Assembly (NCBI RefSeq): GCF_004014715.1
Contig: NZ_CP034835.1
Span: 3,906,001-3,970,000 of the forward strand
Length of the DNA stretch: 64,000 nucleotides
Reading direction: 5' to 3'
Origin: Pseudoalteromonas sp. R3
GTDB lineage: Bacteria > Pseudomonadota > Gammaproteobacteria > Enterobacterales > Alteromonadaceae
Positions within the stretch are counted from its first letter, which is position 1, and each line of letters begins with the position of its first letter. This document shows, piece by piece, positions 1 through 64,000 of the stretch. The notes beneath the pieces are model-generated. The model saw only the letters and a program-made list of their open reading frames with translations. It was not told the origin of the DNA and searched no databases. Made by a program: the position numbers and the translations under genes.

Positions 1-671
1 AGTAGTTCTGTAACTAATAGTTCCAGCTTTGGCTGTCCGTCAATTGCAAAGGTTAGCTTTTGCGGTTCAAGGGATTGTATTGCAGAAAGCAGCTTGCTTT
101 GCATTTGCAATTCCTGCTCCAAAGTCATCTCTGCTCCCTGTTGCTGCATCTCAAGTGACGTACTCATCAGCTCAGCACTGTTGCCAAGATCAAAGTTAAA
201 CTCAAGACCAACAACACCCGCAGCCTCAATCGCCGATTTAAATTGACTGTCGCCACTGTGTTCATCGTAACGCATAGACGATGTGAGTGCGAAGTGTGTG
301 CCAGCCAAAGCGGTAGATTGCTGTTCGAGCTCAGCTGCAATGGCCGGGCTTAGTGTCACATTGGTCAGTTTGACCTCGGTAAAGTCGCTAATTTTATCTG
401 CTTCATAGCCCTGTAAACTGAATTCACCGATGTTTAACAGCGCCTGTTGCTCAGTAGCATCTTTGACCACCAGAGACTGCACTTTAACAGTATTGGTAAA
501 CAAGTTGTACGACGTTCCCTGATACTCGATCAGCATGTCAGATTGTTCTGCAAATTGTGTGATCTGCTGCTCAATAACGAGTTCAGCCTGCTGATTAGCA
601 TAGATATGCGCACCAACAACAGCGGCTGACATTACACCACCGAGTGCCAGCATGATCGTAGATTTTTTCAT
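1..671 (-). CDS. YdgA/DUF945-like protein, 5' part only
   Basis: This frame is open from an ATG at 671 to the window edge with no stop, giving about 223 N-terminal residues of a longer protein. It begins MKKSTIMLALGGVMSAAVVG, a basic start followed by one hydrophobic segment, so it is probably a signal-anchored periplasmic protein. The following residues show the even, Gln/Glu/Leu-rich, soluble character of the YdgA (DUF945) family, whose members are usually around 450-500 residues. No enzymatic motif is visible and the family has no well-defined function. It is transcribed the same way as radA, from immediately downstream of radA's stop. The family assignment is from general resemblance only. 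Confidence 0.5.
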   Translation of the reverse strand, partial: MKKSTIMLALGGVMSAAVVGAHIYANQQAELVIEQQITQFAEQSDMLIEYQGTSYNLFTNTVKVQSLVVKDATEQQALLNIGEFSLQGYEADKISDFTEVKLTNVTLSPAIAAELEQQSTALAGTHFALTSSMRYDEHSGDSQFKSAIEAAGVVGLEFNFDLGNSAELMSTSLEMQQQGAEMTLEQELQMQSKLLSAIQSLEPQKLTFAIDGQPKLELLVTEL

Positions 672-686
672 TTTCGTGAGTTTCCT

Positions 687-2057
687 TTAAAACAAGGCTT
701 CAAGTGCATCACTGAGGCTGGCAACGGCAACGACCTCCATGCCCTCAATGGCGTCCTTTGGTTTATTTGCGATGGGTACAATAGCACGTTTGAAACCATG
801 TTTCGCGGCTTCGCGCAGCCTTTCCTGGCCACTGGGTACCGGGCGGATCTCTCCACCAAGGCCAACTTCGCCGAACACCACCATCTGGCGCTCCAGCGCA
901 TGATTTTTAAAGCTGGACACCAACGCCGCTATTAATGCCAGGTCAGCACTGGTTTCAGATACCTTAACCCCACCCACCACGTTCACAAACACATCCTGAT
1001 CCGCTACCTGCAAACCACCGTGACGATGCAGTACGGCTAACAGCATTGCCAATCGATTTTGCTCCAGGCCGACCGTCACGCGTCGCGGATTGGCCAGTTG
1101 GGAGTAATCCACCAGCGCCTGCACTTCCACCAGCAATGGCCGAGTACCTTCCCAGATCACCATCACCAGAGAACCTGGAGTTTGCTCTTCTCCGCGATTG
1201 AGGAAAATAGCAGAAGGGTTACTGACTTCTTTTAACCCCTGACCTGTCATTGCAAAGACCCCAAGCTCATTGACAGCACCGAATCGATTCTTGTTACCAC
1301 GCAAAGTTCTGAAACGACTGTCGCTACTGCCTTCAAGCAAAATGGAGCAGTCGATACAATGTTCCAGCACTTTAGGTCCAGCCAGAGATCCATCTTTGGT
1401 CACATGGCCGACCATAATAATGGCAACCTGGTTTTGCTTGGCAAAACGGGTCAGGTAAGCGGCGCTTTCTCGCACCTGAGAAACACTGCCCGGTGCGGAC
1501 TGCACATCACTCATGTGCATCACCTGAATGGAGTCAATGACCATAATGGCCGGCTTTTCACGCAATGCCAGCTGGCAAATGCTCTCAACGTTTGTTTCGG
1601 CCAGGGTACGTAGTTTGTTGGTTGGCAGGCCAAGGCGTTTGGCCCGCATCGCAACCTGCTGCAAAGACTCTTCACCCGTTACATATAGGGTAGACATAGT
1701 CTCGGCAAGCAAACACATGGTCTGCAACAGCAAAGTACTCTTACCGGCACCGGGTTCTCCACCAATCAAAATGGCGCTACCAGGCACCACCCCACCACCG
1801 AGCACACGGTCGAACTCTTTGAATCCAGTAGTAAATCTTGGCAAAGATTCGAGGTTGACTTCATCCAGCGTCTGAACTTTAGCTTCGACGACACCGGCAT
1901 ACCCAGCCATAGTTCCGGCCCGTGGAGCCGCTTTTACAGAAGGGACTCTGAACTCAGTAATCGTATTCCAGGCTTTACATTCAGAACATTGCCCTTGCCA
2001 TCGAGCAAATTCCGCTCCACAATCACTACAGACAAATGCGGTTTTCTTTTTTCCCAT
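687..2057 (-). CDS. radA: DNA repair protein RadA (Sms)
   Basis: RadA is a RecA-like ATPase that promotes branch migration and processing of recombination intermediates. The 456-residue product has the family layout: an N-terminal four-cysteine zinc finger (Cys10, 13, 24, 27), a Walker A motif GGEPGAGKST near residue 99, the RadA-specific KNRFG motif near residue 260, and a C-terminal Lon-like domain. An upstream in-frame ATG at 2096 would add 13 residues before the conserved MGKKKTAFVCSDCG start, so the ATG at 2057 is chosen. It faces away from the PilZ gene, leaving about 135 bases for divergent promoters. Nothing is missing from the protein. Confidence 0.97.
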   Translation of the reverse strand: MGKKKTAFVCSDCGAEFARWQGQCSECKAWNTITEFRVPSVKAAPRAGTMAGYAGVVEAKVQTLDEVNLESLPRFTTGFKEFDRVLGGGVVPGSAILIGGEPGAGKSTLLLQTMCLLAETMSTLYVTGEESLQQVAMRAKRLGLPTNKLRTLAETNVESICQLALREKPAIMVIDSIQVMHMSDVQSAPGSVSQVRESAAYLTRFAKQNQVAIIMVGHVTKDGSLAGPKVLEHCIDCSILLEGSSDSRFRTLRGNKNRFGAVNELGVFAMTGQGLKEVSNPSAIFLNRGEEQTPGSLVMVIWEGTRPLLVEVQALVDYSQLANPRRVTVGLEQNRLAMLLAVLHRHGGLQVADQDVFVNVVGGVKVSETSADLALIAALVSSFKNHALERQMVVFGEVGLGGEIRPVPSGQERLREAAKHGFKRAIVPIANKPKDAIEGMEVVAVASLSDALEALF

Positions 2058-2193
2058 AAAAATCAAGGCATAGTTATTGCTTAAATTAAAACTCAATTAA
2101 GCTTAGTTCAACAGTAAGCGTTAATACTGACATAAATTTGGCAAAGGCTAAAACAATAACCGGGTAAGATCTGCTGATTTAAAATGTGTACCT

Positions 2194-4697
2194 ATGGCTG
2201 AAGATAAATTACAACAATACCAAGACTTAATAGATGAATTAAAGATTGATCTAGGCGATCCTAATTTTGACTTTATCTTCAAGCAAAAAACGGCGCAACT
2301 CAGTAAGCCCGATCAGTTCTTGCTGAAAATGGAAATGACTCGGCTGTCGCAACCCGTTGCCCGCTTTATTGACCTGCGCGGCCAGGTTTCAGGTCAAGTT
2401 AAACCCTATGAATACGAAGGTAAGCAACATTTTATGGACGATGTTGCTATTCGGGTGTTCGAACAGGAAGTCGCCCGTTATGGCGGTTATACCTTGGCCG
2501 TATACGAAGCGGTCATGAACACCGACAACAATTTTAAGGTGATGCAGAAACAGGCTGCCCAGCAGCAAGATGAAGATGTCACCGGACTGGACGTCTCTCT
2601 GGCAACTCAATATATCCGCTTTGCTTCTTATGAAAGCCGCATCGAAGAGCGGATGAACTATTCAATCAAGATCACCGTCGAGTTTGGTAATCAACGGCTC
2701 GCCAATGCCAGTACCTCGGACATATCGCTCAGTGGTGCCAAAATTAAGCTGGCACCAAACTATCATCTGCATAAAGGGGATCTGGTGTCGCTCAGACTGG
2801 TCGGGTTGGAGCAAGATTTTGAGCTGGGCCTGAAAAGCGGCATCCAGTACGAAGTCGTCGCCGTTGACCCTGTATCCAATGAGTATAATCATGTTCGCCT
2901 CAAACGTACGTTTGTGGAGAACAACAGCGGCTTTGACGACTTCCTGCAAAGCTTTATCCATGGCAACAAACGACGTTATAAAATCAACCTGGATAATACA
3001 ATGGATGCTGTTGTGTGTAAGGGCTATGAACAATACTACTTACCGCGCGTTAATTCCCTGTTTGTATTTTTCAGCCAGGCCAACACCATGCTCTACCCAA
3101 GCTTGGTCCTGACCAATGAAAACAATGCACACATCAACTACTATTTTGAGGATGAGCGCAAGACCTCCTCTCTTTATAGCGTTTTTAATCAGCAACGTCT
3201 GGATATGTTGCTGCAGCGCCCGGAACCCGTAAAAGAAGCTTTCTGCTACACCTTCACGCATGGTAAAACGGTAAAATCTACTTTTACTCTGCCTTTGACT
3301 GGGAGCTGAAAAAGTCTGCGGAATTGCGTGATTTGTTTATGGGCTTTGGCAGTCAAAAAGACAGCTGGCGGATCTTTAAAGTGCAGCTTATGCCAAGTCA
3401 TCATGAAGATGCCTTTATTCCTCTGTCGCTGCCATCCAGTGCGGGCAAGAATGTAGAAAAGCTCAATAAGCGCCCCACCCCTCGCGTACAGGGGCTGATA
3501 GAAAACGTCAAGTATCTGATGACCCTCAGCGATATTACTACTGAGCAGCAAACCGCTTACTATCAGGCATTGCAATACCCTAAAGAGCAGGTCAACCTAA
3601 TCAAGCAGTTCGGTCACGGCAAGGCAAAAGTCCCGCCCCCGCTCGAAGTTGTAGCACTTGAATATGTTAACCTGCGCTCGCACAAACGCTATTTATATAA
3701 AACCGCAGCCACGGTGGTACAAGACGACGGACAAGCTTTACACGGCTACACCCGAGACTTCTCAGTAATGGGCTTACAAGTGGCACTGGAAGAGGCCACG
3801 ACGCTTCACAAAGGAGATATTGTACACCTCGACCTACCCGAGCTGCAGAAAATCACTAAACAACATAACCTGACGAAACTCAGATATGAGGTGATGGCTG
3901 TCAATAAAGCAAAAACCATCATTAACCTCAAGGTGAATATTCTCAGCAATGTGCAGCATACCGCCATTACGTTTTTCAAGATCCTGATTGAAAGCAATAA
4001 AAATAAGCTTCAGCCCTGCGAAGAAGCACCAAGGATCCCCGGTCTGTCCCATGCTCTGCGTAATATGGTCACCAAGAGTATTTGCCAGTTCCCTCTGTAC
4101 CTGCACAAAGCAGCGGCCCATTTTAGGATTGGTGCAATAGGCCAGGGGCTCTACCCTACAGCACTCCATACAATTTTACTCTCAGAGGTGATCAATCATA
4201 ACCATCAGGAATATGTCCAGACACATGGCCTGTTACCCAGCGACTTCATTGGTGAATATCTGAGTGAGCGGCTGCGCAAACAATCACGTCAGGACAAGCC
4301 CCTGCAATACACTGTATTTCTGCGCTTTGATCCGCAAGCCTCTGAACTGAAAGACGCTCTAAAAAGCCAATGTGTTGCTGCGGGAGAATCGTTCGAACCC
4401 TTATTCCTGTTCATTAAGCGAGCATTGAAAAAAGAGTTACTGTTTGTTTTTCATTTGTATATATCAAAAACCGGGCGTCCAGATATGGACTACCTGGCCA
4501 ACGAGCTAAGGTATGTTAGTCATTATGCAATACATAAAGCAAAGGGACTCGAAGAAGCACTGTGGAATGTCGCCGGAGTCTGTGATCTGATAGACGTTAC
4601 GGAGCAGATCCTGCCTACTCTGGACGTGGATCAAAACCAGCTGGATGTTATGTCAGAGCGCAAAAAAGCCTGGTTATCAACTCAACCTGGCACCTGA
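2194..4697 (+). pseudogene. Two-PilZ-domain protein, interrupted by a frameshift
   Basis: Two adjacent frames (2194-3309 and 3324-4697) read as one protein of about 834 residues if one A is restored in the AAAA run at 3265-3268. The first frame then continues ...HGKNGKIYFYSAFDWELKK into the second. The first half carries a PilZ domain with the RxxxR-type element in RIEERMNY and the DISLSG box; the second has another, with RSHKRY and DFSVMG. PilZ domains bind cyclic di-GMP, so this is probably a c-di-GMP receptor acting on motility, pili or surface polysaccharide, but its target cannot be told. A strong hairpin overlaps its stop codon. As written the gene is broken; sequencing error is a live explanation. 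Confidence 0.8.
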
Positions 4698-4716
4698 CAG
4701 AGACACTCTGTCAGGT
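4692..4716. terminator. Bidirectional hairpin between convergent genes
   Basis: A perfect 11-bp inverted repeat, ACCTGACAGAG with CTCTGTCAGGT and a 3-base loop, overlaps the stop of the PilZ gene and precedes the stop of ampE on the other strand. There is no long T tract on either side, so efficiency is uncertain. Confidence 0.6.
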
Positions 4717-4732
4717 ATTATGCACCACATGC

Positions 4733-5617
4733 CTAACTCAGGCCGCCAAACAGGGTCAGTAAGGCAGTAAGTACCAAAAAGAAAAGAATGTTGCGTTTAA
4801 CCAGGCGCATCATGCAGGTCGCTTCGTAAGTACAACCAAAAAACTGCTGCTCTATCTGCTCAGCTGCTAATGCAATATCACTCACCACGCGCCGGTTTGA
4901 AGTTTCAAAATCGAGCAAATATTTGAGCCAACACCCGGTGCCCTGGGTAAAGTTACCTATGATCAGATAACCAAAACTGGCAACTCTGGCAGGCAACCAA
5001 TCAAGCCAAAATAGTAATTTGGAGAAGCGTTGTATATGTGCCCCCAAAGTACTGCGCACCTGCGCCACCTGTGCCGACATGTCTTCTTCCTGGCGTTCAG
5101 TCAATGTACTGACCAATGAGCGCGCAGTTGCATAAAGCACGGCACCCGGCGCACCCAATGCAACAAACCAGAACATTACCGCGCAGTAGTGCTGAAAATT
5201 AATCCAGACTAAGGTTTGTCCAAACGTTTCGCCATTACGTTCTGTTTCCGTGCGTTCTTGCCCCATCTGCAATGCATAAAGCGTAACGGCTTCGGAATCA
5301 CCACGAGTCAATGCATTGAGATAACCTTTATACAGTCGGCGATAACGACCACACCCAAAGCAAACTAGCAATATGAGTACATTCAACACTAACTGGAATA
5401 ACACAAAATCAGAGAAATGAAATACCAAAGCAATCAGCACAGTAGGCACAATAAACCAGATCATTACACCGAGATCAGAGCCAAAAATCCCCCTCTCACT
5501 TAGCTGCTTTTTACTCCAGGTCAGATACTTTCCTAAATAGAAATCAATCTGCCAATGCTCTGAGCGGGCGCCTAAACGCTCGATCACTAAAGCAATTATG
5601 ATAGAAATTAACATCAT
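4733..5617 (-). CDS. ampE: AmpE inner-membrane protein
   Basis: AmpE is an inner-membrane protein encoded beside the AmpD amidase and linked to sensing in beta-lactamase induction; its biochemical activity is not established. The 294-residue product has hydrophobic segments at the very N terminus (ISIIIALVIERLG), around residues 55-85, near 140-165 and at the C terminus (ILFFLVLTALLTLFGG), matching the family's multi-spanning layout and length (E. coli AmpE is about 284 residues). It starts five bases after the ampD stop, so the two form an operon. Two adjacent Met codons leave the exact start uncertain by one residue. Confidence 0.92.
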   Translation of the reverse strand: MMLISIIIALVIERLGARSEHWQIDFYLGKYLTWSKKQLSERGIFGSDLGVMIWFIVPTVLIALVFHFSDFVLFQLVLNVLILLVCFGCGRYRRLYKGYLNALTRGDSEAVTLYALQMGQERTETERNGETFGQTLVWINFQHYCAVMFWFVALGAPGAVLYATARSLVSTLTERQEEDMSAQVAQVRSTLGAHIQRFSKLLFWLDWLPARVASFGYLIIGNFTQGTGCWLKYLLDFETSNRRVVSDIALAAEQIEQQFFGCTYEATCMMRLVKRNILFFLVLTALLTLFGGLS

Positions 5618-5622
5618 GTCCG

Positions 5623-6165
5623 CTACTCTTTCGTTATCAACGCAAAATATTTATCCCAATCAAACGCGACTCCGGGATCCTTCTTTCTGCCTGGTGCAAT
5701 ATCACTATGACCCACAATACGCTCTTTAGTCAGCTCAGGAAGCCTGTGCTGCAACCACACTGTGAGTTTAGCCAACGCCTGGTATTGCACCTCGGTATAG
5801 GGCGACCTGTCAGTGCCCTCCAGCTCAATGCCTATGCTAAAGTCATTACAGTTCGCTTGCCCGGCAAACTCTGATAAACCTGCATGCCAGGCCCGTTTAT
5901 CAAACGGGACATACTGGACAATAGTGCCATCACGACGGATCAAGCAATGTGCAGACACCCTGACCCCACGCAATGATTCAAAACTAGGGTGCGCCTGACA
6001 ATCGAGCGTCCCCATAAATAAATTGTCTATATGATCACCACCATATTCACCTTCAGGCAATGAAATGCAATGGATCACCAATAGTGAAGGCCAACACTCT
6101 GCCGGACGCTCATTATAATGTGGCGAGTGACGTTGAAGTGCACCATCAAGCCAATTTAACTGCAT
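5623..6165 (-). CDS. ampD: 1,6-anhydro-N-acetylmuramyl-L-alanine amidase AmpD
   Basis: AmpD is a cytoplasmic zinc amidase of murein recycling that cleaves the stem peptide from anhydromuramyl-peptides. The roughly 180-residue protein has the Amidase_2 fold signatures: the first zinc histidine in LLVIHCISLP, the substrate segment RAWHAG, and the second histidine and the aspartate in IVGHSDIAPGRKKDPG. The start is placed at MQLNWLDGALQ because E. coli AmpD begins at the same distance from its conserved SPHY motif; an ATG four codons upstream is possible. It is first in an ampD-ampE operon and is divergent from nadC, the arrangement common in gammaproteobacteria. Confidence 0.95.
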   Translation of the reverse strand: MQLNWLDGALQRHSPHYNERPAECWPSLLVIHCISLPEGEYGGDHIDNLFMGTLDCQAHPSFESLRGVRVSAHCLIRRDGTIVQYVPFDKRAWHAGLSEFAGQANCNDFSIGIELEGTDRSPYTEVQYQALAKLTVWLQHRLPELTKERIVGHSDIAPGRKKDPGVAFDWDKYFALITKE

Positions 6166-6292
6166 GAATAGAACCACTTAGCTAATCAATATTGTTATTA
6201 CCTTAGCAAGTTTGCCATGCTTTCACTATGTTATTTTGACACCCAAATCTGGCGAGTAGAAAGGCAAGCTCCCCTGACCCTGTTAAACGACG

Positions 6293-6322
6293 TTGTCATT
6301 AACGGACTTAACGCAGTAGAAT
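6293..6322 (+). promoter_or_regulatory. Candidate sigma-70 promoter for nadC
   Basis: TTGTCA (6293-6298) and TAGAAT (6317-6322) are separated by 18 bases and lie about 30 bases before the nadC start. One mismatch in each hexamer makes this a plausible, unproven promoter. Confidence 0.4.
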
Positions 6323-6354
6323 TAGGTTATTGAATCACAAAGCCAAGATAGCCC

Positions 6355-7194
6355 ATGTTAAATGAACAGCTCGCCCAGCTAGTTAAGCTGGCACTTGATG
6401 AAGACCTGAATAACCAAAATGCCGCAGATGGCGATATTACCGCCGCCCTGATCCCAGCTTCACAGCAGGCACAAGCCTATGTGATCACACGTGAAGAGTG
6501 CATTTTTTGCGGTAAAGACCTGATCCTCGAGGTGTTCAGACAAGTTGATCCCAGTGTTAAGGTAAAAGTGCTTGTCGCTGACGGAGACAAGCTGCAGCCA
6601 AATCAACGTATTTTTGAAGCTCTCGGGAGCGCACGCGCGATTCTGACAGCGGAACGCACTGCACTGAATTTTGTTCAGACCCTCTCTGGGACAGCCACAT
6701 CTACGGCACACTATGTAGCAGCATTGGCTGACACGAATACTCAGTTGCTGGACACACGTAAAACAATCCCAGGTCTACGCGCTCTGCAAAAATATGCTGT
6801 TACCTGTGGGGGCGGCAAAAACCATCGTATCGGGCTGTTTGATGCTTTCCTGATCAAAGAAAACCACATTGCCGCCTGTGGTGGAATTGACAAAGCGGTT
6901 GCACAAGCCAGACATAACCATCCGGACAAACCGGTAGAAGTCGAGGTAGAGAATCTGGACGAGCTGCAACAAGCACTTGAAGCTGGTGCCGATATCATTA
7001 TGCTCGATAACTTTACCGTTGAGGACATTCAAATTGCCGTTAAACATACTGCGGGTAGAGCTAAGCTGGAGGTGTCGGGTAATATGACGTTAGATAAACT
7101 GGCGACGTATGCGCAAGCAGGTGTTGATTACATTTCCAGCGGCGCATTGACGAAACACCTCCAGAGTATAGACTTATCTATGCGCTTTGAGTAA
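6355..7194 (+). CDS. nadC: Nicotinate-nucleotide pyrophosphorylase (quinolinate phosphoribosyltransferase)
   Basis: NadC converts quinolinate and PRPP to nicotinate mononucleotide in de novo NAD synthesis in the cytoplasm. The 279-residue length is typical. The PRPP and quinolinate binding segments are visible: [18 protein letters not shown] followed by the CGGGKNHR loop, LIKENH, and the glycine/aspartate-rich DIIMLDNF strand and VSGNMTL near the C terminus. The gene stands alone, divergent from ampD with a candidate promoter in front, and is followed by a hairpin and a 400-base gap before pilA. Confidence 0.97.
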
Positions 7195-7201
7195 CAGGTG
7201 T

Positions 7202-7232
7202 AACGGCTTTGTAAGAAAATACAGAGCCGGTT
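7202..7232 (+). terminator. Imperfect hairpin after nadC
   Basis: AACGGCTTTGT pairs with ACAGAGCCGGTT, with one bulge and one G-T pair. No T tract follows, so this is only a possible terminator. Confidence 0.3.
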
Positions 7233-7594
7233 CGTTGACAAGATCAAGAAAACTCTTTTTAATACGAACAAATAATTAGCACATAAATTATTCGTGTTCT
7301 TGATTCAATGCCAGCGCACCGTATTAACAGCTGTTATTTAAAGGTGTAGATACTACGGATGATCGCGGGTGAACAGAAAAAAGACCTAAACTGTCATAGT
7401 AATGTAGTAGACTATATAGGACTATTCATTACCATTGACTAGGCCAAAGTAATGATAATCTACTTTGATTTACAGCAAGTTGGCGATAAGAAGAACGACC
7501 TATACTGGGTCTAAACTCTGAGAGCACAGATTTAATAAACCCCTGGTGTGAGTGGTTGCTGGCATCGGGTCTAATATCCCTTAGGAGACACATC
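7233..7594. other. A+T-rich leader region upstream of pilA
   Basis: About 360 bases without a credible gene. It holds an imperfect inverted repeat, GAACAAATAATT facing AATTATTCGTGTTC, at about 7265-7304, which could be an operator or a structure in the leader, and a good ribosome binding site (TTAGGAGA, 7581-7588) just before pilA. No convincing sigma-54 promoter with correct spacing was found, although pilA genes often have one. Confidence 0.4.
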
Positions 7595-8050
7595 ATGACG
7601 CAAAGACAACAGGGTGGTTTTACCCTTATCGAATTAATGATTGTAATCGCAATCATTGGTATTCTTGCTGCCGTTGCACTGCCGGCGTATCAGGATTACA
7701 TCAACCGCTCTAAAGCATCTGAGCTTTTAGCCGCATCGACTATGCCTAAAGCCTGTGCGACAGAAACAGCTCAAATCGGTGGCAACCCAGCTGTATGTGA
7801 CGACGACTTCGACGGCACTCAGTATGTAACTACCCTTACTGTAAGCGCTGCTGGCCTGATTACTATCACAGGTCAGGCTGACATGGCGGGTCTGGTTGTA
7901 ACACTAACGCCAATCAATGGCGCGGATGGTGAAGCAGCTGAAGCCGGTGACTTCACCGCTGGTTTCCAGATTTCCAGCTGGCAATGTAACGGCTCTGTAA
8001 GTGGTAATGCACAAGCGAGCTGGTTACCTGCAAGCTGTACAACTAACTAA
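7595..8050 (+). CDS. pilA: Type IV major pilin PilA
   Basis: This is the structural subunit of a type IVa pilus, made as a prepilin, cleaved and N-methylated by PilD. The 151-residue protein starts [20 protein letters not shown]: a short basic leader, the GG/F cleavage site, the Glu at mature position 5 and the hydrophobic assembly helix. Four cysteines follow in the C-terminal globular part, two of which (SSWQCNGS and ASC near the end) could form the usual D-region disulfide. The ATG at 7595 is preferred over an upstream in-frame ATG because of the clear Shine-Dalgarno site and leader length. A strong hairpin separates it from pilC. Confidence 0.95.
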
Positions 8051-8069
8051 TAGTTAGCACTTAAATTTT

Positions 8070-8093
8070 GCAAGAGGGGCAGTCCCCTCTTGC
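8070..8093 (+). terminator. Hairpin between pilA and pilC
   Basis: A perfect 10-bp stem, GCAAGAGGGG with CCCCTCTTGC and a 4-base loop, follows pilA closely. It lacks a strong T tract, so it may act as a partial terminator or RNA stabiliser that lets pilin be made in excess over the assembly proteins. Confidence 0.6.
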
Positions 8094-8106
8094 AGACTCA
8101 TCGCAT

Positions 8107-9338
8107 ATGAATCAACCCGACAAAAATTCTGCCAAGGTCGATACCTTTATCTGGGTCGGCGTCAGCGCCCGTGGCAAACGCTTGCAAGGCGAACTTACCG
8201 GAACCAGTGTAGCATTAGTAAAAGCGCAACTTCGTAAACAGGGTATCACCCCGTCTAAGGTTAAACGCAAACCTAAGCCATTATTTGGTCTGAACAGCAC
8301 GCAAAAAATCACCCCGAAAGACATTGCCGTTGTGACCCGGCAAATTGCAACTATGCTGACCGCAGGTGTCGCTCTGGTGCAGGCACTTGATATGATTGCT
8401 TCCGGGGCAAAGAACAAAAGTGTTAGCAAGCTGATCACCCACATTGCAGATGAAGTCAAAGCTGGTCAACCACTGGCAAAATCGCTGCGCAGCCACCCAA
8501 AGTATTTTGATGAATTATATTGTGATCTGGTTGAATCGGGCGAACAGTCCGGTGCCTTAGACCGTATTTTCGACCGGGTTGCATTATACAAAGAAAAAGC
8601 TGAAGCACTGAAGTCAAAGATCAAAAAAGCCATGTTTTACCCCATAGCGGTGTTGTCAGTTGCCCTGATCGTGACCTCAATTTTGTTGATTTTCGTTGTC
8701 CCTCAGTTTGAAGAAATTTTTACCGGGTTCGGAGCTGAATTACCCGGTTTTACCCTGATGGTATTGGGCATTTCTGAATTTATGCAGGAATACTGGTGGC
8801 TATTTCTCATCGGGCTTGGTGGAGCTGGTTACGCCTATAAAGAAGCACTTCAGCGCAGCGCCGCGGTGCGCCATTTTAACGATCGGATGGTACTGCAGAT
8901 CCCGGCAATTGGTGAAATCCTGAAAAAGCGGCAGTGGCCCGCTATGCCAGAACCTTGTCCACCACCTTTGCCGCAGGTGTTCCTCTGGTTAATGCGTTAG
9001 AATCTGCAGCCGGCGCATCCGGCAATATTATCTACAAGAACGCGATTTTAGACATCAAAGGCGAAGTCAGCTCTGGTAATCAGATGAACTGGGCAATGCG
9101 TAACTCCAGAATTTTCCCCGACATGGTCGTGCAAATGGTGGCCATTGGTGAAGAGTCCGGCGCACTCGACAGCATGCTGGCAAAAGTCGCAAGTATTTAT
9201 GAGCAGGAAGTAGATGACGCCGTTGATGGATTATCATCACTACTTGAGCCAATGATCATGGTGATTCTGGGCGTACTGGTTGGAGGCTTGATTGTTGCTA
9301 TGTATTTGCCTATATTCCAGCTCGGCACCGTCATTTAA
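8107..9338 (+). pseudogene. pilC: Type IV pilus inner-membrane platform protein PilC, frameshifted
   Basis: PilC is the inner-membrane platform on which the PilB and PilT motors act. Frame 1 reads MNQPDKNSAK... to about residue 275 and frame 2 continues VARYARTLSTTFAAGVPLV to the end. Restoring one A in the AAAAA run at 8923-8927 (reading LKKAAVARYARTL) gives about 410 residues, the normal PilC length, with both T2SS-F domains and three membrane segments (IAVLSVALIVTSILLIFVV; WWLFLIGLGGAGYAY; the C-terminal MVILGVLVGGLIVAMYL). The start is ATG 8107, after the pilA hairpin. If the frameshift were real the pilus would not assemble, so this is either a sequencing error or a non-piliated strain. 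Confidence 0.85.
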
Positions 9339-9357
9339 CAATAAAAAAGACACTATT

Positions 9358-10233
9358 ATGCAAGAAGTTTGGCATCTCATGGAGCAGCAAACCTGGTTTT
9401 GGTTGCTGACCGTCGCTCTGACTAGCCTATGTATCGGCAGCTTTTTAAACGTCGTAATCTATCGTTTACCTATCATGATGCAACGCGGTTGGCAGGCAGA
9501 ATGCAGGGTGATTTTATCTCAGGAGCCTGAACATCCCGAACCCGCTCCATTTAACCTGATGACGCCAGGCTCAACCTGTCCGAAGTGTAACAGTAAAATT
9601 AAAGTTCATCACAACATTCCCCTGCTCAGCTGGTTATTTTTGAAAGGTAAATGCGCATACTGCAGCACGCCTATTGCCAAACGTTACCCACTTATCGAAT
9701 TACTCACTGGAGTTGCCTCCGTGTGGCTGGCCTGGCATTTTTCTGCAACTCCACAGGCAGTTGTTTACTTACTTGTGACCTGGGTACTCATCGCACTGAT
9801 TTTTATCGACATTGACCATATGTTACTACCCGATCAGCTGACCTTGCCCTTACTCTGGTTCGCACTGTTGGCCGCCGTATTTGGTATAACTATTACGCCT
9901 TCTCAAGCGATCATTGGCGCAGCTGTTGGCTATTTGAGCCTGTGGAGTATTTATTGGGCTTTTAAGCTGCTGACAGGAAAAGAAGGCATGGGATTTGGTG
10001 ATTTTAAACTGCTGGCGGTATTTGGTGCACTTATGGGCTGGCAGTCATTATTGCTGATTGTATTGTTGTCTAGTGTCGTAGGTGCCGTGATCGGTGCTAC
10101 TCAGCTTGCCGTGCAAGGGAAAGACAAAGCCACTCCTATCCCATTTGGCCCTTACCTCGCTATTGCTGGCTGGCTAACCTTGTTATATGGTGAGCAAATC
10201 AGTCGCTGGTACTTTTCGCTATTAGGAGTTTAA
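9358..10233 (+). CDS. pilD: Prepilin peptidase / N-methyltransferase PilD
   Basis: PilD is the inner-membrane aspartyl protease that removes prepilin leaders and methylates the new N-terminal Phe; it normally serves both pilins and type II secretion pseudopilins. The 291-residue protein has the N-terminal segment, the cytoplasmic zinc-binding loop with CPKC and CAYC (about residues 75-103), and the two catalytic aspartates in IDIDHMLLPDQL and MGFGDFKLL, followed by several membrane helices. ATG 9358 is chosen because translation further upstream would overlap the end of pilC and add a non-homologous leader. The coaE gene begins four bases after its stop. Confidence 0.96.
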   Translation: MQEVWHLMEQQTWFWLLTVALTSLCIGSFLNVVIYRLPIMMQRGWQAECRVILSQEPEHPEPAPFNLMTPGSTCPKCNSKIKVHHNIPLLSWLFLKGKCAYCSTPIAKRYPLIELLTGVASVWLAWHFSATPQAVVYLLVTWVLIALIFIDIDHMLLPDQLTLPLLWFALLAAVFGITITPSQAIIGAAVGYLSLWSIYWAFKLLTGKEGMGFGDFKLLAVFGALMGWQSLLLIVLLSSVVGAVIGATQLAVQGKDKATPIPFGPYLAIAGWLTLLYGEQISRWYFSLLGV

Positions 10234-10237
10234 TTAG

Positions 10238-10849
10238 ATGGCTAAATGGATCTTGGGCTTAACGGGCGGGATTGGGGCCGGTAAAACAACGGTATCCGAC
10301 TTTCTGAATCGATTAGGAATTGTCGTTGTAGATGCAGATATTGTTGCCAGAGAAGTTGTTGAACCCGGTAGCGATGGATTAGCTGCCATTGTTACCCACT
10401 TTGGGGAGCAGATACTGACAACTGAAGGGACGCTTGACCGCCAGGCATTGCGTGAAACCATTTTTAGCGATGAAAAAGAAAAACTCTGGCTCAACACCTT
10501 ATTACATCCGATGATCAGAGAGCAGCTATTAGCTCAGTTAACCCGCGCCCAGAGCGATTATGTGATTTTGTCAGCACCTTTGCTATTTGAAAACGGACTT
10601 GAGCAATATTGTGACAAAACACTGCTCGTCGATGTCCCTGTCGAAGTCCAGATTGCGCGAACCTGCAAAAGGGACAATAGTCAGCGGCAGCAAATTGAAC
10701 GCATCATAGAAGCACAAATGAGTAGAGCTGATAAACGCGACAAAGCCGACTTTATTCTCGACAATGACCAACCTATTGAAGCAATGCACAAACAACTGAA
10801 CACATTGCATCAAACCTTTTTACAGCAGGCCGCAGCAAACCATGCTTGA
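10238..10849 (+). CDS. coaE: Dephospho-CoA kinase
   Basis: CoaE phosphorylates the 3'-hydroxyl of dephospho-CoA in the last step of coenzyme A synthesis. The 203-residue length is typical, with a P-loop GLTGGIGAGKTT at residues 6-17, the DADIVAREVVEPG substrate segment and the RQALRE region. It is four bases after pilD, presumably cotranscribed with it, as in many gammaproteobacteria. Usually zapD or yacG follows; here pilB comes next and no zapD is seen before yacG. Confidence 0.96.
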   Translation: MAKWILGLTGGIGAGKTTVSDFLNRLGIVVVDADIVAREVVEPGSDGLAAIVTHFGEQILTTEGTLDRQALRETIFSDEKEKLWLNTLLHPMIREQLLAQLTRAQSDYVILSAPLLFENGLEQYCDKTLLVDVPVEVQIARTCKRDNSQRQQIERIIEAQMSRADKRDKADFILDNDQPIEAMHKQLNTLHQTFLQQAAANHA

Positions 10850-10956
10850 TATGTGTTGAACAGACTCTGACATAGCCCAGATCGTCATCAATTCTCTATC
10901 CGCATCTAAGCATTTTTGCTACATTTAGTGTAACTCGTTGAAGTCTTAAGAGCATT

Positions 10957-12633
10957 ATGGAACATCACTCGCCATTACTGAGAAAGTTTATTACCCTTGG
11001 CAAACTGACTGCTGAGCAGGTCAAAGCCAAACAAGCCGACGCCCACTCCACCGCTGAACTTATTTGTCTGTGCAGCGGCATGAGCGGTCAGGAAATGGCC
11101 GAGCAATGTCTGGACCTTTTCAGAGTCCCCTACTTTGACCTAAGCGGTTTTGATATTACTCAGGTACCTAAAGAGCTGGTAAAGGAAAAACTGATCCGCC
11201 AACACCACCTGCTGCCACTGGTTAAAAAGGACAGAAAACTCTTCATTGCCACGTCAGATCCGACTGACTACGGGGCATTTGAAAACTTTGAGTTCAGTAC
11301 CGGTTTACAGTGTGAGGTTGTCGTCGTAGATTACAAACTGCTCGATCAGAAAATTGATCAGCTCTTTGACGACAATAGTAGCCTGAGCCTCAGTGAAGAC
11401 GAGTTTAAAGAATTCGCCAGTCTGGATGTCGAAGACGAACCAAAAACACAAAACACGGACGAAGAGAAAGATGATGCGCCAATTATTGTCTACATCAATA
11501 AAATTTTGATGGATGCGATAAAAAAAGGCGCTTCGGATCTCCACTTCGAACCTTATGAAAAAAAATACCGAGTGCGTTTTCGTATTGATGGCTTATTACA
11601 CGAAATGGCCAGTCCGCCACACGCGCTGTCCAGCCGCTTATCAGCTCGTATCAAGGTTATGTCACACCTGGATATCGCAGAGAAGCGCAAACCACAGGAT
11701 GGCCGCATTAAACTGAAAATCTCGGAGCGCAAGAGTATTGATTTTCGTGTCAGTACACTGCCTACCATGTGGGGCGAAAAGATTGTAATGCGGATCCTGG
11801 ATTCATCCGCCGCGAAACTGGGGATCGATGCTCTAGGCTATGAGGCTGACCAAAAAGACATGTACCTCAATGCCCTAGAGCAACCACAAGGGATGATACT
11901 GGTGACCGGCCCAACCGGTTCGGGTAAAACGGTTTCTTTGTATACTGGTCTGAATATACTCAATAAACCAGAGCGAAATATCAGCACCGCGGAAGACCCA
12001 GTGGAAATCAACCTCGAAGGGATCAATCAGGTTCAAATTAACACCAAAGCCGATATGACCTTTGCAAATGCCCTGCGGGCATTCCTGCGTCAGGATCCCG
12101 ATGTTGTCATGGTTGGTGAGATCCGGGATCTGGAAACCGCCGAGATTGCCATCAAAGCTGCACAAACAGGTCACCTGGTGATGAGTACCCTGCACACCAA
12201 TTCAGCTTCAGAAACCCTGACCCGACTGCTCAACATGGGTGTCCCCGCCTATAACGTGGCAAGTTCAGTCAGTCTTATCATTGCACAGCGCCTGGCCCGG
12301 CGTCTCTGCCCCAAGTGTAAAGTGCCAGAAGATCTGCCAGCAGAAGAATTGCAACGTCAGGGCTTTAGCGAGGAGCAGATACAAAACATGACAGTCTATT
12401 CACCCAAAGGATGCGATCACTGTACTGATGGCTATAAAGGGCGTGTGGGCATTTATGAAGTGATGAAAATCACACCGGAGATCTCTCACGCTATCATGGA
12501 TGGCGGTAATTCTCTGGAAATCGCTGAACTGGCTACCAAACAGGGCTTTGCGAATCTGAGACAATCTGGACTGAAAAAAGCAGCTGATGGGATCACTTCA
12601 CTGGCGGAAGTAAACCGGGTTACCAACTACTAA
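10957..12633 (+). CDS. pilB: Type IV pilus assembly ATPase PilB
   Basis: PilB is the hexameric cytoplasmic motor that drives pilus extension. The 558-residue protein carries an N-terminal MshEN-type domain (about residues 1-150), then the GspE-type ATPase with the Asp box, Walker A GPTGSGKT near residue 318, the [12 protein letters not shown]alker B segment, the His box ([14 protein letters not shown]), and a C-terminal zinc site with CPKC and CDHC. Its place is unusual: pilB normally lies between pilA and pilC, whereas here it follows coaE with a 107-base gap that probably holds its own promoter. The pilus set is otherwise complete in this cluster, apart from the frameshift in pilC. Confidence 0.96.
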
Positions 12634-12704
12634 ATCCCGGCTCCCCCGTGACTGTGTGACTGCTGCAAAGTACAATAGAGTAAAATAGTTATGCTGAGGT
12701 GCTT

Positions 12705-12947
12705 ATGCCTGTATCTGTAAAATGTCCTACCTGCCAGGCCGCCGTTGTCTGGTCGGCACAAAGCCCACATCGCCCTTTTTGCTCGAAACGCTGCCAGCTC
12801 ATTGATTTAGGTGAGTGGTCAGAAGAGAACAATAAGATCTCAACGCCACTTAACAGTGCGGATTTATCGCCTGAAGCAGCACGGGATATGGTGGAAGACT
12901 TGGAAGCCTTATTGGCCAAAAATGACGATAGTTTCTTTAAAGACTAA
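12705..12947 (+). CDS. yacG: DNA gyrase inhibitor YacG, zinc-ribbon protein
   Basis: YacG is a small zinc-ribbon protein that binds GyrB and inhibits DNA gyrase in E. coli. The 80-residue product has the four-cysteine site CPTC and FCSKRC in its first 30 residues, followed by a mostly acidic C-terminal tail. The ATG at 12705 follows GAGG at 12696-12699 with five-base spacing; a GTG two codons upstream is open but overlaps that site. It sits in its usual pil-coaE neighbourhood and is closed by a strong terminator. Confidence 0.92.
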
Positions 12948-12958
12948 TCGATACAACG

Positions 12959-12989
12959 ACAAAGCCCGAATAAATCATTCGGGCTTTGT
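12959..12989. terminator. Bidirectional terminator between yacG and cpxP
   Basis: A perfect 13-bp stem, ACAAAGCCCGAAT with ATTCGGGCTTTGT and a 5-base loop, has A- and T-rich stem ends on both strands. It lies between two convergent genes. Confidence 0.85.
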
Positions 12990-13005
12990 GTCTTTGTCCA
13001 GTGGC

Positions 13006-13515
13006 TCAGGACGATTGATGCTGATGGTGTTTTTTCCCCATCCGTTTATGGCGTAACTGCTTAAGCTTGTCACGCTGCTCTTCTGTCAGAATATGGAAGA
13101 CTTTGTGTTGCGTCTCCAGTCTGATCAACATCATGTCACGCTTTTGAGGCTGAAATTGCTCCAGTAACACCTGTGCTTGTGCTTTATCAAATTGCTCGGC
13201 CTCGATCAGTGCCTTAAATGCGCTGTGATGCTCACCTCTGTCGTTATCACCACGTAGAGACTGAACTTGCTCCTTCTGTGCGTCGAAAATACTTTTTAGC
13301 TCAGCTTGCTGGCTTTCAGTCAGCTCAAGGTGCTTCACAGCACGTTTTGATAACAGCATATGGCCCATCGCTTTCATTGGCTTCGCGTGCCTGGCCTGAG
13401 CCTGTTCCCCTGCCGTGTCGGTGTCAGCCAGAACCGCGCCGCTGCCAGCCATAATAGAAGCAAGCAACAACGCATTAAATGTGTGGCGAATTTTCATCTT
13501 GGTGTGTGTCGTCAT
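13006..13515 (-). CDS. CpxP/Spy-like periplasmic stress protein
   Basis: A small secreted helical protein of the Spy/CpxP family, which act as periplasmic chaperones and, for CpxP, as inhibitors of the CpxA kinase. It has a signal peptide (RHTFNALLLASIMAGSGAVLA) and the two diagnostic LTxxQ motifs, in LELTESQQ and ILTEEQRDKL, with a His/Lys-rich end. ATG 13515 has an AGGAG site upstream; an ATG six codons later is possible. It is divergent from cpxR with two CpxR-type boxes between them, which matches known control of cpxP. It could be called Spy rather than CpxP, but the position favours CpxP. Confidence 0.85.
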   Translation of the reverse strand: MTTHTKMKIRHTFNALLLASIMAGSGAVLADTDTAGEQAQARHAKPMKAMGHMLLSKRAVKHLELTESQQAELKSIFDAQKEQVQSLRGDNDRGEHHSAFKALIEAEQFDKAQAQVLLEQFQPQKRDMMLIRLETQHKVFHILTEEQRDKLKQLRHKRMGKKHHQHQSS

Positions 13516-13581
13516 AATAGCGTCTCCTGTTAAGTTAGGTTCAACTTTAGCAACGCCAGAGCAAAGCAACGTCAAGGTCGT

Positions 13582-13596
13582 GTAAAGTTTTGTCAA
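13582..13596. promoter_or_regulatory. CpxR-type box, one mismatch
   Basis: GTAAA-N5-GTCAA matches the CpxR consensus GTAAA-N5-GTAAA with one mismatch. It lies about 70 bases in front of cpxP on the cpxP side of the divergent region. Confidence 0.55.
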
Positions 13597-13646
13597 GAGC
13601 TGTTGCAGCCCTTACACATCCCGAGTTTCAGTATCATTTCCAGAGA

Positions 13647-13661
13647 GTAAAGAAGTGTAAA
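13647..13661. promoter_or_regulatory. CpxR-type box, perfect match
   Basis: GTAAA-GAAGT-GTAAA is an exact fit to GTAAA-N5-GTAAA. It is about 60 bases before the cpxR start and 130 bases from cpxP, so it could serve both divergent genes and allow positive autoregulation. Confidence 0.7.
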
Positions 13662-13723
13662 GTCAGCCATCTAGCCTCTATAGTAAGGTAAGATAGGCGT
13701 GGGAAGAGTGATTGAGTGACAGT

Positions 13724-14410
13724 ATGAGCGCGAAAGTACTGGTAATAGACGACGATAGAGGCTTGTGTGAGCTTCTGCAAGACTATCTGCAAGACGAAGG
13801 GTTTGATGTTCACACCGCGAATACCGGCCCTGTGGGACTGGATATGGCGTTAGACCGGGAGTTTGATGTGATCCTGCTGGATGTGATGTTACCCCAGCTG
13901 GATGGCTTTGAAGTGCTCAAAGCATTGCGTGCAAAAAAAATGACCCCTGTGATCATGTTGACCGCCAAAGGTGATGATTTTGACCGTATCTTCGGACTTG
14001 AACTTGGTGCCGATGATTACATTCCAAAACCATTCAATCACAGAGAATTACTGGCACGGATCAAAGCCATTACTCGCCGTGTCGCCCATTTACTTCATAG
14101 CACAACAGGTCCGTGCTTCGAATATCACGAACTCGCGTTGGATTTATCCTCACGCACCGCAAGCATCAAAGGCACACCACTGCCATTGACCGGCACAGAG
14201 TATGAAATGCTCCACCAGCTTATGAAATCAGCGGGCCAGACCGTGACTAAACAGAGCTTGTCTCAAACTGTACTGGGACGCCCTCTGACACCTTATGACA
14301 GGTCCGTGGATATGCATGTCAGTAACGTGCGGAAAAAAATCGCAGTACATAGTACACATACTTACATCAAGACCTTGCGAGGTTCTGGCTATATTTTCCT
14401 TAAGGCATGA
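13724..14410 (+). CDS. cpxR: CpxR-family envelope-stress response regulator
   Basis: An OmpR-type DNA-binding response regulator. The receiver domain has the acidic pocket (IDDD, residues 8-11), phosphoacceptor Asp53 in VILLDVMLPQLDG, Thr in MLTAK and Lys in YIPKPF; the C-terminal winged helix contains LTGTEYEML and the RSVDMHVSNVRKK recognition segment. The start MSAKVLVIDDD matches the short N terminus of CpxR; a TTG four codons upstream has a better-placed GGAAG, so the start is not settled. It is one base from the kinase gene and divergent from a CpxP-like gene, supporting CpxR rather than another OmpR-family member. Confidence 0.9.
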   Translation: MSAKVLVIDDDRGLCELLQDYLQDEGFDVHTANTGPVGLDMALDREFDVILLDVMLPQLDGFEVLKALRAKKMTPVIMLTAKGDDFDRIFGLELGADDYIPKPFNHRELLARIKAITRRVAHLLHSTTGPCFEYHELALDLSSRTASIKGTPLPLTGTEYEMLHQLMKSAGQTVTKQSLSQTVLGRPLTPYDRSVDMHVSNVRKKIAVHSTHTYIKTLRGSGYIFLKA

Positions 14411-14411
14411 A

Positions 14412-15791
14412 ATGAGGAAGTACTTACTGATAAAAATCTTTCTGTGGTTCTGGGGCACAATTGCCGCCACGCTATTTGTGCTGATGAGTATAAGCCTGTT
14501 ACAACCAGACATACTGGAAACGCGCCGCATCAGCCCTGCCATGATGAAAAACCTGCACCATCTAAAACGTAGCATAGAACGACGAGTACAGAGCCGACCA
14601 GAGCAGGCTCTGGGCACCTTGTTACCAGGTCGTCATCGCAATCACGGACCAAAAATTTACTTACGTCACAGCGATGAACAACTCAATATTTTGAGCCACG
14701 CCACACTTCGGGAGTGGGACTTATCTTTGCTGAACTTTACCACCAGTGCGCAACCACAGGTTGTCGATACCGAGCGCTATCGTGCATACGGTCCACTGGA
14801 TATTCAGCTGCATGGAGAAACATATCAGTTGTTTCAGCTAATGGACCACCGCGATCCACATATTCTGACAAAGATCCGAATGCTACCCAACTGGGCAAAA
14901 CTGACGGTGTTAGTACTGGCAAGTTTTGCATTTAGTCTTTGGTTTGCACGCGGATTGTTAAAACCTGTGCGTCAGCTACAACAGGCAGCCGCCTCCCTCG
15001 CCCTGGGAAAGCTGGATGCACGAGCAGGGATTAACGTTTCGCGCCAGGATGAATTAGGACAGTTGGGTAAAGATTTTGACCAAATGGCGAACCGCCTGCA
15101 GGCTCATGTGATACAACAAAAACGGTTACTGGCTGATATTTCCCACGAATTGCGCTCCCCCTTAACCAGATTACAGATGGCAAATGGCATTGCCAGTGAT
15201 AAAGCCCCTGCACCTTTACTGCCTTACTTGCAGCGCGTTGAAAAAGAAGCACATTTACTTGAGCATATGCTGAGTGATATTTTGCAACTGTCCCGACTAG
15301 AATCCCAGCAACTGGTGATCACCCCTCATCCAATTTCATTGGCCGAGCTATTAGAACCGATTCTTGATGACGCCAGGTTTGAAGGTCAGCAATTGGGAAA
15401 ACAGGTCGATTGGCAAACAATACCTGATATGACATTAACAGTTGATGCAGCCTTACTAAATCGCGCATTCGAAAACATTCTACGTAACGCTATTAAATAC
15501 GCCAATAAACAGGTTAGTTTGTCGATACTGTGCAATGATGAGCAACTCACTGTCACGATCAGCGACGATGGCCCAGGTGTTAGCGAGGCTATGCTGGAAA
15601 AACTATGTATCCCCTTTTTCAGGGCCTCCCAAGCGCGTACCCCAGAAGGTACATCCGAACCAGGTGGGTTCGGGTTGGGGCTGGCAATTGCGCAGCACGC
15701 TGTAAAAGTGCATCATGGTCATATTCAGTTTAGTAATCACTCTGGTCTGCGTGTTACCGTAACGCTGCCAATAAGCAACCATGTATTATAG
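14412..15791 (+). CDS. cpxA: CpxA-family sensor histidine kinase
   Basis: An inner-membrane sensor kinase partnered with CpxR. The 459-residue protein has an N-terminal membrane helix (LLIKIFLWFWGTIAATLFVL), a periplasmic sensor region to about residue 155, a second helix (LTVLVLASFAFSLWFARGLL), a HAMP domain, the H box ISHELRSPLTRLQ with the phosphorylated His, an N box (FENILRNAIKYAN), and G boxes ISDDGPGV and GFGLGLAIA. The ATG at 14412 follows the cpxR stop by one base, so translation is coupled. The pldB-like gene overlaps its 3' end by 11 bases. Confidence 0.9.
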   Translation: MRKYLLIKIFLWFWGTIAATLFVLMSISLLQPDILETRRISPAMMKNLHHLKRSIERRVQSRPEQALGTLLPGRHRNHGPKIYLRHSDEQLNILSHATLREWDLSLLNFTTSAQPQVVDTERYRAYGPLDIQLHGETYQLFQLMDHRDPHILTKIRMLPNWAKLTVLVLASFAFSLWFARGLLKPVRQLQQAAASLALGKLDARAGINVSRQDELGQLGKDFDQMANRLQAHVIQQKRLLADISHELRSPLTRLQMANGIASDKAPAPLLPYLQRVEKEAHLLEHMLSDILQLSRLESQQLVITPHPISLAELLEPILDDARFEGQQLGKQVDWQTIPDMTLTVDAALLNRAFENILRNAIKYANKQVSLSILCNDEQLTVTISDDGPGVSEAMLEKLCIPFFRASQARTPEGTSEPGGFGLGLAIAQHAVKVHHGHIQFSNHSGLRVTVTLPISNHVL

Positions 15792-16797
15792 CGAAAGCAC
15801 ACACTTAGCAGAAAACCTTATCCACATCCGGGCGCACTGGGAGCGTTGCCACAAAGGCACATTTTCCAGTGGGCTAGGACCACTCTTTTACGCCAGCCAT
15901 ATTCCTGAGCGGGCAAAATTTGCCGTTGTTCTAGTCAATGGCCGCATTGAATCAGCGCATAAATATCAGGAGCTAATGTGGGAGCTCGCCCGCAACCAAA
16001 TCGCCGTTTTCACCTTTGATCACCCGGGCCAGGGCCTATCCGGGCGCTTCCTTGCCAATTTACATATTGGCCATATTGACACCTTTACACAATATGGCGA
16101 TTGCCTCGATGCATTTATGCAAGAAGTGGTAACCTCACAGTGGCAAGGTGATACGATTATATTGGCACACTCTATGGGAGGAGCGATTGCGTGTGATTAT
16201 TTATCCCGTTTCACCACTTCTGTTAACGGTGCATTTCTCAGCGCGCCAATGTTTGCGATCAATACCGCCCCTTACCCTGCCTGGTTTGCTCATGGTGTTG
16301 CATCAACAGCCTGCCTGCTAGGCCTGGGAAAACGTTATGCGATTGGTCAGGCTGACTACTTGCCAAAAACCTTCGAAGATAATGAGTTGACCCAGTGTCC
16401 ACACCGTTACGCATTATTCAGACAACTATACCAGGACAACCCGGGGTTACAGCTCGGTGGTGTTAGCTTCCGCTGGCTTCAGCAGGCACTGAGTTTTACT
16501 CGCAACATCGAGCAATTGCAGATAAACCTGCCACTGAGTATCGCCAGTGCTGAATATGACACTATCGTCTGTCCAACAGCCCATGAACAGTTTGCACAAC
16601 GTCTAACGCATTGTCAGATACAGTCCTATCCAGGTAAACACGAGCTACTGTGTGAAATAGACACCATTCGGCGTGCGGTGCTGGCTCAGTTTTATACTTT
16701 TTCCGAACAGCTCCTTGGCTGTCAGCCCCCCTCACCAAACACCGCCACTTACATTGTGGATGAAGTCGGTGATACGGACAGTGACACCGGGTCCTGA
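15781..16797 (+). CDS. Alpha/beta hydrolase, lysophospholipase L2 (PldB)-like
   Basis: A 338-residue alpha/beta hydrolase of the PldB/monoglyceride-lipase type, which releases fatty acids from lysophospholipids. Visible elements are the oxyanion region FTFDHPGQGLSGR, the nucleophile elbow AHSMGG (Ser near residue 131), a candidate acid in SAEYDTIV, and a catalytic His in YPGKHELLCE. No signal peptide is evident. It overlaps cpxA by 11 bases, so it is very likely in the cpxRA transcript and may be part of the envelope-stress response. Its last 49 bases overlap fieF on the opposite strand. Substrate is inferred from family only. Confidence 0.82.
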   Translation: MYYSESTHLAENLIHIRAHWERCHKGTFSSGLGPLFYASHIPERAKFAVVLVNGRIESAHKYQELMWELARNQIAVFTFDHPGQGLSGRFLANLHIGHIDTFTQYGDCLDAFMQEVVTSQWQGDTIILAHSMGGAIACDYLSRFTTSVNGAFLSAPMFAINTAPYPAWFAHGVASTACLLGLGKRYAIGQADYLPKTFEDNELTQCPHRYALFRQLYQDNPGLQLGGVSFRWLQQALSFTRNIEQLQINLPLSIASAEYDTIVCPTAHEQFAQRLTHCQIQSYPGKHELLCEIDTIRRAVLAQFYTFSEQLLGCQPPSPNTATYIVDEVGDTDSDTGS

Positions 16798-17648
16798 TGG
16801 ATCAGGATATCCATTTCCGACTCAAAAGCGGCTTTAATATGTGCTACGACTTCATCACTGATCTCATGCGCACGAGCCAATGGAATATGGTCGTCCAGTT
16901 CCAGGTGCAGCTGTACAAACTTCACCTTGCCACTTTGTCGGGTGCGCAAATCATGTACTCCATAAACCTCTTCATGGCTGGACGCCAGCAGAATGATCTC
17001 AGTTTTTTCTTCGTCAGGCAGCTCTTTATCCATCAAGTGATCCGCACTTTCTCGGGCTATTTCCCAACAATTGTAAAGCAGATAAGCAGCAACACCTATC
17101 GCAAACAAAGCATCGGCATGCTCTACCTGCCAGTGGCTCAACAACAGCGCCGTCAACACGGCCAGGTTCAGTAGAATGTCCCCTTTATAATGTAAAGAGT
17201 CGGCTTTAATGGCAATTGACTGGGTCCGCTTAACCACATGATGCTGCACAATAACGACAGCCAATGTGCAGCCTACAGCAAACAAGCTAACCCATACACC
17301 CAACAGGCTATGCTGAATTGCGACCGGATTAAACAAACGCTCAATACCATGAAAAGTTAATAAACAGGCTGAGCCGGCAATAAATGCAGCCTGTCCAAGG
17401 CCCGCCAAGGCTTCCGCTTTGCCATGACCAAAACGATGATCATCGTCTGCAGGGCGAAGCGCATAACTGAGTACTAAGAAACTCATCATAGATGCACTGA
17501 CATCCAGTAAGGAATCCGTCAGCGACCCCAACATTGCAGCACTGCCAGACGCCAACCAGGCCCAGGCCTTAGCTGTGATCATCAATGCCGCCATTGCGAG
17601 TGTAAAAATACTGGAAAATCGGACTAAAAAGTCATAATTGTGGGACAC
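16749..17648 (-). CDS. fieF: Cation-efflux pump FieF (CDF family)
   Basis: FieF is an inner-membrane proton-coupled exporter of ferrous iron and zinc. The 299-residue protein has about six membrane segments, the metal-site aspartates in SLTDSLLDVS and in KADSLHYKGD, the HRFGHGK loop, and a C-terminal cytoplasmic metal-binding domain containing VHDLRTRQSG, with a His in the VQLHLELD segment. Length matches E. coli FieF (300). It converges on, and overlaps, the pldB-like gene by 49 bases, so part of the C-terminal tail is encoded opposite that gene. No metal-responsive operator was recognised upstream. Confidence 0.93.
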   Translation of the reverse strand: MSHNYDFLVRFSSIFTLAMAALMITAKAWAWLASGSAAMLGSLTDSLLDVSASMMSFLVLSYALRPADDDHRFGHGKAEALAGLGQAAFIAGSACLLTFHGIERLFNPVAIQHSLLGVWVSLFAVGCTLAVVIVQHHVVKRTQSIAIKADSLHYKGDILLNLAVLTALLLSHWQVEHADALFAIGVAAYLLYNCWEIARESADHLMDKELPDEEKTEIILLASSHEEVYGVHDLRTRQSGKVKFVQLHLELDDHIPLARAHEISDEVVAHIKAAFESEMDILIHQDPVSLSVSPTSSTM

Positions 17649-17844
17649 TTATTACCTCAACAACCTCGTAAAACTCCTGTTTAGGCTTATCTTATAGTGT
17701 AAGTCATGAAAATGAAAAATTAGTGACGCGACTTTAAAATATTGGCCAGGTATGTGCCCTTGTGCTGTACAAAGGTTACACCCTGGCTTTTAGCCTCCCC
17801 ACCGGATGCGCTATACTGCAGGCAACATTATTTTGAGGTTATCC

Positions 17845-18309
17845 ATGTTAGACATCGTATTGTATCAGCCTGAAATTCCCCCTAATACAGGCAACATTAT
17901 TCGCCTGTGTGCAAACACAGGGTTTTCGTTACACCTGATTGAGCCTCTGGGTTTTGACTGGGACGACAAACGCGTCAGACGTGCCGGTCTGGATTACCAT
18001 GAATTCAGCGAAGTTAAGCGTTACCCCTCTTTGGATGCATATCTGCAAGCGCGCAAACCCAATAGAGTTTTTGCATGCACCACTAAAGGAACACGATACC
18101 ACCACGAACCTGACTATCAGAGCGGTGATTGTTTGCTGTTTGGACCTGAGACTCGGGGCTTGCCAGAAGAGCTCATTTTCTCCCTTCCGCCGGAACAACG
18201 TCTGCGGATCCCGATGCGACCGGATAGCAGGAGCATGAACCTGTCAAACGCAGTGTCGGTTTTTGTCTATGAATCGTGGCGTCAAATGGGATTTGATGGC
18301 GCGGTTTAA
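17845..18309 (+). CDS. trmL: tRNA (cytidine(34)-2'-O)-methyltransferase TrmL
   Basis: TrmL is a SPOUT-class enzyme that 2'-O-methylates the wobble base of leucine tRNAs using S-adenosylmethionine. The 154-residue protein starts [18 protein letters not shown], the conserved N terminus, and has the SPOUT knot motifs GPETRGLP and [19 protein letters not shown]. An in-frame upstream ATG at 17806 would add 13 non-conserved residues, so 17845 is preferred. TATACT at 17812-17817 may be its -10 element, though the -35 is weak. A terminator follows. Confidence 0.95.
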
Positions 18310-18323
18310 TATCCAATATGAAT

Positions 18324-18349
18324 GAAGCCACCGATAGGTGGCTTCTTTT
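18324..18349. terminator. Terminator between trmL and hpf
   Basis: A perfect 9-bp stem, GAAGCCACC with GGTGGCTTC and a GATA loop, is followed by TTTT on the plus strand. It lies between convergent genes and could work both ways. Confidence 0.8.
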
Positions 18350-18358
18350 ACTTTATCT

Positions 18359-18715
18359 CTAATTCAGGTTCATTTCCTGAATGATCTCGTGGGCGATTGG
18401 CGGAGTCGTACTCACAGGTTTTTCATGTTTGTTGGCCTTGAGCTGACCTTTTCTGTGTTTTAGTGCCGCATCTAACTTTTTAGCAGCATTAGCGATGGCC
18501 GGATACATGACATCGTCTTCTCCTCTTACAGATATCCGGGCGCCTGAATAATTGGTGTTGATCTCAGTATAAAATTTCTTGTGTTCCTTACTGACTATGA
18601 CATCTATCGACAACAGCGACGGGAAGTGGTTAGCTACTTTGGCAAACTTTTCATCAACGTGTTGCTTTACGGCTTCTGTCATATCTACATGGTGGCCTGA
18701 AAGGTTAATTTTCAT
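18359..18715 (-). CDS. hpf: Ribosome hibernation-promoting factor (HPF/YfiA family)
   Basis: A ribosome-associated protein that binds the 30S decoding region in stationary phase or stress and stops translation. The 118-residue sequence begins MKINLSGHHVDMTEAVKQHV and keeps the family pattern of beta-alpha-beta-beta-beta-alpha with the basic, RNA-facing LDAALKHRKGQLKANKH segment. An ATG at 18769 would add 18 unrelated residues, so 18715 is used. Its length is nearer to short HPF/YfiA than to the long form with a dimerisation domain. Which of the two paralogues it is cannot be decided here. Confidence 0.9.
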   Translation of the reverse strand: MKINLSGHHVDMTEAVKQHVDEKFAKVANHFPSLLSIDVIVSKEHKKFYTEINTNYSGARISVRGEDDVMYPAIANAAKKLDAALKHRKGQLKANKHEKPVSTTPPIAHEIIQEMNLN

Positions 18716-18886
18716 AAGCGCTCCCTTTTGTTGTTTACCTATTACTAAGTATTGGAGCGAAAGACACAATTCTCAAGCATAAATTTAAGATTTTTGTCAT
18801 CAAACTGAATTTATTTGTGATAGATCACGGTAGCGTATGAGTTGGAGAGAAAGTGTTCTGAGAAGGACTGATTTTTTAATGAACAG

Positions 18887-18914
18887 GCCAGGTTTCTGAT
18901 ACAAGCAACCTGGC
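18887..18914 (-). terminator. Possible terminator after the YjbH-like gene
   Basis: GCCAGGTT and AACCTGGC form an 8-bp stem with a 12-base loop just past the stop of the minus-strand gene. There is no T tract directly after it, so confidence is low. Confidence 0.4.
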
Positions 18915-18929
18915 ACTGTGTTGGTCGGC

Positions 18930-21065
18930 TTACTTATATGTCAGGTACGCCTCACGCAGTCTTGCAAGGTTTGCATAAACATAGCTGCCAGACAAACGCC
19001 CCTGATTCAGATAAGTGCGGTCCAAGCTAATTGAAGTTTCCGGCACATAGCCCTTTTTATAAACTAATGTATTTTGATCATCGCCAATGCGTGTACTCAC
19101 ACCGTGACGCCATGCCTGATTCCCTTTCACCTGACCATACTTAGATACATTCATATCTTTTCTTGGCGTAAGTGGGATACTAAATGAAATACCGGCAACC
19201 TGAACATCTGTGTCGTAGGTATATAGCGATACATAACTGTCACCAAACCAAAACTTGGTTTCAACCTTCACCCCTTTATCTCTTCGCCAGAATTCTCCTC
19301 CTGAGATATGGAATGAGATGTCTTGCTCAACCCAGTGGTACTGATAACCCATAACATGATAGTCACGGTCTTCATTGTAATCTCGATAGTCGAAGAAACC
19401 GTAAGTATTGTAGAGCTTATGGCGCCCTGAAGGGCTTACCCAGGCTGTTTCATTAATTAACCCAGTATACTCATAAAATTCTCGGAAGAGTCCGATTTGA
19501 GTTTGGTTATAGAAGCCGAAGGGTAAATCAAATGTCTGATAAAAGACCGCTCTTTCCAGGCCATTTCGTTCACGGCGTGCTTCAAAAATATCACCAGCTT
19601 CAAAATCTTCAGTATCAGCAACCAACGTTTGTGCGGTGATGTTAATACCTGCACCTCGCCATACCGGGATCTCCAAATCAGCTCTGAGCGCTAACGAGAA
19701 ATCATAGACTCCCAGCTCAGTTGCATAAGTTGAGCTTAATGAAGGCCCAAGCGTAAGCCGAGGCTTAAAGTACGGGCTATTAACTGCACCATCACCTATC
19801 CAGGCTACCCCACCTGGGACATCCATCATTCCTTGGCGAATAGTCAATCCAGGCGAGATGTTGTCAGTAATAAACCGTCGATAATTGCTAACCTGTCCTG
19901 ACAAAGATAACAGGGGAATGTCATGTTTTCCCAGCTGAACGGTAAAGCGCGCGTCATCGTCGCTGATATATTGTGCAACTCGGCCCAACACAACCCCTAT
20001 TGCGTCAATATCATTTCGGTTGAATACCGGGTTTTCAAATTTCACGACAACGACAGGCTCACGATTGACCCCAACTTGCACATTCTCGAACCCATCAGCA
20101 ACAAGTGCATGTTTAAGTGCACGTATCTCAGCGTTCAATTCGCTGATATTCACTTCCTTAGCTGAACTTGAGCTATGACTTTGAGCTCTGGTGGTGAGGT
20201 CATCCGACTTTGCAGTATGAGCACGAACTGACTTTTCTGACTGTGCTCCTTGCTCAGACAAATGTGCTAACACACCTGCGTTATCGGGCGCGGATTTTAT
20301 TTCCTGATAGCCTGCTCGGGACTGTTCAGATAAAGGCATAGAGAAATTAATGCCATAATAAGTATCTTTATCGCTGTGATCTGTGTTGCTATAAAAGCGA
20401 CTCGTCAGGGTCAGAGTACCAAGGTCTAACAACCAAGCTTTAGGCACGGTTACGCGAGCAGCAGCATTTACCGCTTCGGCATCATGTTCAACTTGCAAAG
20501 CAAACCAATCCAGTGGCTGCCATTCGATACCTGCAAACACCCCGTCCATCATACCGATTTCGCTTTTACTGGAGCTTACACCAGCCGAAAATCTAAAATC
20601 TAGCCAGTCTTTTGAGGCCACAGCAAAATAAGATTCATAATAGTTAGCTGCCCCCCCGATATCTTTTCCACCAATCGCCAAATCAAACCAGTCCTCAGGA
20701 ACAAAAGGGATTTGATACTTGGCGTTGAAAGACAGATCCCTTATCTGCTTGTCATCTAATGCTATAGCCCTAAACATGTCATCATGCATAGTACTGGCTG
20801 CAATTTGCCCGCTGACTTCTAGCCCCTGCCACAAGCCAGCTGTAAAAATATAGTTATGGCCGTCTTCAAAAGTGATTCCCCTATAATCAAGCTGGTTATT
20901 GTAGCCAATATCAATCTCGCCCACGTTTAAGACTTCTGCAGAAGGAGTATTGATTAAACCAGTAAAACCAGTGAAATTTTGGTAATGCTTGGGAGACACT
21001 TCTGCAACGGTGATAAAGGAGCAAGTCAACAAGCCACTTGCTAAAATAGGAGTTAGTTTAGACAT
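18930..21065 (-). CDS. YjbH/WbfB-family outer-membrane polysaccharide-export-associated protein
   Basis: A 711-residue secreted protein with an N-terminal signal sequence (ILASGLLTCSFITVAEV) and the YjbH pattern: GLINTPSAEVLNVGEIDIGY at the mature N terminus, many alternating aromatic beta strands (for example YYESYFAVASKDW and WFGDSYVSLYTYD) expected of a large outer-membrane barrel, and a terminal aromatic strand. YjbH-type proteins are encoded in polysaccharide operons (yjbEFGH, wbf) and are thought to help release the polymer. Here the gene lies downstream of the capsule locus in the same direction after a 230-base gap, so it may have its own promoter. Its exact role is unknown. Confidence 0.82.
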   Translation of the reverse strand: MSKLTPILASGLLTCSFITVAEVSPKHYQNFTGFTGLINTPSAEVLNVGEIDIGYNNQLDYRGITFEDGHNYIFTAGLWQGLEVSGQIAASTMHDDMFRAIALDDKQIRDLSFNAKYQIPFVPEDWFDLAIGGKDIGGAANYYESYFAVASKDWLDFRFSAGVSSSKSEIGMMDGVFAGIEWQPLDWFALQVEHDAEAVNAAARVTVPKAWLLDLGTLTLTSRFYSNTDHSDKDTYYGINFSMPLSEQSRAGYQEIKSAPDNAGVLAHLSEQGAQSEKSVRAHTAKSDDLTTRAQSHSSSSAKEVNISELNAEIRALKHALVADGFENVQVGVNREPVVVVKFENPVFNRNDIDAIGVVLGRVAQYISDDDARFTVQLGKHDIPLLSLSGQVSNYRRFITDNISPGLTIRQGMMDVPGGVAWIGDGAVNSPYFKPRLTLGPSLSSTYATELGVYDFSLALRADLEIPVWRGAGINITAQTLVADTEDFEAGDIFEARRERNGLERAVFYQTFDLPFGFYNQTQIGLFREFYEYTGLINETAWVSPSGRHKLYNTYGFFDYRDYNEDRDYHVMGYQYHWVEQDISFHISGGEFWRRDKGVKVETKFWFGDSYVSLYTYDTDVQVAGISFSIPLTPRKDMNVSKYGQVKGNQAWRHGVSTRIGDDQNTLVYKKGYVPETSISLDRTYLNQGRLSGSYVYANLARLREAYLTYK

Positions 21066-21297
21066 AGTCCTCTGCTCAGTTAAGATATTACTATAATTAA
21101 AATTTGCACCGTACTATATCATTAAGGTGATTACGGTTATGCAAGAGATGTTCACCAGAATCGATAATTTTCATAGGCTTTCACTGTTACAAACAGATAT
21201 TCAAGACCTATAGATTTTCAGGTTACAATTACCCAGGGTTGCGCAGTCCACATTATTTGTAAAAAACTTCACTATGAAGCGTCTTAAGTATGTGAAC

Positions 21298-23247
21298 TTA
21301 TTTAAGATTAACGATATTTTTCTCTGGCACAGCGTCAAGCTTTTGTCTGGCATTCCACACTAAGTCACATATGCCGTCAGTAGGGTCAAACCCAGTTGGA
21401 GCCTCTAGTAGCAATTGTCGGATAACTTGATGATCAAAGTCATGGCACGCTTTATCGAGCGTCTTTAAGATCTCTTCTAGCTCTCGTAATGGCAACATTA
21501 CTTCTTTGGCTGTCATAATCCTTTCATGTGAGGTCTGCTCAACATTGTCACCAATCAATAACTCTTCATACAGTTTTTCACCGGGCCTCAATCCTGTGCA
21601 TTTAATCTCAATATCTCCATGCGGATTCGCCTCACTTTTCACTTCCAGGCCAGACAAGTGTACCATTTTAGTTGCGAGGTCTTTAATTTTTACAGACTCT
21701 CCCATATCAAGGACAAATACATCTCCACCTCTGCCCAATGCGCCGGCTTGAATAACCAGCTGCGCTGCTTCGGGTATGGTCATAAAGAAGCGGGTGATCT
21801 CTGGATGAGTGAGCGTAATTGGGCCCCCTTCTTTAATTTGTCTTCGGAATAAAGGCACAACCGATCCTGACGATCCCAATACATTGCCAAACCGAACCAT
21901 ACAGAAACGTGTATTGTGCTGCCCTCTTTCCTTATTTTGAGCAAGGCCCTGTAAACAAAGTTCGGCCATACGTTTGGTCGTTCCCATTACATTAGTGGGG
22001 CGAACAGCTTTATCGGTGCTTACCAAAACGAACGTTTCTACTTTTGCATTGATAGCAGCCTTTGCAGAGTAGTAGGTACCAAAAACGTTATTTCTTACCC
22101 CTTCGACCACATTATGCTCTACAAGTGGGACGTGTTTATATGCTGCAGCGTGGTAAACTGTTTGCACACCAAATGCCATCATACATGTTTCCAGACGATT
22201 AATGTGCTGAACAGAACCCATAATTGGTATCAGCTCAATGTTCAACCCTCTGGTTTTAATGATTTCACTCAACTCTTTTTCAATTGAATAAAGTGCAAAC
22301 TCAGTCAGCTCGAAGAGCACCAGCTTAGATGGCGATTGCTTGATAATTTGTCGACACAACTCAGAGCCGATAGACCCGCCTGCCCCAGTAACCATTACTG
22401 ATTTACCCAGGATCGTTGCATTCAATAAAGCCTGTTTCGGGGCTACAGGGTCTCGACCAAGCAAGTCTTCAATTTCAACATCTTTGATTTCGTCTAATGT
22501 TGCTCGTCCTTCTACAACATCAGCCATACCAGGGATGGTCAAAACTTCAACGGGTAAACTCTCTAATTGGGCTAATATTTCTTTTCTTCGCGCCCTACTT
22601 TCACTGGGCATAGCAAGTAATACTTTTTTTACTCTCTTGCGCTCAATTAATGCATACAAACCGTCGAAAGCAATAACAGGTATACCCTGGAGTATGGAAT
22701 CTTGCTTAGTTTTATCGTCATCAATAAAAGCTGACACATAGTATTCGTCACCGGCTCCTATAGCAGGAGCGAGTTGCCGACCAGCAGAGCCTGCTCCATA
22801 AATAACAACAGGTGTTTTATTAACAGTAGCCAGGCGGCCAACCATGGCACGTACCATGATGCGTGAGCCACCAACTGATAAAACCAACAGCCAAGCATAA
22901 ATGACAGGCATAGTACGAGGAATAGTCACATGAGTGAAAAAGGAAGCCATCACAAGTGCGACAGTACTAATTATAGCACCAATCAAAATAGCACCAATGG
23001 CATGTGCGCCTACGTAGCGCAGCACAGCTCGATATAGCCCAAGGTTGATAAAAGCAAATATGCTAATTGGTAATACAAGAGAAAGCAGTAGCCAGTTCCC
23101 CACTTCAAAAAATGGAACTAAACTATCCAACCGCACGACCAGCGCCAACCAAAAAGCACTAAAAACAAAAATTGAATCAATAAATAAAGTGATCAGCCGC
23201 TTTTTTGAACGTGATACATTAAGAAGAGTACGGAACCAACTATCCAC
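21298..23247 (-). CDS. WbpM/PglF-type UDP-GlcNAc 4,6-dehydratase, membrane-bound
   Basis: This enzyme makes the UDP-4-keto-6-deoxy sugar that feeds QuiNAc-, FucNAc- or bacillosamine-type residues. The 649-residue protein has four N-terminal membrane helices (to about residue 125), a first nucleotide-binding domain with VVIYGAGSAGRQLAP, and a catalytic SDR domain beginning VMVTGAGGSIGSELC near residue 283. The catalytic motif is VSTDKAVRPTNVMGTTK, with Met in place of the usual SDR Tyr, as in WbpM (Ser-Met-Lys). GTG at 23247 is the start, with AAGG before it. It and the phosphoglycosyl transferase lie at the 3' end of the capsule operon, a common order in marine gammaproteobacteria. Confidence 0.93.
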   Translation of the reverse strand: MDSWFRTLLNVSRSKKRLITLFIDSIFVFSAFWLALVVRLDSLVPFFEVGNWLLLSLVLPISIFAFINLGLYRAVLRYVGAHAIGAILIGAIISTVALVMASFFTHVTIPRTMPVIYAWLLVLSVGGSRIMVRAMVGRLATVNKTPVVIYGAGSAGRQLAPAIGAGDEYYVSAFIDDDKTKQDSILQGIPVIAFDGLYALIERKRVKKVLLAMPSESRARRKEILAQLESLPVEVLTIPGMADVVEGRATLDEIKDVEIEDLLGRDPVAPKQALLNATILGKSVMVTGAGGSIGSELCRQIIKQSPSKLVLFELTEFALYSIEKELSEIIKTRGLNIELIPIMGSVQHINRLETCMMAFGVQTVYHAAAYKHVPLVEHNVVEGVRNNVFGTYYSAKAAINAKVETFVLVSTDKAVRPTNVMGTTKRMAELCLQGLAQNKERGQHNTRFCMVRFGNVLGSSGSVVPLFRRQIKEGGPITLTHPEITRFFMTIPEAAQLVIQAGALGRGGDVFVLDMGESVKIKDLATKMVHLSGLEVKSEANPHGDIEIKCTGLRPGEKLYEELLIGDNVEQTSHERIMTAKEVMLPLRELEEILKTLDKACHDFDHQVIRQLLLEAPTGFDPTDGICDLVWNARQKLDAVPEKNIVNLK

Positions 23248-23553
23248 TGTAAATCCTTGAGCTATAAATTTTCAACCACTTAGACTAATGATTTAGTCAT
23301 AGTCTTTAAATATACACAAATTTTCAAAAACTGTCATTGCAGAATTGTTAAACCACGCGACTCCTATTGGCCGCAAGCCCCTTTAACTACCGCAATTAAT
23401 AGCCATCACGCCCGTTTGGATTAGGTGCTGGATTACGGTGCCTTTTAATTCGTTCCCGCAACAAACTCAAAGGGCCAACACAGTTGCCCTCCAGCTCTTC
23501 TTACCGTTAGCCAATACTCATAGCCAACGTTATTACCAACTCAAACTTACAGC
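23248..23553. other. Gap containing a possible short coding remnant
   Basis: About 300 bases between the dehydratase and the phosphoglycosyl transferase. Minus-strand translation from about 23498 to 23398 reads a C-terminal-looking fragment containing KRHRNPAPNPNGRDGY and then a stop, with no start codon or open frame before it. It may be the remains of a gene end or an intergenic repeat. No hairpin or promoter was convincing. Confidence 0.3.
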
Positions 23554-24102
23554 TCACTTGACGCGATCCCCTGAGCCCTTCCCTGCAACTGTCATAAAAA
23601 TATACTTGAAGTAGTTACGCATGCTCATAGTATCGATCATCTCCCTGTCGGTTTTAGCCAATAACTCAGGTGTAGACATATCAATCTCATTGACCTGAGA
23701 CAACCCTGTGATGCCAGGTCGCACATCAAAGACTTTTTTGTCATCACGAGCAATCGTTAACTCTTGCTGATTAAATAGACCGGGTCGTGGGCCAACTAAG
23801 CTCATCTCACCTTTAAGAACATTCCATAATTGTGGCAATTCATCTAATTTAGTCCTGCGTAGAAACCCACCGAAAGGAGTGATAGAGGCAGTACTAGCTA
23901 AGTGGCTGGCTACTGAAGCCGTATCAACTTTCATTGTTCTAAACTTAATGAGTGTGAAAGGCTTTTTATGTCGGCCTACCCGCTCTTGCATAAAAATGGG
24001 TGAACCTGTATCAAATAACCCTATTAAAAATAAAATAACCAGTATAGGAAAGGCAAAAACCAAACCAAAGAACGCAAAGCAAAAATCGAGAAAACGTATC
24101 AT
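23554..24102 (-). CDS. Small PglC-type phosphoglycosyl transferase (initiating sugar transferase)
   Basis: This is the monotopic enzyme class that moves a sugar-1-phosphate from its UDP donor to undecaprenyl phosphate and starts a repeat unit. The 182-residue size fits the PglC/WbpL-replacing short form, lacking the WbaP/WcaJ membrane domain. Visible are the re-entrant N-terminal hydrophobic helix (FLDFCFAFFGLVFAFPILVIL), the PIFMQERVGR segment, FTLIKFRTM, RRTKLDELPQLWNVLKGEMS with the catalytic Asp-Glu pair, and VGPRPG. With WbpM and the neighbouring SDR it would most simply initiate with a QuiNAc- or FucNAc-like sugar. Confidence 0.92.
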   Translation of the reverse strand: MIRFLDFCFAFFGLVFAFPILVILFLIGLFDTGSPIFMQERVGRHKKPFTLIKFRTMKVDTASVASHLASTASITPFGGFLRRTKLDELPQLWNVLKGEMSLVGPRPGLFNQQELTIARDDKKVFDVRPGITGLSQVNEIDMSTPELLAKTDREMIDTMSMRNYFKYIFMTVAGKGSGDRVK

Positions 24103-24119
24103 AAAAATTCCAAAAGTTA

Positions 24120-25031
24120 TTATTTGGCAGCAAGCCTAAAGCCATGCTCAACAGAGTAAGGAGGTTGCCACTCTAATGTATGTTTAGTATGTGTAATATC
24201 AACATGTAAGGATCCTGTAAGCCTATCTACCATGTCCTTCTTACCCAGAACCTTGCCAAACATTTTAAATAAAAGAGCCGGTATATAAATCGAACAATTC
24301 TTTTTCCCTTGCACTTTTGCCATTAGAGCAATCATTTCTGCCGTAGAGAGATCATGGTCATCGCTGGCTAAAAAGACTTGATTTGATGCTTTTGGGTGTC
24401 CAATACACACTTTAATCAAATCAACCAAATTATAGACAGAGATCAAACTTCGTTTGTTACTGTTAATCCCTCTAAATGGCAGCGGTAAGCCTTTACCCAC
24501 TAAGTTCATCAGAGCAGCAAAGTTGGCCTTTACACCTTCACCATAGACTAGGGGCAATCGTAGTATTACATAATCCGTAGAACAATCTGAGAATCCATTT
24601 TTAACAATACTCTCTGCTTCTAACTTATAATAGTTAGTATTTTTTTTAGTATTAGTAGGTGTTGTTTTTAAATCTATTTTTCCAGGTTGCTCCTGATACA
24701 AACCAACGCTACTAATAAAAACAAACCTTTTTACACCTAAGGATTTTGACTTGCTAACAATACTCTGAGTCAGTGTTTCATTTGCCTGCTTAGCATCTTC
24801 ATCAGAAAAAGCCTTATGAGCTGCACCAGCGAGGTGAATAACCGCTTCAACATCAGGTAAGTCATTTTTATCTAACTGATAAAACTCTTCATATGTTAAA
24901 CATTTATTATCTTGACAATCAGGTATAGCCTTGTTTCTGACTATAGGAATTATTTCAAAGTTATTGTCAGATAAAAATTTCCGCAAGTGCTCACCAATAA
25001 AGCCTGCAGCGCCTGTTATGATTACTTTCAT
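24120..25031 (-). CDS. NAD-dependent sugar epimerase/reductase (SDR family, WbpV-like)
   Basis: A 303-residue extended SDR with the dinucleotide motif TGAAGFIGEHL at residues 6-16, VIHLAGAAH, and the FISSVGLY strand carrying the catalytic Ser. Its neighbours, WbpM and PglC types, suggest it reduces or epimerises the 4-keto sugar, for example to UDP-QuiNAc or UDP-FucNAc. The expected YxxxK is not in standard spacing: the segment reads NTNYYKLEAE, with tyrosines one and two residues before Lys. This could be a real variant or a local sequence error next to a run of eight A. The ATGA overlap with the upstream glycosyltransferase indicates coupling. Confidence 0.8.
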   Translation of the reverse strand: MKVIITGAAGFIGEHLRKFLSDNNFEIIPIVRNKAIPDCQDNKCLTYEEFYQLDKNDLPDVEAVIHLAGAAHKAFSDEDAKQANETLTQSIVSKSKSLGVKRFVFISSVGLYQEQPGKIDLKTTPTNTKKNTNYYKLEAESIVKNGFSDCSTDYVILRLPLVYGEGVKANFAALMNLVGKGLPLPFRGINSNKRSLISVYNLVDLIKVCIGHPKASNQVFLASDDHDLSTAEMIALMAKVQGKKNCSIYIPALLFKMFGKVLGKKDMVDRLTGSLHVDITHTKHTLEWQPPYSVEHGFRLAAK

Positions 25032-26158
25032 AAGATAGTCTCAAGTACTCGATTTACATTTTTTTCTCGTACATATCTTTCGGAAATTAAAGACTTATTG
25101 AATTCAGATTCAGAGTGAAGAAGCTGTTGTGACTTTGCCAATTTAATAGCGTCAACCAATTCGGCAACATTATTTGAAGGTATCACACGACTCATTTTAA
25201 ACTGCTTCAGTGTTTCTGCGGCTTGACCTTCACCACCATAAATAACATAGCGACCTGTAGCTAAATACTGGAAGAGCTTAGAAGGCATTGCCCCAGAAAA
25301 CAATGGTCCTAACTGTGCATACAGAACATGAGATGTATTATAATGTTTTAATACTTCAGACCAATTAACATGGCCTGTAAATTCAACATTACTTAACTTC
25401 TTTTCTTTAGCTAAAGCTTCCATCTCTTCAGTCTGCGGCCCGTAACCAACAATCTTAAAATTAAAGTCAGGTAGCAGGCTTGCCGCTTCAATAAAGATTG
25501 ATAAATTCTGTGCTACACCAACTTTTCCGCAATATGTTATTGTGAAAACAGAGTCTGGAGATGGAGCACTTAAATTGTTGAGTTCTTTAAACTGCTCTTC
25601 GGTAACACCGTTTGAGTACTTTAGAACTTCTCCTCGCCTTTTAGACATATATTCATATTCAGTGTCGTTTGTTACTATCTGATAACTAGAATACTTGACA
25701 TTGACGTCGGCAAGGAATCGAAATAAAAATTTAGAGAGTCTTTGTACTAAACTCCCATCATCTAAATACTCCCAAGTTAAATCTCTGACATCCAAACAGA
25801 CCTTTTTACCTTTCAGCAAGTAAAGGTTAAACAAGAGAAACATAGAAGGTATTGTAACGATGTACAAATCAAAGCCCTCAACGGATGCCTTTTTGAGTAT
25901 ACGCCTTGATTCTCTCCACTCAAAAATAGCTCTTTTGACAAATGACTTTGGTCGTTGTCGCTCAGAGAATATGGAGGTGTGTTTTACTTTCTTACAAATA
26001 CCTTGCTTAAGCTCAGAATCAGCACTAAACAGCGTCACATCCGCTTTCTTATCCCCTAAACAATCAATATACGGGAGGAGCCTATTTTCAACCGTAGGCT
26101 CATCATTAAGTGCTAAATTAGTAACCAAGCAGATTTTAGGTTTCATATTACTCACCAT
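25028..26158 (-). CDS. Glycosyltransferase, GT4 family-like
   Basis: A 376-residue soluble protein with the two-Rossmann GT-B layout. The C-terminal half has a nucleotide-sugar binding region: TITYCGKVGVAQNLSIFIEA, FKIVGYGPQTEEMEAL, VEFTGHVNWSEVLKHY, and a Glu/Gly-rich end region containing PSKLFQYLATGRYVIYGGEG. This matches retaining GT4 enzymes; donor and acceptor cannot be read from sequence. Start may be ATG 26158, which overlaps the heparinase-like gene by seven bases, or the Met four codons later. It is in the capsule operon, transcribed with its neighbours. Confidence 0.85.
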   Translation of the reverse strand: MVSNMKPKICLVTNLALNDEPTVENRLLPYIDCLGDKKADVTLFSADSELKQGICKKVKHTSIFSERQRPKSFVKRAIFEWRESRRILKKASVEGFDLYIVTIPSMFLLFNLYLLKGKKVCLDVRDLTWEYLDDGSLVQRLSKFLFRFLADVNVKYSSYQIVTNDTEYEYMSKRRGEVLKYSNGVTEEQFKELNNLSAPSPDSVFTITYCGKVGVAQNLSIFIEAASLLPDFNFKIVGYGPQTEEMEALAKEKKLSNVEFTGHVNWSEVLKHYNTSHVLYAQLGPLFSGAMPSKLFQYLATGRYVIYGGEGQAAETLKQFKMSRVIPSNNVAELVDAIKLAKSQQLLHSESEFNKSLISERYVREKNVNRVLETIL

Positions 26159-27812
26159 TTCACCAACATTGAGAAAGGTTTTTTGGGATCAGTGCTCTTT
26201 AAAACAAGTTTAGTACCTGTGACTGACACTCCAAACTCAGGGTGATAATCATACTTTTCTATTGAGAGCTGAGCATTATCCACCTCAACTAGTATATCGA
26301 AATCACTCGAGTTCTTATGCTTCAAACTAAGAGTGAAGCCATTAATCTCAGTAACAATAATATCAGGGTGCAAATGATAATGACCAAAAACCCCCTCTTC
26401 TTTTTTTACAGGTATGTGATCGGTAATTTTAAAGTTGAATTATCACAACATACTTTTCTTGTATGTATATAGCTAGAGTCTATCCTAGCGTAACCATCGT
26501 GGCTAAGATTAAGCACAACCCTATCTGCTGAGTTATCTGCGAGTTCACAAAAAGAACGAGCGCGTCTTGCAACTCTGAAGCCACTCCAAACTTCGGAAGA
26601 GTTTATATTTTCAATGGTGACAGTATTATGTTTTGAAGTTCCCCTTTCAGCTTCTCGCTCCTTTGAAACTCCATACATAGAAGTGCCAGAGTTAACAAAA
26701 ACTCTCTTTCCCATAGAAGAAAGCTCAAAACTCAAGGAGTCTGCATGTGCATGACCAGGCTGATATGATGGTCCTATCTCTGCATGATTAATAATAACTT
26801 TATAAGTTGAACCATTTATTACCGAAAAGCCAGATTCATTATGCAGTGTGTATGCATCAGGCTTTGTCCTTTCGACTGGTATTTGCAATTGCTTGGCATA
26901 CTCAAACAACTTTGCCGGGCTCGGGGCGATTCCGATGGCGGCATCGTTAAAAAAGGATATTTCATTATCTTGATGTAACATACTTTCAAGCCAACAGAGC
27001 CCCTTCTTTGCAATGCTTTTCCAACTCTCCACTCTATCGAGAAGTTGTTCATGCTTAGAAGTAAGCGCTAACTCTATCAACTCCAAAACATCCCACAGCA
27101 TAACGCTATGGTACATGGGACTGAGTTCGTAATGCGCACCATCTTTCAAAAACTGCTCATTAAACTCAGCATCCAATATCTCTAAGCCTCGTTGCAAATA
27201 GCTTGTGCCCAAAGGGCCGAAATAAACTCCAGAAAAAGTGAGAGCTTTACCATTAGCGAATAAATGATTAGCTAATATATGATACTCACATTGCTGCATT
27301 AATGCTTCTGACTGTTGACGCAAACTGGCTAAAAACCGGCTATCTCTATACTTGAACTTTGATGCCCACTTTATGAAATTAACGATTCTCAATGAAAGAG
27401 TATAAGGCTCCCAGCCATTTCCTGTACAGGCAGGGTTTTCATTGATCCACCGATTAACGAGGGACGTGTGGAAATCAACTCTATCATATGCATCCGAAGA
27501 ACTGAGGTCGTCAAAGTAATGCAAATTATAAAGCCAAAGCTTTTCTAGTTTTGTATCATTCCAAATTGCTTTGTCCTTAATATTAGCTTTTTTATTAAGG
27601 AATGTGGCTTCATTACAGCTGGTTATTAACTGTTCTTTATAACAAACGCCGTCCCACTCAAAATCACCAACCTGATTAAAATCAGATTGCGCTTCCGATG
27701 ATTCTAAAGTTAACACGGACGGCTTCACAAAACGGTAGTAAAGGCGATAATATACTTGTTTGGCGGTGAGGTATCTCACCGTCCAAAATAATCTAGAAAG
27801 CTTAGTCAACAT
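26152..27812 (-). pseudogene. Heparinase II/III-family protein, frameshifted near the C terminus
   Basis: Frame 1 (27812-26406) gives 468 residues ending abruptly after STLKLPITYL, and a second frame continues KITDHIPVKKEEGVFGHYHL to 26152. Restoring one base around the TTTT run at 26427-26430 gives about 553 residues, the usual length of heparinase-like proteins in polysaccharide loci. The N-terminal alpha/alpha toroid and the C-terminal beta-sandwich beginning near GPSYQPGHAHADSLSFEL are visible. The family are polysaccharide lyases acting on uronate-containing polymers; in a biosynthetic locus it may trim or modify the product. No clear signal peptide is visible. It lies directly after the bi-domain oxidoreductase gene, a frequent pairing. 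Confidence 0.75.
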
Positions 27813-27813
27813 G

Positions 27814-29946
27814 CTAATCTTGATTCCTCAATTGCTCAGCGATATCAATTGATACCTTAGCAACCTCAAAAATCTCTTGGCTAGAAATAGGCATTTCATG
27901 ACCTTGCTCGATGGCGTCTAAGAACAATCTAGAACATTCATCTTGACCTTTATCTTGTTTCCACAAATTCATTTTATTAAAACCGGACCAGCCAAAGCCT
28001 TTTAATTTAATGAAGTTGTCAAGTTGAAGAACTTTCCCATCTACGAAAGCCTCGATCCTTTCTTTAGGAAAACTATTAGAGCCATTTGCATAGTAATGAA
28101 TTGTACCTAGAGAACCATCTTTAAAACCTAAGATAATAGCAGCCTTATCCTCTACGATACTCCCATCACATTGCTCACCGACTCTTCTGGCTTGAACAGA
28201 GACGATTTCGGATCCAGCTAAAAACCTCATTAAGTCAATATAATGGCATGCCTCGCCGATAATTCTCCCACCACCCTTTTCAATATCATGAACCCAGTGC
28301 TCTGCGGGGATATCACCAGCATTCATGGTCATAATAAAGGTCTTTGGCTTATTTACAGAAGAAATCAAAGACTTCATTTTTTGAACATGTGGTGAAAAAC
28401 GACGATTAAAGCCAACCATCAGAGCTGATGCAGAACCTTCATACGCACTTTTTACGTTATCAAGCTCTTCGTATGTCAAGGCTAGCGGCTTTTCTACAAA
28501 AACATGCTTACCAGCTTCTAAGGCTTTGCACACAAAGTGAGCATGGGAATTATGTTGAGTTACAACAGCCAGAGTGTTGATTTCATTATTCGTAAACAAA
28601 GAGTCGGTGTCGCTAATTGCATTCTCGAAGCCCAACTTTTTGCCGTAGATCGAACTATTCACTCCTCCTGAAGTAGATAACGAGTGTAATCTACAACCGG
28701 CTTTTTTAAATGAAGGTATTAAAGTCCTAGACGCATAATTACCTGCACCAATAAAGCCAACCGAAGGTTGGTTTGCAGAAACAGGTCTCGCTACTTCTTC
28801 TGCTAAACGTAGGGTATTAGTATGGCGCTTATCGACTTCAGATTGGTAATTCAGTATCAATCCTAAAACTGATTTATCGACTGTAAGCAGTTCATATGCA
28901 TCTTGAGCGTTTTCAAACTCAAATACTTTTGTAATGAGTTCATCGATAACGAGTTTACCACTCGACATCATATCGAGTACTGCTTCAAAGTTTCGCTGCT
29001 GAGTCCAGCGAACAAAACCTAAAGGATAGTCATTTCCTTTGTCTTCATATTCTTCATCATATCTACCCGGACCATAAGAACAGGAAACTTGAAAGCTAAT
29101 TTCCTTTTCATAAAAGTCAGAACGATTTAGCTCTAAACCGACAACACCAACTAGAACAACTCGCCCTCTTTTACGGCACATTCTGGCGGCTTGAGTTACT
29201 GGATCATTTGATTTAGTGGATGCAGTGATAACTACACCATCTACTCCATTACCACGACTAAACGCCATACCTGCAGCAACAGGGTCCTGCCCCTTTCCTG
29301 GATTGCAAATTTCAGCTCCATACTGCTTAGCCAGTGCTAATTTGGCATCGTCGAAGTCAATTGCCAGAACCCTACATCCTTGCGCTATCAGCAACTGTAC
29401 GGTCATCAGGCCAATCAGACCAACACCTGTTACAACGATAGCCTCTCCTAAAGTCGGTTGAATTAGACGAATACCTTGTAAACCAATGCTACCAACAACC
29501 GTAAAACTTGCCTCATAATCCGAGACATTATCAGGTATCTTTGCACATAGGTTTTTAGGCACTCTTACAACATCTGCATGAGGACCATTCGACACAACTC
29601 GATCGCCTACTTTAAACTGCTCAGCACCTTTTCCTACGTTGGCAACGACCCCGACGTTGCTATAACCAAGAGGCAAAGGTTGGCCTAACTTTGTTTTAAC
29701 AGCATCATATGTTGTCATTAATCCATCAGTCTTGACTTTATCAAGCACCATTTTTACTTTTTCGGGTTGCTGTCTGGCTTTATCTAAGTAGCTGGCTTTA
29801 CCAAACTCTACCAGCATTCTTTCTGTTCCAGCAGAAATTAAACTTGCCGAGGTGTTAACAATCAAATGCCCTGATTTTGATTGAGGTACAGGTGCTTCGA
29901 TGATAGAAGTTCCGCCTTTTTCTAAGTCTTGGAGTACTTGTAACAC
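27814..29946 (-). CDS. Bi-domain oxidoreductase: zinc-type alcohol dehydrogenase fused to Gfo/Idh/MocA
   Basis: The 710-residue protein joins two dehydrogenases. Residues 1-370 are MDR alcohol-dehydrogenase-like, with PLGYSNVGVVANVGKGAEQF, the VGDRV element and a nucleotide site VVTGVGLIGLMTVQLL. From about residue 395 it is Gfo/Idh/MocA-like, with VGFIGAGNYASRTLIPSFKK, the EKPLALTYEEL motif and GGRIIGEACHYIDLMRFL. The fusion is known from surface-polysaccharide loci, usually next to a heparinase-like gene, as here; substrates are unknown. GTG at 29946 is the only suitable start. It could oxidise or epimerise a uronate or its precursor; this is inference. Confidence 0.88.
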   Translation of the reverse strand: MLQVLQDLEKGGTSIIEAPVPQSKSGHLIVNTSASLISAGTERMLVEFGKASYLDKARQQPEKVKMVLDKVKTDGLMTTYDAVKTKLGQPLPLGYSNVGVVANVGKGAEQFKVGDRVVSNGPHADVVRVPKNLCAKIPDNVSDYEASFTVVGSIGLQGIRLIQPTLGEAIVVTGVGLIGLMTVQLLIAQGCRVLAIDFDDAKLALAKQYGAEICNPGKGQDPVAAGMAFSRGNGVDGVVITASTKSNDPVTQAARMCRKRGRVVLVGVVGLELNRSDFYEKEISFQVSCSYGPGRYDEEYEDKGNDYPLGFVRWTQQRNFEAVLDMMSSGKLVIDELITKVFEFENAQDAYELLTVDKSVLGLILNYQSEVDKRHTNTLRLAEEVARPVSANQPSVGFIGAGNYASRTLIPSFKKAGCRLHSLSTSGGVNSSIYGKKLGFENAISDTDSLFTNNEINTLAVVTQHNSHAHFVCKALEAGKHVFVEKPLALTYEELDNVKSAYEGSASALMVGFNRRFSPHVQKMKSLISSVNKPKTFIMTMNAGDIPAEHWVHDIEKGGGRIIGEACHYIDLMRFLAGSEIVSVQARRVGEQCDGSIVEDKAAIILGFKDGSLGTIHYYANGSNSFPKERIEAFVDGKVLQLDNFIKLKGFGWSGFNKMNLWKQDKGQDECSRLFLDAIEQGHEMPISSQEIFEVAKVSIDIAEQLRNQD

Positions 29947-29965
29947 AGTAAATCCTCAATTTGTC

Positions 29966-31879
29966 CTAATTATAAAATTCATTAATGTCTAGCTTGGTCG
30001 GTGTTGGACAATCTATAAATTGTCTAAACCACATTTCCATCGTCAACAAAGCATATATTGAATAAGCATAATCACCTCTACCTTCAGCATCTGCTTTTAT
30101 AATCTTCTGGACCTCGCTATAATCGAATACCCCTCTTTTACTAACTGATTCTTCAGACAATAAATGATCAATGAGAGGTTTAAGTGGGCCATGCAACCAA
30201 CTTCTTAATGGTGCTCCAAAACCAGTTTTACTTCGATAAATGACAGATTTGGGTAACCATTTTTCTGCTACTTTTTTCAAAATCCATTTTCCTTCTTTTC
30301 CTTTGAGCTTTTGATTGGTTGGTATCTGTGAAGCTACTTTTGCTAACTCCAGTGAAACTAATGGAACTCTAACTTCCACACCGTTTGCCATACTCATTTT
30401 ATCGGTGTAATTAAAGTTATGATCAACTAAGAAAAACTCTCTTTCAAGGTCAAGTACTTTCTCAACGTTATTAGAGCTTGCAGAATTAGCCAGCTTAGAA
30501 TTTAACGTGTCGTATCCAGAAAATGCTATCTTGCCTCTCAATTCCTCTTTGAACAATTTCAGTGAGTCCTCTTTAGACATCCAAGAAAATAACGAAATGA
30601 GGGCATCATCACCTTTTTGATTCAAAGCATTTGACAGTTTATGAAATCGTCTTCCAAGGGTAGAGTTTGTTTTAAATAGTCTCGAACTATAGCCGATTAA
30701 GCTTTTTAAGAACTGCGGCACCTTTTCTGCCTTATCTATCAGCTGAGCGGCAAGGTGCCTTCTATAACCTGTGAAAAAATCATCTCCACCGGCTCCTGAA
30801 AGCAGCACCTTAATACCTTTACTGTTAGCTAACTGGCATATTTTGAACGCGTTAATGATAGCAGGATCTGCTTGTGGTTCATCAAGGTAATAAATACAGG
30901 ACGGTAGATCAGAAACATCAGTTGAAGACGCTGAAACCAAGTTTAAATCTAAACCCAGCTCCTCAGCTACTCTCTTTGCATAGGGCAAGTCGTCTGTAAA
31001 ACCATCTTTATCATCTGACGTAATATCGATTGAAAAAACTTCTTTAAAGTCTTTATTCTCAGATTTAGCAATCGCACAAACTAAAGAAGAATCTAAGCCA
31101 CCAGATAAGAAAGCACCTACTTCAACATCAGAAACCAATTGACTTTTGATTGTATTTACAAGAGCGGTATCAAGAGCTTTTTCCGCTCCGGCCTCATCCA
31201 AAGAAGCAGAATAAGATGGAATTGAATAGTATTTTTCAACATTAACTATGCTCCCACCGTTAAATACGATATAGCTTCCAATAGGTACTTTCTTTATAGC
31301 ACTAAGAATCGTTGCTTCACCAGGTGACCACAGGAATTGAAGGTGTGAAGCTGCAGAATCAAGATCTATTTCCCTTGATACGCTTTGGTCTTGCAAGATA
31401 GCTTTGATCTCGCTAGAAAAAATTACGCCGCTATCACTTAAGGAGTAGTAAAGTGGTTTTATTCCAAAATGGTCTCTAGCAACAACAAGGTCACCTGTAA
31501 TTTGGTTATATATCGCTAAAGAAAATATTCCATCAAGCAATGAAAAGGTATCGAAACCATGATGGGTCCACAACGCCAAAATAACTTCACCATCGCCCTC
31601 AGACTTGAAGTTATACCCCTTTGCTAGCATTGATTTACGAAGTTCTTTGTAGTTGTATATTTCCCCATTGAAAACGAGAATAAGATTACCACAATCAGAG
31701 TATATAGGCTGAGAGCTAGCTTCTGACAAATCAATGATCGACAGGCGTACATGCCCTAAAGCTGTATTTTTGTTTTGAAAAACACCATTTCCATCTGGAC
31801 CCCTATGAGAAATCGCATCATTCATTTTGGTGATAAGGGAAAGGTCATTACTACCTTGAATTCCATTAATTCCACACAA
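29966..31879 (-). CDS. Asparagine synthetase B-like glutamine amidotransferase
   Basis: A 637-residue class II glutamine amidotransferase and ATP-dependent amide synthetase. The start is a TTG at 31879: it gives M-C-G-I-N-G, and Cys2 must become the N-terminal nucleophile, so no other start fits. The glutaminase domain has SHRGPDG and FNGEIYNY; the synthetase domain has the PP-loop FLSGGLDSSLV near residue 260 and LSGAGGDDFFTGYRR. In polysaccharide loci such enzymes (compare WbpS) are thought to convert a uronic acid carboxyl to a carboxamide, which fits the UDP-ManNAcA genes here. Ordinary asparagine synthesis is the alternative. Confidence 0.88.
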   Translation of the reverse strand: MCGINGIQGSNDLSLITKMNDAISHRGPDGNGVFQNKNTALGHVRLSIIDLSEASSQPIYSDCGNLILVFNGEIYNYKELRKSMLAKGYNFKSEGDGEVILALWTHHGFDTFSLLDGIFSLAIYNQITGDLVVARDHFGIKPLYYSLSDSGVIFSSEIKAILQDQSVSREIDLDSAASHLQFLWSPGEATILSAIKKVPIGSYIVFNGGSIVNVEKYYSIPSYSASLDEAGAEKALDTALVNTIKSQLVSDVEVGAFLSGGLDSSLVCAIAKSENKDFKEVFSIDITSDDKDGFTDDLPYAKRVAEELGLDLNLVSASSTDVSDLPSCIYYLDEPQADPAIINAFKICQLANSKGIKVLLSGAGGDDFFTGYRRHLAAQLIDKAEKVPQFLKSLIGYSSRLFKTNSTLGRRFHKLSNALNQKGDDALISLFSWMSKEDSLKLFKEELRGKIAFSGYDTLNSKLANSASSNNVEKVLDLEREFFLVDHNFNYTDKMSMANGVEVRVPLVSLELAKVASQIPTNQKLKGKEGKWILKKVAEKWLPKSVIYRSKTGFGAPLRSWLHGPLKPLIDHLLSEESVSKRGVFDYSEVQKIIKADAEGRGDYAYSIYALLTMEMWFRQFIDCPTPTKLDINEFYN

Positions 31880-31895
31880 CTTAAACCACCTTTTT

Positions 31896-32975
31896 TCAAT
31901 TCAGTTTTTTGATAATTCGTTCGACTTTGACGTCCCAATAATCGACATTCAAAGCCTCAAAATATGGACGGCATTTAGAATCTGTTCTGCTTGAACAAAG
32001 CTCATTTAATAAATTAAAGAGTTCACTTGAGATGCCATATTCGATAGCATAAACAGGGCCTTTTCCTTTGAAAGCATCAAACGTCGAGATACCCTTGTTC
32101 GTTATAAATGGCGTACCAGTAAAAGCACAATCAAACCATTTATTCGGTTCAGCTTTTCTGTTAACCTCAATAGAAGGGTCGTAAAAACACAAAACGACAT
32201 CACTAATAAAGTAATAAGATAAGGCCTGAACATTTGATAGCTGTCCTAGATATTCAACAATTTCAAGAGAGATCAACTCAGATATCGCCTCACACTCACT
32301 TGGACCGGCTACTATAACCTTGAACTTGGCTGGGTCAAGTAACTTAACTGTCTCTAAAATCGTATCCGCACCGCGAGTATTTACAAGCCAGCCATTAACG
32401 TAGATCACAAACTTATCATTACGGTGATGGGTAACACTTAAAGACTTCGCTTCATCAAAAAATGCTTTAGTTGGAGTGTTCTCAATCACACAAACATTGT
32501 CTAGCTTGGTGAAATCTCGACTTTGTCCAGGAACGAAATGCTTAACAGACTTCTTTGCAACTGCCATTTCAATCTTTTTTACTAACATAGTTAGCAATCC
32601 AAAATTATAGGTCAGATGATAAGCGTCCCTATCTAGGTAAACATACCTGACTTTTTTGCCAATTAAATTAGCAAAGAATGCTGGTAAGGCACAATCTAAC
32701 CTTGAGCAAAAATAAACCTTATCAAAGTCTTTATTATTACAGAATAGGAAAGTTAACTTAATTATCCAAAGCATGTAGCCAAATATCAAACCTATCTTAG
32801 ACTCTGGTTTATAAGTAAAAAAACTATTTTTTTCTTTTCCTACTTCACCACGATTCCATGTTATTTCACTTACATCCCCAAGCGAGTCAAGAATACTGTT
32901 TAACTTCGCTAAATATGGATAAACATTTAAGTCGCCACCTATGGCAACAATACAATATTTATTGTTTTGCTTCAT
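31896..32975 (-). CDS. Glycosyltransferase, GT4-like
   Basis: A protein of about 359 residues with a GT-B pattern: an N-terminal half with a hydrophobic segment (IGLIFGYMLWIIKLTFLF) and FLVPG-type linker (VKHFVPGQSRDFTKLDN), and a C-terminal half with FVIYVNGWLVNTRGADTILE, FKVIVAGPSECEAI, VEYLGQLSNVQALSYYF and NRKAEPNKWFDCAFTGTPF. The last element resembles the Glu-containing donor site of GT4 enzymes. Acceptor and donor are unknown. ATG 32975 is used because it overlaps wzx by 17 bases, less than the upstream Met. Confidence 0.75.
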   Translation of the reverse strand: MKQNNKYCIVAIGGDLNVYPYLAKLNSILDSLGDVSEITWNRGEVGKEKNSFFTYKPESKIGLIFGYMLWIIKLTFLFCNNKDFDKVYFCSRLDCALPAFFANLIGKKVRYVYLDRDAYHLTYNFGLLTMLVKKIEMAVAKKSVKHFVPGQSRDFTKLDNVCVIENTPTKAFFDEAKSLSVTHHRNDKFVIYVNGWLVNTRGADTILETVKLLDPAKFKVIVAGPSECEAISELISLEIVEYLGQLSNVQALSYYFISDVVLCFYDPSIEVNRKAEPNKWFDCAFTGTPFITNKGISTFDAFKGKGPVYAIEYGISSELFNLLNELCSSRTDSKCRPYFEALNVDYWDVKVERIIKKLN

Positions 32976-34230
32976 AAGCACCTCGTACATTTGATTGCAG
33001 AACCTTATAAAATGTGAAAAGACTAGCTAAAGATCCACAAGCGAAGCTTAAAAAACTTGCAAAAGCAGCTCCACTTAAACCGTACAGAGGAATAAATAAC
33101 CAGTTACATACAAAGTTTATGACTAATACTAAAATTGAAATTTTGACATTTATGCCGGCTTTCCCCATTGCATTAAAAAAATTTCCCAGAGGAGTACGTA
33201 CTAGGAATGTGAATAAGATTGCCAGTGAGAACCAAATAGAAGCCCAAAAGTATTCAAAGATACTCACATCGAAGCTAAATAAAAACAAATATTTAATCAC
33301 AAAGGGGAGTAGCAATGCAATTATTAAAGCAATAGGGATAAAGATAAGCAGGTAATTTTTGTAATACTTTTTAATTTCATTAGATTTTTGTGATATACCG
33401 ACTAAAAATTTAAAATCCGAGCCAAGATAAGTACTTGGTACGAATAGTAAAACCGTTGGTACCAAGCTAATGAAACGATAATAGCCAGCACTTTCACTTC
33501 CCATAAAATAATCCACAGCGATAGTGTCAATATGGAATATGGCTAAAGAAGCAAAAACGCCTACCGTGATTGATACAGAATACTTCAGGTTTTCTTTACT
33601 AGGTAATGTAAAGCCCCTTAAGCTTTTTTTTAAGTAGATATCCTTGTATCTAGAAATCAAAAATATAGAAAATAGAAAAGCAGAAGCCAAATAACCTTCA
33701 AAAGCTTCAAACCCCAGAAGAACTAGTACGATTGTAATGACTATCAAAAAAGTAGCTTGAATAGACATTAGCCTGCCATACATCTTGTTTAAATTGCAGA
33801 CTCTGAAAAATGATATTAATAAAGAATTTGCTACACTGAAGAAGCAAAAAGCGTATACTTGAAAAAATTCAATCTCTCCAATCCAATCAGAAGCAAGTTC
33901 CTTAACAATATTTGTAATAATGAACGCTAGAAAAATAACAAAGAGAGTTAGTAAAATATATCCGTTAAGCAACACGACCTTTTTGCTATTTGAAAAACAC
34001 TTTCTACTACCAAAGTAACAAAAGGTTTCTACTGCAGAAATAGACAACAAGGGTATAAATACCGCTGTCAATGCTAACTGGACACTTAACACGCCAAATT
34101 CAGAGCCTGTTAATAATTTAGCTAGGGTGATAGTCAAAAGTAAAGTGGCTATCTTGTGGTATATTGAGCCAGCAAAAAAACTAGCCCCACCTCTTTTTAA
34201 GAATCCAGAAATTTGTAACTTAACGTCCAT
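32959..34230 (-). CDS. wzx: Wzx-type oligosaccharide flippase (MOP superfamily)
   Basis: A 423-residue integral membrane protein with about 12 hydrophobic helices, beginning LLTITLAKLLTGSEFGVLSV and ending near AAFASFLSFACGSLASLFTF. This pattern is the MOP/Wzx family, which moves undecaprenyl-diphosphate-linked repeat units to the periplasm. It lies between glycosyltransferase genes and the wzy gene of the same locus, so it probably handles the capsule repeat unit. A second, different Wzx is in the common-antigen-like locus. Confidence 0.9.
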   Translation of the reverse strand: MDVKLQISGFLKRGGASFFAGSIYHKIATLLLTITLAKLLTGSEFGVLSVQLALTAVFIPLLSISAVETFCYFGSRKCFSNSKKVVLLNGYILLTLFVIFLAFIITNIVKELASDWIGEIEFFQVYAFCFFSVANSLLISFFRVCNLNKMYGRLMSIQATFLIVITIVLVLLGFEAFEGYLASAFLFSIFLISRYKDIYLKKSLRGFTLPSKENLKYSVSITVGVFASLAIFHIDTIAVDYFMGSESAGYYRFISLVPTVLLFVPSTYLGSDFKFLVGISQKSNEIKKYYKNYLLIFIPIALIIALLLPFVIKYLFLFSFDVSIFEYFWASIWFSLAILFTFLVRTPLGNFFNAMGKAGINVKISILVLVINFVCNWLFIPLYGLSGAAFASFLSFACGSLASLFTFYKVLQSNVRGAYEAKQ

Positions 34231-34747
34231 TTTTATAGTGCTCTTCCGCTATAAATTGAAGTTCCTGCCTATCTTGTTCAGTTATTTGTTTATTAGAAAA
34301 GATGCCACTAAAACCTTTTGGTGCAGGCACCAGAACGCCTTTTTCTTCGCATTTATCTATATACTCAGCCACGGTACACATAAACCGCGCGGGATTGCCA
34401 CATACGACAGCGTTCGCAGCAACGTCTTTGGTTACAACGCTGCCAGCACCAACAATTACATTGTCACCAATAGTCACTCCTGGCATCACTGTCGCATTTG
34501 CGCCTAAGAATACGTTGTCACCTATCGTTGTTTTTCCAACTCTGTATTTTCCTGAGTGAAAGTAGGTACTAGCGTCATGAGACAAAATTATAGAACCTGG
34601 TGCAGATACAAAATTATCTCCTATTTCTACTAGGTTAGGAGTTAGAGTATCTACAAGAGTATTATGAAACTTGACATTACCTATTTTGTATAAAGGCGCT
34701 GGTCTTGGAAACAATCTTCGAAAAACCTTTCTCATAAAAGCAACCAT
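34220..34747 (-). CDS. Left-handed beta-helix acyltransferase (WbbJ/CysE-like)
   Basis: About 175 residues with hexapeptide repeats of the left-handed beta-helix: VEIGDN, TTIGDNVFLGANATVMPGV, TIGDNVIVGAGSVVTKDV, and the CGNPARF ending found in sugar O-acetyltransferases. It most likely adds an O- or N-acetyl group to a sugar in the capsule repeat, using acetyl-CoA. ATG 34747 follows the wzy stop directly; the long upstream extension to 34819 lies inside wzy and is hydrophobic, so it is rejected. A later Met (34735) is possible. Confidence 0.85.
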   Translation of the reverse strand: MVAFMRKVFRRLFPRPAPLYKIGNVKFHNTLVDTLTPNLVEIGDNFVSAPGSIILSHDASTYFHSGKYRVGKTTIGDNVFLGANATVMPGVTIGDNVIVGAGSVVTKDVAANAVVCGNPARFMCTVAEYIDKCEEKGVLVPAPKGFSGIFSNKQITEQDRQELQFIAEEHYKNGR

Positions 34748-34748
34748 A

Positions 34749-36079
34749 TCACCCCCTAATTCGAACATTATTAAAGAAATATATAATGACAGCAACAAAC
34801 ATAAATGCTGAAAAGGCACCTAAAAACTCAGCGTTTACAATAGTCATAGACAAAAAGTTGGTAGTTAGTAGAAACAGAGCAATATCTGTAGTTTTAGTGA
34901 GCCTATGTCCAAAACAAGTAACTTTGTAAATCAAGAAGCCATGTATAATGGCGAAAACAAACACACCCACAAAGCCAAAATTAAGGTACGATTCTATCAC
35001 AACCCCAGTCGTCAGTGAGGAATTCCCCTCTTTACTACCTAACTTATAAGACCCAGGAGCAACAATGTTTGCAAGCATAGGTCCACCACCTAAAGGTTTG
35101 CCAGGCCAAATTACTCGGGGAACAAAAGATACAAAACCTGCCACATATGTCCGCCCTAGGGCAAACTCATAACGATCACTATTATCCAACACAAACGCTA
35201 ATAACTCTGCATGACCGAAACTTGCTTGCAATTCTTTTGTCACAACCTCCCCTAGTTCGATTTCTTCAGCAATTGCGCTTTTACTTAATACCGCATCATC
35301 TTGCTTAATTATATCGCGAACTTTAGCGAGCGAGGAAGCAAACCCGAATATTAAAATAAGGGCCAATAGACTTTTCCCTAAAGATCTATAGTTAATTTTA
35401 GTTTTAGAGATAAAATATATGTTATGAGCACATACGGCAACATAAATAAAGCTTGAGCTCTAGAGCCAAGCAACAAAGATATGATGAAGACAAGACTGAA
35501 GGTAATTATTAATAACAGCAGGCTGTTCTTTTTATTTTGCCTAACAAATTCACATACCAAAAGAACACTGAGAGGCAAAGAAAATACCAGCATCTTAATA
35601 AAGTAACCATAACCAGAAAGCAGGTTAATCCTGTTATACATAAAGTAAGCAAACTGATTGACGTATTGCGCCACTACACCGAACATCACAAAGGAGCCAA
35701 CAGCTATGAAGACAATGCAAACCACTTTAACTAATTTGGTATTATCATTGCTAACAAGTGAAGCGGACGAAAGAACACTATAGTCCAATCCTGATTTACC
35801 CAAGATAAAAACGGTAATGGTACATATTATTAAATATAAGAATGCAGAACCAACAGAAAGAAACATCGAATAACTATCAGTATTTGAAACCAAATAAGAT
35901 GGAAACCGGCTTATTCCATAGAGTTCCTGCAACATAGGCATTACAAAAAAGATAAAACTATGAAACAGTATAAAAAGACCAATCGGTGTTAATATTTTCT
36001 GTGCAAAGTTTTCACCTTTAATGAAAAAAATAAAAGCTAGTGCAATAATCAGACATAGCAAACAGAATAGAACTAACAT
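34749..36079 (-). pseudogene. wzy: Wzy-type O-antigen/capsule polymerase, frameshifted
   Basis: Two frames (36079-35378 and 35366-34749) are each too short but join to about 443 residues if one A (T on the plus strand) is restored between 35396 and 35405, reading SLKTKINYRSLGKSLLALIL. The joined protein has about 10-12 hydrophobic helices and a long hydrophilic periplasmic loop containing RVIWPGKPLGGGPMLANIV and GSKEGNSSLTTGVV, both typical of Wzy polymerases, which link repeat units in the periplasm. As written it is truncated. If genuine, only single repeat units would be exported. Confidence 0.75.
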
Positions 36080-37120
36080 TTATTTGCCTACATATAGATT
36101 TCGCCACTTAGAAGCTTGACTTTTCCAAGTGTACATTTTCGATATTACATTCCTATTTTGGTCTAAATCACACTCTTGTCGCCCCTCAAGAAAGAGAGTC
36201 AAGCTTTCTGATATGTGGGAAATGCTCTGAATTGAAGAGAATTGCAAACCAAAACTTTTTAAACACTCATATGGCAGCCAGCTTCCTGTTATAATGTAAT
36301 TTTTAGCATAAAAGGACTCAAGCATAGCGGCAGACAGTTGGTCATGCTTCTGCAGTTGTATAAGAACATCTGTTTTAATTCTTAAAGCAGCAATTTCATC
36401 AATAGACATCCGTTCTGTGATAATATCAAAAGTAACACCAGCTTGCTGAAAAGCAGTATATACTTCGTCAATATAAGCTTGGCTTTGAACACCGTATGTC
36501 ATAGGTATAATAAAATCAAAGCTAGCTTTTTCTTGTTCTGACAATTTAGAAAGCTGCTTAGCTATGCTCACATGCTGCTGGTTAGCTGAACCATTCGTAC
36601 CAACAACACAAACAAACTTACCTTCCTTAGATACTTTAGTATTTAATCCATCATTTTCATCAATGGCGTCAAGAATCACTAAACCAAAACTAATAACTTC
36701 TATGTCAACCCCAAGGGCTTCAATTTCATTCTTAAGTTGAGGATTTGTCACGTTAGCTGCGGCTAACGAACCTAACCACTTGGCTCTTTCTACCTTCTGG
36801 TGCGGGCTTAACAAATTAAAATCCCCTCCCCAAACTGTAGCGACTCTTTTTAACCGCTTAAAAGACACTAGCTTATCGAGTAAAACCATATATTTTGAGA
36901 CATAGTGGAAAGCTAAAACATCCCCTTCTTTTAAAGAAAAGATGATTCTAATTAACAACCTAAACCAAGAAAGTAAGTATCTAATCTTTGATGTATCACC
37001 AAGCTTTCTGATGCAATATAAATCACAATTTAGACCTTCTCTCTTTAAATTAAGGTGCAACTCTTTTACCAGGGTGTGTTCAAAATCACATATTAATAGA
37101 ATATTTTTTTTGCGGTCCAT
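36080..37120 (-). CDS. Glycosyltransferase resembling WecF (GT56-like)
   Basis: A 346-residue soluble protein. By eye it shares a series of landmarks with the WecF-type protein in the second locus: a W-G-x-D near the end of the N-terminal half (VWGGDFNLLS against [10 protein letters not shown]), VVGTNGSANQQH against [22 protein letters not shown] against [12 protein letters not shown], and a following M-x-x-DE-rich helix then a strand with Gln. WecF transfers a 4-acetamido-6-deoxygalactose, so this enzyme may transfer the 4-amino sugar built by LegB and LegC-type genes here. That substrate is inference. It begins right after wzy and overlaps its upstream neighbour by one base. Confidence 0.65.
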   Translation of the reverse strand: MDRKKNILLICDFEHTLVKELHLNLKREGLNCDLYCIRKLGDTSKIRYLLSWFRLLIRIIFSLKEGDVLAFHYVSKYMVLLDKLVSFKRLKRVATVWGGDFNLLSPHQKVERAKWLGSLAAANVTNPQLKNEIEALGVDIEVISFGLVILDAIDENDGLNTKVSKEGKFVCVVGTNGSANQQHVSIAKQLSKLSEQEKASFDFIIPMTYGVQSQAYIDEVYTAFQQAGVTFDIITERMSIDEIAALRIKTDVLIQLQKHDQLSAAMLESFYAKNYIITGSWLPYECLKSFGLQFSSIQSISHISESLTLFLEGRQECDLDQNRNVISKMYTWKSQASKWRNLYVGK

Positions 37121-38217
37121 TATAAATTCAAGCCCTGGAAATTATAATCACCCGATAAACTTTTAACTGTTTTTATATACTCTGGCCACTCCCCTATATC
37201 TTTCCATGAGCTTTCACTGATGGGGAAAACACCAACCTTCGCCCCCATATTGTTAACATCATTTATAACATCAGTAATATGGGTGAATTTATTTACCTCA
37301 ATACTATCAATAAAACTTGGCTCTAAAACATATACACCAGTATTTATTTGAAAGTTTAGTTCAGGTTTTTCGTTCATTGATTGCAGCACACCACCAACAC
37401 CAGTTGTAAGTGTCCCGTAAGAGATCTTATGACTTTTAATAGAGGAAACGATTGTTACGTTGTTATTATTGTTTTTGTGATAATCATATACTTCACTAAA
37501 ATCTTGATCTATCAAAATATCACAGTTTGTAACTATAAATGTTTCTTTTATATGGCTTTGCAAAAAGGCAAGCGCTCCCCCCGTACCTAATGGCTTAGGC
37601 TCAGAAATGAAGGTTACACTTACATTCTCAAAAGTTTTAGATTTACTTAAAAAGTACTCAATTAACTCTTTTTTGTAGTTAACTGTGATGTAAAACTTAG
37701 TACATCCCTGAGCAATGAAACGCTCTGCAATTTCCTCAATAATAGTTTTTTCGCCAATTGGAGTTAAGGGCTTTGGGAAAACATTTGATATGGGTTTTAA
37801 TCGAGTCCCTTTTCCTCCTGCCATAATTACTACTGGCAAATTTATTTTATTTTTATAGGTAACATTACTCTCAAAAAGTTCTTTCCACTCTAAGATATTG
37901 GTGATCGAGTTAAGCTCACTAATTACAGGCATGAACTCTAACCTAAACTTAAACATAGTCTGCTTGATTATATCCTGGCTATCACCTTCCTTTGATACAA
38001 CCTTATCGCTTATCTCAACATTGTTAATAGCTTCACTTAGTGACACACCATTCAAGATTCCTCTTTGAATATCACCAATCGAAATTAAATTTACGTACTT
38101 GCCGTCAGAGTCAACAACTATTAGCAACTTACAATTAGAAGCGTCCATTTTTTTTAGCGCATCAAGCAAACTTTTGTCATTTTGAATGCTAAACCTGGTA
38201 ATTTTATTTTCAAGCAT
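37120..38217 (-). CDS. CBS-domain sugar nucleotidyltransferase (PtmE-like)
   Basis: The 365-residue protein has two N-terminal CBS repeats (about residues 8-115) and a nucleotidyltransferase domain beginning VVIMAGGKGTRLKPISNVFPKPL, with TNCDILI and NTGVYVL. This layout is that of PtmE in Campylobacter legionaminic acid synthesis, a GDP-glucosamine-1-phosphate guanylyltransferase, and of related pyrophosphorylases. Here it is next to LegB- and LegC-type genes, so it may supply a GDP- (or UDP-) linked amino sugar. No ligand for the CBS domains can be inferred. It overlaps the next gene by one base. Confidence 0.8.
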   Translation of the reverse strand: MLENKITRFSIQNDKSLLDALKKMDASNCKLLIVVDSDGKYVNLISIGDIQRGILNGVSLSEAINNVEISDKVVSKEGDSQDIIKQTMFKFRLEFMPVISELNSITNILEWKELFESNVTYKNKINLPVVIMAGGKGTRLKPISNVFPKPLTPIGEKTIIEEIAERFIAQGCTKFYITVNYKKELIEYFLSKSKTFENVSVTFISEPKPLGTGGALAFLQSHIKETFIVTNCDILIDQDFSEVYDYHKNNNNNVTIVSSIKSHKISYGTLTTGVGGVLQSMNEKPELNFQINTGVYVLEPSFIDSIEVNKFTHITDVINDVNNMGAKVGVFPISESSWKDIGEWPEYIKTVKSLSGDYNFQGLNL

Positions 38218-38226
38218 AAGGCCAAG

Positions 38227-38894
38227 TTAATCCTGTATAGAAATAGCAAAGTTCAACACTTCTTCATCAATAGGTAATGAGAAAACTAAGTGTTCGTAAG
38301 AAAACTTCATAGGCCTATTATAGCTATCTTTGGATTCCAACGATTGCAAAACTGTTAAATTTAACACATCAGCCCCAACCTATAGGTTTTCAATATTTTT
38401 TCAAAATTTTCCATGCCAAAGTTTGGAAATGCAAACTGGGCTATTTGTTTACCTTCATCTACTTCTTTACTTACATAGTGAATTGTATGACCTAGTAGAC
38501 TGATATCTTGTGAAACCAGAAACTCTTTGTTAAACAGCCCTTTGAACGCAGGTAAAAGTGAGTGATGCGTATTAATAAACCTTACACTTTGTGTTAGAAA
38601 ACTTTCTGGCAATATAAATTTGAAACCAGCGAGAAAAACATAATCAGGCTTATCAACATCAATCTGCTTTTGTAATGCATCTAAAGCGGAAGCCTTACTT
38701 CCCGATTTGTAAGTTTTAATACTTTTTGGTGCATTGCTTGCTTTAAAATAGCTTAATAACTTGTTTTCGCTCTCAGCGAGCAAACAAGTTATTTCACAGT
38801 TTTTCAACACATTAGCATTGATAGCTTTTATTATAGCAATAGCGTCGCCTCCGCCATCCCCACAAAGCAGCATTAGCTTCAGTTTTTTTGTCAT
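38227..38894 (-). pseudogene. GART-fold sugar N-formyltransferase, frameshifted
   Basis: Frame 1 gives 177 residues, then a second frame continues GADVLNLTVLQSLESKDS and ends at 38227. Adding one base (most simply a fifth G, opposite CCCC at 38373-38376) gives about 222 residues, the same as the formyltransferase in the other locus (223). The N10-formyltetrahydrofolate-dependent catalytic set is visible: Asn and His in FINTHHSLLPAFKG and Asp in YVSKEVDEGKQIAQF. In sugar loci these enzymes formylate an amino sugar such as Qui4N, Fuc4N or bacillosamine. Its position after LegC suggests the 4-amine is the target. Confidence 0.75.
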
Positions 38895-38895
38895 A

Positions 38896-39864
38896 TTAAG
38901 CTCTATATTGCAGAAACATTTTCTTAGGAATACTTCCTTTGTTATTAGCTAAGAAACTATTAACTAAGGAGTTGTATCGTTCATTATTATAAACAGCCCC
39001 TGATATAAAAAATGGCTTTACATCCATACAGAACTTTTTCTTGAACCTTAATAATGAATCGTCACTTTGCCCTGTTGTCCCCCCGCCCAAATAGAGTTGT
39101 TTATATTTTTCATTAGAGTAATACTCTATTGCTTTATCAAAAAGAAGTGGATTACCATTAAGCGAATAATATTCTGTTTTGGTGGCCCCTAGGTGGTAAT
39201 AAACATTCCCCTCTTCAGATCTCAACATAAGCAACATATTGACAATAACGTTTTCATTTTTAGCAATGAAAACATCGGCAGAATTACTATTGGCTAGAGC
39301 CTCGAAATAAGAAAATGGAAACATATAAAATTCATCTGCCATATTCTTATTCATAGTTTCTAAATAAAGTTTATAAAAGTCTTCAACACACTCTCGAAGG
39401 GGTAAAATAAACGTTTCTAAGTTATTCTTTTCTGCCTTTTTGATATTTCGCAGTAAGCTTTTGGCATATTGTGCTCTATGTCCTTCAGGGCAAATTAATG
39501 GAACACTTACCGTATCTCGGTCATGTATCCACATATCCATATGACTTTCAAACATCTGGTTTACTGTAAGGGGGTTATGCCTAAAAAATTCAGCAACGAT
39601 GTTTTCTCTTTTACAGAAGTCTTTATAACGTATCCAAGCCTCACTAAGGAGGTTACTATCTGTTATATTAGTTTCTAACCCAGTATAGCCATACACTGAC
39701 TCTAGATCATATATAGTCTCACCATCAAGAGTGCCTATTTTTCTTTTTAAAGACACATTCTTGAAATAATGACTTTTGTCGTTATATTCATATTCAAACA
39801 ACTCAGCGTCCTTACAACGGGCTAACTCAGCTTGAAGGTATTCCTTAGTGCTATAGATCGTCAT
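38896..39864 (-). CDS. GNAT/FemAB-family acyltransferase
   Basis: A 322-residue protein with the double-GNAT layout of the FemAB group: a first half with YGYTGLETNITD and FFRHNPLTVNQMFE, then KSLLRNIKKAEKNNLETF and a second half with VYYHLGATKTEYYSLNGNPLLF, YLGGGTTGQSDDSLLRFKKKF. FemAB relatives transfer amino acids from aminoacyl-tRNA or acyl groups from other donors to amines. In a capsule locus it may acylate an amino sugar. It is two bases upstream of the formyltransferase, so the two are tightly coupled. The acyl donor is unknown. Confidence 0.75.
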   Translation of the reverse strand: MTIYSTKEYLQAELARCKDAELFEYEYNDKSHYFKNVSLKRKIGTLDGETIYDLESVYGYTGLETNITDSNLLSEAWIRYKDFCKRENIVAEFFRHNPLTVNQMFESHMDMWIHDRDTVSVPLICPEGHRAQYAKSLLRNIKKAEKNNLETFILPLRECVEDFYKLYLETMNKNMADEFYMFPFSYFEALANSNSADVFIAKNENVIVNMLLMLRSEEGNVYYHLGATKTEYYSLNGNPLLFDKAIEYYSNEKYKQLYLGGGTTGQSDDSLLRFKKKFCMDVKPFFISGAVYNNERYNSLVNSFLANNKGSIPKKMFLQYRA

Positions 39865-39876
39865 AAATACACCTGT

Positions 39877-41022
39877 CTAATCAGCTATATAAGAGCTAGG
39901 AAGGTTTATTAAGCGTGATGAAATGAATTCCGAATTGGACAAAGAACCTTTTAACGCTTTCTCGAACATAGGCAATCTATCCATTAGCTGCCAAACAGGC
40001 CTAGTCATTACTCCTAAAGAATTAGTTGTCTCTAGGAATTCATTTCGCTGCTGTTCATCTACACATATAATAGAATTAAGCCAGTAGTTTGAACGAGCAT
40101 AATCTGGCTCTAATACGAATTTAACCTCACTATTATCAAAGAAAGAGGCATATTGCTCTGCCAAAGCTCGTTTAGATTTTAGATACTGCTCTAAAACCTC
40201 CATTTGAGCACACCCTAATGCGGCATTAATATTTGGCATTCGATAGTTAAAACCAGGCTCATCATGGAAAAACTCATATTTATGCGGAACTTTTGCGGTT
40301 GTTGTTACATGCTTGGTATGATTGCCAGATTCCTCGCTTCCACAAAGTACCATGCCACCACCACCTGTAGTGATGATTTTATTGCCATTAAAGCTAACGG
40401 CCCCATAGTCGCCCAAAGTACCTGTATGCCTACCCTTATAAAAAGAGCCTAAGCTTTCAGCCGCATCTTCTATGAGCGCTAGATTCCATTTAGAGCAAAT
40501 TGAGACTAGTTCATCTAATTCAACTGGGTGACCAAAGGTGTGCATGGGAATAACAGCTTTAATACGCTGCCCTGTATGCTTATGATAACACTCGTTTTCT
40601 GTTAGCGTCGCATTTTCATCAAGATAAGACTCTAATGCTTTTGGGCATAAGCCTAAGCTTTTAAGAGAAACATCTACAAAAATCGGTTCAGCTCCCATAT
40701 GATAAAGAGCATTGCATGTAGCAACAAACGTCAGCGCCTGCGTTATCACGAGGTCACCACGTTCAACGCCTGCCATGTAAAGTGCAGTGTGCAAGGCAGC
40801 AGTACCATTGACTGTTGCTACCGCCTTGGGTGTTCCAGTAAAAGCTTCCATTTTAAGCTCAAACTCATTAACAAACTTACCAACACTGGAGACAAACGTA
40901 CTTTCGATCGTTTCTATTACATACGGTTTTTCATTGCCAGCAAAGGTTGGGGCATGTAATGGAATAAAATCTTGAGTTTTGTATTGATCACGAACAAACT
41001 CAACCAGTAACTGTGCATTCAT
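39877..41022 (-). CDS. LegC-type sugar aminotransferase (DegT/DnrJ/EryC1 family)
   Basis: A PLP enzyme of 381 residues that puts an amino group on the keto carbon of a nucleotide sugar. Visible are TVNGTAALHTAL, ALTFVATCNALYHMGAEPIFVDV, DAAESLGSFYKG, the PLP lysine in AVSFNGNKIITTGGGG, and a C-terminal INLPSS element. In C. jejuni LegC acts on the product of LegB; the two genes are adjacent here too. The expected product is a 4-amino-4,6-dideoxy-HexNAc nucleotide. The start at 41022 has the short MNAQLLVEFVR leader typical of the family. Confidence 0.88.
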   Translation of the reverse strand: MNAQLLVEFVRDQYKTQDFIPLHAPTFAGNEKPYVIETIESTFVSSVGKFVNEFELKMEAFTGTPKAVATVNGTAALHTALYMAGVERGDLVITQALTFVATCNALYHMGAEPIFVDVSLKSLGLCPKALESYLDENATLTENECYHKHTGQRIKAVIPMHTFGHPVELDELVSICSKWNLALIEDAAESLGSFYKGRHTGTLGDYGAVSFNGNKIITTGGGGMVLCGSEESGNHTKHVTTTAKVPHKYEFFHDEPGFNYRMPNINAALGCAQMEVLEQYLKSKRALAEQYASFFDNSEVKFVLEPDYARSNYWLNSIICVDEQQRNEFLETTNSLGVMTRPVWQLMDRLPMFEKALKGSLSNSEFISSRLINLPSSYIAD

Positions 41023-41034
41023 TCTGATTTCCCA

Positions 41035-42225
41035 CTACATTTTACTATCAAGGTACTTGCCTGTCTCTTTGTGGCCAAAGTCAGGGATCATGGCAAAGAA
41101 CAGCTCTACAATTTGCTCTTTACTCCAAGCCTGATCAGCTTTCATTTTCGCAACTTGTGTTTCAAAAAGGCTTAATAGCTCTTGATCATAATCAGGCTCA
41201 TTTTTAATGATGCCCAGACTATCAAAACGAGTCATATTTAGCTCTTCTTTATCAGTAAAAAACTCTTCAAAATCTTTTTCACCCGTCGTATCACTTTTAG
41301 TGAATAGACATGGCCACTTACCTTTTGCAGGTAGCGTTTTAGCAAGCTCTCTTGCTTCTTCCTCACTTTCGCACAAGTGTGCTTCATACCCTCTTTGCTC
41401 TAGGTACTTAACAGCAATATCTGCAAAAGTAATAAGGTGTAACGATTCACTTAATTTTGGAAAGAAAATATCGCGATTATCGCCAAAAATACACGACATC
41501 AAGCATAATTCACCCGACTCCTGCGGTATGACAAAGTACCTTTTGATATCGCTAGGTGCAACAATCGGCTGCTGCTTCTCGATGCGCTGGTTAAAGCCAT
41601 GCAAAAGAGAACCATCAGAAAACGCCACATTTGCAAACCGGGCAGTAGAAATATCAATTTCTTTGCTTCGGCGCATAAGGAACATCTCCATAATACGCTT
41701 TGACGCTCCCATCATATTGACAGGATTAGCGGCTTTGTCTGTCGAGACACAGAAATACTTTTTAACTCCCGAATCAATTGATTGTTGGATTGTTTTATCC
41801 GTGTTAAATATATTAACGTCAATCATTCGCATGAGAGTAAACGGATCTTTTTCACTTCGTACATGCTTTAACGCAGACAAATTCAAGACAAAGTCATATT
41901 GTCCATCAGCTTTAATAAAAGCATCGTACTCGGTCGAGCCTATATCAAGCGCAAATGTTTGAAAATCGCCATTAATGTAGCCGAATGAACTACGGATATC
42001 GCGAACTAATTCAACCATGTTATTTTCGCTGATATCTACAACATGTAACTTAGCTGGATTACGCTTAAAGATCTCTTTTGTGACAGCCTGGCCAATGGAA
42101 CCTGCTCCACCTAAGACCAAAAAACGGGATTCAGTTACAATGCGCTGTAACTCTGCTTCATATTTTGTAATATCTTGTTTAAAAAGCTCTTTTTCCCGGC
42201 CGATGAGAGATAAAATATTCTTCAC
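41035..42225 (-). CDS. LegB-type NDP-GlcNAc 4,6-dehydratase
   Basis: An SDR of 396 residues with a nucleotide site FLVLGGAGSIGQAV near residue 35, LNLSALKHVRSEKDP, and VSTDKAANPVNMMGASK in the catalytic region, again with Met instead of Tyr as in the WbpM/PglF branch. Length and C-terminal extension match the LegB group, soluble dehydratases that make a 4-keto-6-deoxy sugar. GTG at 42225 immediately follows the wecC stop. With LegC it should make a bacillosamine-type or related sugar. Whether the donor is UDP- or GDP-linked is not visible. Confidence 0.85.
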   Translation of the reverse strand: MKNILSLIGREKELFKQDITKYEAELQRIVTESRFLVLGGAGSIGQAVTKEIFKRNPAKLHVVDISENNMVELVRDIRSSFGYINGDFQTFALDIGSTEYDAFIKADGQYDFVLNLSALKHVRSEKDPFTLMRMIDVNIFNTDKTIQQSIDSGVKKYFCVSTDKAANPVNMMGASKRIMEMFLMRRSKEIDISTARFANVAFSDGSLLHGFNQRIEKQQPIVAPSDIKRYFVIPQESGELCLMSCIFGDNRDIFFPKLSESLHLITFADIAVKYLEQRGYEAHLCESEEEARELAKTLPAKGKWPCLFTKSDTTGEKDFEEFFTDKEELNMTRFDSLGIIKNEPDYDQELLSLFETQVAKMKADQAWSKEQIVELFFAMIPDFGHKETGKYLDSKM

Positions 42226-43488
42226 TTACCAAATCCCTTTTGTATCAACTAAATATTTCGCTTTGAATTTTGAGGCTTTAAACTGACTGTGATCGACTAA
42301 AACTACATGAATGTCTGCATTTTCTTGCGCATTTTCCAGACTAGTTAGCTCGACTGTAGACGATATATTTTCTAGGCTAGATATGTTTGGCTCTACAGCC
42401 CAAACGCTACCAGCGTGCATATCAGATAATGCTTTGGTTATATTTAACGCAGGGCTTTCTCGCAGGTCATCTATGTCTGGCTTAAACGCAAGACCATAAC
42501 AAGCAACAACGATATCTTGAACCGTTTTAGTCGGGTTATCTTGCAAAAAGTTGGCGATTTCAAGCTTAACTTTATCCACCACCCAGCTAGGTTTTCCATC
42601 ATTGACTTGACGGGCAGTATGTATAATTTTTGCTTGTGTAGGTGTTTTACTAACAATAAACCATGGATCTACTGCTATACAATGGCCTCCAACACCAGGC
42701 CCTGGTTGTAAAATGTTAATACGTGGGTGACGGTTAGCCAGTGATATAAGCTCCCATACGTCGATATCAAGCTTATCGCAAATGATAGATAACTCATTAG
42801 CAAAAGCAATTTGCACATCACGACATGAGTTTTCAGTTAACTTTGCCATTTCTGCTGTACGAGCATTAGTGATCACACATTCGCCTTGTACAAATGTTTT
42901 GTAAAGCTCTACAGCTCGCGCAGAACATTTAGCGGTCATACCACCAATAACACGATCGTTCTCAACTAGCTCACGAACTACATGCCCAGGTAATACACGT
43001 TCAGGGCAATGCGCCACATTTACGTCAGCATTATCACCTGCGATTTGTGGGAAAGTTAAATCAGGGCGTACTGCTGCTAACCACTCAGCCATTTGCTCTG
43101 TAGCGCCCACAGGAGAGGTTGACTCAAGAATGACCAAGTCACCTTTTTTCAAAACAGGTGCAATAGCTTTACTTGCCGCCTCAATATAAGACAAATCAGG
43201 CTCAGGTATCTCTGAGTCATTATTTTTAAAGGGGGTAGGTACAGCTATTAAAAATGCATCCGCAGGCTCTGGAATAGTTGTTGCTTTTAAATACCCTTCT
43301 GTAACAGCTGCATGAACTATCATATCCAGCTCTGGTTCAACAATATGAATCTCACCGCGATTGATAGTATCAACAGCATGCTGATTTACATCAATTCCGA
43401 TTACTTTTTTCTTACGTGATGCAAACATTGCTGCTGTTGGTAGGCCTATGTAACCGAGGCCAATTACTGAAATCGTTTCAAAAGACAT
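42226..43488 (-). CDS. wecC: UDP-N-acetylmannosamine dehydrogenase, capsule-locus copy
   Basis: The 420-residue enzyme oxidises UDP-ManNAc to UDP-ManNAcA with two NAD. It has the N-terminal Rossmann motif [26 protein letters not shown], the central helix with [17 protein letters not shown], and the catalytic Cys in [12 protein letters not shown]. It is highly similar to the WecC in the common-antigen-like locus, including the N terminus and the [14 protein letters not shown] block. Its partner wecB is directly upstream in the operon, so ManNAcA is expected in the capsule as well. Confidence 0.95.
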   Translation of the reverse strand: MSFETISVIGLGYIGLPTAAMFASRKKKVIGIDVNQHAVDTINRGEIHIVEPELDMIVHAAVTEGYLKATTIPEPADAFLIAVPTPFKNNDSEIPEPDLSYIEAASKAIAPVLKKGDLVILESTSPVGATEQMAEWLAAVRPDLTFPQIAGDNADVNVAHCPERVLPGHVVRELVENDRVIGGMTAKCSARAVELYKTFVQGECVITNARTAEMAKLTENSCRDVQIAFANELSIICDKLDIDVWELISLANRHPRINILQPGPGVGGHCIAVDPWFIVSKTPTQAKIIHTARQVNDGKPSWVVDKVKLEIANFLQDNPTKTVQDIVVACYGLAFKPDIDDLRESPALNITKALSDMHAGSVWAVEPNISSLENISSTVELTSLENAQENADIHVVLVDHSQFKASKFKAKYLVDTKGIW

Positions 43489-43547
43489 GATAACCCTTTT
43501 TATAAATCCTTAAGCTGTAAGCAAAAATTAAATTCTTTAAATGTTCG

Positions 43548-44663
43548 TTATTTAGCTAAAATATCACAAATTCGTGAGCATGCATTACCATCACCATAAG
43601 GGTTATGCGCTCGGCTCATCTCCGCATAGCTACTTTCATTTGTAAGCAATTCAGTAAGAGATGAAGTAATTAAGTCTACATTTGTACCTACGAGCTTAAC
43701 AGTTCCTGCTTCAACTGCCTCCGGTCGTTCAGTTGTATCACGCATAACTAAAACAGGCTTACCAAGGCTTGGCGCTTCTTCTTGTATACCACCTGAATCA
43801 GTTAGAATAATATGCGCACGATTCATTAAGTAAACAAATGGTAGGTATTGTTGAGGTTCAATTAAATGGACGTTGTCAACATCAGCTAGAATTCGATTAA
43901 CTGGCTCTTGAACATTGGGATTTAAATGAACTGGATACAATATTTGTGTTTCTGGATGTTTTTTAGCTGTTTGTGCTAATGCTTCACAAATTCGTTCAAA
44001 GCCGCCACCAAAGCTTTCACGACGATGACCCGTTACTAGAATGAGTTTCTTTGAATCATCTAAAAACGGGAACTGTGCAGCAAGTGTCGAAGACAAACCG
44101 GTATCTATTTCTATTTGCGACTTAACCATTAATAGCGCATCAATCACGGTATTGCCTGTCACAAAAACGTTTTTCGCATCGTAGTTTTCAGCCAGTAGAT
44201 TGTGTTTTGATGTTTCTGTTGGTGCAAAATGGAACTTTGTTAAAGCACCAGTTAACTTTCGATTAGCTTCTTCAGGCCAAGGAGAGTAGATATTACCTGT
44301 ACGCAAACCTGCTTCAACATGGCCAACCGCAATTTGTTCATAGTAAGCTGCAAGGCTTGCAGCAAAAGTAGTGGCTGTGTCGCCATGCACCAACACCACA
44401 TCAGGTTTGAATTCCTTTAAAACAGGTGTTAATTCTAACAAAATCCGACTTGTAACTTCAGGAAGAGTTTGACCCGCTTTCATCAAATTCAAATCGTAAT
44501 CAGGCGTAATCTTAAAAAGCTCTAGTACTTGATCAAGCATTTCCCTGTGCTGAGCTGTTACACAAACTTTAGCCTCAAAACGCTCATCATTTGCAAGCGC
44601 ATGTACGAGCGGTGCCATTTTGATTGCTTCTGGCCTTGTACCGAATACTGTAAGAACTTTCAC
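43548..44663 (-). CDS. wecB: UDP-N-acetylglucosamine 2-epimerase, capsule-locus copy
   Basis: Converts UDP-GlcNAc to UDP-ManNAc. The 371-residue protein has the GT-B-like epimerase pattern: [49 protein letters not shown], the allosteric and active-site strand [19 protein letters not shown], and [14 protein letters not shown]. It is a close paralogue of the copy in the other locus. Between it and wzc lies a cluster of REP-like repeats, which may set mRNA stability between the two operon parts. Confidence 0.95.
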
Positions 44664-44722
44664 AGGTGTTCCTTTATTTATATGTTATTTGCCTTGAAAC
44701 GAGTTCAAGATGTTAATTAGTT

Positions 44723-44867
44723 TTTGTTTCACGACGTGAAGTCGCTGCTACCGAAGATTCAGATTTAATTTGTCTTCGTAAACGACGATCTACACTAGAG
44801 CTGTTTTTGTCGCCGTAAACGAAAACCTATATCCACTCTTTCTTTGTCGCCATGAATGACGACCTAC
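44723..44867 (-). repeat. Cluster of four REP-like elements with GTAG heads
   Basis: Read on the minus strand, four short copies begin GTAG (or ATAG once), continue as an imperfect palindrome and end in a A3 run: 44867-44843, 44830-44806, 44793-44769 and a longer one 44751-44723. The first three are 25 bases with starts exactly 37 bases apart and unlike 12-base spacers. Two share the core TTTACG and another has ATTCATGGCGAC. The GTAG head and hairpin fit REP elements mobilised by RAYT transposases. They lie in the wzc-wecB gap. The period is far too short for CRISPR. Confidence 0.65.
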
Positions 44868-44873
44868 AATAAA

Positions 44874-47111
44874 TTATTTATCAGACTTATATTCGTAGTT
44901 GTAATAACCATAGTAGCCATAAGCATTACTTGCTTTTTTAACTACACCGTTGAATACCACACCTTTCACATCAATGCCATTTTGTTCAAAACGGTTACGA
45001 GTTAACTCTAATTCCTTTATATGGTTTTGACCAAAGCGAGTAACTAGCAATGTACTACCTGCATGCCCACTTACAATTGCAGGATCTGTTACCGCTAAGA
45101 TTGGTGGTGTATCTATGATTACTAAATCGTATTTGGCACTGACTTCTTCAACGAGCTTTGAGAAGTTTTCATGCATTAGTAACTCTGACGGGTTTGGTGG
45201 TATTTGACCACGAGTCATTACATCTAAACCCTCAACTTGGCTTTGTTTTGTTGCTTGCTCTAGGTTAAGTCGACCTGAGAGGTAATCACTCAAGCCGTTA
45301 TCCCATTGCATACCAAACTGGGTCTGCAGGTAGCCTTTACGCATATCGGCATCAATAATAAGCACTTTTTTATCGCTTTGCGCTAAAACTGTGGCTAGGT
45401 TAACCGAAATAAATGACTTACCAACACCTGGGCTCGGTCCCGAAATAGCAATAACATTATTTTTCGCTTCCATCATTGCAAAATGAAGACTAGTGCGGAG
45501 GCTTCTTAACGCTTCAATAGAAAGGTCTGCCGGGTTGTCCATCGCAAGAATTGATTTCGCTTTAGCAGTTTTACCTTTACGAGCTTTAGCAAAGCCAGTT
45601 AGTTTAACTTGGTACTCAGAATAAGGTACGCTTGCATAAACAGGTAGGCCCAGAGCTTCGATTTCACTCGGATCTTCAATACCTTTGTGAATTGCCTTTT
45701 GGATCAATACAATAGCAACTGCTAACATACCGCCTAGCATAATCGCCATCGCTACGATTAACGCTTTTTTAGGTTTAACCGGTTTTGAGGTGTTAACTTC
45801 AGCCAAGTCTATAACACGTACATTACCTACTGTGCCTGCACGCACAATATCTAGCTCTTGAGTTTTGGCTAGTAGCAAGGTGTAGATTTCATTATTGACT
45901 TCTACATCTCTGGTTAAACGTAGCAATTCTTGTTGTGTCTCTGGTAACACTTTAACTTCTGCTGCTAAGCGTCGCTTTTGATTTTCTACTGCTTCAATCT
46001 GCTCAACTGCGGCTTGATAGCTTGGATGGCTTTGCTTAAACTTTCTCCCAAGCTCAAGCTTCTTAAGCTCAAGCTCTTGCAGTTGAGTCTCCAGCTTGAC
46101 TAGTTGCTTTAAGACGCCTTCAGTTTCCAACGTAATGTCCACAGACTTCTGTTTTACCTGGTAGTCGTTAAAGCGCTGTTCAGCTGCCTCGAGCTGTTTC
46201 TTAACTTGTGGCAGCTGATATTCCAAAAAGTCTAAGGACTTCTGAGCTTCCGCACTGCTACGCTCTACATTTCGACGAACATATATGTTGGCCACTTTGT
46301 TGAGCACTGCTTCAGCATATTCTGGGTTTGGGTTTTGTAAACTTAAGTTAATTATACCCGAATCTTTGCCTTTTTCGCTTGCACTAATAGCCGCTTGCAA
46401 GTCTATTATCGTATTTAAACGATCACGTTTGACCAAGGTAAATTCGGTATCAGGACGGGCAGTTAGGGTTTTAAGTGTTAGAGTGAACGTACCATTTGAT
46501 ACTTCTTCTCCTACCTTCCCTTCGAGAATAACATCATCATCGCCACCTAATAATTTGAATCGATTATTTGCGAGTGTTACCAAAGTAAACTCTTGATTAA
46601 TCGCATTATTCGGAACTAAGAATTTAAATATCTCAATTTTTTCACCGCCCCAAGCATAGCTAGATGCCGCAAAACTCGGTTCAGCCAAATCACCTGGCTG
46701 CATGGGTGTAAATTTGCGAAACGCACGGCCACCGATAACTGGGTAAAGCTTTGGCTCTGCTACTATATCTAACTTAAGGCTATCAACCGCCTCGCCGATA
46801 ATGCTCCGGGATTTAAGCAACTCAATTTCAGTAACTGCAGCAGAAGTGCTTTCAAACATTCCTCCCAGCTCGTCAAAACCTGGAACTGAGCCCCCTTTTT
46901 CTTCAACCTGTATCATTGCAGTGGCTTGATAAACGGGTGCGCTAAAGACAGCAACTGCGACACCTATTATCATGAACAAGACTGTGACACCGACTATGAA
47001 TAATTTACGGTCGAGTAAAGCACCTAGCAATGCCATTAGATCGATTTCTTGCGCTTGTTGCGTGGTTTGCTTTGGTTGCACTCCACTCAATAGGTTCGAT
47101 TGAGCGTTCAT
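44874..47111 (-). CDS. wzc: Wzc-type bacterial tyrosine kinase and chain-length regulator
   Basis: An inner-membrane BY-kinase that controls capsule chain length and polymerisation with Wza. It has an N-terminal Wzz domain, membrane helices near residues 35-55 and near 440 (ALIVAMAIMLGGMLAVAIVLI), a periplasmic coiled coil between them, and a cytoplasmic kinase with Walker A GPSPGVGKSF, Walker A' VLIIDADMRKG and Walker B LVIIDTPPI. The C terminus ends in a tyrosine cluster (AYGYYGYYNYEYKSDK) that is the autophosphorylation tail. The Met at 47111 is preferred over two upstream Mets that overlap wzb or lack spacing from AAGG. It is downstream of wzb, the phosphatase partner. Confidence 0.95.
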   Translation of the reverse strand: MNAQSNLLSGVQPKQTTQQAQEIDLMALLGALLDRKLFIVGVTVLFMIIGVAVAVFSAPVYQATAMIQVEEKGGSVPGFDELGGMFESTSAAVTEIELLKSRSIIGEAVDSLKLDIVAEPKLYPVIGGRAFRKFTPMQPGDLAEPSFAASSYAWGGEKIEIFKFLVPNNAINQEFTLVTLANNRFKLLGGDDDVILEGKVGEEVSNGTFTLTLKTLTARPDTEFTLVKRDRLNTIIDLQAAISASEKGKDSGIINLSLQNPNPEYAEAVLNKVANIYVRRNVERSSAEAQKSLDFLEYQLPQVKKQLEAAEQRFNDYQVKQKSVDITLETEGVLKQLVKLETQLQELELKKLELGRKFKQSHPSYQAAVEQIEAVENQKRRLAAEVKVLPETQQELLRLTRDVEVNNEIYTLLLAKTQELDIVRAGTVGNVRVIDLAEVNTSKPVKPKKALIVAMAIMLGGMLAVAIVLIQKAIHKGIEDPSEIEALGLPVYASVPYSEYQVKLTGFAKARKGKTAKAKSILAMDNPADLSIEALRSLRTSLHFAMMEAKNNVIAISGPSPGVGKSFISVNLATVLAQSDKKVLIIDADMRKGYLQTQFGMQWDNGLSDYLSGRLNLEQATKQSQVEGLDVMTRGQIPPNPSELLMHENFSKLVEEVSAKYDLVIIDTPPILAVTDPAIVSGHAGSTLLVTRFGQNHIKELELTRNRFEQNGIDVKGVVFNGVVKKASNAYGYYGYYNYEYKSDK

Positions 47112-47125
47112 TGACTCTTTCATCC

Positions 47126-47560
47126 TTATAAATACTTCTGCCAAGCGCCACACGCGCTATCGATTAAGTCGTATACATGCTCGAAAGCTTCTCGACTTTG
47201 ACGGTATGGATCTGGTATTTCTTTATCTCCTAGCCATTTGCCCAGTAGGAATGTTTTTCCTCGCGCTTGCGGATATCGGGAGCAAAGATCTTCTAAGTGG
47301 CGCTGCTCCATCACTAATATGACACTGTTTTGAGCGACCAGCGATGTGCTGATTTGCTGCCCTTTATGCGCAGACATGTCAACACCATTTTGAGCTGCTA
47401 ACTCCTGAGCCAGCGGGTCAGCTGGCTTATCCACCAACGCTGTCAAACCAGCCGATGATACCTGTATTGAAGGATCTTTAAGTTTGCTTTTGAGAAGATA
47501 TTCGGCAGTGGGGCTACGACATATATTGCCTGCACATACCATTAAAACACTATCAAACAT
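47126..47560 (-). CDS. wzb: Low-molecular-weight protein-tyrosine phosphatase Wzb
   Basis: A 144-residue LMW-PTP that dephosphorylates Wzc. The catalytic P-loop is VCAGNICRSPTAEY (Cys9 to Arg15) at the N terminus and the general acid Asp is in EIPDPYRQS near the C terminus. It lies between wza and wzc, the standard order of Wzy-dependent capsule operons, and is separated from wza by 11 bases. Confidence 0.96.
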   Translation of the reverse strand: MFDSVLMVCAGNICRSPTAEYLLKSKLKDPSIQVSSAGLTALVDKPADPLAQELAAQNGVDMSAHKGQQISTSLVAQNSVILVMEQRHLEDLCSRYPQARGKTFLLGKWLGDKEIPDPYRQSREAFEHVYDLIDSACGAWQKYL

Positions 47561-47571
47561 GAACTTTCACA

Positions 47572-48693
47572 CTATTGATTGTCGATATCTTGAAGCGCAT
47601 CCACCGTTGCAAGTGAGGGCAGCAAGAGACTGATAACTTTATTCCAGCGAGCAAGAGGTGCACTTGTTACATAAACAATGTCTTGTGGTTCCAGCTCGAA
47701 CTGCTCTGCGAGTACTAACGACGTAATATTCTTTGCGTGCAATTGATATACATCTGCAATTACGCCATCTTTCTGTAAATCGCGTTTACGCAGCACAAAC
47801 ACGCCATTTGCGTTGGCGCTACGTTCATTTATACCACCCACTTCGCTGAGGGCTTCAGCCAGGTTAAGACCATATCTGTTTATATCAACCTTTCCAGCTT
47901 TAATGACATCACCCAGCACATAGACGTTTTGCTTATCATTCCGGCTAACATGAACTATATCGCCATGCTTTAACAAGCGATTCTGCGAAATATCACCTTT
48001 GCCATAAAACTCATCCAGGCGAATACGCTCCACTTTTTCTCCCCTGATGAAGGTCACAGTTTTCCAGTCAGCTAGCTCAGTTAGGCCTCCGGCTTGATTT
48101 ATCGCATCGACAAGTGTAAGCGGAGTCTCGGTGATTGGCTGGACGTTGGGTTTGTTGACTTCACCAGTGATATAAACTTTCTGGCTTTTAAACCCGACAA
48201 CCTTCACATCGATCTGAGGGTCCTCAATGACACGGCTTAACCGGCTGACAAGGTCCTGTCGAAGTTCAGTCACCGTCCTTCCAGCAGCTGGTATTTTTGG
48301 GGCGTATGCAAAGGTGACAGTACCATCTGCCTGAACACGGAAGCCGTCAAATTCAGCTGTTCTTTGAACTGCTGCGGGGATAGTTAACTCCGGATGGTCC
48401 CACACACCAATCGTAAGCACATCACCGACTCCCAATCGATATTCGAAATCTGATACATCGACACCGACAACAGAGCCGCTTGGACCTAATGTCTTCTGAG
48501 GCTGATTTAGCTTAGATTCCTTGATGAGTTGAGCATCAATCAAATGAATGTTTATTTTCTCAAGATCGTTCTGCAAGCTAGTAGCTTGTTCACTTGAAGT
48601 GATTCCTTCGAAATGACCGCCGGGAATGATCGAGCAGCCAGTCATTGCAAGAAATACAGTAGAAGCAATGATAGTTTTACAGCTTAGCGCCAT
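47572..48693 (-). CDS. wza: Wza-type outer-membrane polysaccharide export lipoprotein
   Basis: The outer-membrane channel of capsule export. The 373-residue precursor starts MALSCKTIIASTVFLAMTGC, a lipoprotein signal with the lipobox LAMTGC, so the mature Cys20 is lipidated. It then has the Poly_export domain (YRLGVGDVLTIGVWDHPELT) and SLBB repeats (KVYITGEVNKPNVQPITETP and NVYVLGDVIKAGKVDINRYG), as in E. coli Wza. The upstream Met at 48759 would put 22 non-hydrophobic residues before the signal, so 48693 is chosen. It is the first gene of the wza-wzb-wzc operon. Confidence 0.95.
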   Translation of the reverse strand: MALSCKTIIASTVFLAMTGCSIIPGGHFEGITSSEQATSLQNDLEKINIHLIDAQLIKESKLNQPQKTLGPSGSVVGVDVSDFEYRLGVGDVLTIGVWDHPELTIPAAVQRTAEFDGFRVQADGTVTFAYAPKIPAAGRTVTELRQDLVSRLSRVIEDPQIDVKVVGFKSQKVYITGEVNKPNVQPITETPLTLVDAINQAGGLTELADWKTVTFIRGEKVERIRLDEFYGKGDISQNRLLKHGDIVHVSRNDKQNVYVLGDVIKAGKVDINRYGLNLAEALSEVGGINERSANANGVFVLRKRDLQKDGVIADVYQLHAKNITSLVLAEQFELEPQDIVYVTSAPLARWNKVISLLLPSLATVDALQDIDNQ

Positions 48694-49521
48694 TATTTTT
48701 TCCCAAAATATATCGTTTTTTTCTTTCAGTTTTAATGGTGTAGTATTTCGCAGCAGCAATTAAAGCACGCACTAATGTTAATCGCAAGTGACAAATCAGC
48801 CTAAACCAAAGTACCAACAAGCGGCACCCAGTCAAGGTAACCTCTTGCACCATACCCCTTAAACGGGCTTTGCGTACATATCTTCGATAAGGTTGGTATT
48901 CAGGCTTCATTAGTGTGGCGTCTCCCCATTTTACTGCCACCAAGACAATTTCCAACGTAGCTTGTAACCTACACCCTCTGAACCAAAAATAAATAGGCAT
49001 AAAGAATTATTTATAGTTCAAATTCATACATTATTTTAAAAATAACAATAGTTAAATCACTTAGTTTTGTTGCTATGACACACCAGACGGACGACTATCG
49101 CAAACCTATGCTGGATGTGTACACTTTTGTTAATGCGATAACTATACAAATGTAGGGTTCTATGAAATCACGCTGAACATGGTCAAAGCCCTGTCAGTAC
49201 TTTTCACAAAATAATGCGTTAGGTAGGAAGCTAGATCACACTCTCTGTTTTTTACTTCGTTAGTAGAAACATAACAGAGCAAAAGTAGCGTTCCATGCAT
49301 CGACTCCTCAAGGGAGGAACCCAAAATACCTAGTACGTCATTATACCGATTTTGCAACACGAATCTAGCTTTGTATAAATCAGACACCAGGCAGTAACAG
49401 GCTATCAATCTTATCGTGTCAATGTTGCTCTCCACGACCTGGATTCTAGTTCAGATTTCTCCTTTCTCCCAGTCACTATCTAAAGTAACTGCAAACACAT
49501 TTCAAGACTAAGCCTAGCTCT
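48694..49521. other. Long leader region upstream of wza
   Basis: About 830 bases between wza and ugd. It must hold the capsule-operon promoter, but no JUMPStart/ops element was found on the minus strand. One minus-strand frame, 49435-49160 (91 codons), reads a plausible but unrecognised small protein with several Cys; it has no close ribosome binding site I can defend. The frame 49000-48677 overlaps the wza start and looks fortuitous. Nothing else was identified. Confidence 0.3.
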
Positions 49522-50688
49522 TTAGTCACTACCAAACAAATCCCGCGTATAAACCTTATCAACAACATCATCCAGCTCTGTCACCATCCGATTCGTAACA
49601 ATCACATCCGATAAGCGTTTAAACTCAGCCAAACAGCTAATCACTCCTGATTGAAAAAATTCCCGCTCTTTTAACACTGGTTCATAGATGACAACTTCGA
49701 CACCTTCACTTTTAATTCTCTGTATCACTCCAAGGATAGCGGAAGATCTAAAGTTGTCTGAGCCAACTTTCATTATTAATCTATATATTCCAACAACTTT
49801 TGGGCGACGCTTAAGAATAGACTCAGAAATAAACTCTTTACGCGTGTCATTAGCATCGACTATGGCACGAATCAGGTTATTAGGCACATCTTTGTAGTTT
49901 GCCAACAACTGCTTAGTATCTTTAGGCAAACAGTAACCGCCGTAACCAAACGATGGGTTGTTATAATGCAATCCGATCCTGGGGTCTAACCCCACACCTT
50001 CAATGATTTGCCTGGTATCTAATCGATGCTTTTCTGCATAAGTGTCAAGTTCATTGAAATAAGCAACCCGCATCGCTAGGTAGGTATTTGAAAAAAGCTT
50101 AATGGCTTCTGCCTCGGTCGAATTAGTGAACAGAACATCAATTTGAGCTTTGCGTGCGCCCTCTGATAACAATTCAGCAAATACACGAGCACGTTCAGAA
50201 TGCTCCCCAACGATGATACGAGAAGGGTGCAAATTATCTTGCAATGCCCTCCCTTCACGTAAAAATTCCGGGGAAAATATTATGTTTTCAGTATCAAACT
50301 GTTCTTTTATCCGCTCGGTGAAACCAACAGGCACAGTTGATTTGATAACGATTGTCGCACTGTCATTGAAGGCTAAAATATCACTAAGCACCAACTCAAC
50401 GGACTCTGTATTAAAGTAATTTGTTTCAGGATCATAATCGGTAGGAGTTGCAACAACGACATAATCTGCGTCTCTGTACGCCAAACTTCTGTCTAATGTT
50501 GCCCTAAAGTTTAGGGCCTTATTTTCTAGAAAATCTGAGATTTCAGAATCTACAATTGGAGAGCACTGTCGGTTCAACAGCTCAACTCGCTCTGGAGATA
50601 TATCCAGGGCAATAACGGCATGATGCTGTGCAAGCAGCATGGCGATTGATAAGCCAACGTAACCAGTTCCGACTATCGTGATATTCAT
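49522..50688 (-). CDS. ugd: UDP-glucose 6-dehydrogenase
   Basis: Ugd oxidises UDP-glucose to UDP-glucuronate with two NAD. The 388-residue protein has the NAD site [17 protein letters not shown] at residues 4-20, [18 protein letters not shown], the [19 protein letters not shown] helix and the catalytic Cys in [16 protein letters not shown]. This is the short Ugd class found in O-antigen and capsule loci. It stands alone between the two glycan clusters with gaps of about 590 and 830 bases on each side. UDP-GlcA may feed either glycan or a uronate substrate for the heparinase-like protein. Confidence 0.95.
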
Positions 50689-51281
50689 CTATAACTCTAT
50701 CTCCCGAGATAAGCCTACATATCAATTATGTGTAATAGTCCTATCGAATTGTTCGATGGCAACAAATTTCGAACTCGTTTATCAAATCATTACTCTTTTA
50801 ATAGCAACTCAAGCTATAGCTATGAGCTGTAGAAAGGATAAGTCGCTTAGAAGACTATTTTATGACTATTTCAATACCAAAGAATGACACTGAAACTACG
50901 CAGAGCGCTGGGGGTTGGGTTTAAGATTTGTATAAGGAGCTGATACAAGCTGAAAGCATGCTTTGTAGATATTAATGAGGCGAGGTCAATCCAGGAAAAC
51001 CCATTTAGGTTTGTTAGCCATACTTGCTCAAATCGCCTCTCAGATGGACTTCTTGACTTTGGTATTTAACTGGATCTGTGAATTCCATCAACCCGCAAGT
51101 ACCGTGTTTTATTCAATACTGAAAAATAACAATAGATTGTGATACGAATTAGATGTCAGCATTCCTGTAAAGTAAAACCTGACATGAATGAAGACATCGA
51201 ATCGAGAGGTGCGATGGTCAGCGGTTTACAATAAATCAAAACCCCCCCATACAATTTTCCTCAGGGATAATGGAAAGCGAC
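50689..51281. other. Gap between wecG and ugd with no recognised gene
   Basis: About 590 bases. It contains many short stop-bounded frames, of which one minus-strand peptide of 24 codons (at about 51090-51016) and one plus-strand peptide of 20 codons look protein-like but are not recognised. A run of seven C lies near 51242-51248. It may be degraded gene remnants. The ugd promoter should lie near 50700-50780. No terminator with a clear T tract was found after wecG. Confidence 0.3.
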
Positions 51282-52001
51282 TTATTTCTGTTTAAACAGC
51301 ATAGCGATAAACTTAAGCAATTTGATTTGTCTTCCAATTCTGCTTGGTTGGGCCAGTAAACGGTAAAGCCATTCTAAACCGAGATTACAAAAGATACGTG
51401 GGGCTCTTTTGACATGCCCTGTAAAAACATCGTAGGTTCCGCCGACTCCCATCATAACAGCCTTAACTCCATTGGCCTTACATTTAAACATGAACTGCTC
51501 TTGCTTCGGCGATCCTAAGGCCACTGATACGAATTCAGCTTTGGAAGCTTTTATTTTCTCAATAAGCGCATCTTCATTATCGAAAAAGCCATCCTCGTGT
51601 CCTACAATATTCGCCCCATAAAGCTGAGCTGCTTTCTCTGCTGTGGCTTGGTTTACTTCTTTGGAGGCACCCACAAAAAAAATGGGCAGGCCAGTCTTAC
51701 CAGCTTCCGCAACCAATGCTTCCCAAAGCTCGCACCCCGGCACACGCTTAATCGATTCACCGTGCTTTAACTTTACAGCTTTCACTATGCCCATTCCATC
51801 AGCATAAAGGACATCGCTTTTCTTTAAAATATCGCCGATTTCTTTTGATTCCTGGCCTTTAAGTACCTTTTCAGGGTTCAGAGCTGTCAATATAATGCCT
51901 TTGTCTTTTATATTCATACCCATGATATGACTAACAGCGTTCTTAATGTCTGGAAAGCAGTGGACTTGCAACCCAAAAACTTCCAGTAACTTAATGTTCA
52001 T
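51282..52001 (-). CDS. wecG: UDP-ManNAcA transferase WecG (WecG/TagA/CpsF family)
   Basis: WecG adds ManNAcA to undecaprenyl-diphosphate-GlcNAc to make lipid II of common antigen. The 239-residue protein has the GT26 signatures: ILTALNPEKVL, YADGMGIV, RVPGCELWE, FFVGASKEV, LGSPKQEQFM and a long VGGTYDVFTGHVKRAPRIF block, ending with the hydrophobic, basic C-terminal region needed for membrane association. ATG 52001 overlaps the polymerase gene by 11 bases; a Met six codons upstream is possible. It is last in the locus, as in E. coli. Confidence 0.93.
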   Translation of the reverse strand: MNIKLLEVFGLQVHCFPDIKNAVSHIMGMNIKDKGIILTALNPEKVLKGQESKEIGDILKKSDVLYADGMGIVKAVKLKHGESIKRVPGCELWEALVAEAGKTGLPIFFVGASKEVNQATAEKAAQLYGANIVGHEDGFFDNEDALIEKIKASKAEFVSVALGSPKQEQFMFKCKANGVKAVMMGVGGTYDVFTGHVKRAPRIFCNLGLEWLYRLLAQPSRIGRQIKLLKFIAMLFKQK

Positions 52002-53424
52002 TTGATTTAGAAACCCCAATTAAAAAGTATAGCACTAGAGCATAGCAACATATTCTAAGAACAGAGAAACTCAAGTTGAACGAGTTCTCTTGTAGAAAAG
52101 AAGCGGACAAAATTGACGCACTTGTCGCAAACAAAAAGTAACCGATTCTAGTTTTGCTTAACACCGCTTTTTTTAAGATAGTGAGACAAAACATAACCAG
52201 AAAAAACAGACCAAGGATCCCGGTATTATACATAACGAGTCCAACGAAACTTTCAGCTCCCTGATTTACCCAGCCGCCCATATTACCACCCGTACCCAGG
52301 TCATGACCTATGAAGAAGTTCAACCAAGAGTCAAAGGTGATAAACGGTAGGACTAAACCCTGCACATGAATTGCAGAGCTATCTGTCACGCCACTTTGCA
52401 ATGCTCGAAGGGAAATTATTATAACAGCACAACCAACAGCGAACAAAGACAACCTATATTTAGTAGTCCCTGAAACTTTTAGCCTCAAGCAGATATTAAT
52501 TGCCAAAAAGCATGCCAATAGAAAGAAAAAGGCCTTACTTAATGTTGCTGCGGCAAGCAAGATACATATAACTAAACCAGACAGCTTCAGAGCTGGATTT
52601 TTAACAAAATAATAAATATACGAAAAAAACAAGAAAAACGAGTAAGCGGCTAATATCGGATCAGCAAACACCCCTGGAAAACGCATAAAAAACATGCCAA
52701 AAAGAATCGTTCTGTTATTCCCTTCTGCCCCTCCCCGCCCCAACGTTTTTCCAATGTCCAGAAAGACTTCATTCAGACTAAAATCGAATGCTATCTGAAG
52801 TGACATAAAGAATAGCGAAATAAATAAGACGACGGCAATTATCAGCTTAAAGAGTGGGCTTCCATGATACCTCACTTGAGCGCAGTGCTTTGCTTTGAGT
52901 AAGTAGCTACAGCACCATGAAATCAAAAGAAACTGTAGTAAGAAAGGGAAGTAGACATTAACAAAGTAAGCCACTGAGACAAATGCATCTGTTTTCAGTC
53001 CCTTTACCAGGGAAGCCAAAAGAATCAAAACAAAAAAGAAAAAGTACTTATAGCTAGTATCTGTGCTCGATAATTTAAAGTTAGAACACGCTAAAATAGC
53101 AATAATAATTGGAAAAACCAAAGCAGCTTTAATTATTGCCCAATAACTGCTTGACATGTAAAAGTCCAAGTTCAAAACATAGCTTAAATACAACCAATAA
53201 AAAACCGACAATAAGCTAGTAACTGTCAACGTGAGAATAGCAGCTGCTCTGGAGTAAAAAGAAATTCCTGACATGAAGATCGCAAACGCCAACAATGCCA
53301 GAGGTTCACTTGCAATAAGAAGCACCGAAATACAAGCCACTAATAGCATTAAAGAAGCACGCAATACAGCGCTGTATTGGCAAGGTATCCGCAATAGGTG
53401 CGTCACGTAATTATCCTGATTCAT
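51991..53424 (-). CDS. Wzy-type polymerase of the common-antigen-like locus
   Basis: A 477-residue integral membrane protein with about 12 hydrophobic segments and a periplasmic loop containing FIGHDLGTGGNMGGWVNQGAE, the sort of Gly-rich loop seen in Wzy/O-antigen ligase proteins. By position (between Wzx and WecG) it is the polymerase of the locus, the slot held by wzyE in E. coli. It is not obviously similar to WzyE, so a different repeat unit is possible. The start at 53424 gives an ATGA overlap with wzx; the long upstream extension lies inside wzx and is rejected. Confidence 0.7.
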   Translation of the reverse strand: MNQDNYVTHLLRIPCQYSAVLRASLMLLVACISVLLIASEPLALLAFAIFMSGISFYSRAAAILTLTVTSLLSVFYWLYLSYVLNLDFYMSSSYWAIIKAALVFPIIIAILACSNFKLSSTDTSYKYFFFFVLILLASLVKGLKTDAFVSVAYFVNVYFPFLLQFLLISWCCSYLLKAKHCAQVRYHGSPLFKLIIAVVLFISLFFMSLQIAFDFSLNEVFLDIGKTLGRGGAEGNNRTILFGMFFMRFPGVFADPILAAYSFFLFFSYIYYFVKNPALKLSGLVICILLAAATLSKAFFFLLACFLAINICLRLKVSGTTKYRLSLFAVGCAVIIISLRALQSGVTDSSAIHVQGLVLPFITFDSWLNFFIGHDLGTGGNMGGWVNQGAESFVGLVMYNTGILGLFFLVMFCLTILKKAVLSKTRIGYFLFATSASILSASFLQENSFNLSFSVLRICCYALVLYFLIGVSKSNEH

Positions 53425-54824
53425 TTCGGCTTTCTCAAAATAACGAGATATTGATTGGCTCGTACTCGGACACGAGATAGTGCGAAGAGTAACAAGCAGA
53501 CTGCAGATAAACCAACCCATAGTTTAGCTTTTTCTTGCAATAAAGCGTCAATTGAAGCGCATACCAACAAAGCGCTGATCACAAAGTAATCTCTCCTCTG
53601 ATAAACCGGCTTCCAGACTTTTCTTGAAAACTCACTCCTAAGCACATAAAACACCATAAAGGCACTCATGGTGGCTATCGCCGCGCCTGGAGCTCCTAAG
53701 TGAGGTATTAGCAGTATATTAAAACCGAGTGCAACAATTAGGCTTAGAATCGCTGATGCGACTGAATATTTTGTTTTCTTTGTTATTCCTATTCCGACCT
53801 TTGTACATTCTGAAAGCATATACATCAGAGGAGCAACAATACAACTTGAAAGTAAATATTGAACACTTACATACGAATCCGGAAGGAAGTAACTAACTAG
53901 GGGCTTGAATAACAACACTAAAGAGAAAATAATGACCACAGCATCTCTTACTAGTTTAACAAAGGTATTAAATACACTTGTGTCCCCTCCATATGAATTA
54001 ACCTTGTAAACATACGGGGTCCATATAGTGGAAAAAACTTGCTGAAAAATCATTGCGACACCAGCAAGGTTTACTGCTAAGGCGTAGTTTGCTAATTCTC
54101 CTAAACCCGAATACTCTTTGAGTAACAACCTATCAATTGAGACTAAGCCCCAATACGCCAAACTGGAGATAACAAGTGGTGATGCATAAGAGAGCACTTT
54201 TTGAACAAGCATTTTGTCAAAGTTACTCAAATTGATAGCAGAAATTGAAGGAATAACTTTCCATGCAACAAAGGAAAACGTAATAACATATGATGCCGTA
54301 AAGCCAAGCAAGATATACTTAAAATCATTAAAATCGTATAGACTCGCGGCAACAACACTCACTAAAAATAAAAATCGTGGTAAAACCTGAACAACCGAGT
54401 ATAACAGCGCACGCTCACTCATTCTGGATTCAATTTGCAAAAATCTTATTAGGTAATTAGTGAGCAATATGATGCAAACAAGTATATAAGCAAAATACCA
54501 TTCAAAGTTAAACCATAACTCAATAAACTCGCTGGAATAGAAACCAACTAATGCACTAGCGACCAGCAGCAGAATAAGCCCGGGGAGGCTAAATGAAACT
54601 AAAAATGCTGACCTATCTTTGGCATCATGGTACTCACGAACATAAGCCTGATCCAATCCAAGTGTAAAAAACAGCAGAGAAAAGGAAACTAACACTTGTA
54701 TAAGTGCGTATCTGCCTATATCTTCACTAGAGAACAGCCAAGACATAACAGGTAAGGTAATTAACCCCACTAAAGCAGTTAAAACTGGTCCAAGTGAGAA
54801 ATGTAAAATTTTCTTAAAACTCAT
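53421..54824 (-). CDS. Wzx-type flippase of the common-antigen-like locus
   Basis: A 467-residue MOP-superfamily flippase with about 12 membrane helices, beginning LGPVLTALVGLITLPVMSWL and including IASLAYWGLVSIDRLLLKEY-type charged breaks. It lies in the wzxE position, after wecE. It probably flips the undecaprenyl-linked trisaccharide-like repeat. It differs clearly from the capsule Wzx, as expected if each flippase is specific for its own unit. The gene starts about 270 bases after wecE, so an internal promoter or processing site may exist there. Confidence 0.88.
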   Translation of the reverse strand: MSFKKILHFSLGPVLTALVGLITLPVMSWLFSSEDIGRYALIQVLVSFSLLFFTLGLDQAYVREYHDAKDRSAFLVSFSLPGLILLLVASALVGFYSSEFIELWFNFEWYFAYILVCIILLTNYLIRFLQIESRMSERALLYSVVQVLPRFLFLVSVVAASLYDFNDFKYILLGFTASYVITFSFVAWKVIPSISAINLSNFDKMLVQKVLSYASPLVISSLAYWGLVSIDRLLLKEYSGLGELANYALAVNLAGVAMIFQQVFSTIWTPYVYKVNSYGGDTSVFNTFVKLVRDAVVIIFSLVLLFKPLVSYFLPDSYVSVQYLLSSCIVAPLMYMLSECTKVGIGITKKTKYSVASAILSLIVALGFNILLIPHLGAPGAAIATMSAFMVFYVLRSEFSRKVWKPVYQRRDYFVISALLVCASIDALLQEKAKLWVGLSAVCLLLFALSRVRVRANQYLVILRKPK

Positions 54825-54883
54825 TATAACTCAAACTAATATACCAATATTAAGGTCCAGCAAATAAAAGCTCTGATAGGCGC

Positions 54884-55039
54884 TTAACCTATCCATAAAT
54901 ATTTTCTTGTGGAGACAGCTTTCATCCGGGGTTGCCGAATATAAAAATCTGCTGTATCCGTTTGCACTTTTGGATAGCCCCGCATCTTACCGTGGTACTT
55001 TCCGTCCAAGAAAGCATGCCTCCCATCAATAAGCTTCAT
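54884..55039 (-). other. 51-codon frame of unknown meaning in the wzx-wecE gap
   Basis: An ATG-started frame of 51 codons reads ...DGKYHGKMRGYPKVQTDTAD..., strongly charged and without a recognised domain. It has no clear ribosome binding site. The composition resembles the chance translations of intergenic repeats more than a gene, but the frame is intact. It separates wecE from wzx. Confidence 0.25.
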
Positions 55040-55095
55040 TGAGTAAATAAATCAACATGAAGCTTACCGAAAGGTCTTAAGCAAAAGACTTTTTG

Positions 55096-56244
55096 TTAGG
55101 AGCCCTGAAAAAACCTCTTTATTTCATTACATACATGCTCAATGTCTTGCCCATCCAAGCCGTACCAAAGAGGTAACCTAAGCAGCCTATTACTCTCTAG
55201 AGTTGTAAACTCGTCTTGTCCACTGAATCTTGAAAACACTTTACCTGCTGTCGAAGAATGAAGTGGCACATAGTGAAAAGCCGTTTGAATATTAGATTCG
55301 CGTAAAAACTGAATTAGCTGTGTCCGAGTTTCAAGAGAATCTAGCTTTACGTAAAACATATGGGCATTATGCTCGCACTCTTCAGGAATTGATGGTAGTT
55401 CCACATGCCCTTGTCTCTCGACCTCGGCCAGACCGTCATAATATCGTTTCCAACTATTCAAACGATCTTGGTTAATTAACTGAGCATTACCGCCTTCCAT
55501 CTGTGCCAATAGATAAGCAGCGCTAATATCATTCATCAATAAGCTGCTGCCTATGTCAACCCAAGAATATTTATCAACCTGTCCTCGTAAAAATTGACTT
55601 CGGTCGGTGCCTTTTTCACGAATGATCTCTGCTCGCTCAATCAAAGTTTCATCGTTGATCAATAACAAACCACCTTCTCCTGCACTCGTATAATTCTTGG
55701 TTTCATGAAACGAGAATGCACCTAAGTGGCCAATAGTTCCTAAAGGCTTCCCTTTGTAAGTACTCATCACCCCTTGTGCGGCATCTTCAACCACGAACAG
55801 CTTATACTTTTGCGCGATACTCATAATTGTATCCATCTCACAAGCAACGCCAGCATAGTGAACAGGAACTATTACTTTGGTCTTTTCTGTAATGGCAGCT
55901 TCGATCTTAGATTCATCAATATTCATCGTGTCTTTTCGAACATCAACAAACACGATTTTAGCGCCTCGCAGAACAAAAGCATTTGCTGTTGACACAAAGG
56001 TATAGCTGGGCATGATCACTTCATCGCCCTCTTTTATATCAAGCAATATCGCACTCAGTTCTAACGCGTGAGTACAAGAAGGTGTTAGCAGTGTTTTCTT
56101 TACAGAAAATGCATTTTCAAACCATTGTTGACACTTTTTCGTGTATGGTCCATCACCGCATAACTTATTATTTCCTAGAGCTTGTTTGATGTAGTCAATT
56201 TCATTGCCAACAACAGGCGGGTTATTAAACGGAATATTATTCAT
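55096..56244 (-). CDS. wecE: dTDP-4-amino-4,6-dideoxygalactose transaminase WecE (RffA)
   Basis: WecE transfers an amino group from glutamate to dTDP-4-keto-6-deoxyglucose to give dTDP-Fuc4N. The 382-residue PLP enzyme has the WecE-type sequence: FNNPPVVGNEIDYI, the TPSCTHALELSAIL site, MPSYTFVSTANAFVLRGA, EDAAQGVMSTYKGKPLG, and the PLP lysine in FSFHETKNYTSAGEGG, which is characteristic of RffA rather than of Qui4N or perosamine transaminases. It follows the formyltransferase gene with a 35-base gap. It supplies the Fuc4N that WecF should use after N-acylation. Confidence 0.95.
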   Translation of the reverse strand: MNNIPFNNPPVVGNEIDYIKQALGNNKLCGDGPYTKKCQQWFENAFSVKKTLLTPSCTHALELSAILLDIKEGDEVIMPSYTFVSTANAFVLRGAKIVFVDVRKDTMNIDESKIEAAITEKTKVIVPVHYAGVACEMDTIMSIAQKYKLFVVEDAAQGVMSTYKGKPLGTIGHLGAFSFHETKNYTSAGEGGLLLINDETLIERAEIIREKGTDRSQFLRGQVDKYSWVDIGSSLLMNDISAAYLLAQMEGGNAQLINQDRLNSWKRYYDGLAEVERQGHVELPSIPEECEHNAHMFYVKLDSLETRTQLIQFLRESNIQTAFHYVPLHSSTAGKVFSRFSGQDEFTTLESNRLLRLPLWYGLDGQDIEHVCNEIKRFFQGS

Positions 56245-56279
56245 GATTGGACCTTTACTTATTGAGGCAAAATTGAGAT

Positions 56280-56951
56280 TTATCTATATGGTGTAAGAAC
56301 TTTATCAGAAGGGTTCTTTTCATTGTGTTCGCGTATTTTTTGAAATAGCTCTTTATCTTGTTTTAAGAAATACCGCCCGGAGCCAGTTTGTGGCCTACCT
56401 TTATCTCCGAGAAATACCATTTCTAATGATTTAGGCAACTCATTTGCTATTAGCTCACACATTCTGTAGTGCAAAATCTTTGGTGTTTCTTCAGGGAAGA
56501 GCTTAAGCTTATTTTGTGCCAAGATATTGCCAGCATCGACTTGTTCACTAACATAATGAATCGTAATACCATAATACTCTTCAATATTTGCCCAATAATG
56601 CATATAAGCTCTTGATCCCTTATAGTCAGGCAAGTAGGAACCGTGACAATTTATTAACTTTCCATCTAGCGCATTTATTTCTCTAGACTTTATTATGTAA
56701 GGCCACCCTAGAAGCACCAAGATATAATCATCACAATCAGCAGTGAAAGATTTAACTTCCGATGGGCAAATTGCTTTTCCAGTAACATGGTATTCGATAT
56801 CCAAGTTATTTGCCGCGGCGACAGCGCAGCCTTCGGAGCACGAAGAGAAAAACATCAGTTGGTAATCACTTTTCAAGCTTTGATGGGTTAGCTCAATAAT
56901 AAGCTGTGCTTTAAGGGAGTTACCTTCACCGACGAATATAACCTTATTCAT
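56280..56951 (-). CDS. GART-fold sugar N-formyltransferase beside wecE
   Basis: A 223-residue enzyme of the N10-formyltetrahydrofolate-dependent transferase fold. The catalytic Asn, His and Asp are visible in LINCHGSYLPDYKG and IHYVSEQVDAGNILAQ. It lies between an ATP-grasp gene and wecE, where E. coli has the acetyltransferase wecD. The simplest role is formylation of dTDP-Fuc4N, giving Fuc4NFo, a sugar known from some O-antigens. If the ATP-grasp enzyme first adds an amino acid to the amine, formylation of that amino acid is an alternative. The full-length start at 56951 is supported by the N-terminal VIFVGEGNSLKAQLI strand. Confidence 0.82.
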   Translation of the reverse strand: MNKVIFVGEGNSLKAQLIIELTHQSLKSDYQLMFFSSCSEGCAVAAANNLDIEYHVTGKAICPSEVKSFTADCDDYILVLLGWPYIIKSREINALDGKLINCHGSYLPDYKGSRAYMHYWANIEEYYGITIHYVSEQVDAGNILAQNKLKLFPEETPKILHYRMCELIANELPKSLEMVFLGDKGRPQTGSGRYFLKQDKELFQKIREHNEKNPSDKVLTPYR

Positions 56952-56956
56952 ACAAA

Positions 56957-58144
56957 CTAGCCTCGAATAACGATATTAATATCAGAAAGTAAGCTATCGA
57001 GCTCTGATCCAGCATCCGCAATAGAGGAACCACTAACAACAATATGACCTATTCTGTCGGGACCTACCGCGAACTTGCGCACACTATCAGAAACATCGTA
57101 GTCGAGTTGAAATGCCTCAACGTTTTCCTTTGAGCTAATATCAGGCATATCTATACTTTCAATAACGCCAGCCTTATCACTAATTAATAGTCTAGATACA
57201 TTTGCTTTCCCTGAACCTGAGAAGCTCATGTCTATATCTCTACCTAAACACAAATTAATGATCAGCTCGTACATATCCACATTGTAAAAGGAAGCTATGT
57301 TCTCTGGTATACACGTCGCCCCCATTCTTCCACCAATTTCAATGATATAAGCCTGATCACCAACAACCATAATATCAGAATTAGAAACCGTGCATGTGAT
57401 ATTCAAAGCTTCAACGGCCTTCAATAGCTCAGCTTCAATGTTCTTTTTCACAATATCACTGCATTGCGATGGAATGGCATGACCGATTGGCACGTCGGTT
57501 TTCCCACTGAAGTTTATTCTATCGTGAATAATGACTTTCGCATTGCCACTGCGATCGATGATGACTTCAGCCCCCACCTCTTCGCCTTCGAGAAACTCTT
57601 CAACAATAATTTCATTGCTTTTACTGATTTCTGTGGCCAATTCATAGGCACTCACCGCCTCATCGACGCTGTATACTTTAGTAATACCCCGACTGCCAGA
57701 CAGGTTTGGCGCTTTGACCATAACTGGGTATGTGAAGGACTCTAAGGCTTGATGCATGTCAGCTTTTGATTCTATAACAGCAAACTTGGCTGTGTTGACG
57801 TTAGCATCCAGTAGCTTTCGCTTCATACTTACTTTGTTCGTACACGCCTTGGCATTTTCATAGCCAATACCACTCAACCCCAAGTGCTCTGCAACGTAGC
57901 CAATGGTAGGCACGCCCACATCGCTCCCCGTCGTAACTATACCTGATATACCATGTTGCTTTGCATGCTTTAATACCTCGACCTCATCCTTAATATCACA
58001 AAACACACACTCGTCCGCGATCAGTAGCCCTGGATAGTTACCATTAGGAGATACAACTATGGTAGTAAAGTTTAACTCTTTTGCCTTTTTGATAAGAGGA
58101 ACCTGATAAACACCAGCTCCTAAGATCATTATTTTTTCACTCAT
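56957..58144 (-). CDS. ATP-grasp carboxylate-amine ligase-like protein
   Basis: A 395-residue protein with an N-terminal pre-ATP-grasp Rossmann part (MILGAGVYQVPLIKKA), then the ATP-grasp fold: YPVMVKAPNLSGSRGITKV, IIVEEFLEGEEVGAEVII and the metal-binding EIGGRMGATCIPE. Such enzymes, relatives of PurK, PurT and carbamoyl-phosphate synthase, join a carboxylate to an amine with ATP. In sugar loci they are thought to acylate amino sugars with amino acids or hydroxy acids. Here it probably acts on Fuc4N or on its acyl group. Overlaps wecF by 8 bases and lies five bases from the formyltransferase, so the three are coupled. Confidence 0.75.
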   Translation of the reverse strand: MSEKIMILGAGVYQVPLIKKAKELNFTTIVVSPNGNYPGLLIADECVFCDIKDEVEVLKHAKQHGISGIVTTGSDVGVPTIGYVAEHLGLSGIGYENAKACTNKVSMKRKLLDANVNTAKFAVIESKADMHQALESFTYPVMVKAPNLSGSRGITKVYSVDEAVSAYELATEISKSNEIIVEEFLEGEEVGAEVIIDRSGNAKVIIHDRINFSGKTDVPIGHAIPSQCSDIVKKNIEAELLKAVEALNITCTVSNSDIMVVGDQAYIIEIGGRMGATCIPENIASFYNVDMYELIINLCLGRDIDMSFSGSGKANVSRLLISDKAGVIESIDMPDISSKENVEAFQLDYDVSDSVRKFAVGPDRIGHIVVSGSSIADAGSELDSLLSDINIVIRG

Positions 58145-59177
58145 CAGAAAATAAACCGTTCAAATTTTTAAGTAACTGTGCTTGGCTATATTCGGTTCTA
58201 ACAATAGCGACATTTTCTTCAACATTGGGCAGTACTGGGCTGCTTAAAACTTTTTCTTTAGAGTATATTTTAATTCCAAGTTGAGTTAAGTGGTTGTAGC
58301 TTGAAGTGCCTTCGCGCATGCATACGACCTTACCCATAGCAAGTAGCTGTATGATATTGCCCATCGCTTGCTGTCTGTTCATATCAAATATAGCAACATC
58401 TATCGAAGCTAGAAGTGCATTGTATTCGTCCAGGGGCAACATTTTTCTTAATGCGGTAAACCTGTCACCAAATAACTTTCCCCCCAAAGACTCCACCTCA
58501 TCTCCATAGGCAGAATCTCCGTAATTGAGAGGACAGATAACTTCAAAGTCAAACGTTACTTGCTCTTTGATGCGACGCAACACCTCAGCATGGTTATTAA
58601 CGGCGGTAGCCGAATTTCCAACTAAGATTCTAACTTTTGCATTGCTTGACGAAGGATTTGTTGTGACAGCAATTGAATCAGGCTTAACTGTAACACTTGG
58701 ATAGGTAAACCCCTTATAATGCCGGGCTCGAGTTTGATACCACTGTCTCGCTAGTGCAAATTCTCCGTCCATAGACGTGGCTATGGTCGAGATGTTTTTA
58801 ATTAGCCTGCTACGAAAATACTCATAACATCTTTTCGCAATAGAGAGTTTCCTCTCGTTATAAGCATACAGGTCATTTCCCCACAGTATCCAGACAGACT
58901 TTCTAAGCACGCCTGTCATAAGTGAAAACAGCACAACCAGAATATGCACAAATAGACCATGAAAATAAACTCTATCGGCCCTTTGAGCATGTTTTACTGT
59001 TGCGATGAGTTGTTTTAGGTTTCTCGAGCTGAGTTGAGTAACATTCGCTGGGTAGTTTTTATCCTTACTCCCCTCAAAAACCAAGAAATGATGCTCTCCT
59101 TGCGGAAAAGCATCATTAATCGTTTCAATTACTGCTGGTACAAACTTTTCGCTCTTCATTAGATGAAGGTGTTTCAT
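58137..59177 (-). CDS. wecF: TDP-Fuc4NAc:lipid II transferase WecF (GT56)
   Basis: WecF adds Fuc4NAc to lipid II in common-antigen synthesis. The 346-residue protein has the GT56 landmarks: [73 protein letters not shown] and [16 protein letters not shown]. In E. coli wecF lies further down, after wzxE; here it sits between rffH and the ATP-grasp gene. The ATGA overlap with rffH indicates coupling. As no wecD is seen, the enzyme's true donor may be an N-formyl or other N-acyl Fuc4N, which is inferred. Confidence 0.9.
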
Positions 59178-60049
59178 TTATTTGATATTTCCTTCAAATA
59201 ATCTCCATAAGAGTTCTTACCATACTTTTCTGCGATGCCCTGTATCTGTTCTTTGCTCAGCCACTTATTGTAAAATGCAATCTCCTCGAGACAGGCAATC
59301 TTAAACCCCTGGCGTTTTTCGATTGTTTCAACAAACTGAGCCGCCTCTAGCAGGCTGTCATGCGTACCAGTATCGAGCCATGCAAACCCTCGCCCTAACA
59401 GCTCAACATTGAGTTCACCTTTCTCTAGGTACATTTGGTTGAGCGTCGTTATCTCAAGCTCACCTCGATCAGAAGGCTTAACTTTTTTAGCCATCTCTAC
59501 AACATTGGAGTCATAGAAATACAGTCCGGTGACCGCGAAGTTTGACTTCGCTACACTCGGTTTCTCTTCGATTGACACCACATTACGATCTTTATCAAAT
59601 TCGACAACACCAAAACGGTTAGGATCCTTCACTTGATATCCAAACACTGTAGCGCCTGTCTGGTGGGACATCGCTGCATGCAACTTTGGAGTAAAACCTT
59701 GGCCATAAAAAATGTTGTCGCCAAGCACTAGGCATACAGGGTCATTGCCAATAAACTCTTCCCCGATGATAAAAGCCTGTGCAAGCCCTTCTGGTTTAGG
59801 TTGCACGGCATAGCTCAGTTCTATTCCGAAACAACTACCGTCACCTAAAAGACGCTTAAAGCTTTCTAGATCTTCTGGTGTGGTAATGATCAAGACTTCT
59901 TTGATCCCAGCAAGCATCAGCACAGAGAGTGGATAATAAATCATTGGCTTGTCATAAACAGGCAACAGCTGCTTTGAAATACCGTGAGTAATCGGAAACA
60001 GACGAGAGCCTGTTCCGCCAGCCAATATTATACCTTTACGCTTAATCAT
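59174..60049 (-). CDS. rffH: Glucose-1-phosphate thymidylyltransferase RffH (RmlA)
   Basis: Makes dTDP-glucose from glucose-1-phosphate and dTTP. The 291-residue protein has the pyrophosphorylase motif [49 protein letters not shown], the EKP loop (VSIEEKPSV) and [20 protein letters not shown]. Length and position after rffG match E. coli. It also could support dTDP-rhamnose, but no rmlC or rmlD is seen, so dTDP-Fuc4N is the likely end product. Overlaps rffG and wecF by a few bases. Confidence 0.96.
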
Positions 60050-61110
60050 TTATCTTCAACACCTTTGCTTTGTTGATAACTACCGTCAAGCACATGCTGC
60101 CACCAGGTTGTGTTGTTTAAATACCACTCTACTGTTTTACGAATGCCTGATTCGAATGTCTCGAGAGGGGCCCACCCTAGCTCTTTCTCAATCTTACTCG
60201 CATCTATTGCATAGCGTACATCGTGACCGGGGCGATCCTTAACAAATGTAATAAGATCTTCGTACCTTGCCACATTTTCCGGCTTTTTGGGAGCCAGCTC
60301 CTCAAGTAGCTGACAGATCACTTTAACAACATCTATGTTCTTTCTTTCGTTATGACCGCCAATATTGTAAGTTTCGCCGTCTATACCATTGAGAAGAACC
60401 GTATACAATGCTCTTGCATGATCTTCAACATAGAGCCAGTCACGCACTTGAGTACCATCGCCATAGACAGGTAACGGTTTACCATGAAGTGCATTTAAAA
60501 TGACATGTGGGATCAACTTTTCCGGGAAATGATATGGTCCGTAATTGTTACTACAGTTGGTCAGCAAAATTGGTAAACCATAAGTTCTTCCCCAAGCTCT
60601 AACTAGGTGGTCTGAGCCAGCTTTACTCGCAGAATAAGGACTGCTAGGTGCATAAGGAGTCGACTCTGTAAACAAGTCCTCTGTCCCTTCTAAATCACCA
60701 TAAACTTCATCGGTAGAGACGTGATGAAATTTAAACCTTGATTTTTCTTGTGCTGGTAAAGTGTTCCAGTATTGCCTGGCAACTTCCAGTAAGGTGAAAG
60801 TACCGACTAGATTGGTCTGTATAAACTCCGCTGAATCGTCGATTGAACGATCTACATGAGACTCAGCAGCCAGGTGCATGATAGCATCTGGTTTAGTCTC
60901 CTCGAAGACACGAGTAAGCGCCTGTCTGTCACAAATATCAACTTGCTCAAACTGATAGCGTTCATTTGTATCGACAGAAGCCAGTGACTCAAGGTTTCCA
61001 GCATAGGTTAACTTGTCAATATTAACAACGGAGTCATTTGTGTTTTCGATGATATGTCTAATCACCGCTGAACCGATGAATCCGGCTCCACCTGTCACAA
61101 TAATCTTCAC
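60046..61110 (-). CDS. rffG: dTDP-glucose 4,6-dehydratase RffG (RmlB)
   Basis: Converts dTDP-glucose to dTDP-4-keto-6-deoxyglucose. The SDR has [16 protein letters not shown] at residue 5 on, the [16 protein letters not shown] loop with the catalytic residues, [10 protein letters not shown] and the [11 protein letters not shown] motif holding Tyr and Lys. GTG at 61110 makes a GTGA overlap with the wecC stop and gives [11 protein letters not shown], matching E. coli RffG; a TTG two codons earlier is less likely. The gene order wecB-wecC-rffG-rffH is the standard common-antigen order. Confidence 0.95.
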
Positions 61111-62375
61111 AGCCAAACCCCTTTCGTATCGATTACAACCTTACTCTTGTCTATTACAGTAGACTTAAACTCTTTATGATCAACTAACAATAGGTGAATG
61201 TCGCATGTAGATACAGCGTCCTCCAGCTCTACTAGTTCTACTTCTCCCAATTGCGTAGGGACAGACTCGACATTAGGTTCTACGACTAGAATTTTTCCAG
61301 CATGAACTTCTCTCACCTTTTGTACAATCTGCATTGCTGGACTTTCTCTCAAGTCATCTATGTCAGGTTTGAATGCCAGTCCGTAACACCCTATAGTCAC
61401 AGATTTTGCATTACGTTCGGGATGTCGTTGTAAAAACTCACCGACAGCTTGGTTTACTTTGTCGACTACCCACAAAGGCTTTGAATCATTTACCTTCCTA
61501 GCCGTGTGTATTAGCTTAGCAGCATCCGGTGATTTCGAAATAATAAACCAAGGATCAACAGCAATACAGTGCCCACCAACACCTGGACCTGGCTGTAAAA
61601 TGTTTACTCGCGGATGACGGTTAGCAAGCTTGATTAGCTCCCAAACATCGACATCTATTTCATCACAGATTAAAGACAGTTCATTTGCAAAGGCAATTTG
61701 CACATCACGGCTACTGTTTTCTGTCAATTTGGCCATTTCTGCAGTACGACTATCTGTGATGATGCATTCTCCCTCGACAAACGTTTTGTAGAGCTCGATT
61801 GCCGCGGCAGAGCTTTCAGGAGACATACCACCAATCACTCTGTCGTTTTCTACGAGTTCTCGCACAACGTGGCCTGGCAAAACACGCTCTGGACAATATG
61901 CAATTTTGATATCAGCATCGCTACCTGAGCTCTGTGGAAAAGTAAGCTCTGGCCTCAACTCAGCAAGCCAAGCCGCCAATTGCTCCGTTGCACCAACTGG
62001 AGAAGTTGACTCTAAAACTACAAGGTTACCTTTTTCAAGTACCGGCGCGATAGACTTAGCTGCTGCTTCAATATACCCAAGATCAGGCTCCGGTATAACT
62101 GAGCCACCGGCTTTGAAAGGAGTAGGGACAGCTATCAGAAAAGCGTCTGCAGGTTCAGCTGTGGTTGACGCACGGAAATACCCTTGCGTCACGGATGCAT
62201 GAACCAAAATATCTAACTCAGGTTCAACAATATGGATCTCACCACGATTAATGGTATCTACCGCCTTCTGGTTGATATCCACTCCGATTACTTTTTTTCT
62301 TTTTGATGCGAACATTGCGGCTGTGGGCAACCCAATATAGCCTAATCCGATGACAGAAACAGTTTCAAACGACAT
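61107..62375 (-). CDS. wecC: UDP-N-acetylmannosamine dehydrogenase WecC
   Basis: Makes UDP-ManNAcA, the donor for WecG. The 422-residue protein has [55 protein letters not shown] with the catalytic Cys, and [12 protein letters not shown] near the C terminus. It is a very close paralogue of the copy in the capsule cluster about 19 kb away, with one noticeable difference being Ser where that copy has Cys in the TENS(S/C)RD motif. It follows wecB by 13 bases. Confidence 0.96.
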
Positions 62376-62388
62376 ACTGGCTCCTAAC

Positions 62389-63522
62389 TTAGATCTTCTT
62401 TAAAGTTGCTAACACATCACAAATTTGCTTGCTCGCTGTGCCATCACCATAAGGGTTATGTGCTAAGCTCATATCTTTGTATGCGTTAGTATCATTGAGT
62501 AACTTCGAAACTGCTCCGGTAATTCTATCAAAATCGGTACCTACCAACTCAACAGTGCCAGCTTCAACAGCTTCAGGTCTCTCAGTCGTATCTCTCATCA
62601 CCAGAACTGGTTTACCCAGGCTTGGCGCCTCCTCTTGAATTCCTCCTGAATCCGTTAATATCAAATACGCCTCATTCATTAGGTAAACGAAAGGCAAGTA
62701 TTCCTGAGGTTCAATCAAGTAAACATTGTCTAGACCATTTAAAGTTCTATTGACTGGTTCCTGTACACTCGGGTTCAAATGCACCGGATAGACGATTTGA
62801 ACATCTGGATACTCAGTCGCGATAGCGGCTAGAGCTCTACAAATACTTTCGAAGCCCGAACCAAAGTTCTCACGCCGATGGCCTGTAACAAGAATCAACT
62901 TTTTTGTTTTATCTAAAAATGGGAACTTGCCGCCAAGCTCTTCTTGAAGTGAAAGATCCTTTTCGATTTTTCGCTTTACATCTAACAATGTATCAATAAC
63001 TGTATTTCCAGTTACATAGACACAATCTGCTGGATAGTTTTCATCTAAAAGGTTCTTTTTTGATTTGCTAGTAGGAGCAAAGTGCAAACGAGTAAGACAG
63101 CCAGTAAGACGGCGATTCGCTTCTTCAGGCCATGGCGAATAAATATCACCAGTCCGTAAACCCGCCTCAATATGTGCCACCGGGATTTGCTCATAATATG
63201 CAGCTAAACTAGCCGAAAAAGTCGTTGCCGTATCTCCGTGCACAGCAACAATATCAGGACGAAACTCTTTTAAAACAGGTGTAAGTTCAAGGAGAATTCT
63301 AGATGTCAGTTCTGGCAAGGTTTGGCCTGCCTGCATCAAGTTTAAATCAAAATCAGGGGTAATCTGGAATAAACCCAACACTTGATCAAGCATTTCTCTA
63401 TGCTGTGCAGTGACGCATACTTTAGACTCAAACCGAGGATCCTGCTCTAACGAGCTTACAAGAGGAGCCATTTTTATTGCTTCGGGCCGAGTTCCAAAAA
63501 TAGTTAAAATTTTAATTGCCAT
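62389..63522 (-). CDS. wecB: UDP-N-acetylglucosamine 2-epimerase WecB
   Basis: Makes UDP-ManNAc from UDP-GlcNAc. The 377-residue protein has [72 protein letters not shown] and [14 protein letters not shown]. It is the first gene after wecA in the common-antigen-like locus; no wzzE-type gene lies between them. It is the paralogue of the wecB copy in the capsule cluster. Confidence 0.96.
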
Positions 63523-63550
63523 AATACCTTGATAAAAAGTCGGTGTTTAT

Positions 63551-64000
63551 TCACTTACGTCTCAGCCAGCTTAATATGCGCCAAACGTGCGCTAGAGCAT
63601 AATTGTAGACTAAAAACATACCTATGAAAATGGAAAACATTATCCACTCAGGTGTATTCCTAAGCTCTAAAAAACCACCTAAAAATGCAATAAATGCAGC
63701 TGCCAGGGAAATTATAATTAAAGCTCTACGTCTGCTATAACCAGCCCTTTCAAATATATGATGTAAGTGATCTCTATCTGCTTTGAAAGGCGAAGTACCT
63801 TTTTTAATTCTCCGATACATTATTGCTACCATATCCATTAATGGAATAGCGATAATATAAAGCGCTGTTACTGGTCTAAAAGACTTAACATCTTGTTCGA
63901 TACCAATCACTAGCAACCAAATTATTGTAAATCCAATCAGCATGCTACCAGCGTCGCCCATGAAAACTTTTTTCATTGATTTGCTAGGCCAGCGAAGGTT
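63551..64000 (-). CDS. wecA: UDP-GlcNAc:undecaprenyl-phosphate transferase WecA, 3' part only
   Basis: The frame is open from the window edge, so 149 C-terminal residues are seen. They have the MraY/WecA-family landmarks: KVFMGDAGSMLIGF (the Asp-containing third motif), the RIKKGTSPFKADRDHLHHIFERAG loop with the HIF-type histidines needed for the UDP-GlcNAc class, and three membrane helices after it. WecA makes lipid I (undecaprenyl-PP-GlcNAc), the first step of common antigen and of many O-antigens. It lies first in this locus, as in E. coli. The start is outside the window. Confidence 0.92.
   Translation of the reverse strand, partial: NLRWPSKSMKKVFMGDAGSMLIGFTIIWLLVIGIEQDVKSFRPVTALYIIAIPLMDMVAIMYRRIKKGTSPFKADRDHLHHIFERAGYSRRRALIIISLAAAFIAFLGGFLELRNTPEWIMFSIFIGMFLVYNYALAHVWRILSWLRRK

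Follow-up and report, generated by a model that had tools for sequence, protein, structure and literature searches.

A 12-gene cluster in Pseudoalteromonas sp. R3 combines sugar nucleotide genes of the enterobacterial common antigen (ECA) type with genes for an ATP-grasp ligase and a short formyltransferase, and it may encode an ECA-type trisaccharide polymer in which Fuc4N carries an N-formyl-aminoacyl group. In its full breadth, a reading whose chances we regard as evenly balanced, this group would be made by a portable cassette of aminotransferase, formyltransferase, and ATP-grasp ligase that replaces the N-acetyltransferase in Gram-negative bacteria, in a Gram-positive bacterium, and perhaps in haloarchaea, and the short formyltransferases would represent a novel enzyme type whose formyl acceptor is an amino acid that a nucleotide sugar already carries. 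The N-acyl group of Fuc4N in ECA has been described as acetyl.

Gene content and organization of the cluster

The cluster lies on the minus strand of the window, the whole stretch of 64,000 nucleotides that was analyzed, in the order wecA-wecB-wecC-rffG-rffH-wecF-(ATP-grasp)-(formyltransferase)-wecE-wzx-wzy-wecG, with dense packing as far as wecE and an open frame on that strand at the coordinates given below for every gene. The window holds the 3′ part of wecA (63551..64000; 47% identity with E. coli WecA, PF00953), which is cut by the window end but whole in the genome (347 amino acids, L003:551-1594). Genes for both UDP-ManNAcA and dTDP-Fuc4N are complete: wecB for UDP-GlcNAc 2-epimerase (62389..63522; 67% identity with E. 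coli WecB, PF02350), wecC for UDP-ManNAc dehydrogenase (61107..62375; 64% identity with WecC, PF03721/PF00984/PF03720), rffG/rmlB for dTDP-glucose 4,6-dehydratase (60046..61116; 74% identity with RffG, TIGR01181 522 bits), rffH/rmlA for glucose-1-phosphate thymidylyltransferase (59174..60049; 72% identity with RffH, TIGR01207 499 bits), and wecE for the dTDP-4-keto-6-deoxyglucose transaminase that yields dTDP-Fuc4N (55096..56244; 67% identity with WecE, TIGR02379 662 bits against a cut-off of 434.85). This wecE is the single copy above the TIGR02379 cut-off in the genome. The ATP-grasp gene (56957..58144) and the formyltransferase gene (56280..56951) sit between wecF and wecE as tightly as the earlier note had described, with an 8-bp overlap between wecF and the ATP-grasp gene, a 5-bp gap between the ATP-grasp and formyltransferase genes, and a 35-bp gap before wecE.

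The assembly and transfer genes fit the ECA label less well. The GT56 glycosyltransferase encoded by the wecF-like gene (58137..59177), predicted to transfer acylated Fuc4N, matches PF07429 (99.7 bits, cut-off 25) but shares 25% identity with E. coli WecF and falls below the equivalog models NF002756 (302 bits, cut-off 457) and NF052570 (99.5 bits, cut-off 525); it is strongly diverged, and its donor and acceptor are putative. The WecG-type ManNAcA transferase (51282..52019; 45% identity with E. coli WecG, PF03808) exceeds TIGR00696 (192 bits, cut-off 69) but not the equivalog model NF002980 (259 bits, cut-off 323). The flippase gene wzx (53421..54824; PF01943 56 bits) is not of the WzxE type and has no NCBIfam match at 1e-5, and the wzy-like polymerase gene (51991..53520), named from its position and strongly hydrophobic sequence, is not of the WzyE type and matches neither NCBIfam at 1e-5 nor Pfam at 1e-3. 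A wzz chain-length gene upstream of wecA belongs to the general Pfam family PF02706. BLAST of the wzx, wzy, and wzz products against the E. coli ECA proteins gave no match (E 1e-3 for wzx against WzxE and wzz against WzzE), a PF06899 search for WzyE was negative in all three carrier genomes and positive in the E. coli control, and polysaccharide export genes adjoin the cluster. All the genes that the earlier note had listed for an ECA cluster are present, though not exactly in the E. coli order (wecF is upstream of wecE, and wzz upstream of wecA); its phrase "ECA variant" holds for the sugar nucleotide genes but not for wzx, wzy, and wzz, and we read the locus as an O-antigen or capsule cluster built on ECA sugars.

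No wecD gene was found in the window. A search of the genome, which is rated 100% complete, returned best scores of 32.1 bits with TIGR02382 (cut-off 195.1) and 30.8 bits with NF008212 (cut-off 219), so no WecD-type gene exceeded a cut-off there. Two relatives with wecD served as positive controls for NF008212 (G092 and G120, 247 and 239 bits), and the model exceeded its cut-off in 1 of 14 named control genomes, with E. coli listed first among the controls that matched. The TIGR02382 cut-off taken alone would miss the WecD of both relatives (170 and 156 bits), but the gap to 32 bits persists.

The same 12 genes recur in the same order in two further Pseudoalteromonas genomes (L034 and L035; 89 to 100% protein identity) and are therefore not a chance array. 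Each of these carriers likewise has one WecE above the cut-off, and their best wecD matches are about 30 bits, below cut-off.

The ATP-grasp ligase

The ATP-grasp protein is a carboxylate-amine ligase with the C-terminal domain of L-amino-acid ligases (PF07478 42.7 bits, cut-off 24; LAL_C2 PF18603 34.6 bits, cut-off 29.4), and it is predicted to join an amino acid to the 4-amine of dTDP-Fuc4N. Among PDB entries it aligns over its full length with 4dim (205 bits) and locally with the alanine-anticapsin ligase BacD (55 bits). The predicted catalytic residues K104, K144, D257, E269, and R273 are kept and conserved; they presumably bind Mg and ATP, roles that we assign by alignment to BacD and from general knowledge.

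Relatives of the ligase tend to lie near sugar aminotransferase genes. The family was matched in 8 of the 299 Bacillota genomes searched, and in seven of these eight a DegT-type aminotransferase, called by BLAST to our own reference set, is encoded within 5 kb (six of seven independently, since the Oceanobacillus ligase was in the search profile). On plasmids, such a gene is near the ligase in three of the five loci opened, namely those with the greatest similarity; the two loci with more distant ligases (25 to 26%) have no annotated DegT gene. Within the order of the window genome, it alone among 394 species representatives matched at 1e-50 (best four candidates per genome scored), and relatives at 41 to 44% identity among the matches listed come from strains of Vibrio splendidus, Vibrio campbellii, Aliiglaciecola, and Pseudoalteromonas shioyasakiensis. 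An acetyltransferase-like gene also stands beside the aminotransferase in loci L107 (hexapeptide type) and L109 (GNAT type), and the Aureibacter ligase locus holds a hexapeptide gene as well, so the ligase is not always a replacement for an acetyltransferase.

In the seven remaining Bacillota genomes (all eight but Oceanobacillus), the regions inspected on either side of the ligase gene held no match to the formyltransferase set. The ligase thus appears independent of the formyltransferase, which is best interpreted as contributing an additional, later step.

The formyltransferase

The short PurN-type formyltransferase, predicted to formylate the ligated amino acid at its amino group, has 223 amino acids (162 to 237 in its family among the matches listed), a Formyl_trans_N domain (PF00551 73.2 bits, cut-off 26.1), and the triad N101/H103/D139, which is present in all 27 aligned sequences. 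It falls short of the model for the PurN of purine synthesis (TIGR00639 71 bits, cut-off 150), and the genome has a separate PurN-like open frame at C2:1743593. Its best PDB match is a PurN (57.5 bits), and further matches include PseJ (50), the formylation domain of linear gramicidin synthetase (42), and ArnA (39); these relatives include both direct sugar formyltransferases and others, so similarity by itself does not single out an acceptor.

The family was found to be rare among species representatives. The window genome alone matched at 1e-30 among 394 of its order, and the query genome alone at 1e-25 among 398 of the Oceanobacillus class (best seven candidates per genome scored in each case). 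A broader family search matched 101 of 196 genomes, but all places other than the window's own (512 bits) scored at most 57.7 bits, and we read these matches as probable PurN and similar enzymes. No plasmid matched at 1e-15 and no relative was found in viral contigs; six phage records have 24 to 34% identity, and four of these carry the annotation phosphoribosylglycinamide formyltransferase. Among single strains, Vibrio breoganii has a relative at 45% (P0123). Two ATP-grasp genes lie near the formyltransferase relative of Natrarchaeobius, and metagenome contigs of 7,860 and 6,469 bases appear with equal sizes among the listed relatives of both the ligase and the formyltransferase.

Proposed pathway and alternatives

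We consider it probable, by a modest margin of confidence, that WecE forms dTDP-Fuc4N, that the ATP-grasp ligase adds an amino acid to its amine, and that the formyltransferase then formylates that amino acid. The cluster, of the Wzx/Wzy type, would use undecaprenyl phosphate as the carrier on which an ECA-like trisaccharide of GlcNAc, ManNAcA, and Fuc4N is assembled. WecA would add GlcNAc-phosphate, the WecG homologue would transfer ManNAcA from the UDP-ManNAcA supplied by WecB and WecC, and RffH, RffG, and WecE would supply dTDP-Fuc4N. WecD would not act here; the ATP-grasp enzyme would instead convert the carboxyl group of an amino acid to an acyl phosphate and couple it to the 4-amine of dTDP-Fuc4N, and the PurN-type enzyme would formylate the amino group thus introduced, with N10-formyl-tetrahydrofolate as donor. 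The diverged WecF would then transfer N-(formyl-aminoacyl)-Fuc4N, and export and polymerization of the unit would fall to the Wzx and Wzy encoded in the cluster. We infer the acid, the order of the steps, the substrates, the product, and the structure of the polymer; alanine is our guess for the acid, by analogy with known polysaccharides.

The earlier proposal of an unusual N-acyl Fuc4N retains its footing, apart from the ECA label, in the failure of the genome search to find wecD, the strong WecE match, the two extra genes at the place of N-acylation, and the gene neighborhoods elsewhere, where the ligase family is linked to sugar aminotransferases and the formyltransferase family to ATP-grasp enzymes. 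That proposal left two routes open, and attachment of an acid followed by formylation fits better than direct formylation, because the ligase family stands next to aminotransferases but without this formyltransferase in seven of the eight Bacillota loci read.

Direct action of the formyltransferase on dTDP-Fuc4N, giving Fuc4NFo and leaving the ATP-grasp enzyme another job such as amidating or acylating a different residue, is unlikely but the strongest of the alternatives. Enzymes that N-formylate nucleotide-linked 4-amino sugars are well established, the closest PDB entries include PseJ, which formylates its sugar directly, and in one relative (L072) the position of wecD, between wecE and rffH, is taken by a gene for a two-domain formyltransferase. 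According to the accessible part of PMC6137143, a formyltransferase predicted to act on the sugar itself is present in a haloarchaeon that contains 5-N-formyl-legionaminic acid, so the haloarchaeal relative of our enzyme may act directly on a sugar. The window enzyme, however, is short and has no C-terminal PF02911 domain, unlike that of L072; the tie of the ligase family to aminotransferase genes favors an amine as the ligase's acceptor; and the ligase and formyltransferase genes are adjacent both here and in Oceanobacillus.

We think it decidedly improbable that the ligase adds a hydroxy or other acid while the formyltransferase uses another amine, or that a free amino acid is formylated before ligation. 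A hydroxy acid would leave no free amine for the formyltransferase in the predicted trisaccharide, because the amines of GlcNAc and ManNAcA are already acetylated, and the LAL_C2 domain and the similarity to BacD point to amino acids. Sequence nevertheless does not tell which acid binds, and hydroxy and dicarboxylic N-acyl groups occur in bacterial polysaccharides, such as malyl in Pseudoalteromonas rubra ATCC 29570 (accessible parts of PMC10609480 and PMC3210612). Slimmest of all is the chance of a true ECA locus whose ordinary Fuc4NAc is acetylated by an unrelated acetyltransferase encoded elsewhere: WecB, WecC, RffG, RffH, and WecE are 64 to 74% identical to their E. coli counterparts and the wecD models find acetyltransferase-like proteins in the genome at low scores (29 to 32 bits), but no wecD exceeds a cut-off, WzyE was not found in the genome, the wzx, wzy, and wzz products have no BLAST match to ECA proteins, and two genes that it leaves unexplained are conserved within the operon in three genomes.

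If formylation of a ligated amino acid is the true route, the pair provides candidate genes for formyl-aminoacyl sugars and a way to predict such groups from sequence. The loci also suggest that marine Alteromonadaceae-type bacteria combine one dTDP-Fuc4N pathway with varied acylating enzymes: WecD, a two-domain formyltransferase, or an ATP-grasp ligase with a formyltransferase.

Comparison with known systems

In the open-license literature, which leaves most subscription journals outside and includes the accessible part of PMC7439462, we found no described ECA with a non-acetyl Fuc4N and no account of the gene pair; PMC2824669, as far as its accessible part goes, concerns eukaryotic enzymes and was set aside. 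We also rejected an identity with the O-antigen cluster of the P. rubra type strain, whose polymer contains GalNAmA, a keto sugar, and GlcNAc3N(malyl)A and, in the accessible parts of PMC10609480 and PMC3210612, neither Fuc4N nor ManNAcA.

The closest match in gene content is the ECA cluster of E. coli K-12 (wecA-wzzE-wecBC-rffGH-wecD-wecE-wzxE-wecF-wzyE-wecG, L067), with which the window shares the UDP-ManNAcA and dTDP-Fuc4N genes, the start with WecA, the WecG-type and GT56 transferases, and a nearly equal order. It differs in having the ATP-grasp and formyltransferase genes for wecD, non-ECA wzx, wzy, and wzz, a diverged WecF, and wecF upstream of wecE. Oceanobacillus luteolus (L036/L113) has genes for a dehydratase, nucleotidyltransferase, aminotransferase, formyltransferase, ATP-grasp enzyme, and sugar transferase in a row, and the adjacent aminotransferase, formyltransferase, and ATP-grasp genes recall the window; this bacterium is Gram-positive, however, its dehydratase and sugar transferase are of the PglF/PglC kind, and its formyltransferase and ligase are 41% and 31% identical to ours. 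PseJ, ArnA, WlaRD, and the gramicidin synthetase domain are detectable by sequence at about 32 to 50 bits, and the triad residues Asn, His, and Asp align in one PurN and PseJ, but the window formyltransferase belongs to a short family of its own, apart from the sugar N-formyltransferases and the gramicidin domain.

Acyl groups similar to the one proposed are already known on other polysaccharides. The carrier sugar in the O2 antigen of Vibrio anguillarum is a 3-amino uronic acid derivative. Other Pseudoalteromonas polysaccharides carry 3- or 4-(N-acetyl-D-alanyl)amino sugars (accessible part of PMC3210612), so sugar amines bearing an acylated amino acid occur in the same genus, though with acetyl rather than formyl and on gluco-configured Qui3N or Qui4N rather than Fuc4N. 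The V. anguillarum O2 antigen bears an N-formyl-L-alanyl group, which the accessible part of PMC10059132 names as a structure without enzymes or genes for it; this formylated amino acid on a surface polysaccharide is the chemistry proposed here, on a carrier of other sugars.

Cluster organization and predicted repeat

The host genome comprises two contigs (5.82 Mb, rated 100% complete), and the window spans bases 3906001-3970000 of contig C2. On the minus strand, the cluster reads 5′ to 3′ as wzz (on stretch L003), wecA, wecB, wecC, rffG, rffH, a WecF-type GT56 gene (58137-59177), an ATP-grasp ligase gene (56957-58144), a formyltransferase gene (56280-56951), wecE (55096-56244), wzx, wzy, and a wecG-type gene. 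Tight packing of the ligase and formyltransferase genes between wecF and wecE, as the earlier note described, is borne out: spacing from wecB to wecE is −10 to +35 bp, and wzx follows after a gap of 271 bp. Upstream of wzz is a gene for an SLBB-domain polysaccharide export protein, and a UDP-sugar dehydrogenase and wza-wzb-wzc lie downstream of wecG. The 12 genes from wecA to the wecG-type gene recur in identical order in Pseudoalteromonas sp. XMcav2-N (L034) and P. rubra S2676 (L035), whose ligases are 99% and 92% and formyltransferases 96% and 90% identical to those of the window; the closest named relatives of both proteins are from P. rubra (92% and 90%). Beyond wecG, the next gene resembles wecB in L034 and a dehydrogenase gene in L035 and the window.

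Assignment of the locus to enterobacterial common antigen (ECA) held for its sugar genes but not for its assembly genes. By BLAST, WecB, WecC, RffG, RffH, and WecE are 64 to 74% identical to their E. coli counterparts, WecA 47%, and WecG 45%, but WecF is only 25% identical and falls under the ECA equivalog cutoffs, and the flippase, polymerase, and Wzz have no match to E. coli WzxE, WzyE, or WzzE at 1e-3. A profile search that recovered the E. coli control did not find WzyE in the window genome or the two other carriers. Given ECA-type sugar genes alongside non-ECA wzx, wzy, and wzz, a GlcNAc-ManNAcA-Fuc4N trisaccharide is well predicted from the sequence, and the assembly machinery appears to be of O-antigen or capsule type.

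A second polysaccharide locus (36080-44663, minus strand) follows wza-wzb-wzc, with a further wecB and wecC, genes for a LegB/FnlA-like dehydratase and a LegC aminotransferase (535 bits; cutoff, 420), an unassigned 322-aa gene, another short formyltransferase (177 aa; 68 bits to PF00551), a nucleotidyltransferase, and a GT56-like gene just under cutoff (24.4 bits versus 25). This locus may make another N-formylated 4-amino sugar; formylated legionaminic acid is described in Halorubrum in the available part of PMC6137143. Further genes at 26406-31879 (minus strand) encode an asparagine-synthase-like amidotransferase, a fused zinc-dehydrogenase/GFO-IDH-MocA oxidoreductase (710 aa), and a heparinase II/III-like protein.

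Absence of wecD

The earlier note's observation that no WecD-type gene is present extends to the whole genome. TIGR02382 gave two weak places in the window genome (32.1 and 25.5 bits versus a cutoff of 195.1). This model also scores below its cutoff (170 and 156 bits) the proteins of G092 and G120, relatives with a wecD-wecE pair, and NF008212 is therefore the better test: it scores these two at 247 and 239 bits (cutoff, 219) and reaches at most 32.4 bits in the window genome and the two other carriers. Each of the three carrier genomes has one WecE over cutoff.

The ligase and formyltransferase

The ATP-grasp protein aligns over its full length with 4dim (205 bits), deposited as phosphoribosylglycinamide synthetase, and over 250 residues with the alanine-anticapsin ligase BacD (55 bits). 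All 30 ligase rows keep K104, K144, D257, and R273, and 29 keep E269. The formyltransferase (223 aa) matches PF00551 at 73 bits, with no PF02911 match in a Pfam search; identity as PurN was rejected at 71 of 150 bits, under the NCBIfam cutoff. Its 43 relatives at E ≤ 1e-15 are 162 to 237 aa long. An Asn-His-Asp triad is present in all 27 aligned sequences; its positions follow from aligning the protein with PseJ and a PurN and from what is established for PurN.

Candidate acylation genes across the family

GT56 (PF07429) was matched in 27 of the family's 196 genomes. Apart from the window genome, stretches of about 20 kb around the match (shorter for one small contig) were read in 20 of the remaining 26. 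Eight of these 20 loci encode a protein with 50% or more identity to WecE, in every case over the TIGR02379 cutoff; the account of their candidate acylation genes rests on the subset of genes that was scanned. wecD adjoins wecE in two (L084, L085). In L072 (relative G017), the wecD position between wecE and rffH is taken by a two-domain formyltransferase (11732-12613), which suggests that another member of the family makes plain N-formyl-Fuc4N. No wecD was seen in L082, L083, or L087, where a WbqC-family gene (PF08889, 256 to 274 bits; 10479-11198, 8317-9033, and 8856-9614, respectively) may contribute to a different N-acylation route; in L082, a hexapeptide-transferase gene that lies two genes away from wecE is a further possible acyltransferase. 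L081 has a distant ATP-grasp gene (26% identity) 3.6 kb from wecE, and the three proteins scanned in L076 included no acylation candidate. The N-acyl group on Fuc4N thus likely varies within the family, judging from gene content. At L086, a locus with GT56 from the same genus, overlapping genes (7470-9385) encode a PLP-dependent (PALP) enzyme and a PylC-like ATP-grasp protein, a pair that could possibly synthesize an unusual amino acid and ligate it to an amino sugar.

Distribution in other genomes and proposed modification

The ligase profile (A2) matches 8 of 299 Bacillota genomes at E ≤ 1e-70. One is Oceanobacillus luteolus, whose gene row comprises a PglF-like dehydratase, a nucleotidyltransferase, a DegT aminotransferase, a formyltransferase (41%), an ATP-grasp ligase (31%), and a PglC-like sugar transferase. 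With surroundings read in all eight and DegT called by BLAST to our own reference set, a DegT aminotransferase lies within 5 kb of a ligase gene in seven, or six without Oceanobacillus, whose own ligase is part of the profile. In three of the seven, this aminotransferase is 45 to 53% identical to WecE; another ligase gene lies about 10 kb from the DegT gene in one genome, and the eighth (L112, on a contig of 7,976 bases) carries a class III aminotransferase instead. A formyltransferase was seen in Oceanobacillus and was absent from the stretches read in the other seven. At L107 and L109, an acetyltransferase-like gene also adjoins the aminotransferase, which weakens a simple replacement of acetylation. 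Among 64 plasmid records with a ligase match, five were opened: the ligase lies within 5 kb of an aminotransferase gene in Enterococcus hirae, Parabacteroides distasonis, and Aureibacter tunicatorum (29 to 34% identity), the last with a hexapeptide acyltransferase gene too, and the stretches read in Brachyspira hyodysenteriae and Providencia (25 to 26%) hold no annotated aminotransferase. In haloarchaeal L037 (3001-8528), two ATP-grasp genes lie a few kilobases or less from a formyltransferase relative (37% over part); a second relative is on the same contig, and the eight proteins scanned included no aminotransferase. Contigs of 7,860 and 6,469 bases appear among the relatives of both proteins, which suggests, without proving, that the two genes share these contigs.

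The amines of the other two sugars of the predicted repeat are already acetylated in their precursors, and the one free amine is predicted to be that of Fuc4N. Either enzyme alone would be enough to acylate it: the ligase family occurs without the formyltransferase, and the main alternative, direct formylation of Fuc4N, draws on L072, whose two-domain enzyme suggests that a formyltransferase alone could serve. The adjacency of both genes in Pseudoalteromonas and Oceanobacillus is best explained by the two acting in turn, in which case the ligase would add an amino acid to the Fuc4N amine and the formyltransferase would cap the newly made amine. Known surface polysaccharides include some with formylated alanyl groups, described in the available part of PMC10059132, and some with acetylated alanyl groups, described in that of PMC3210612.
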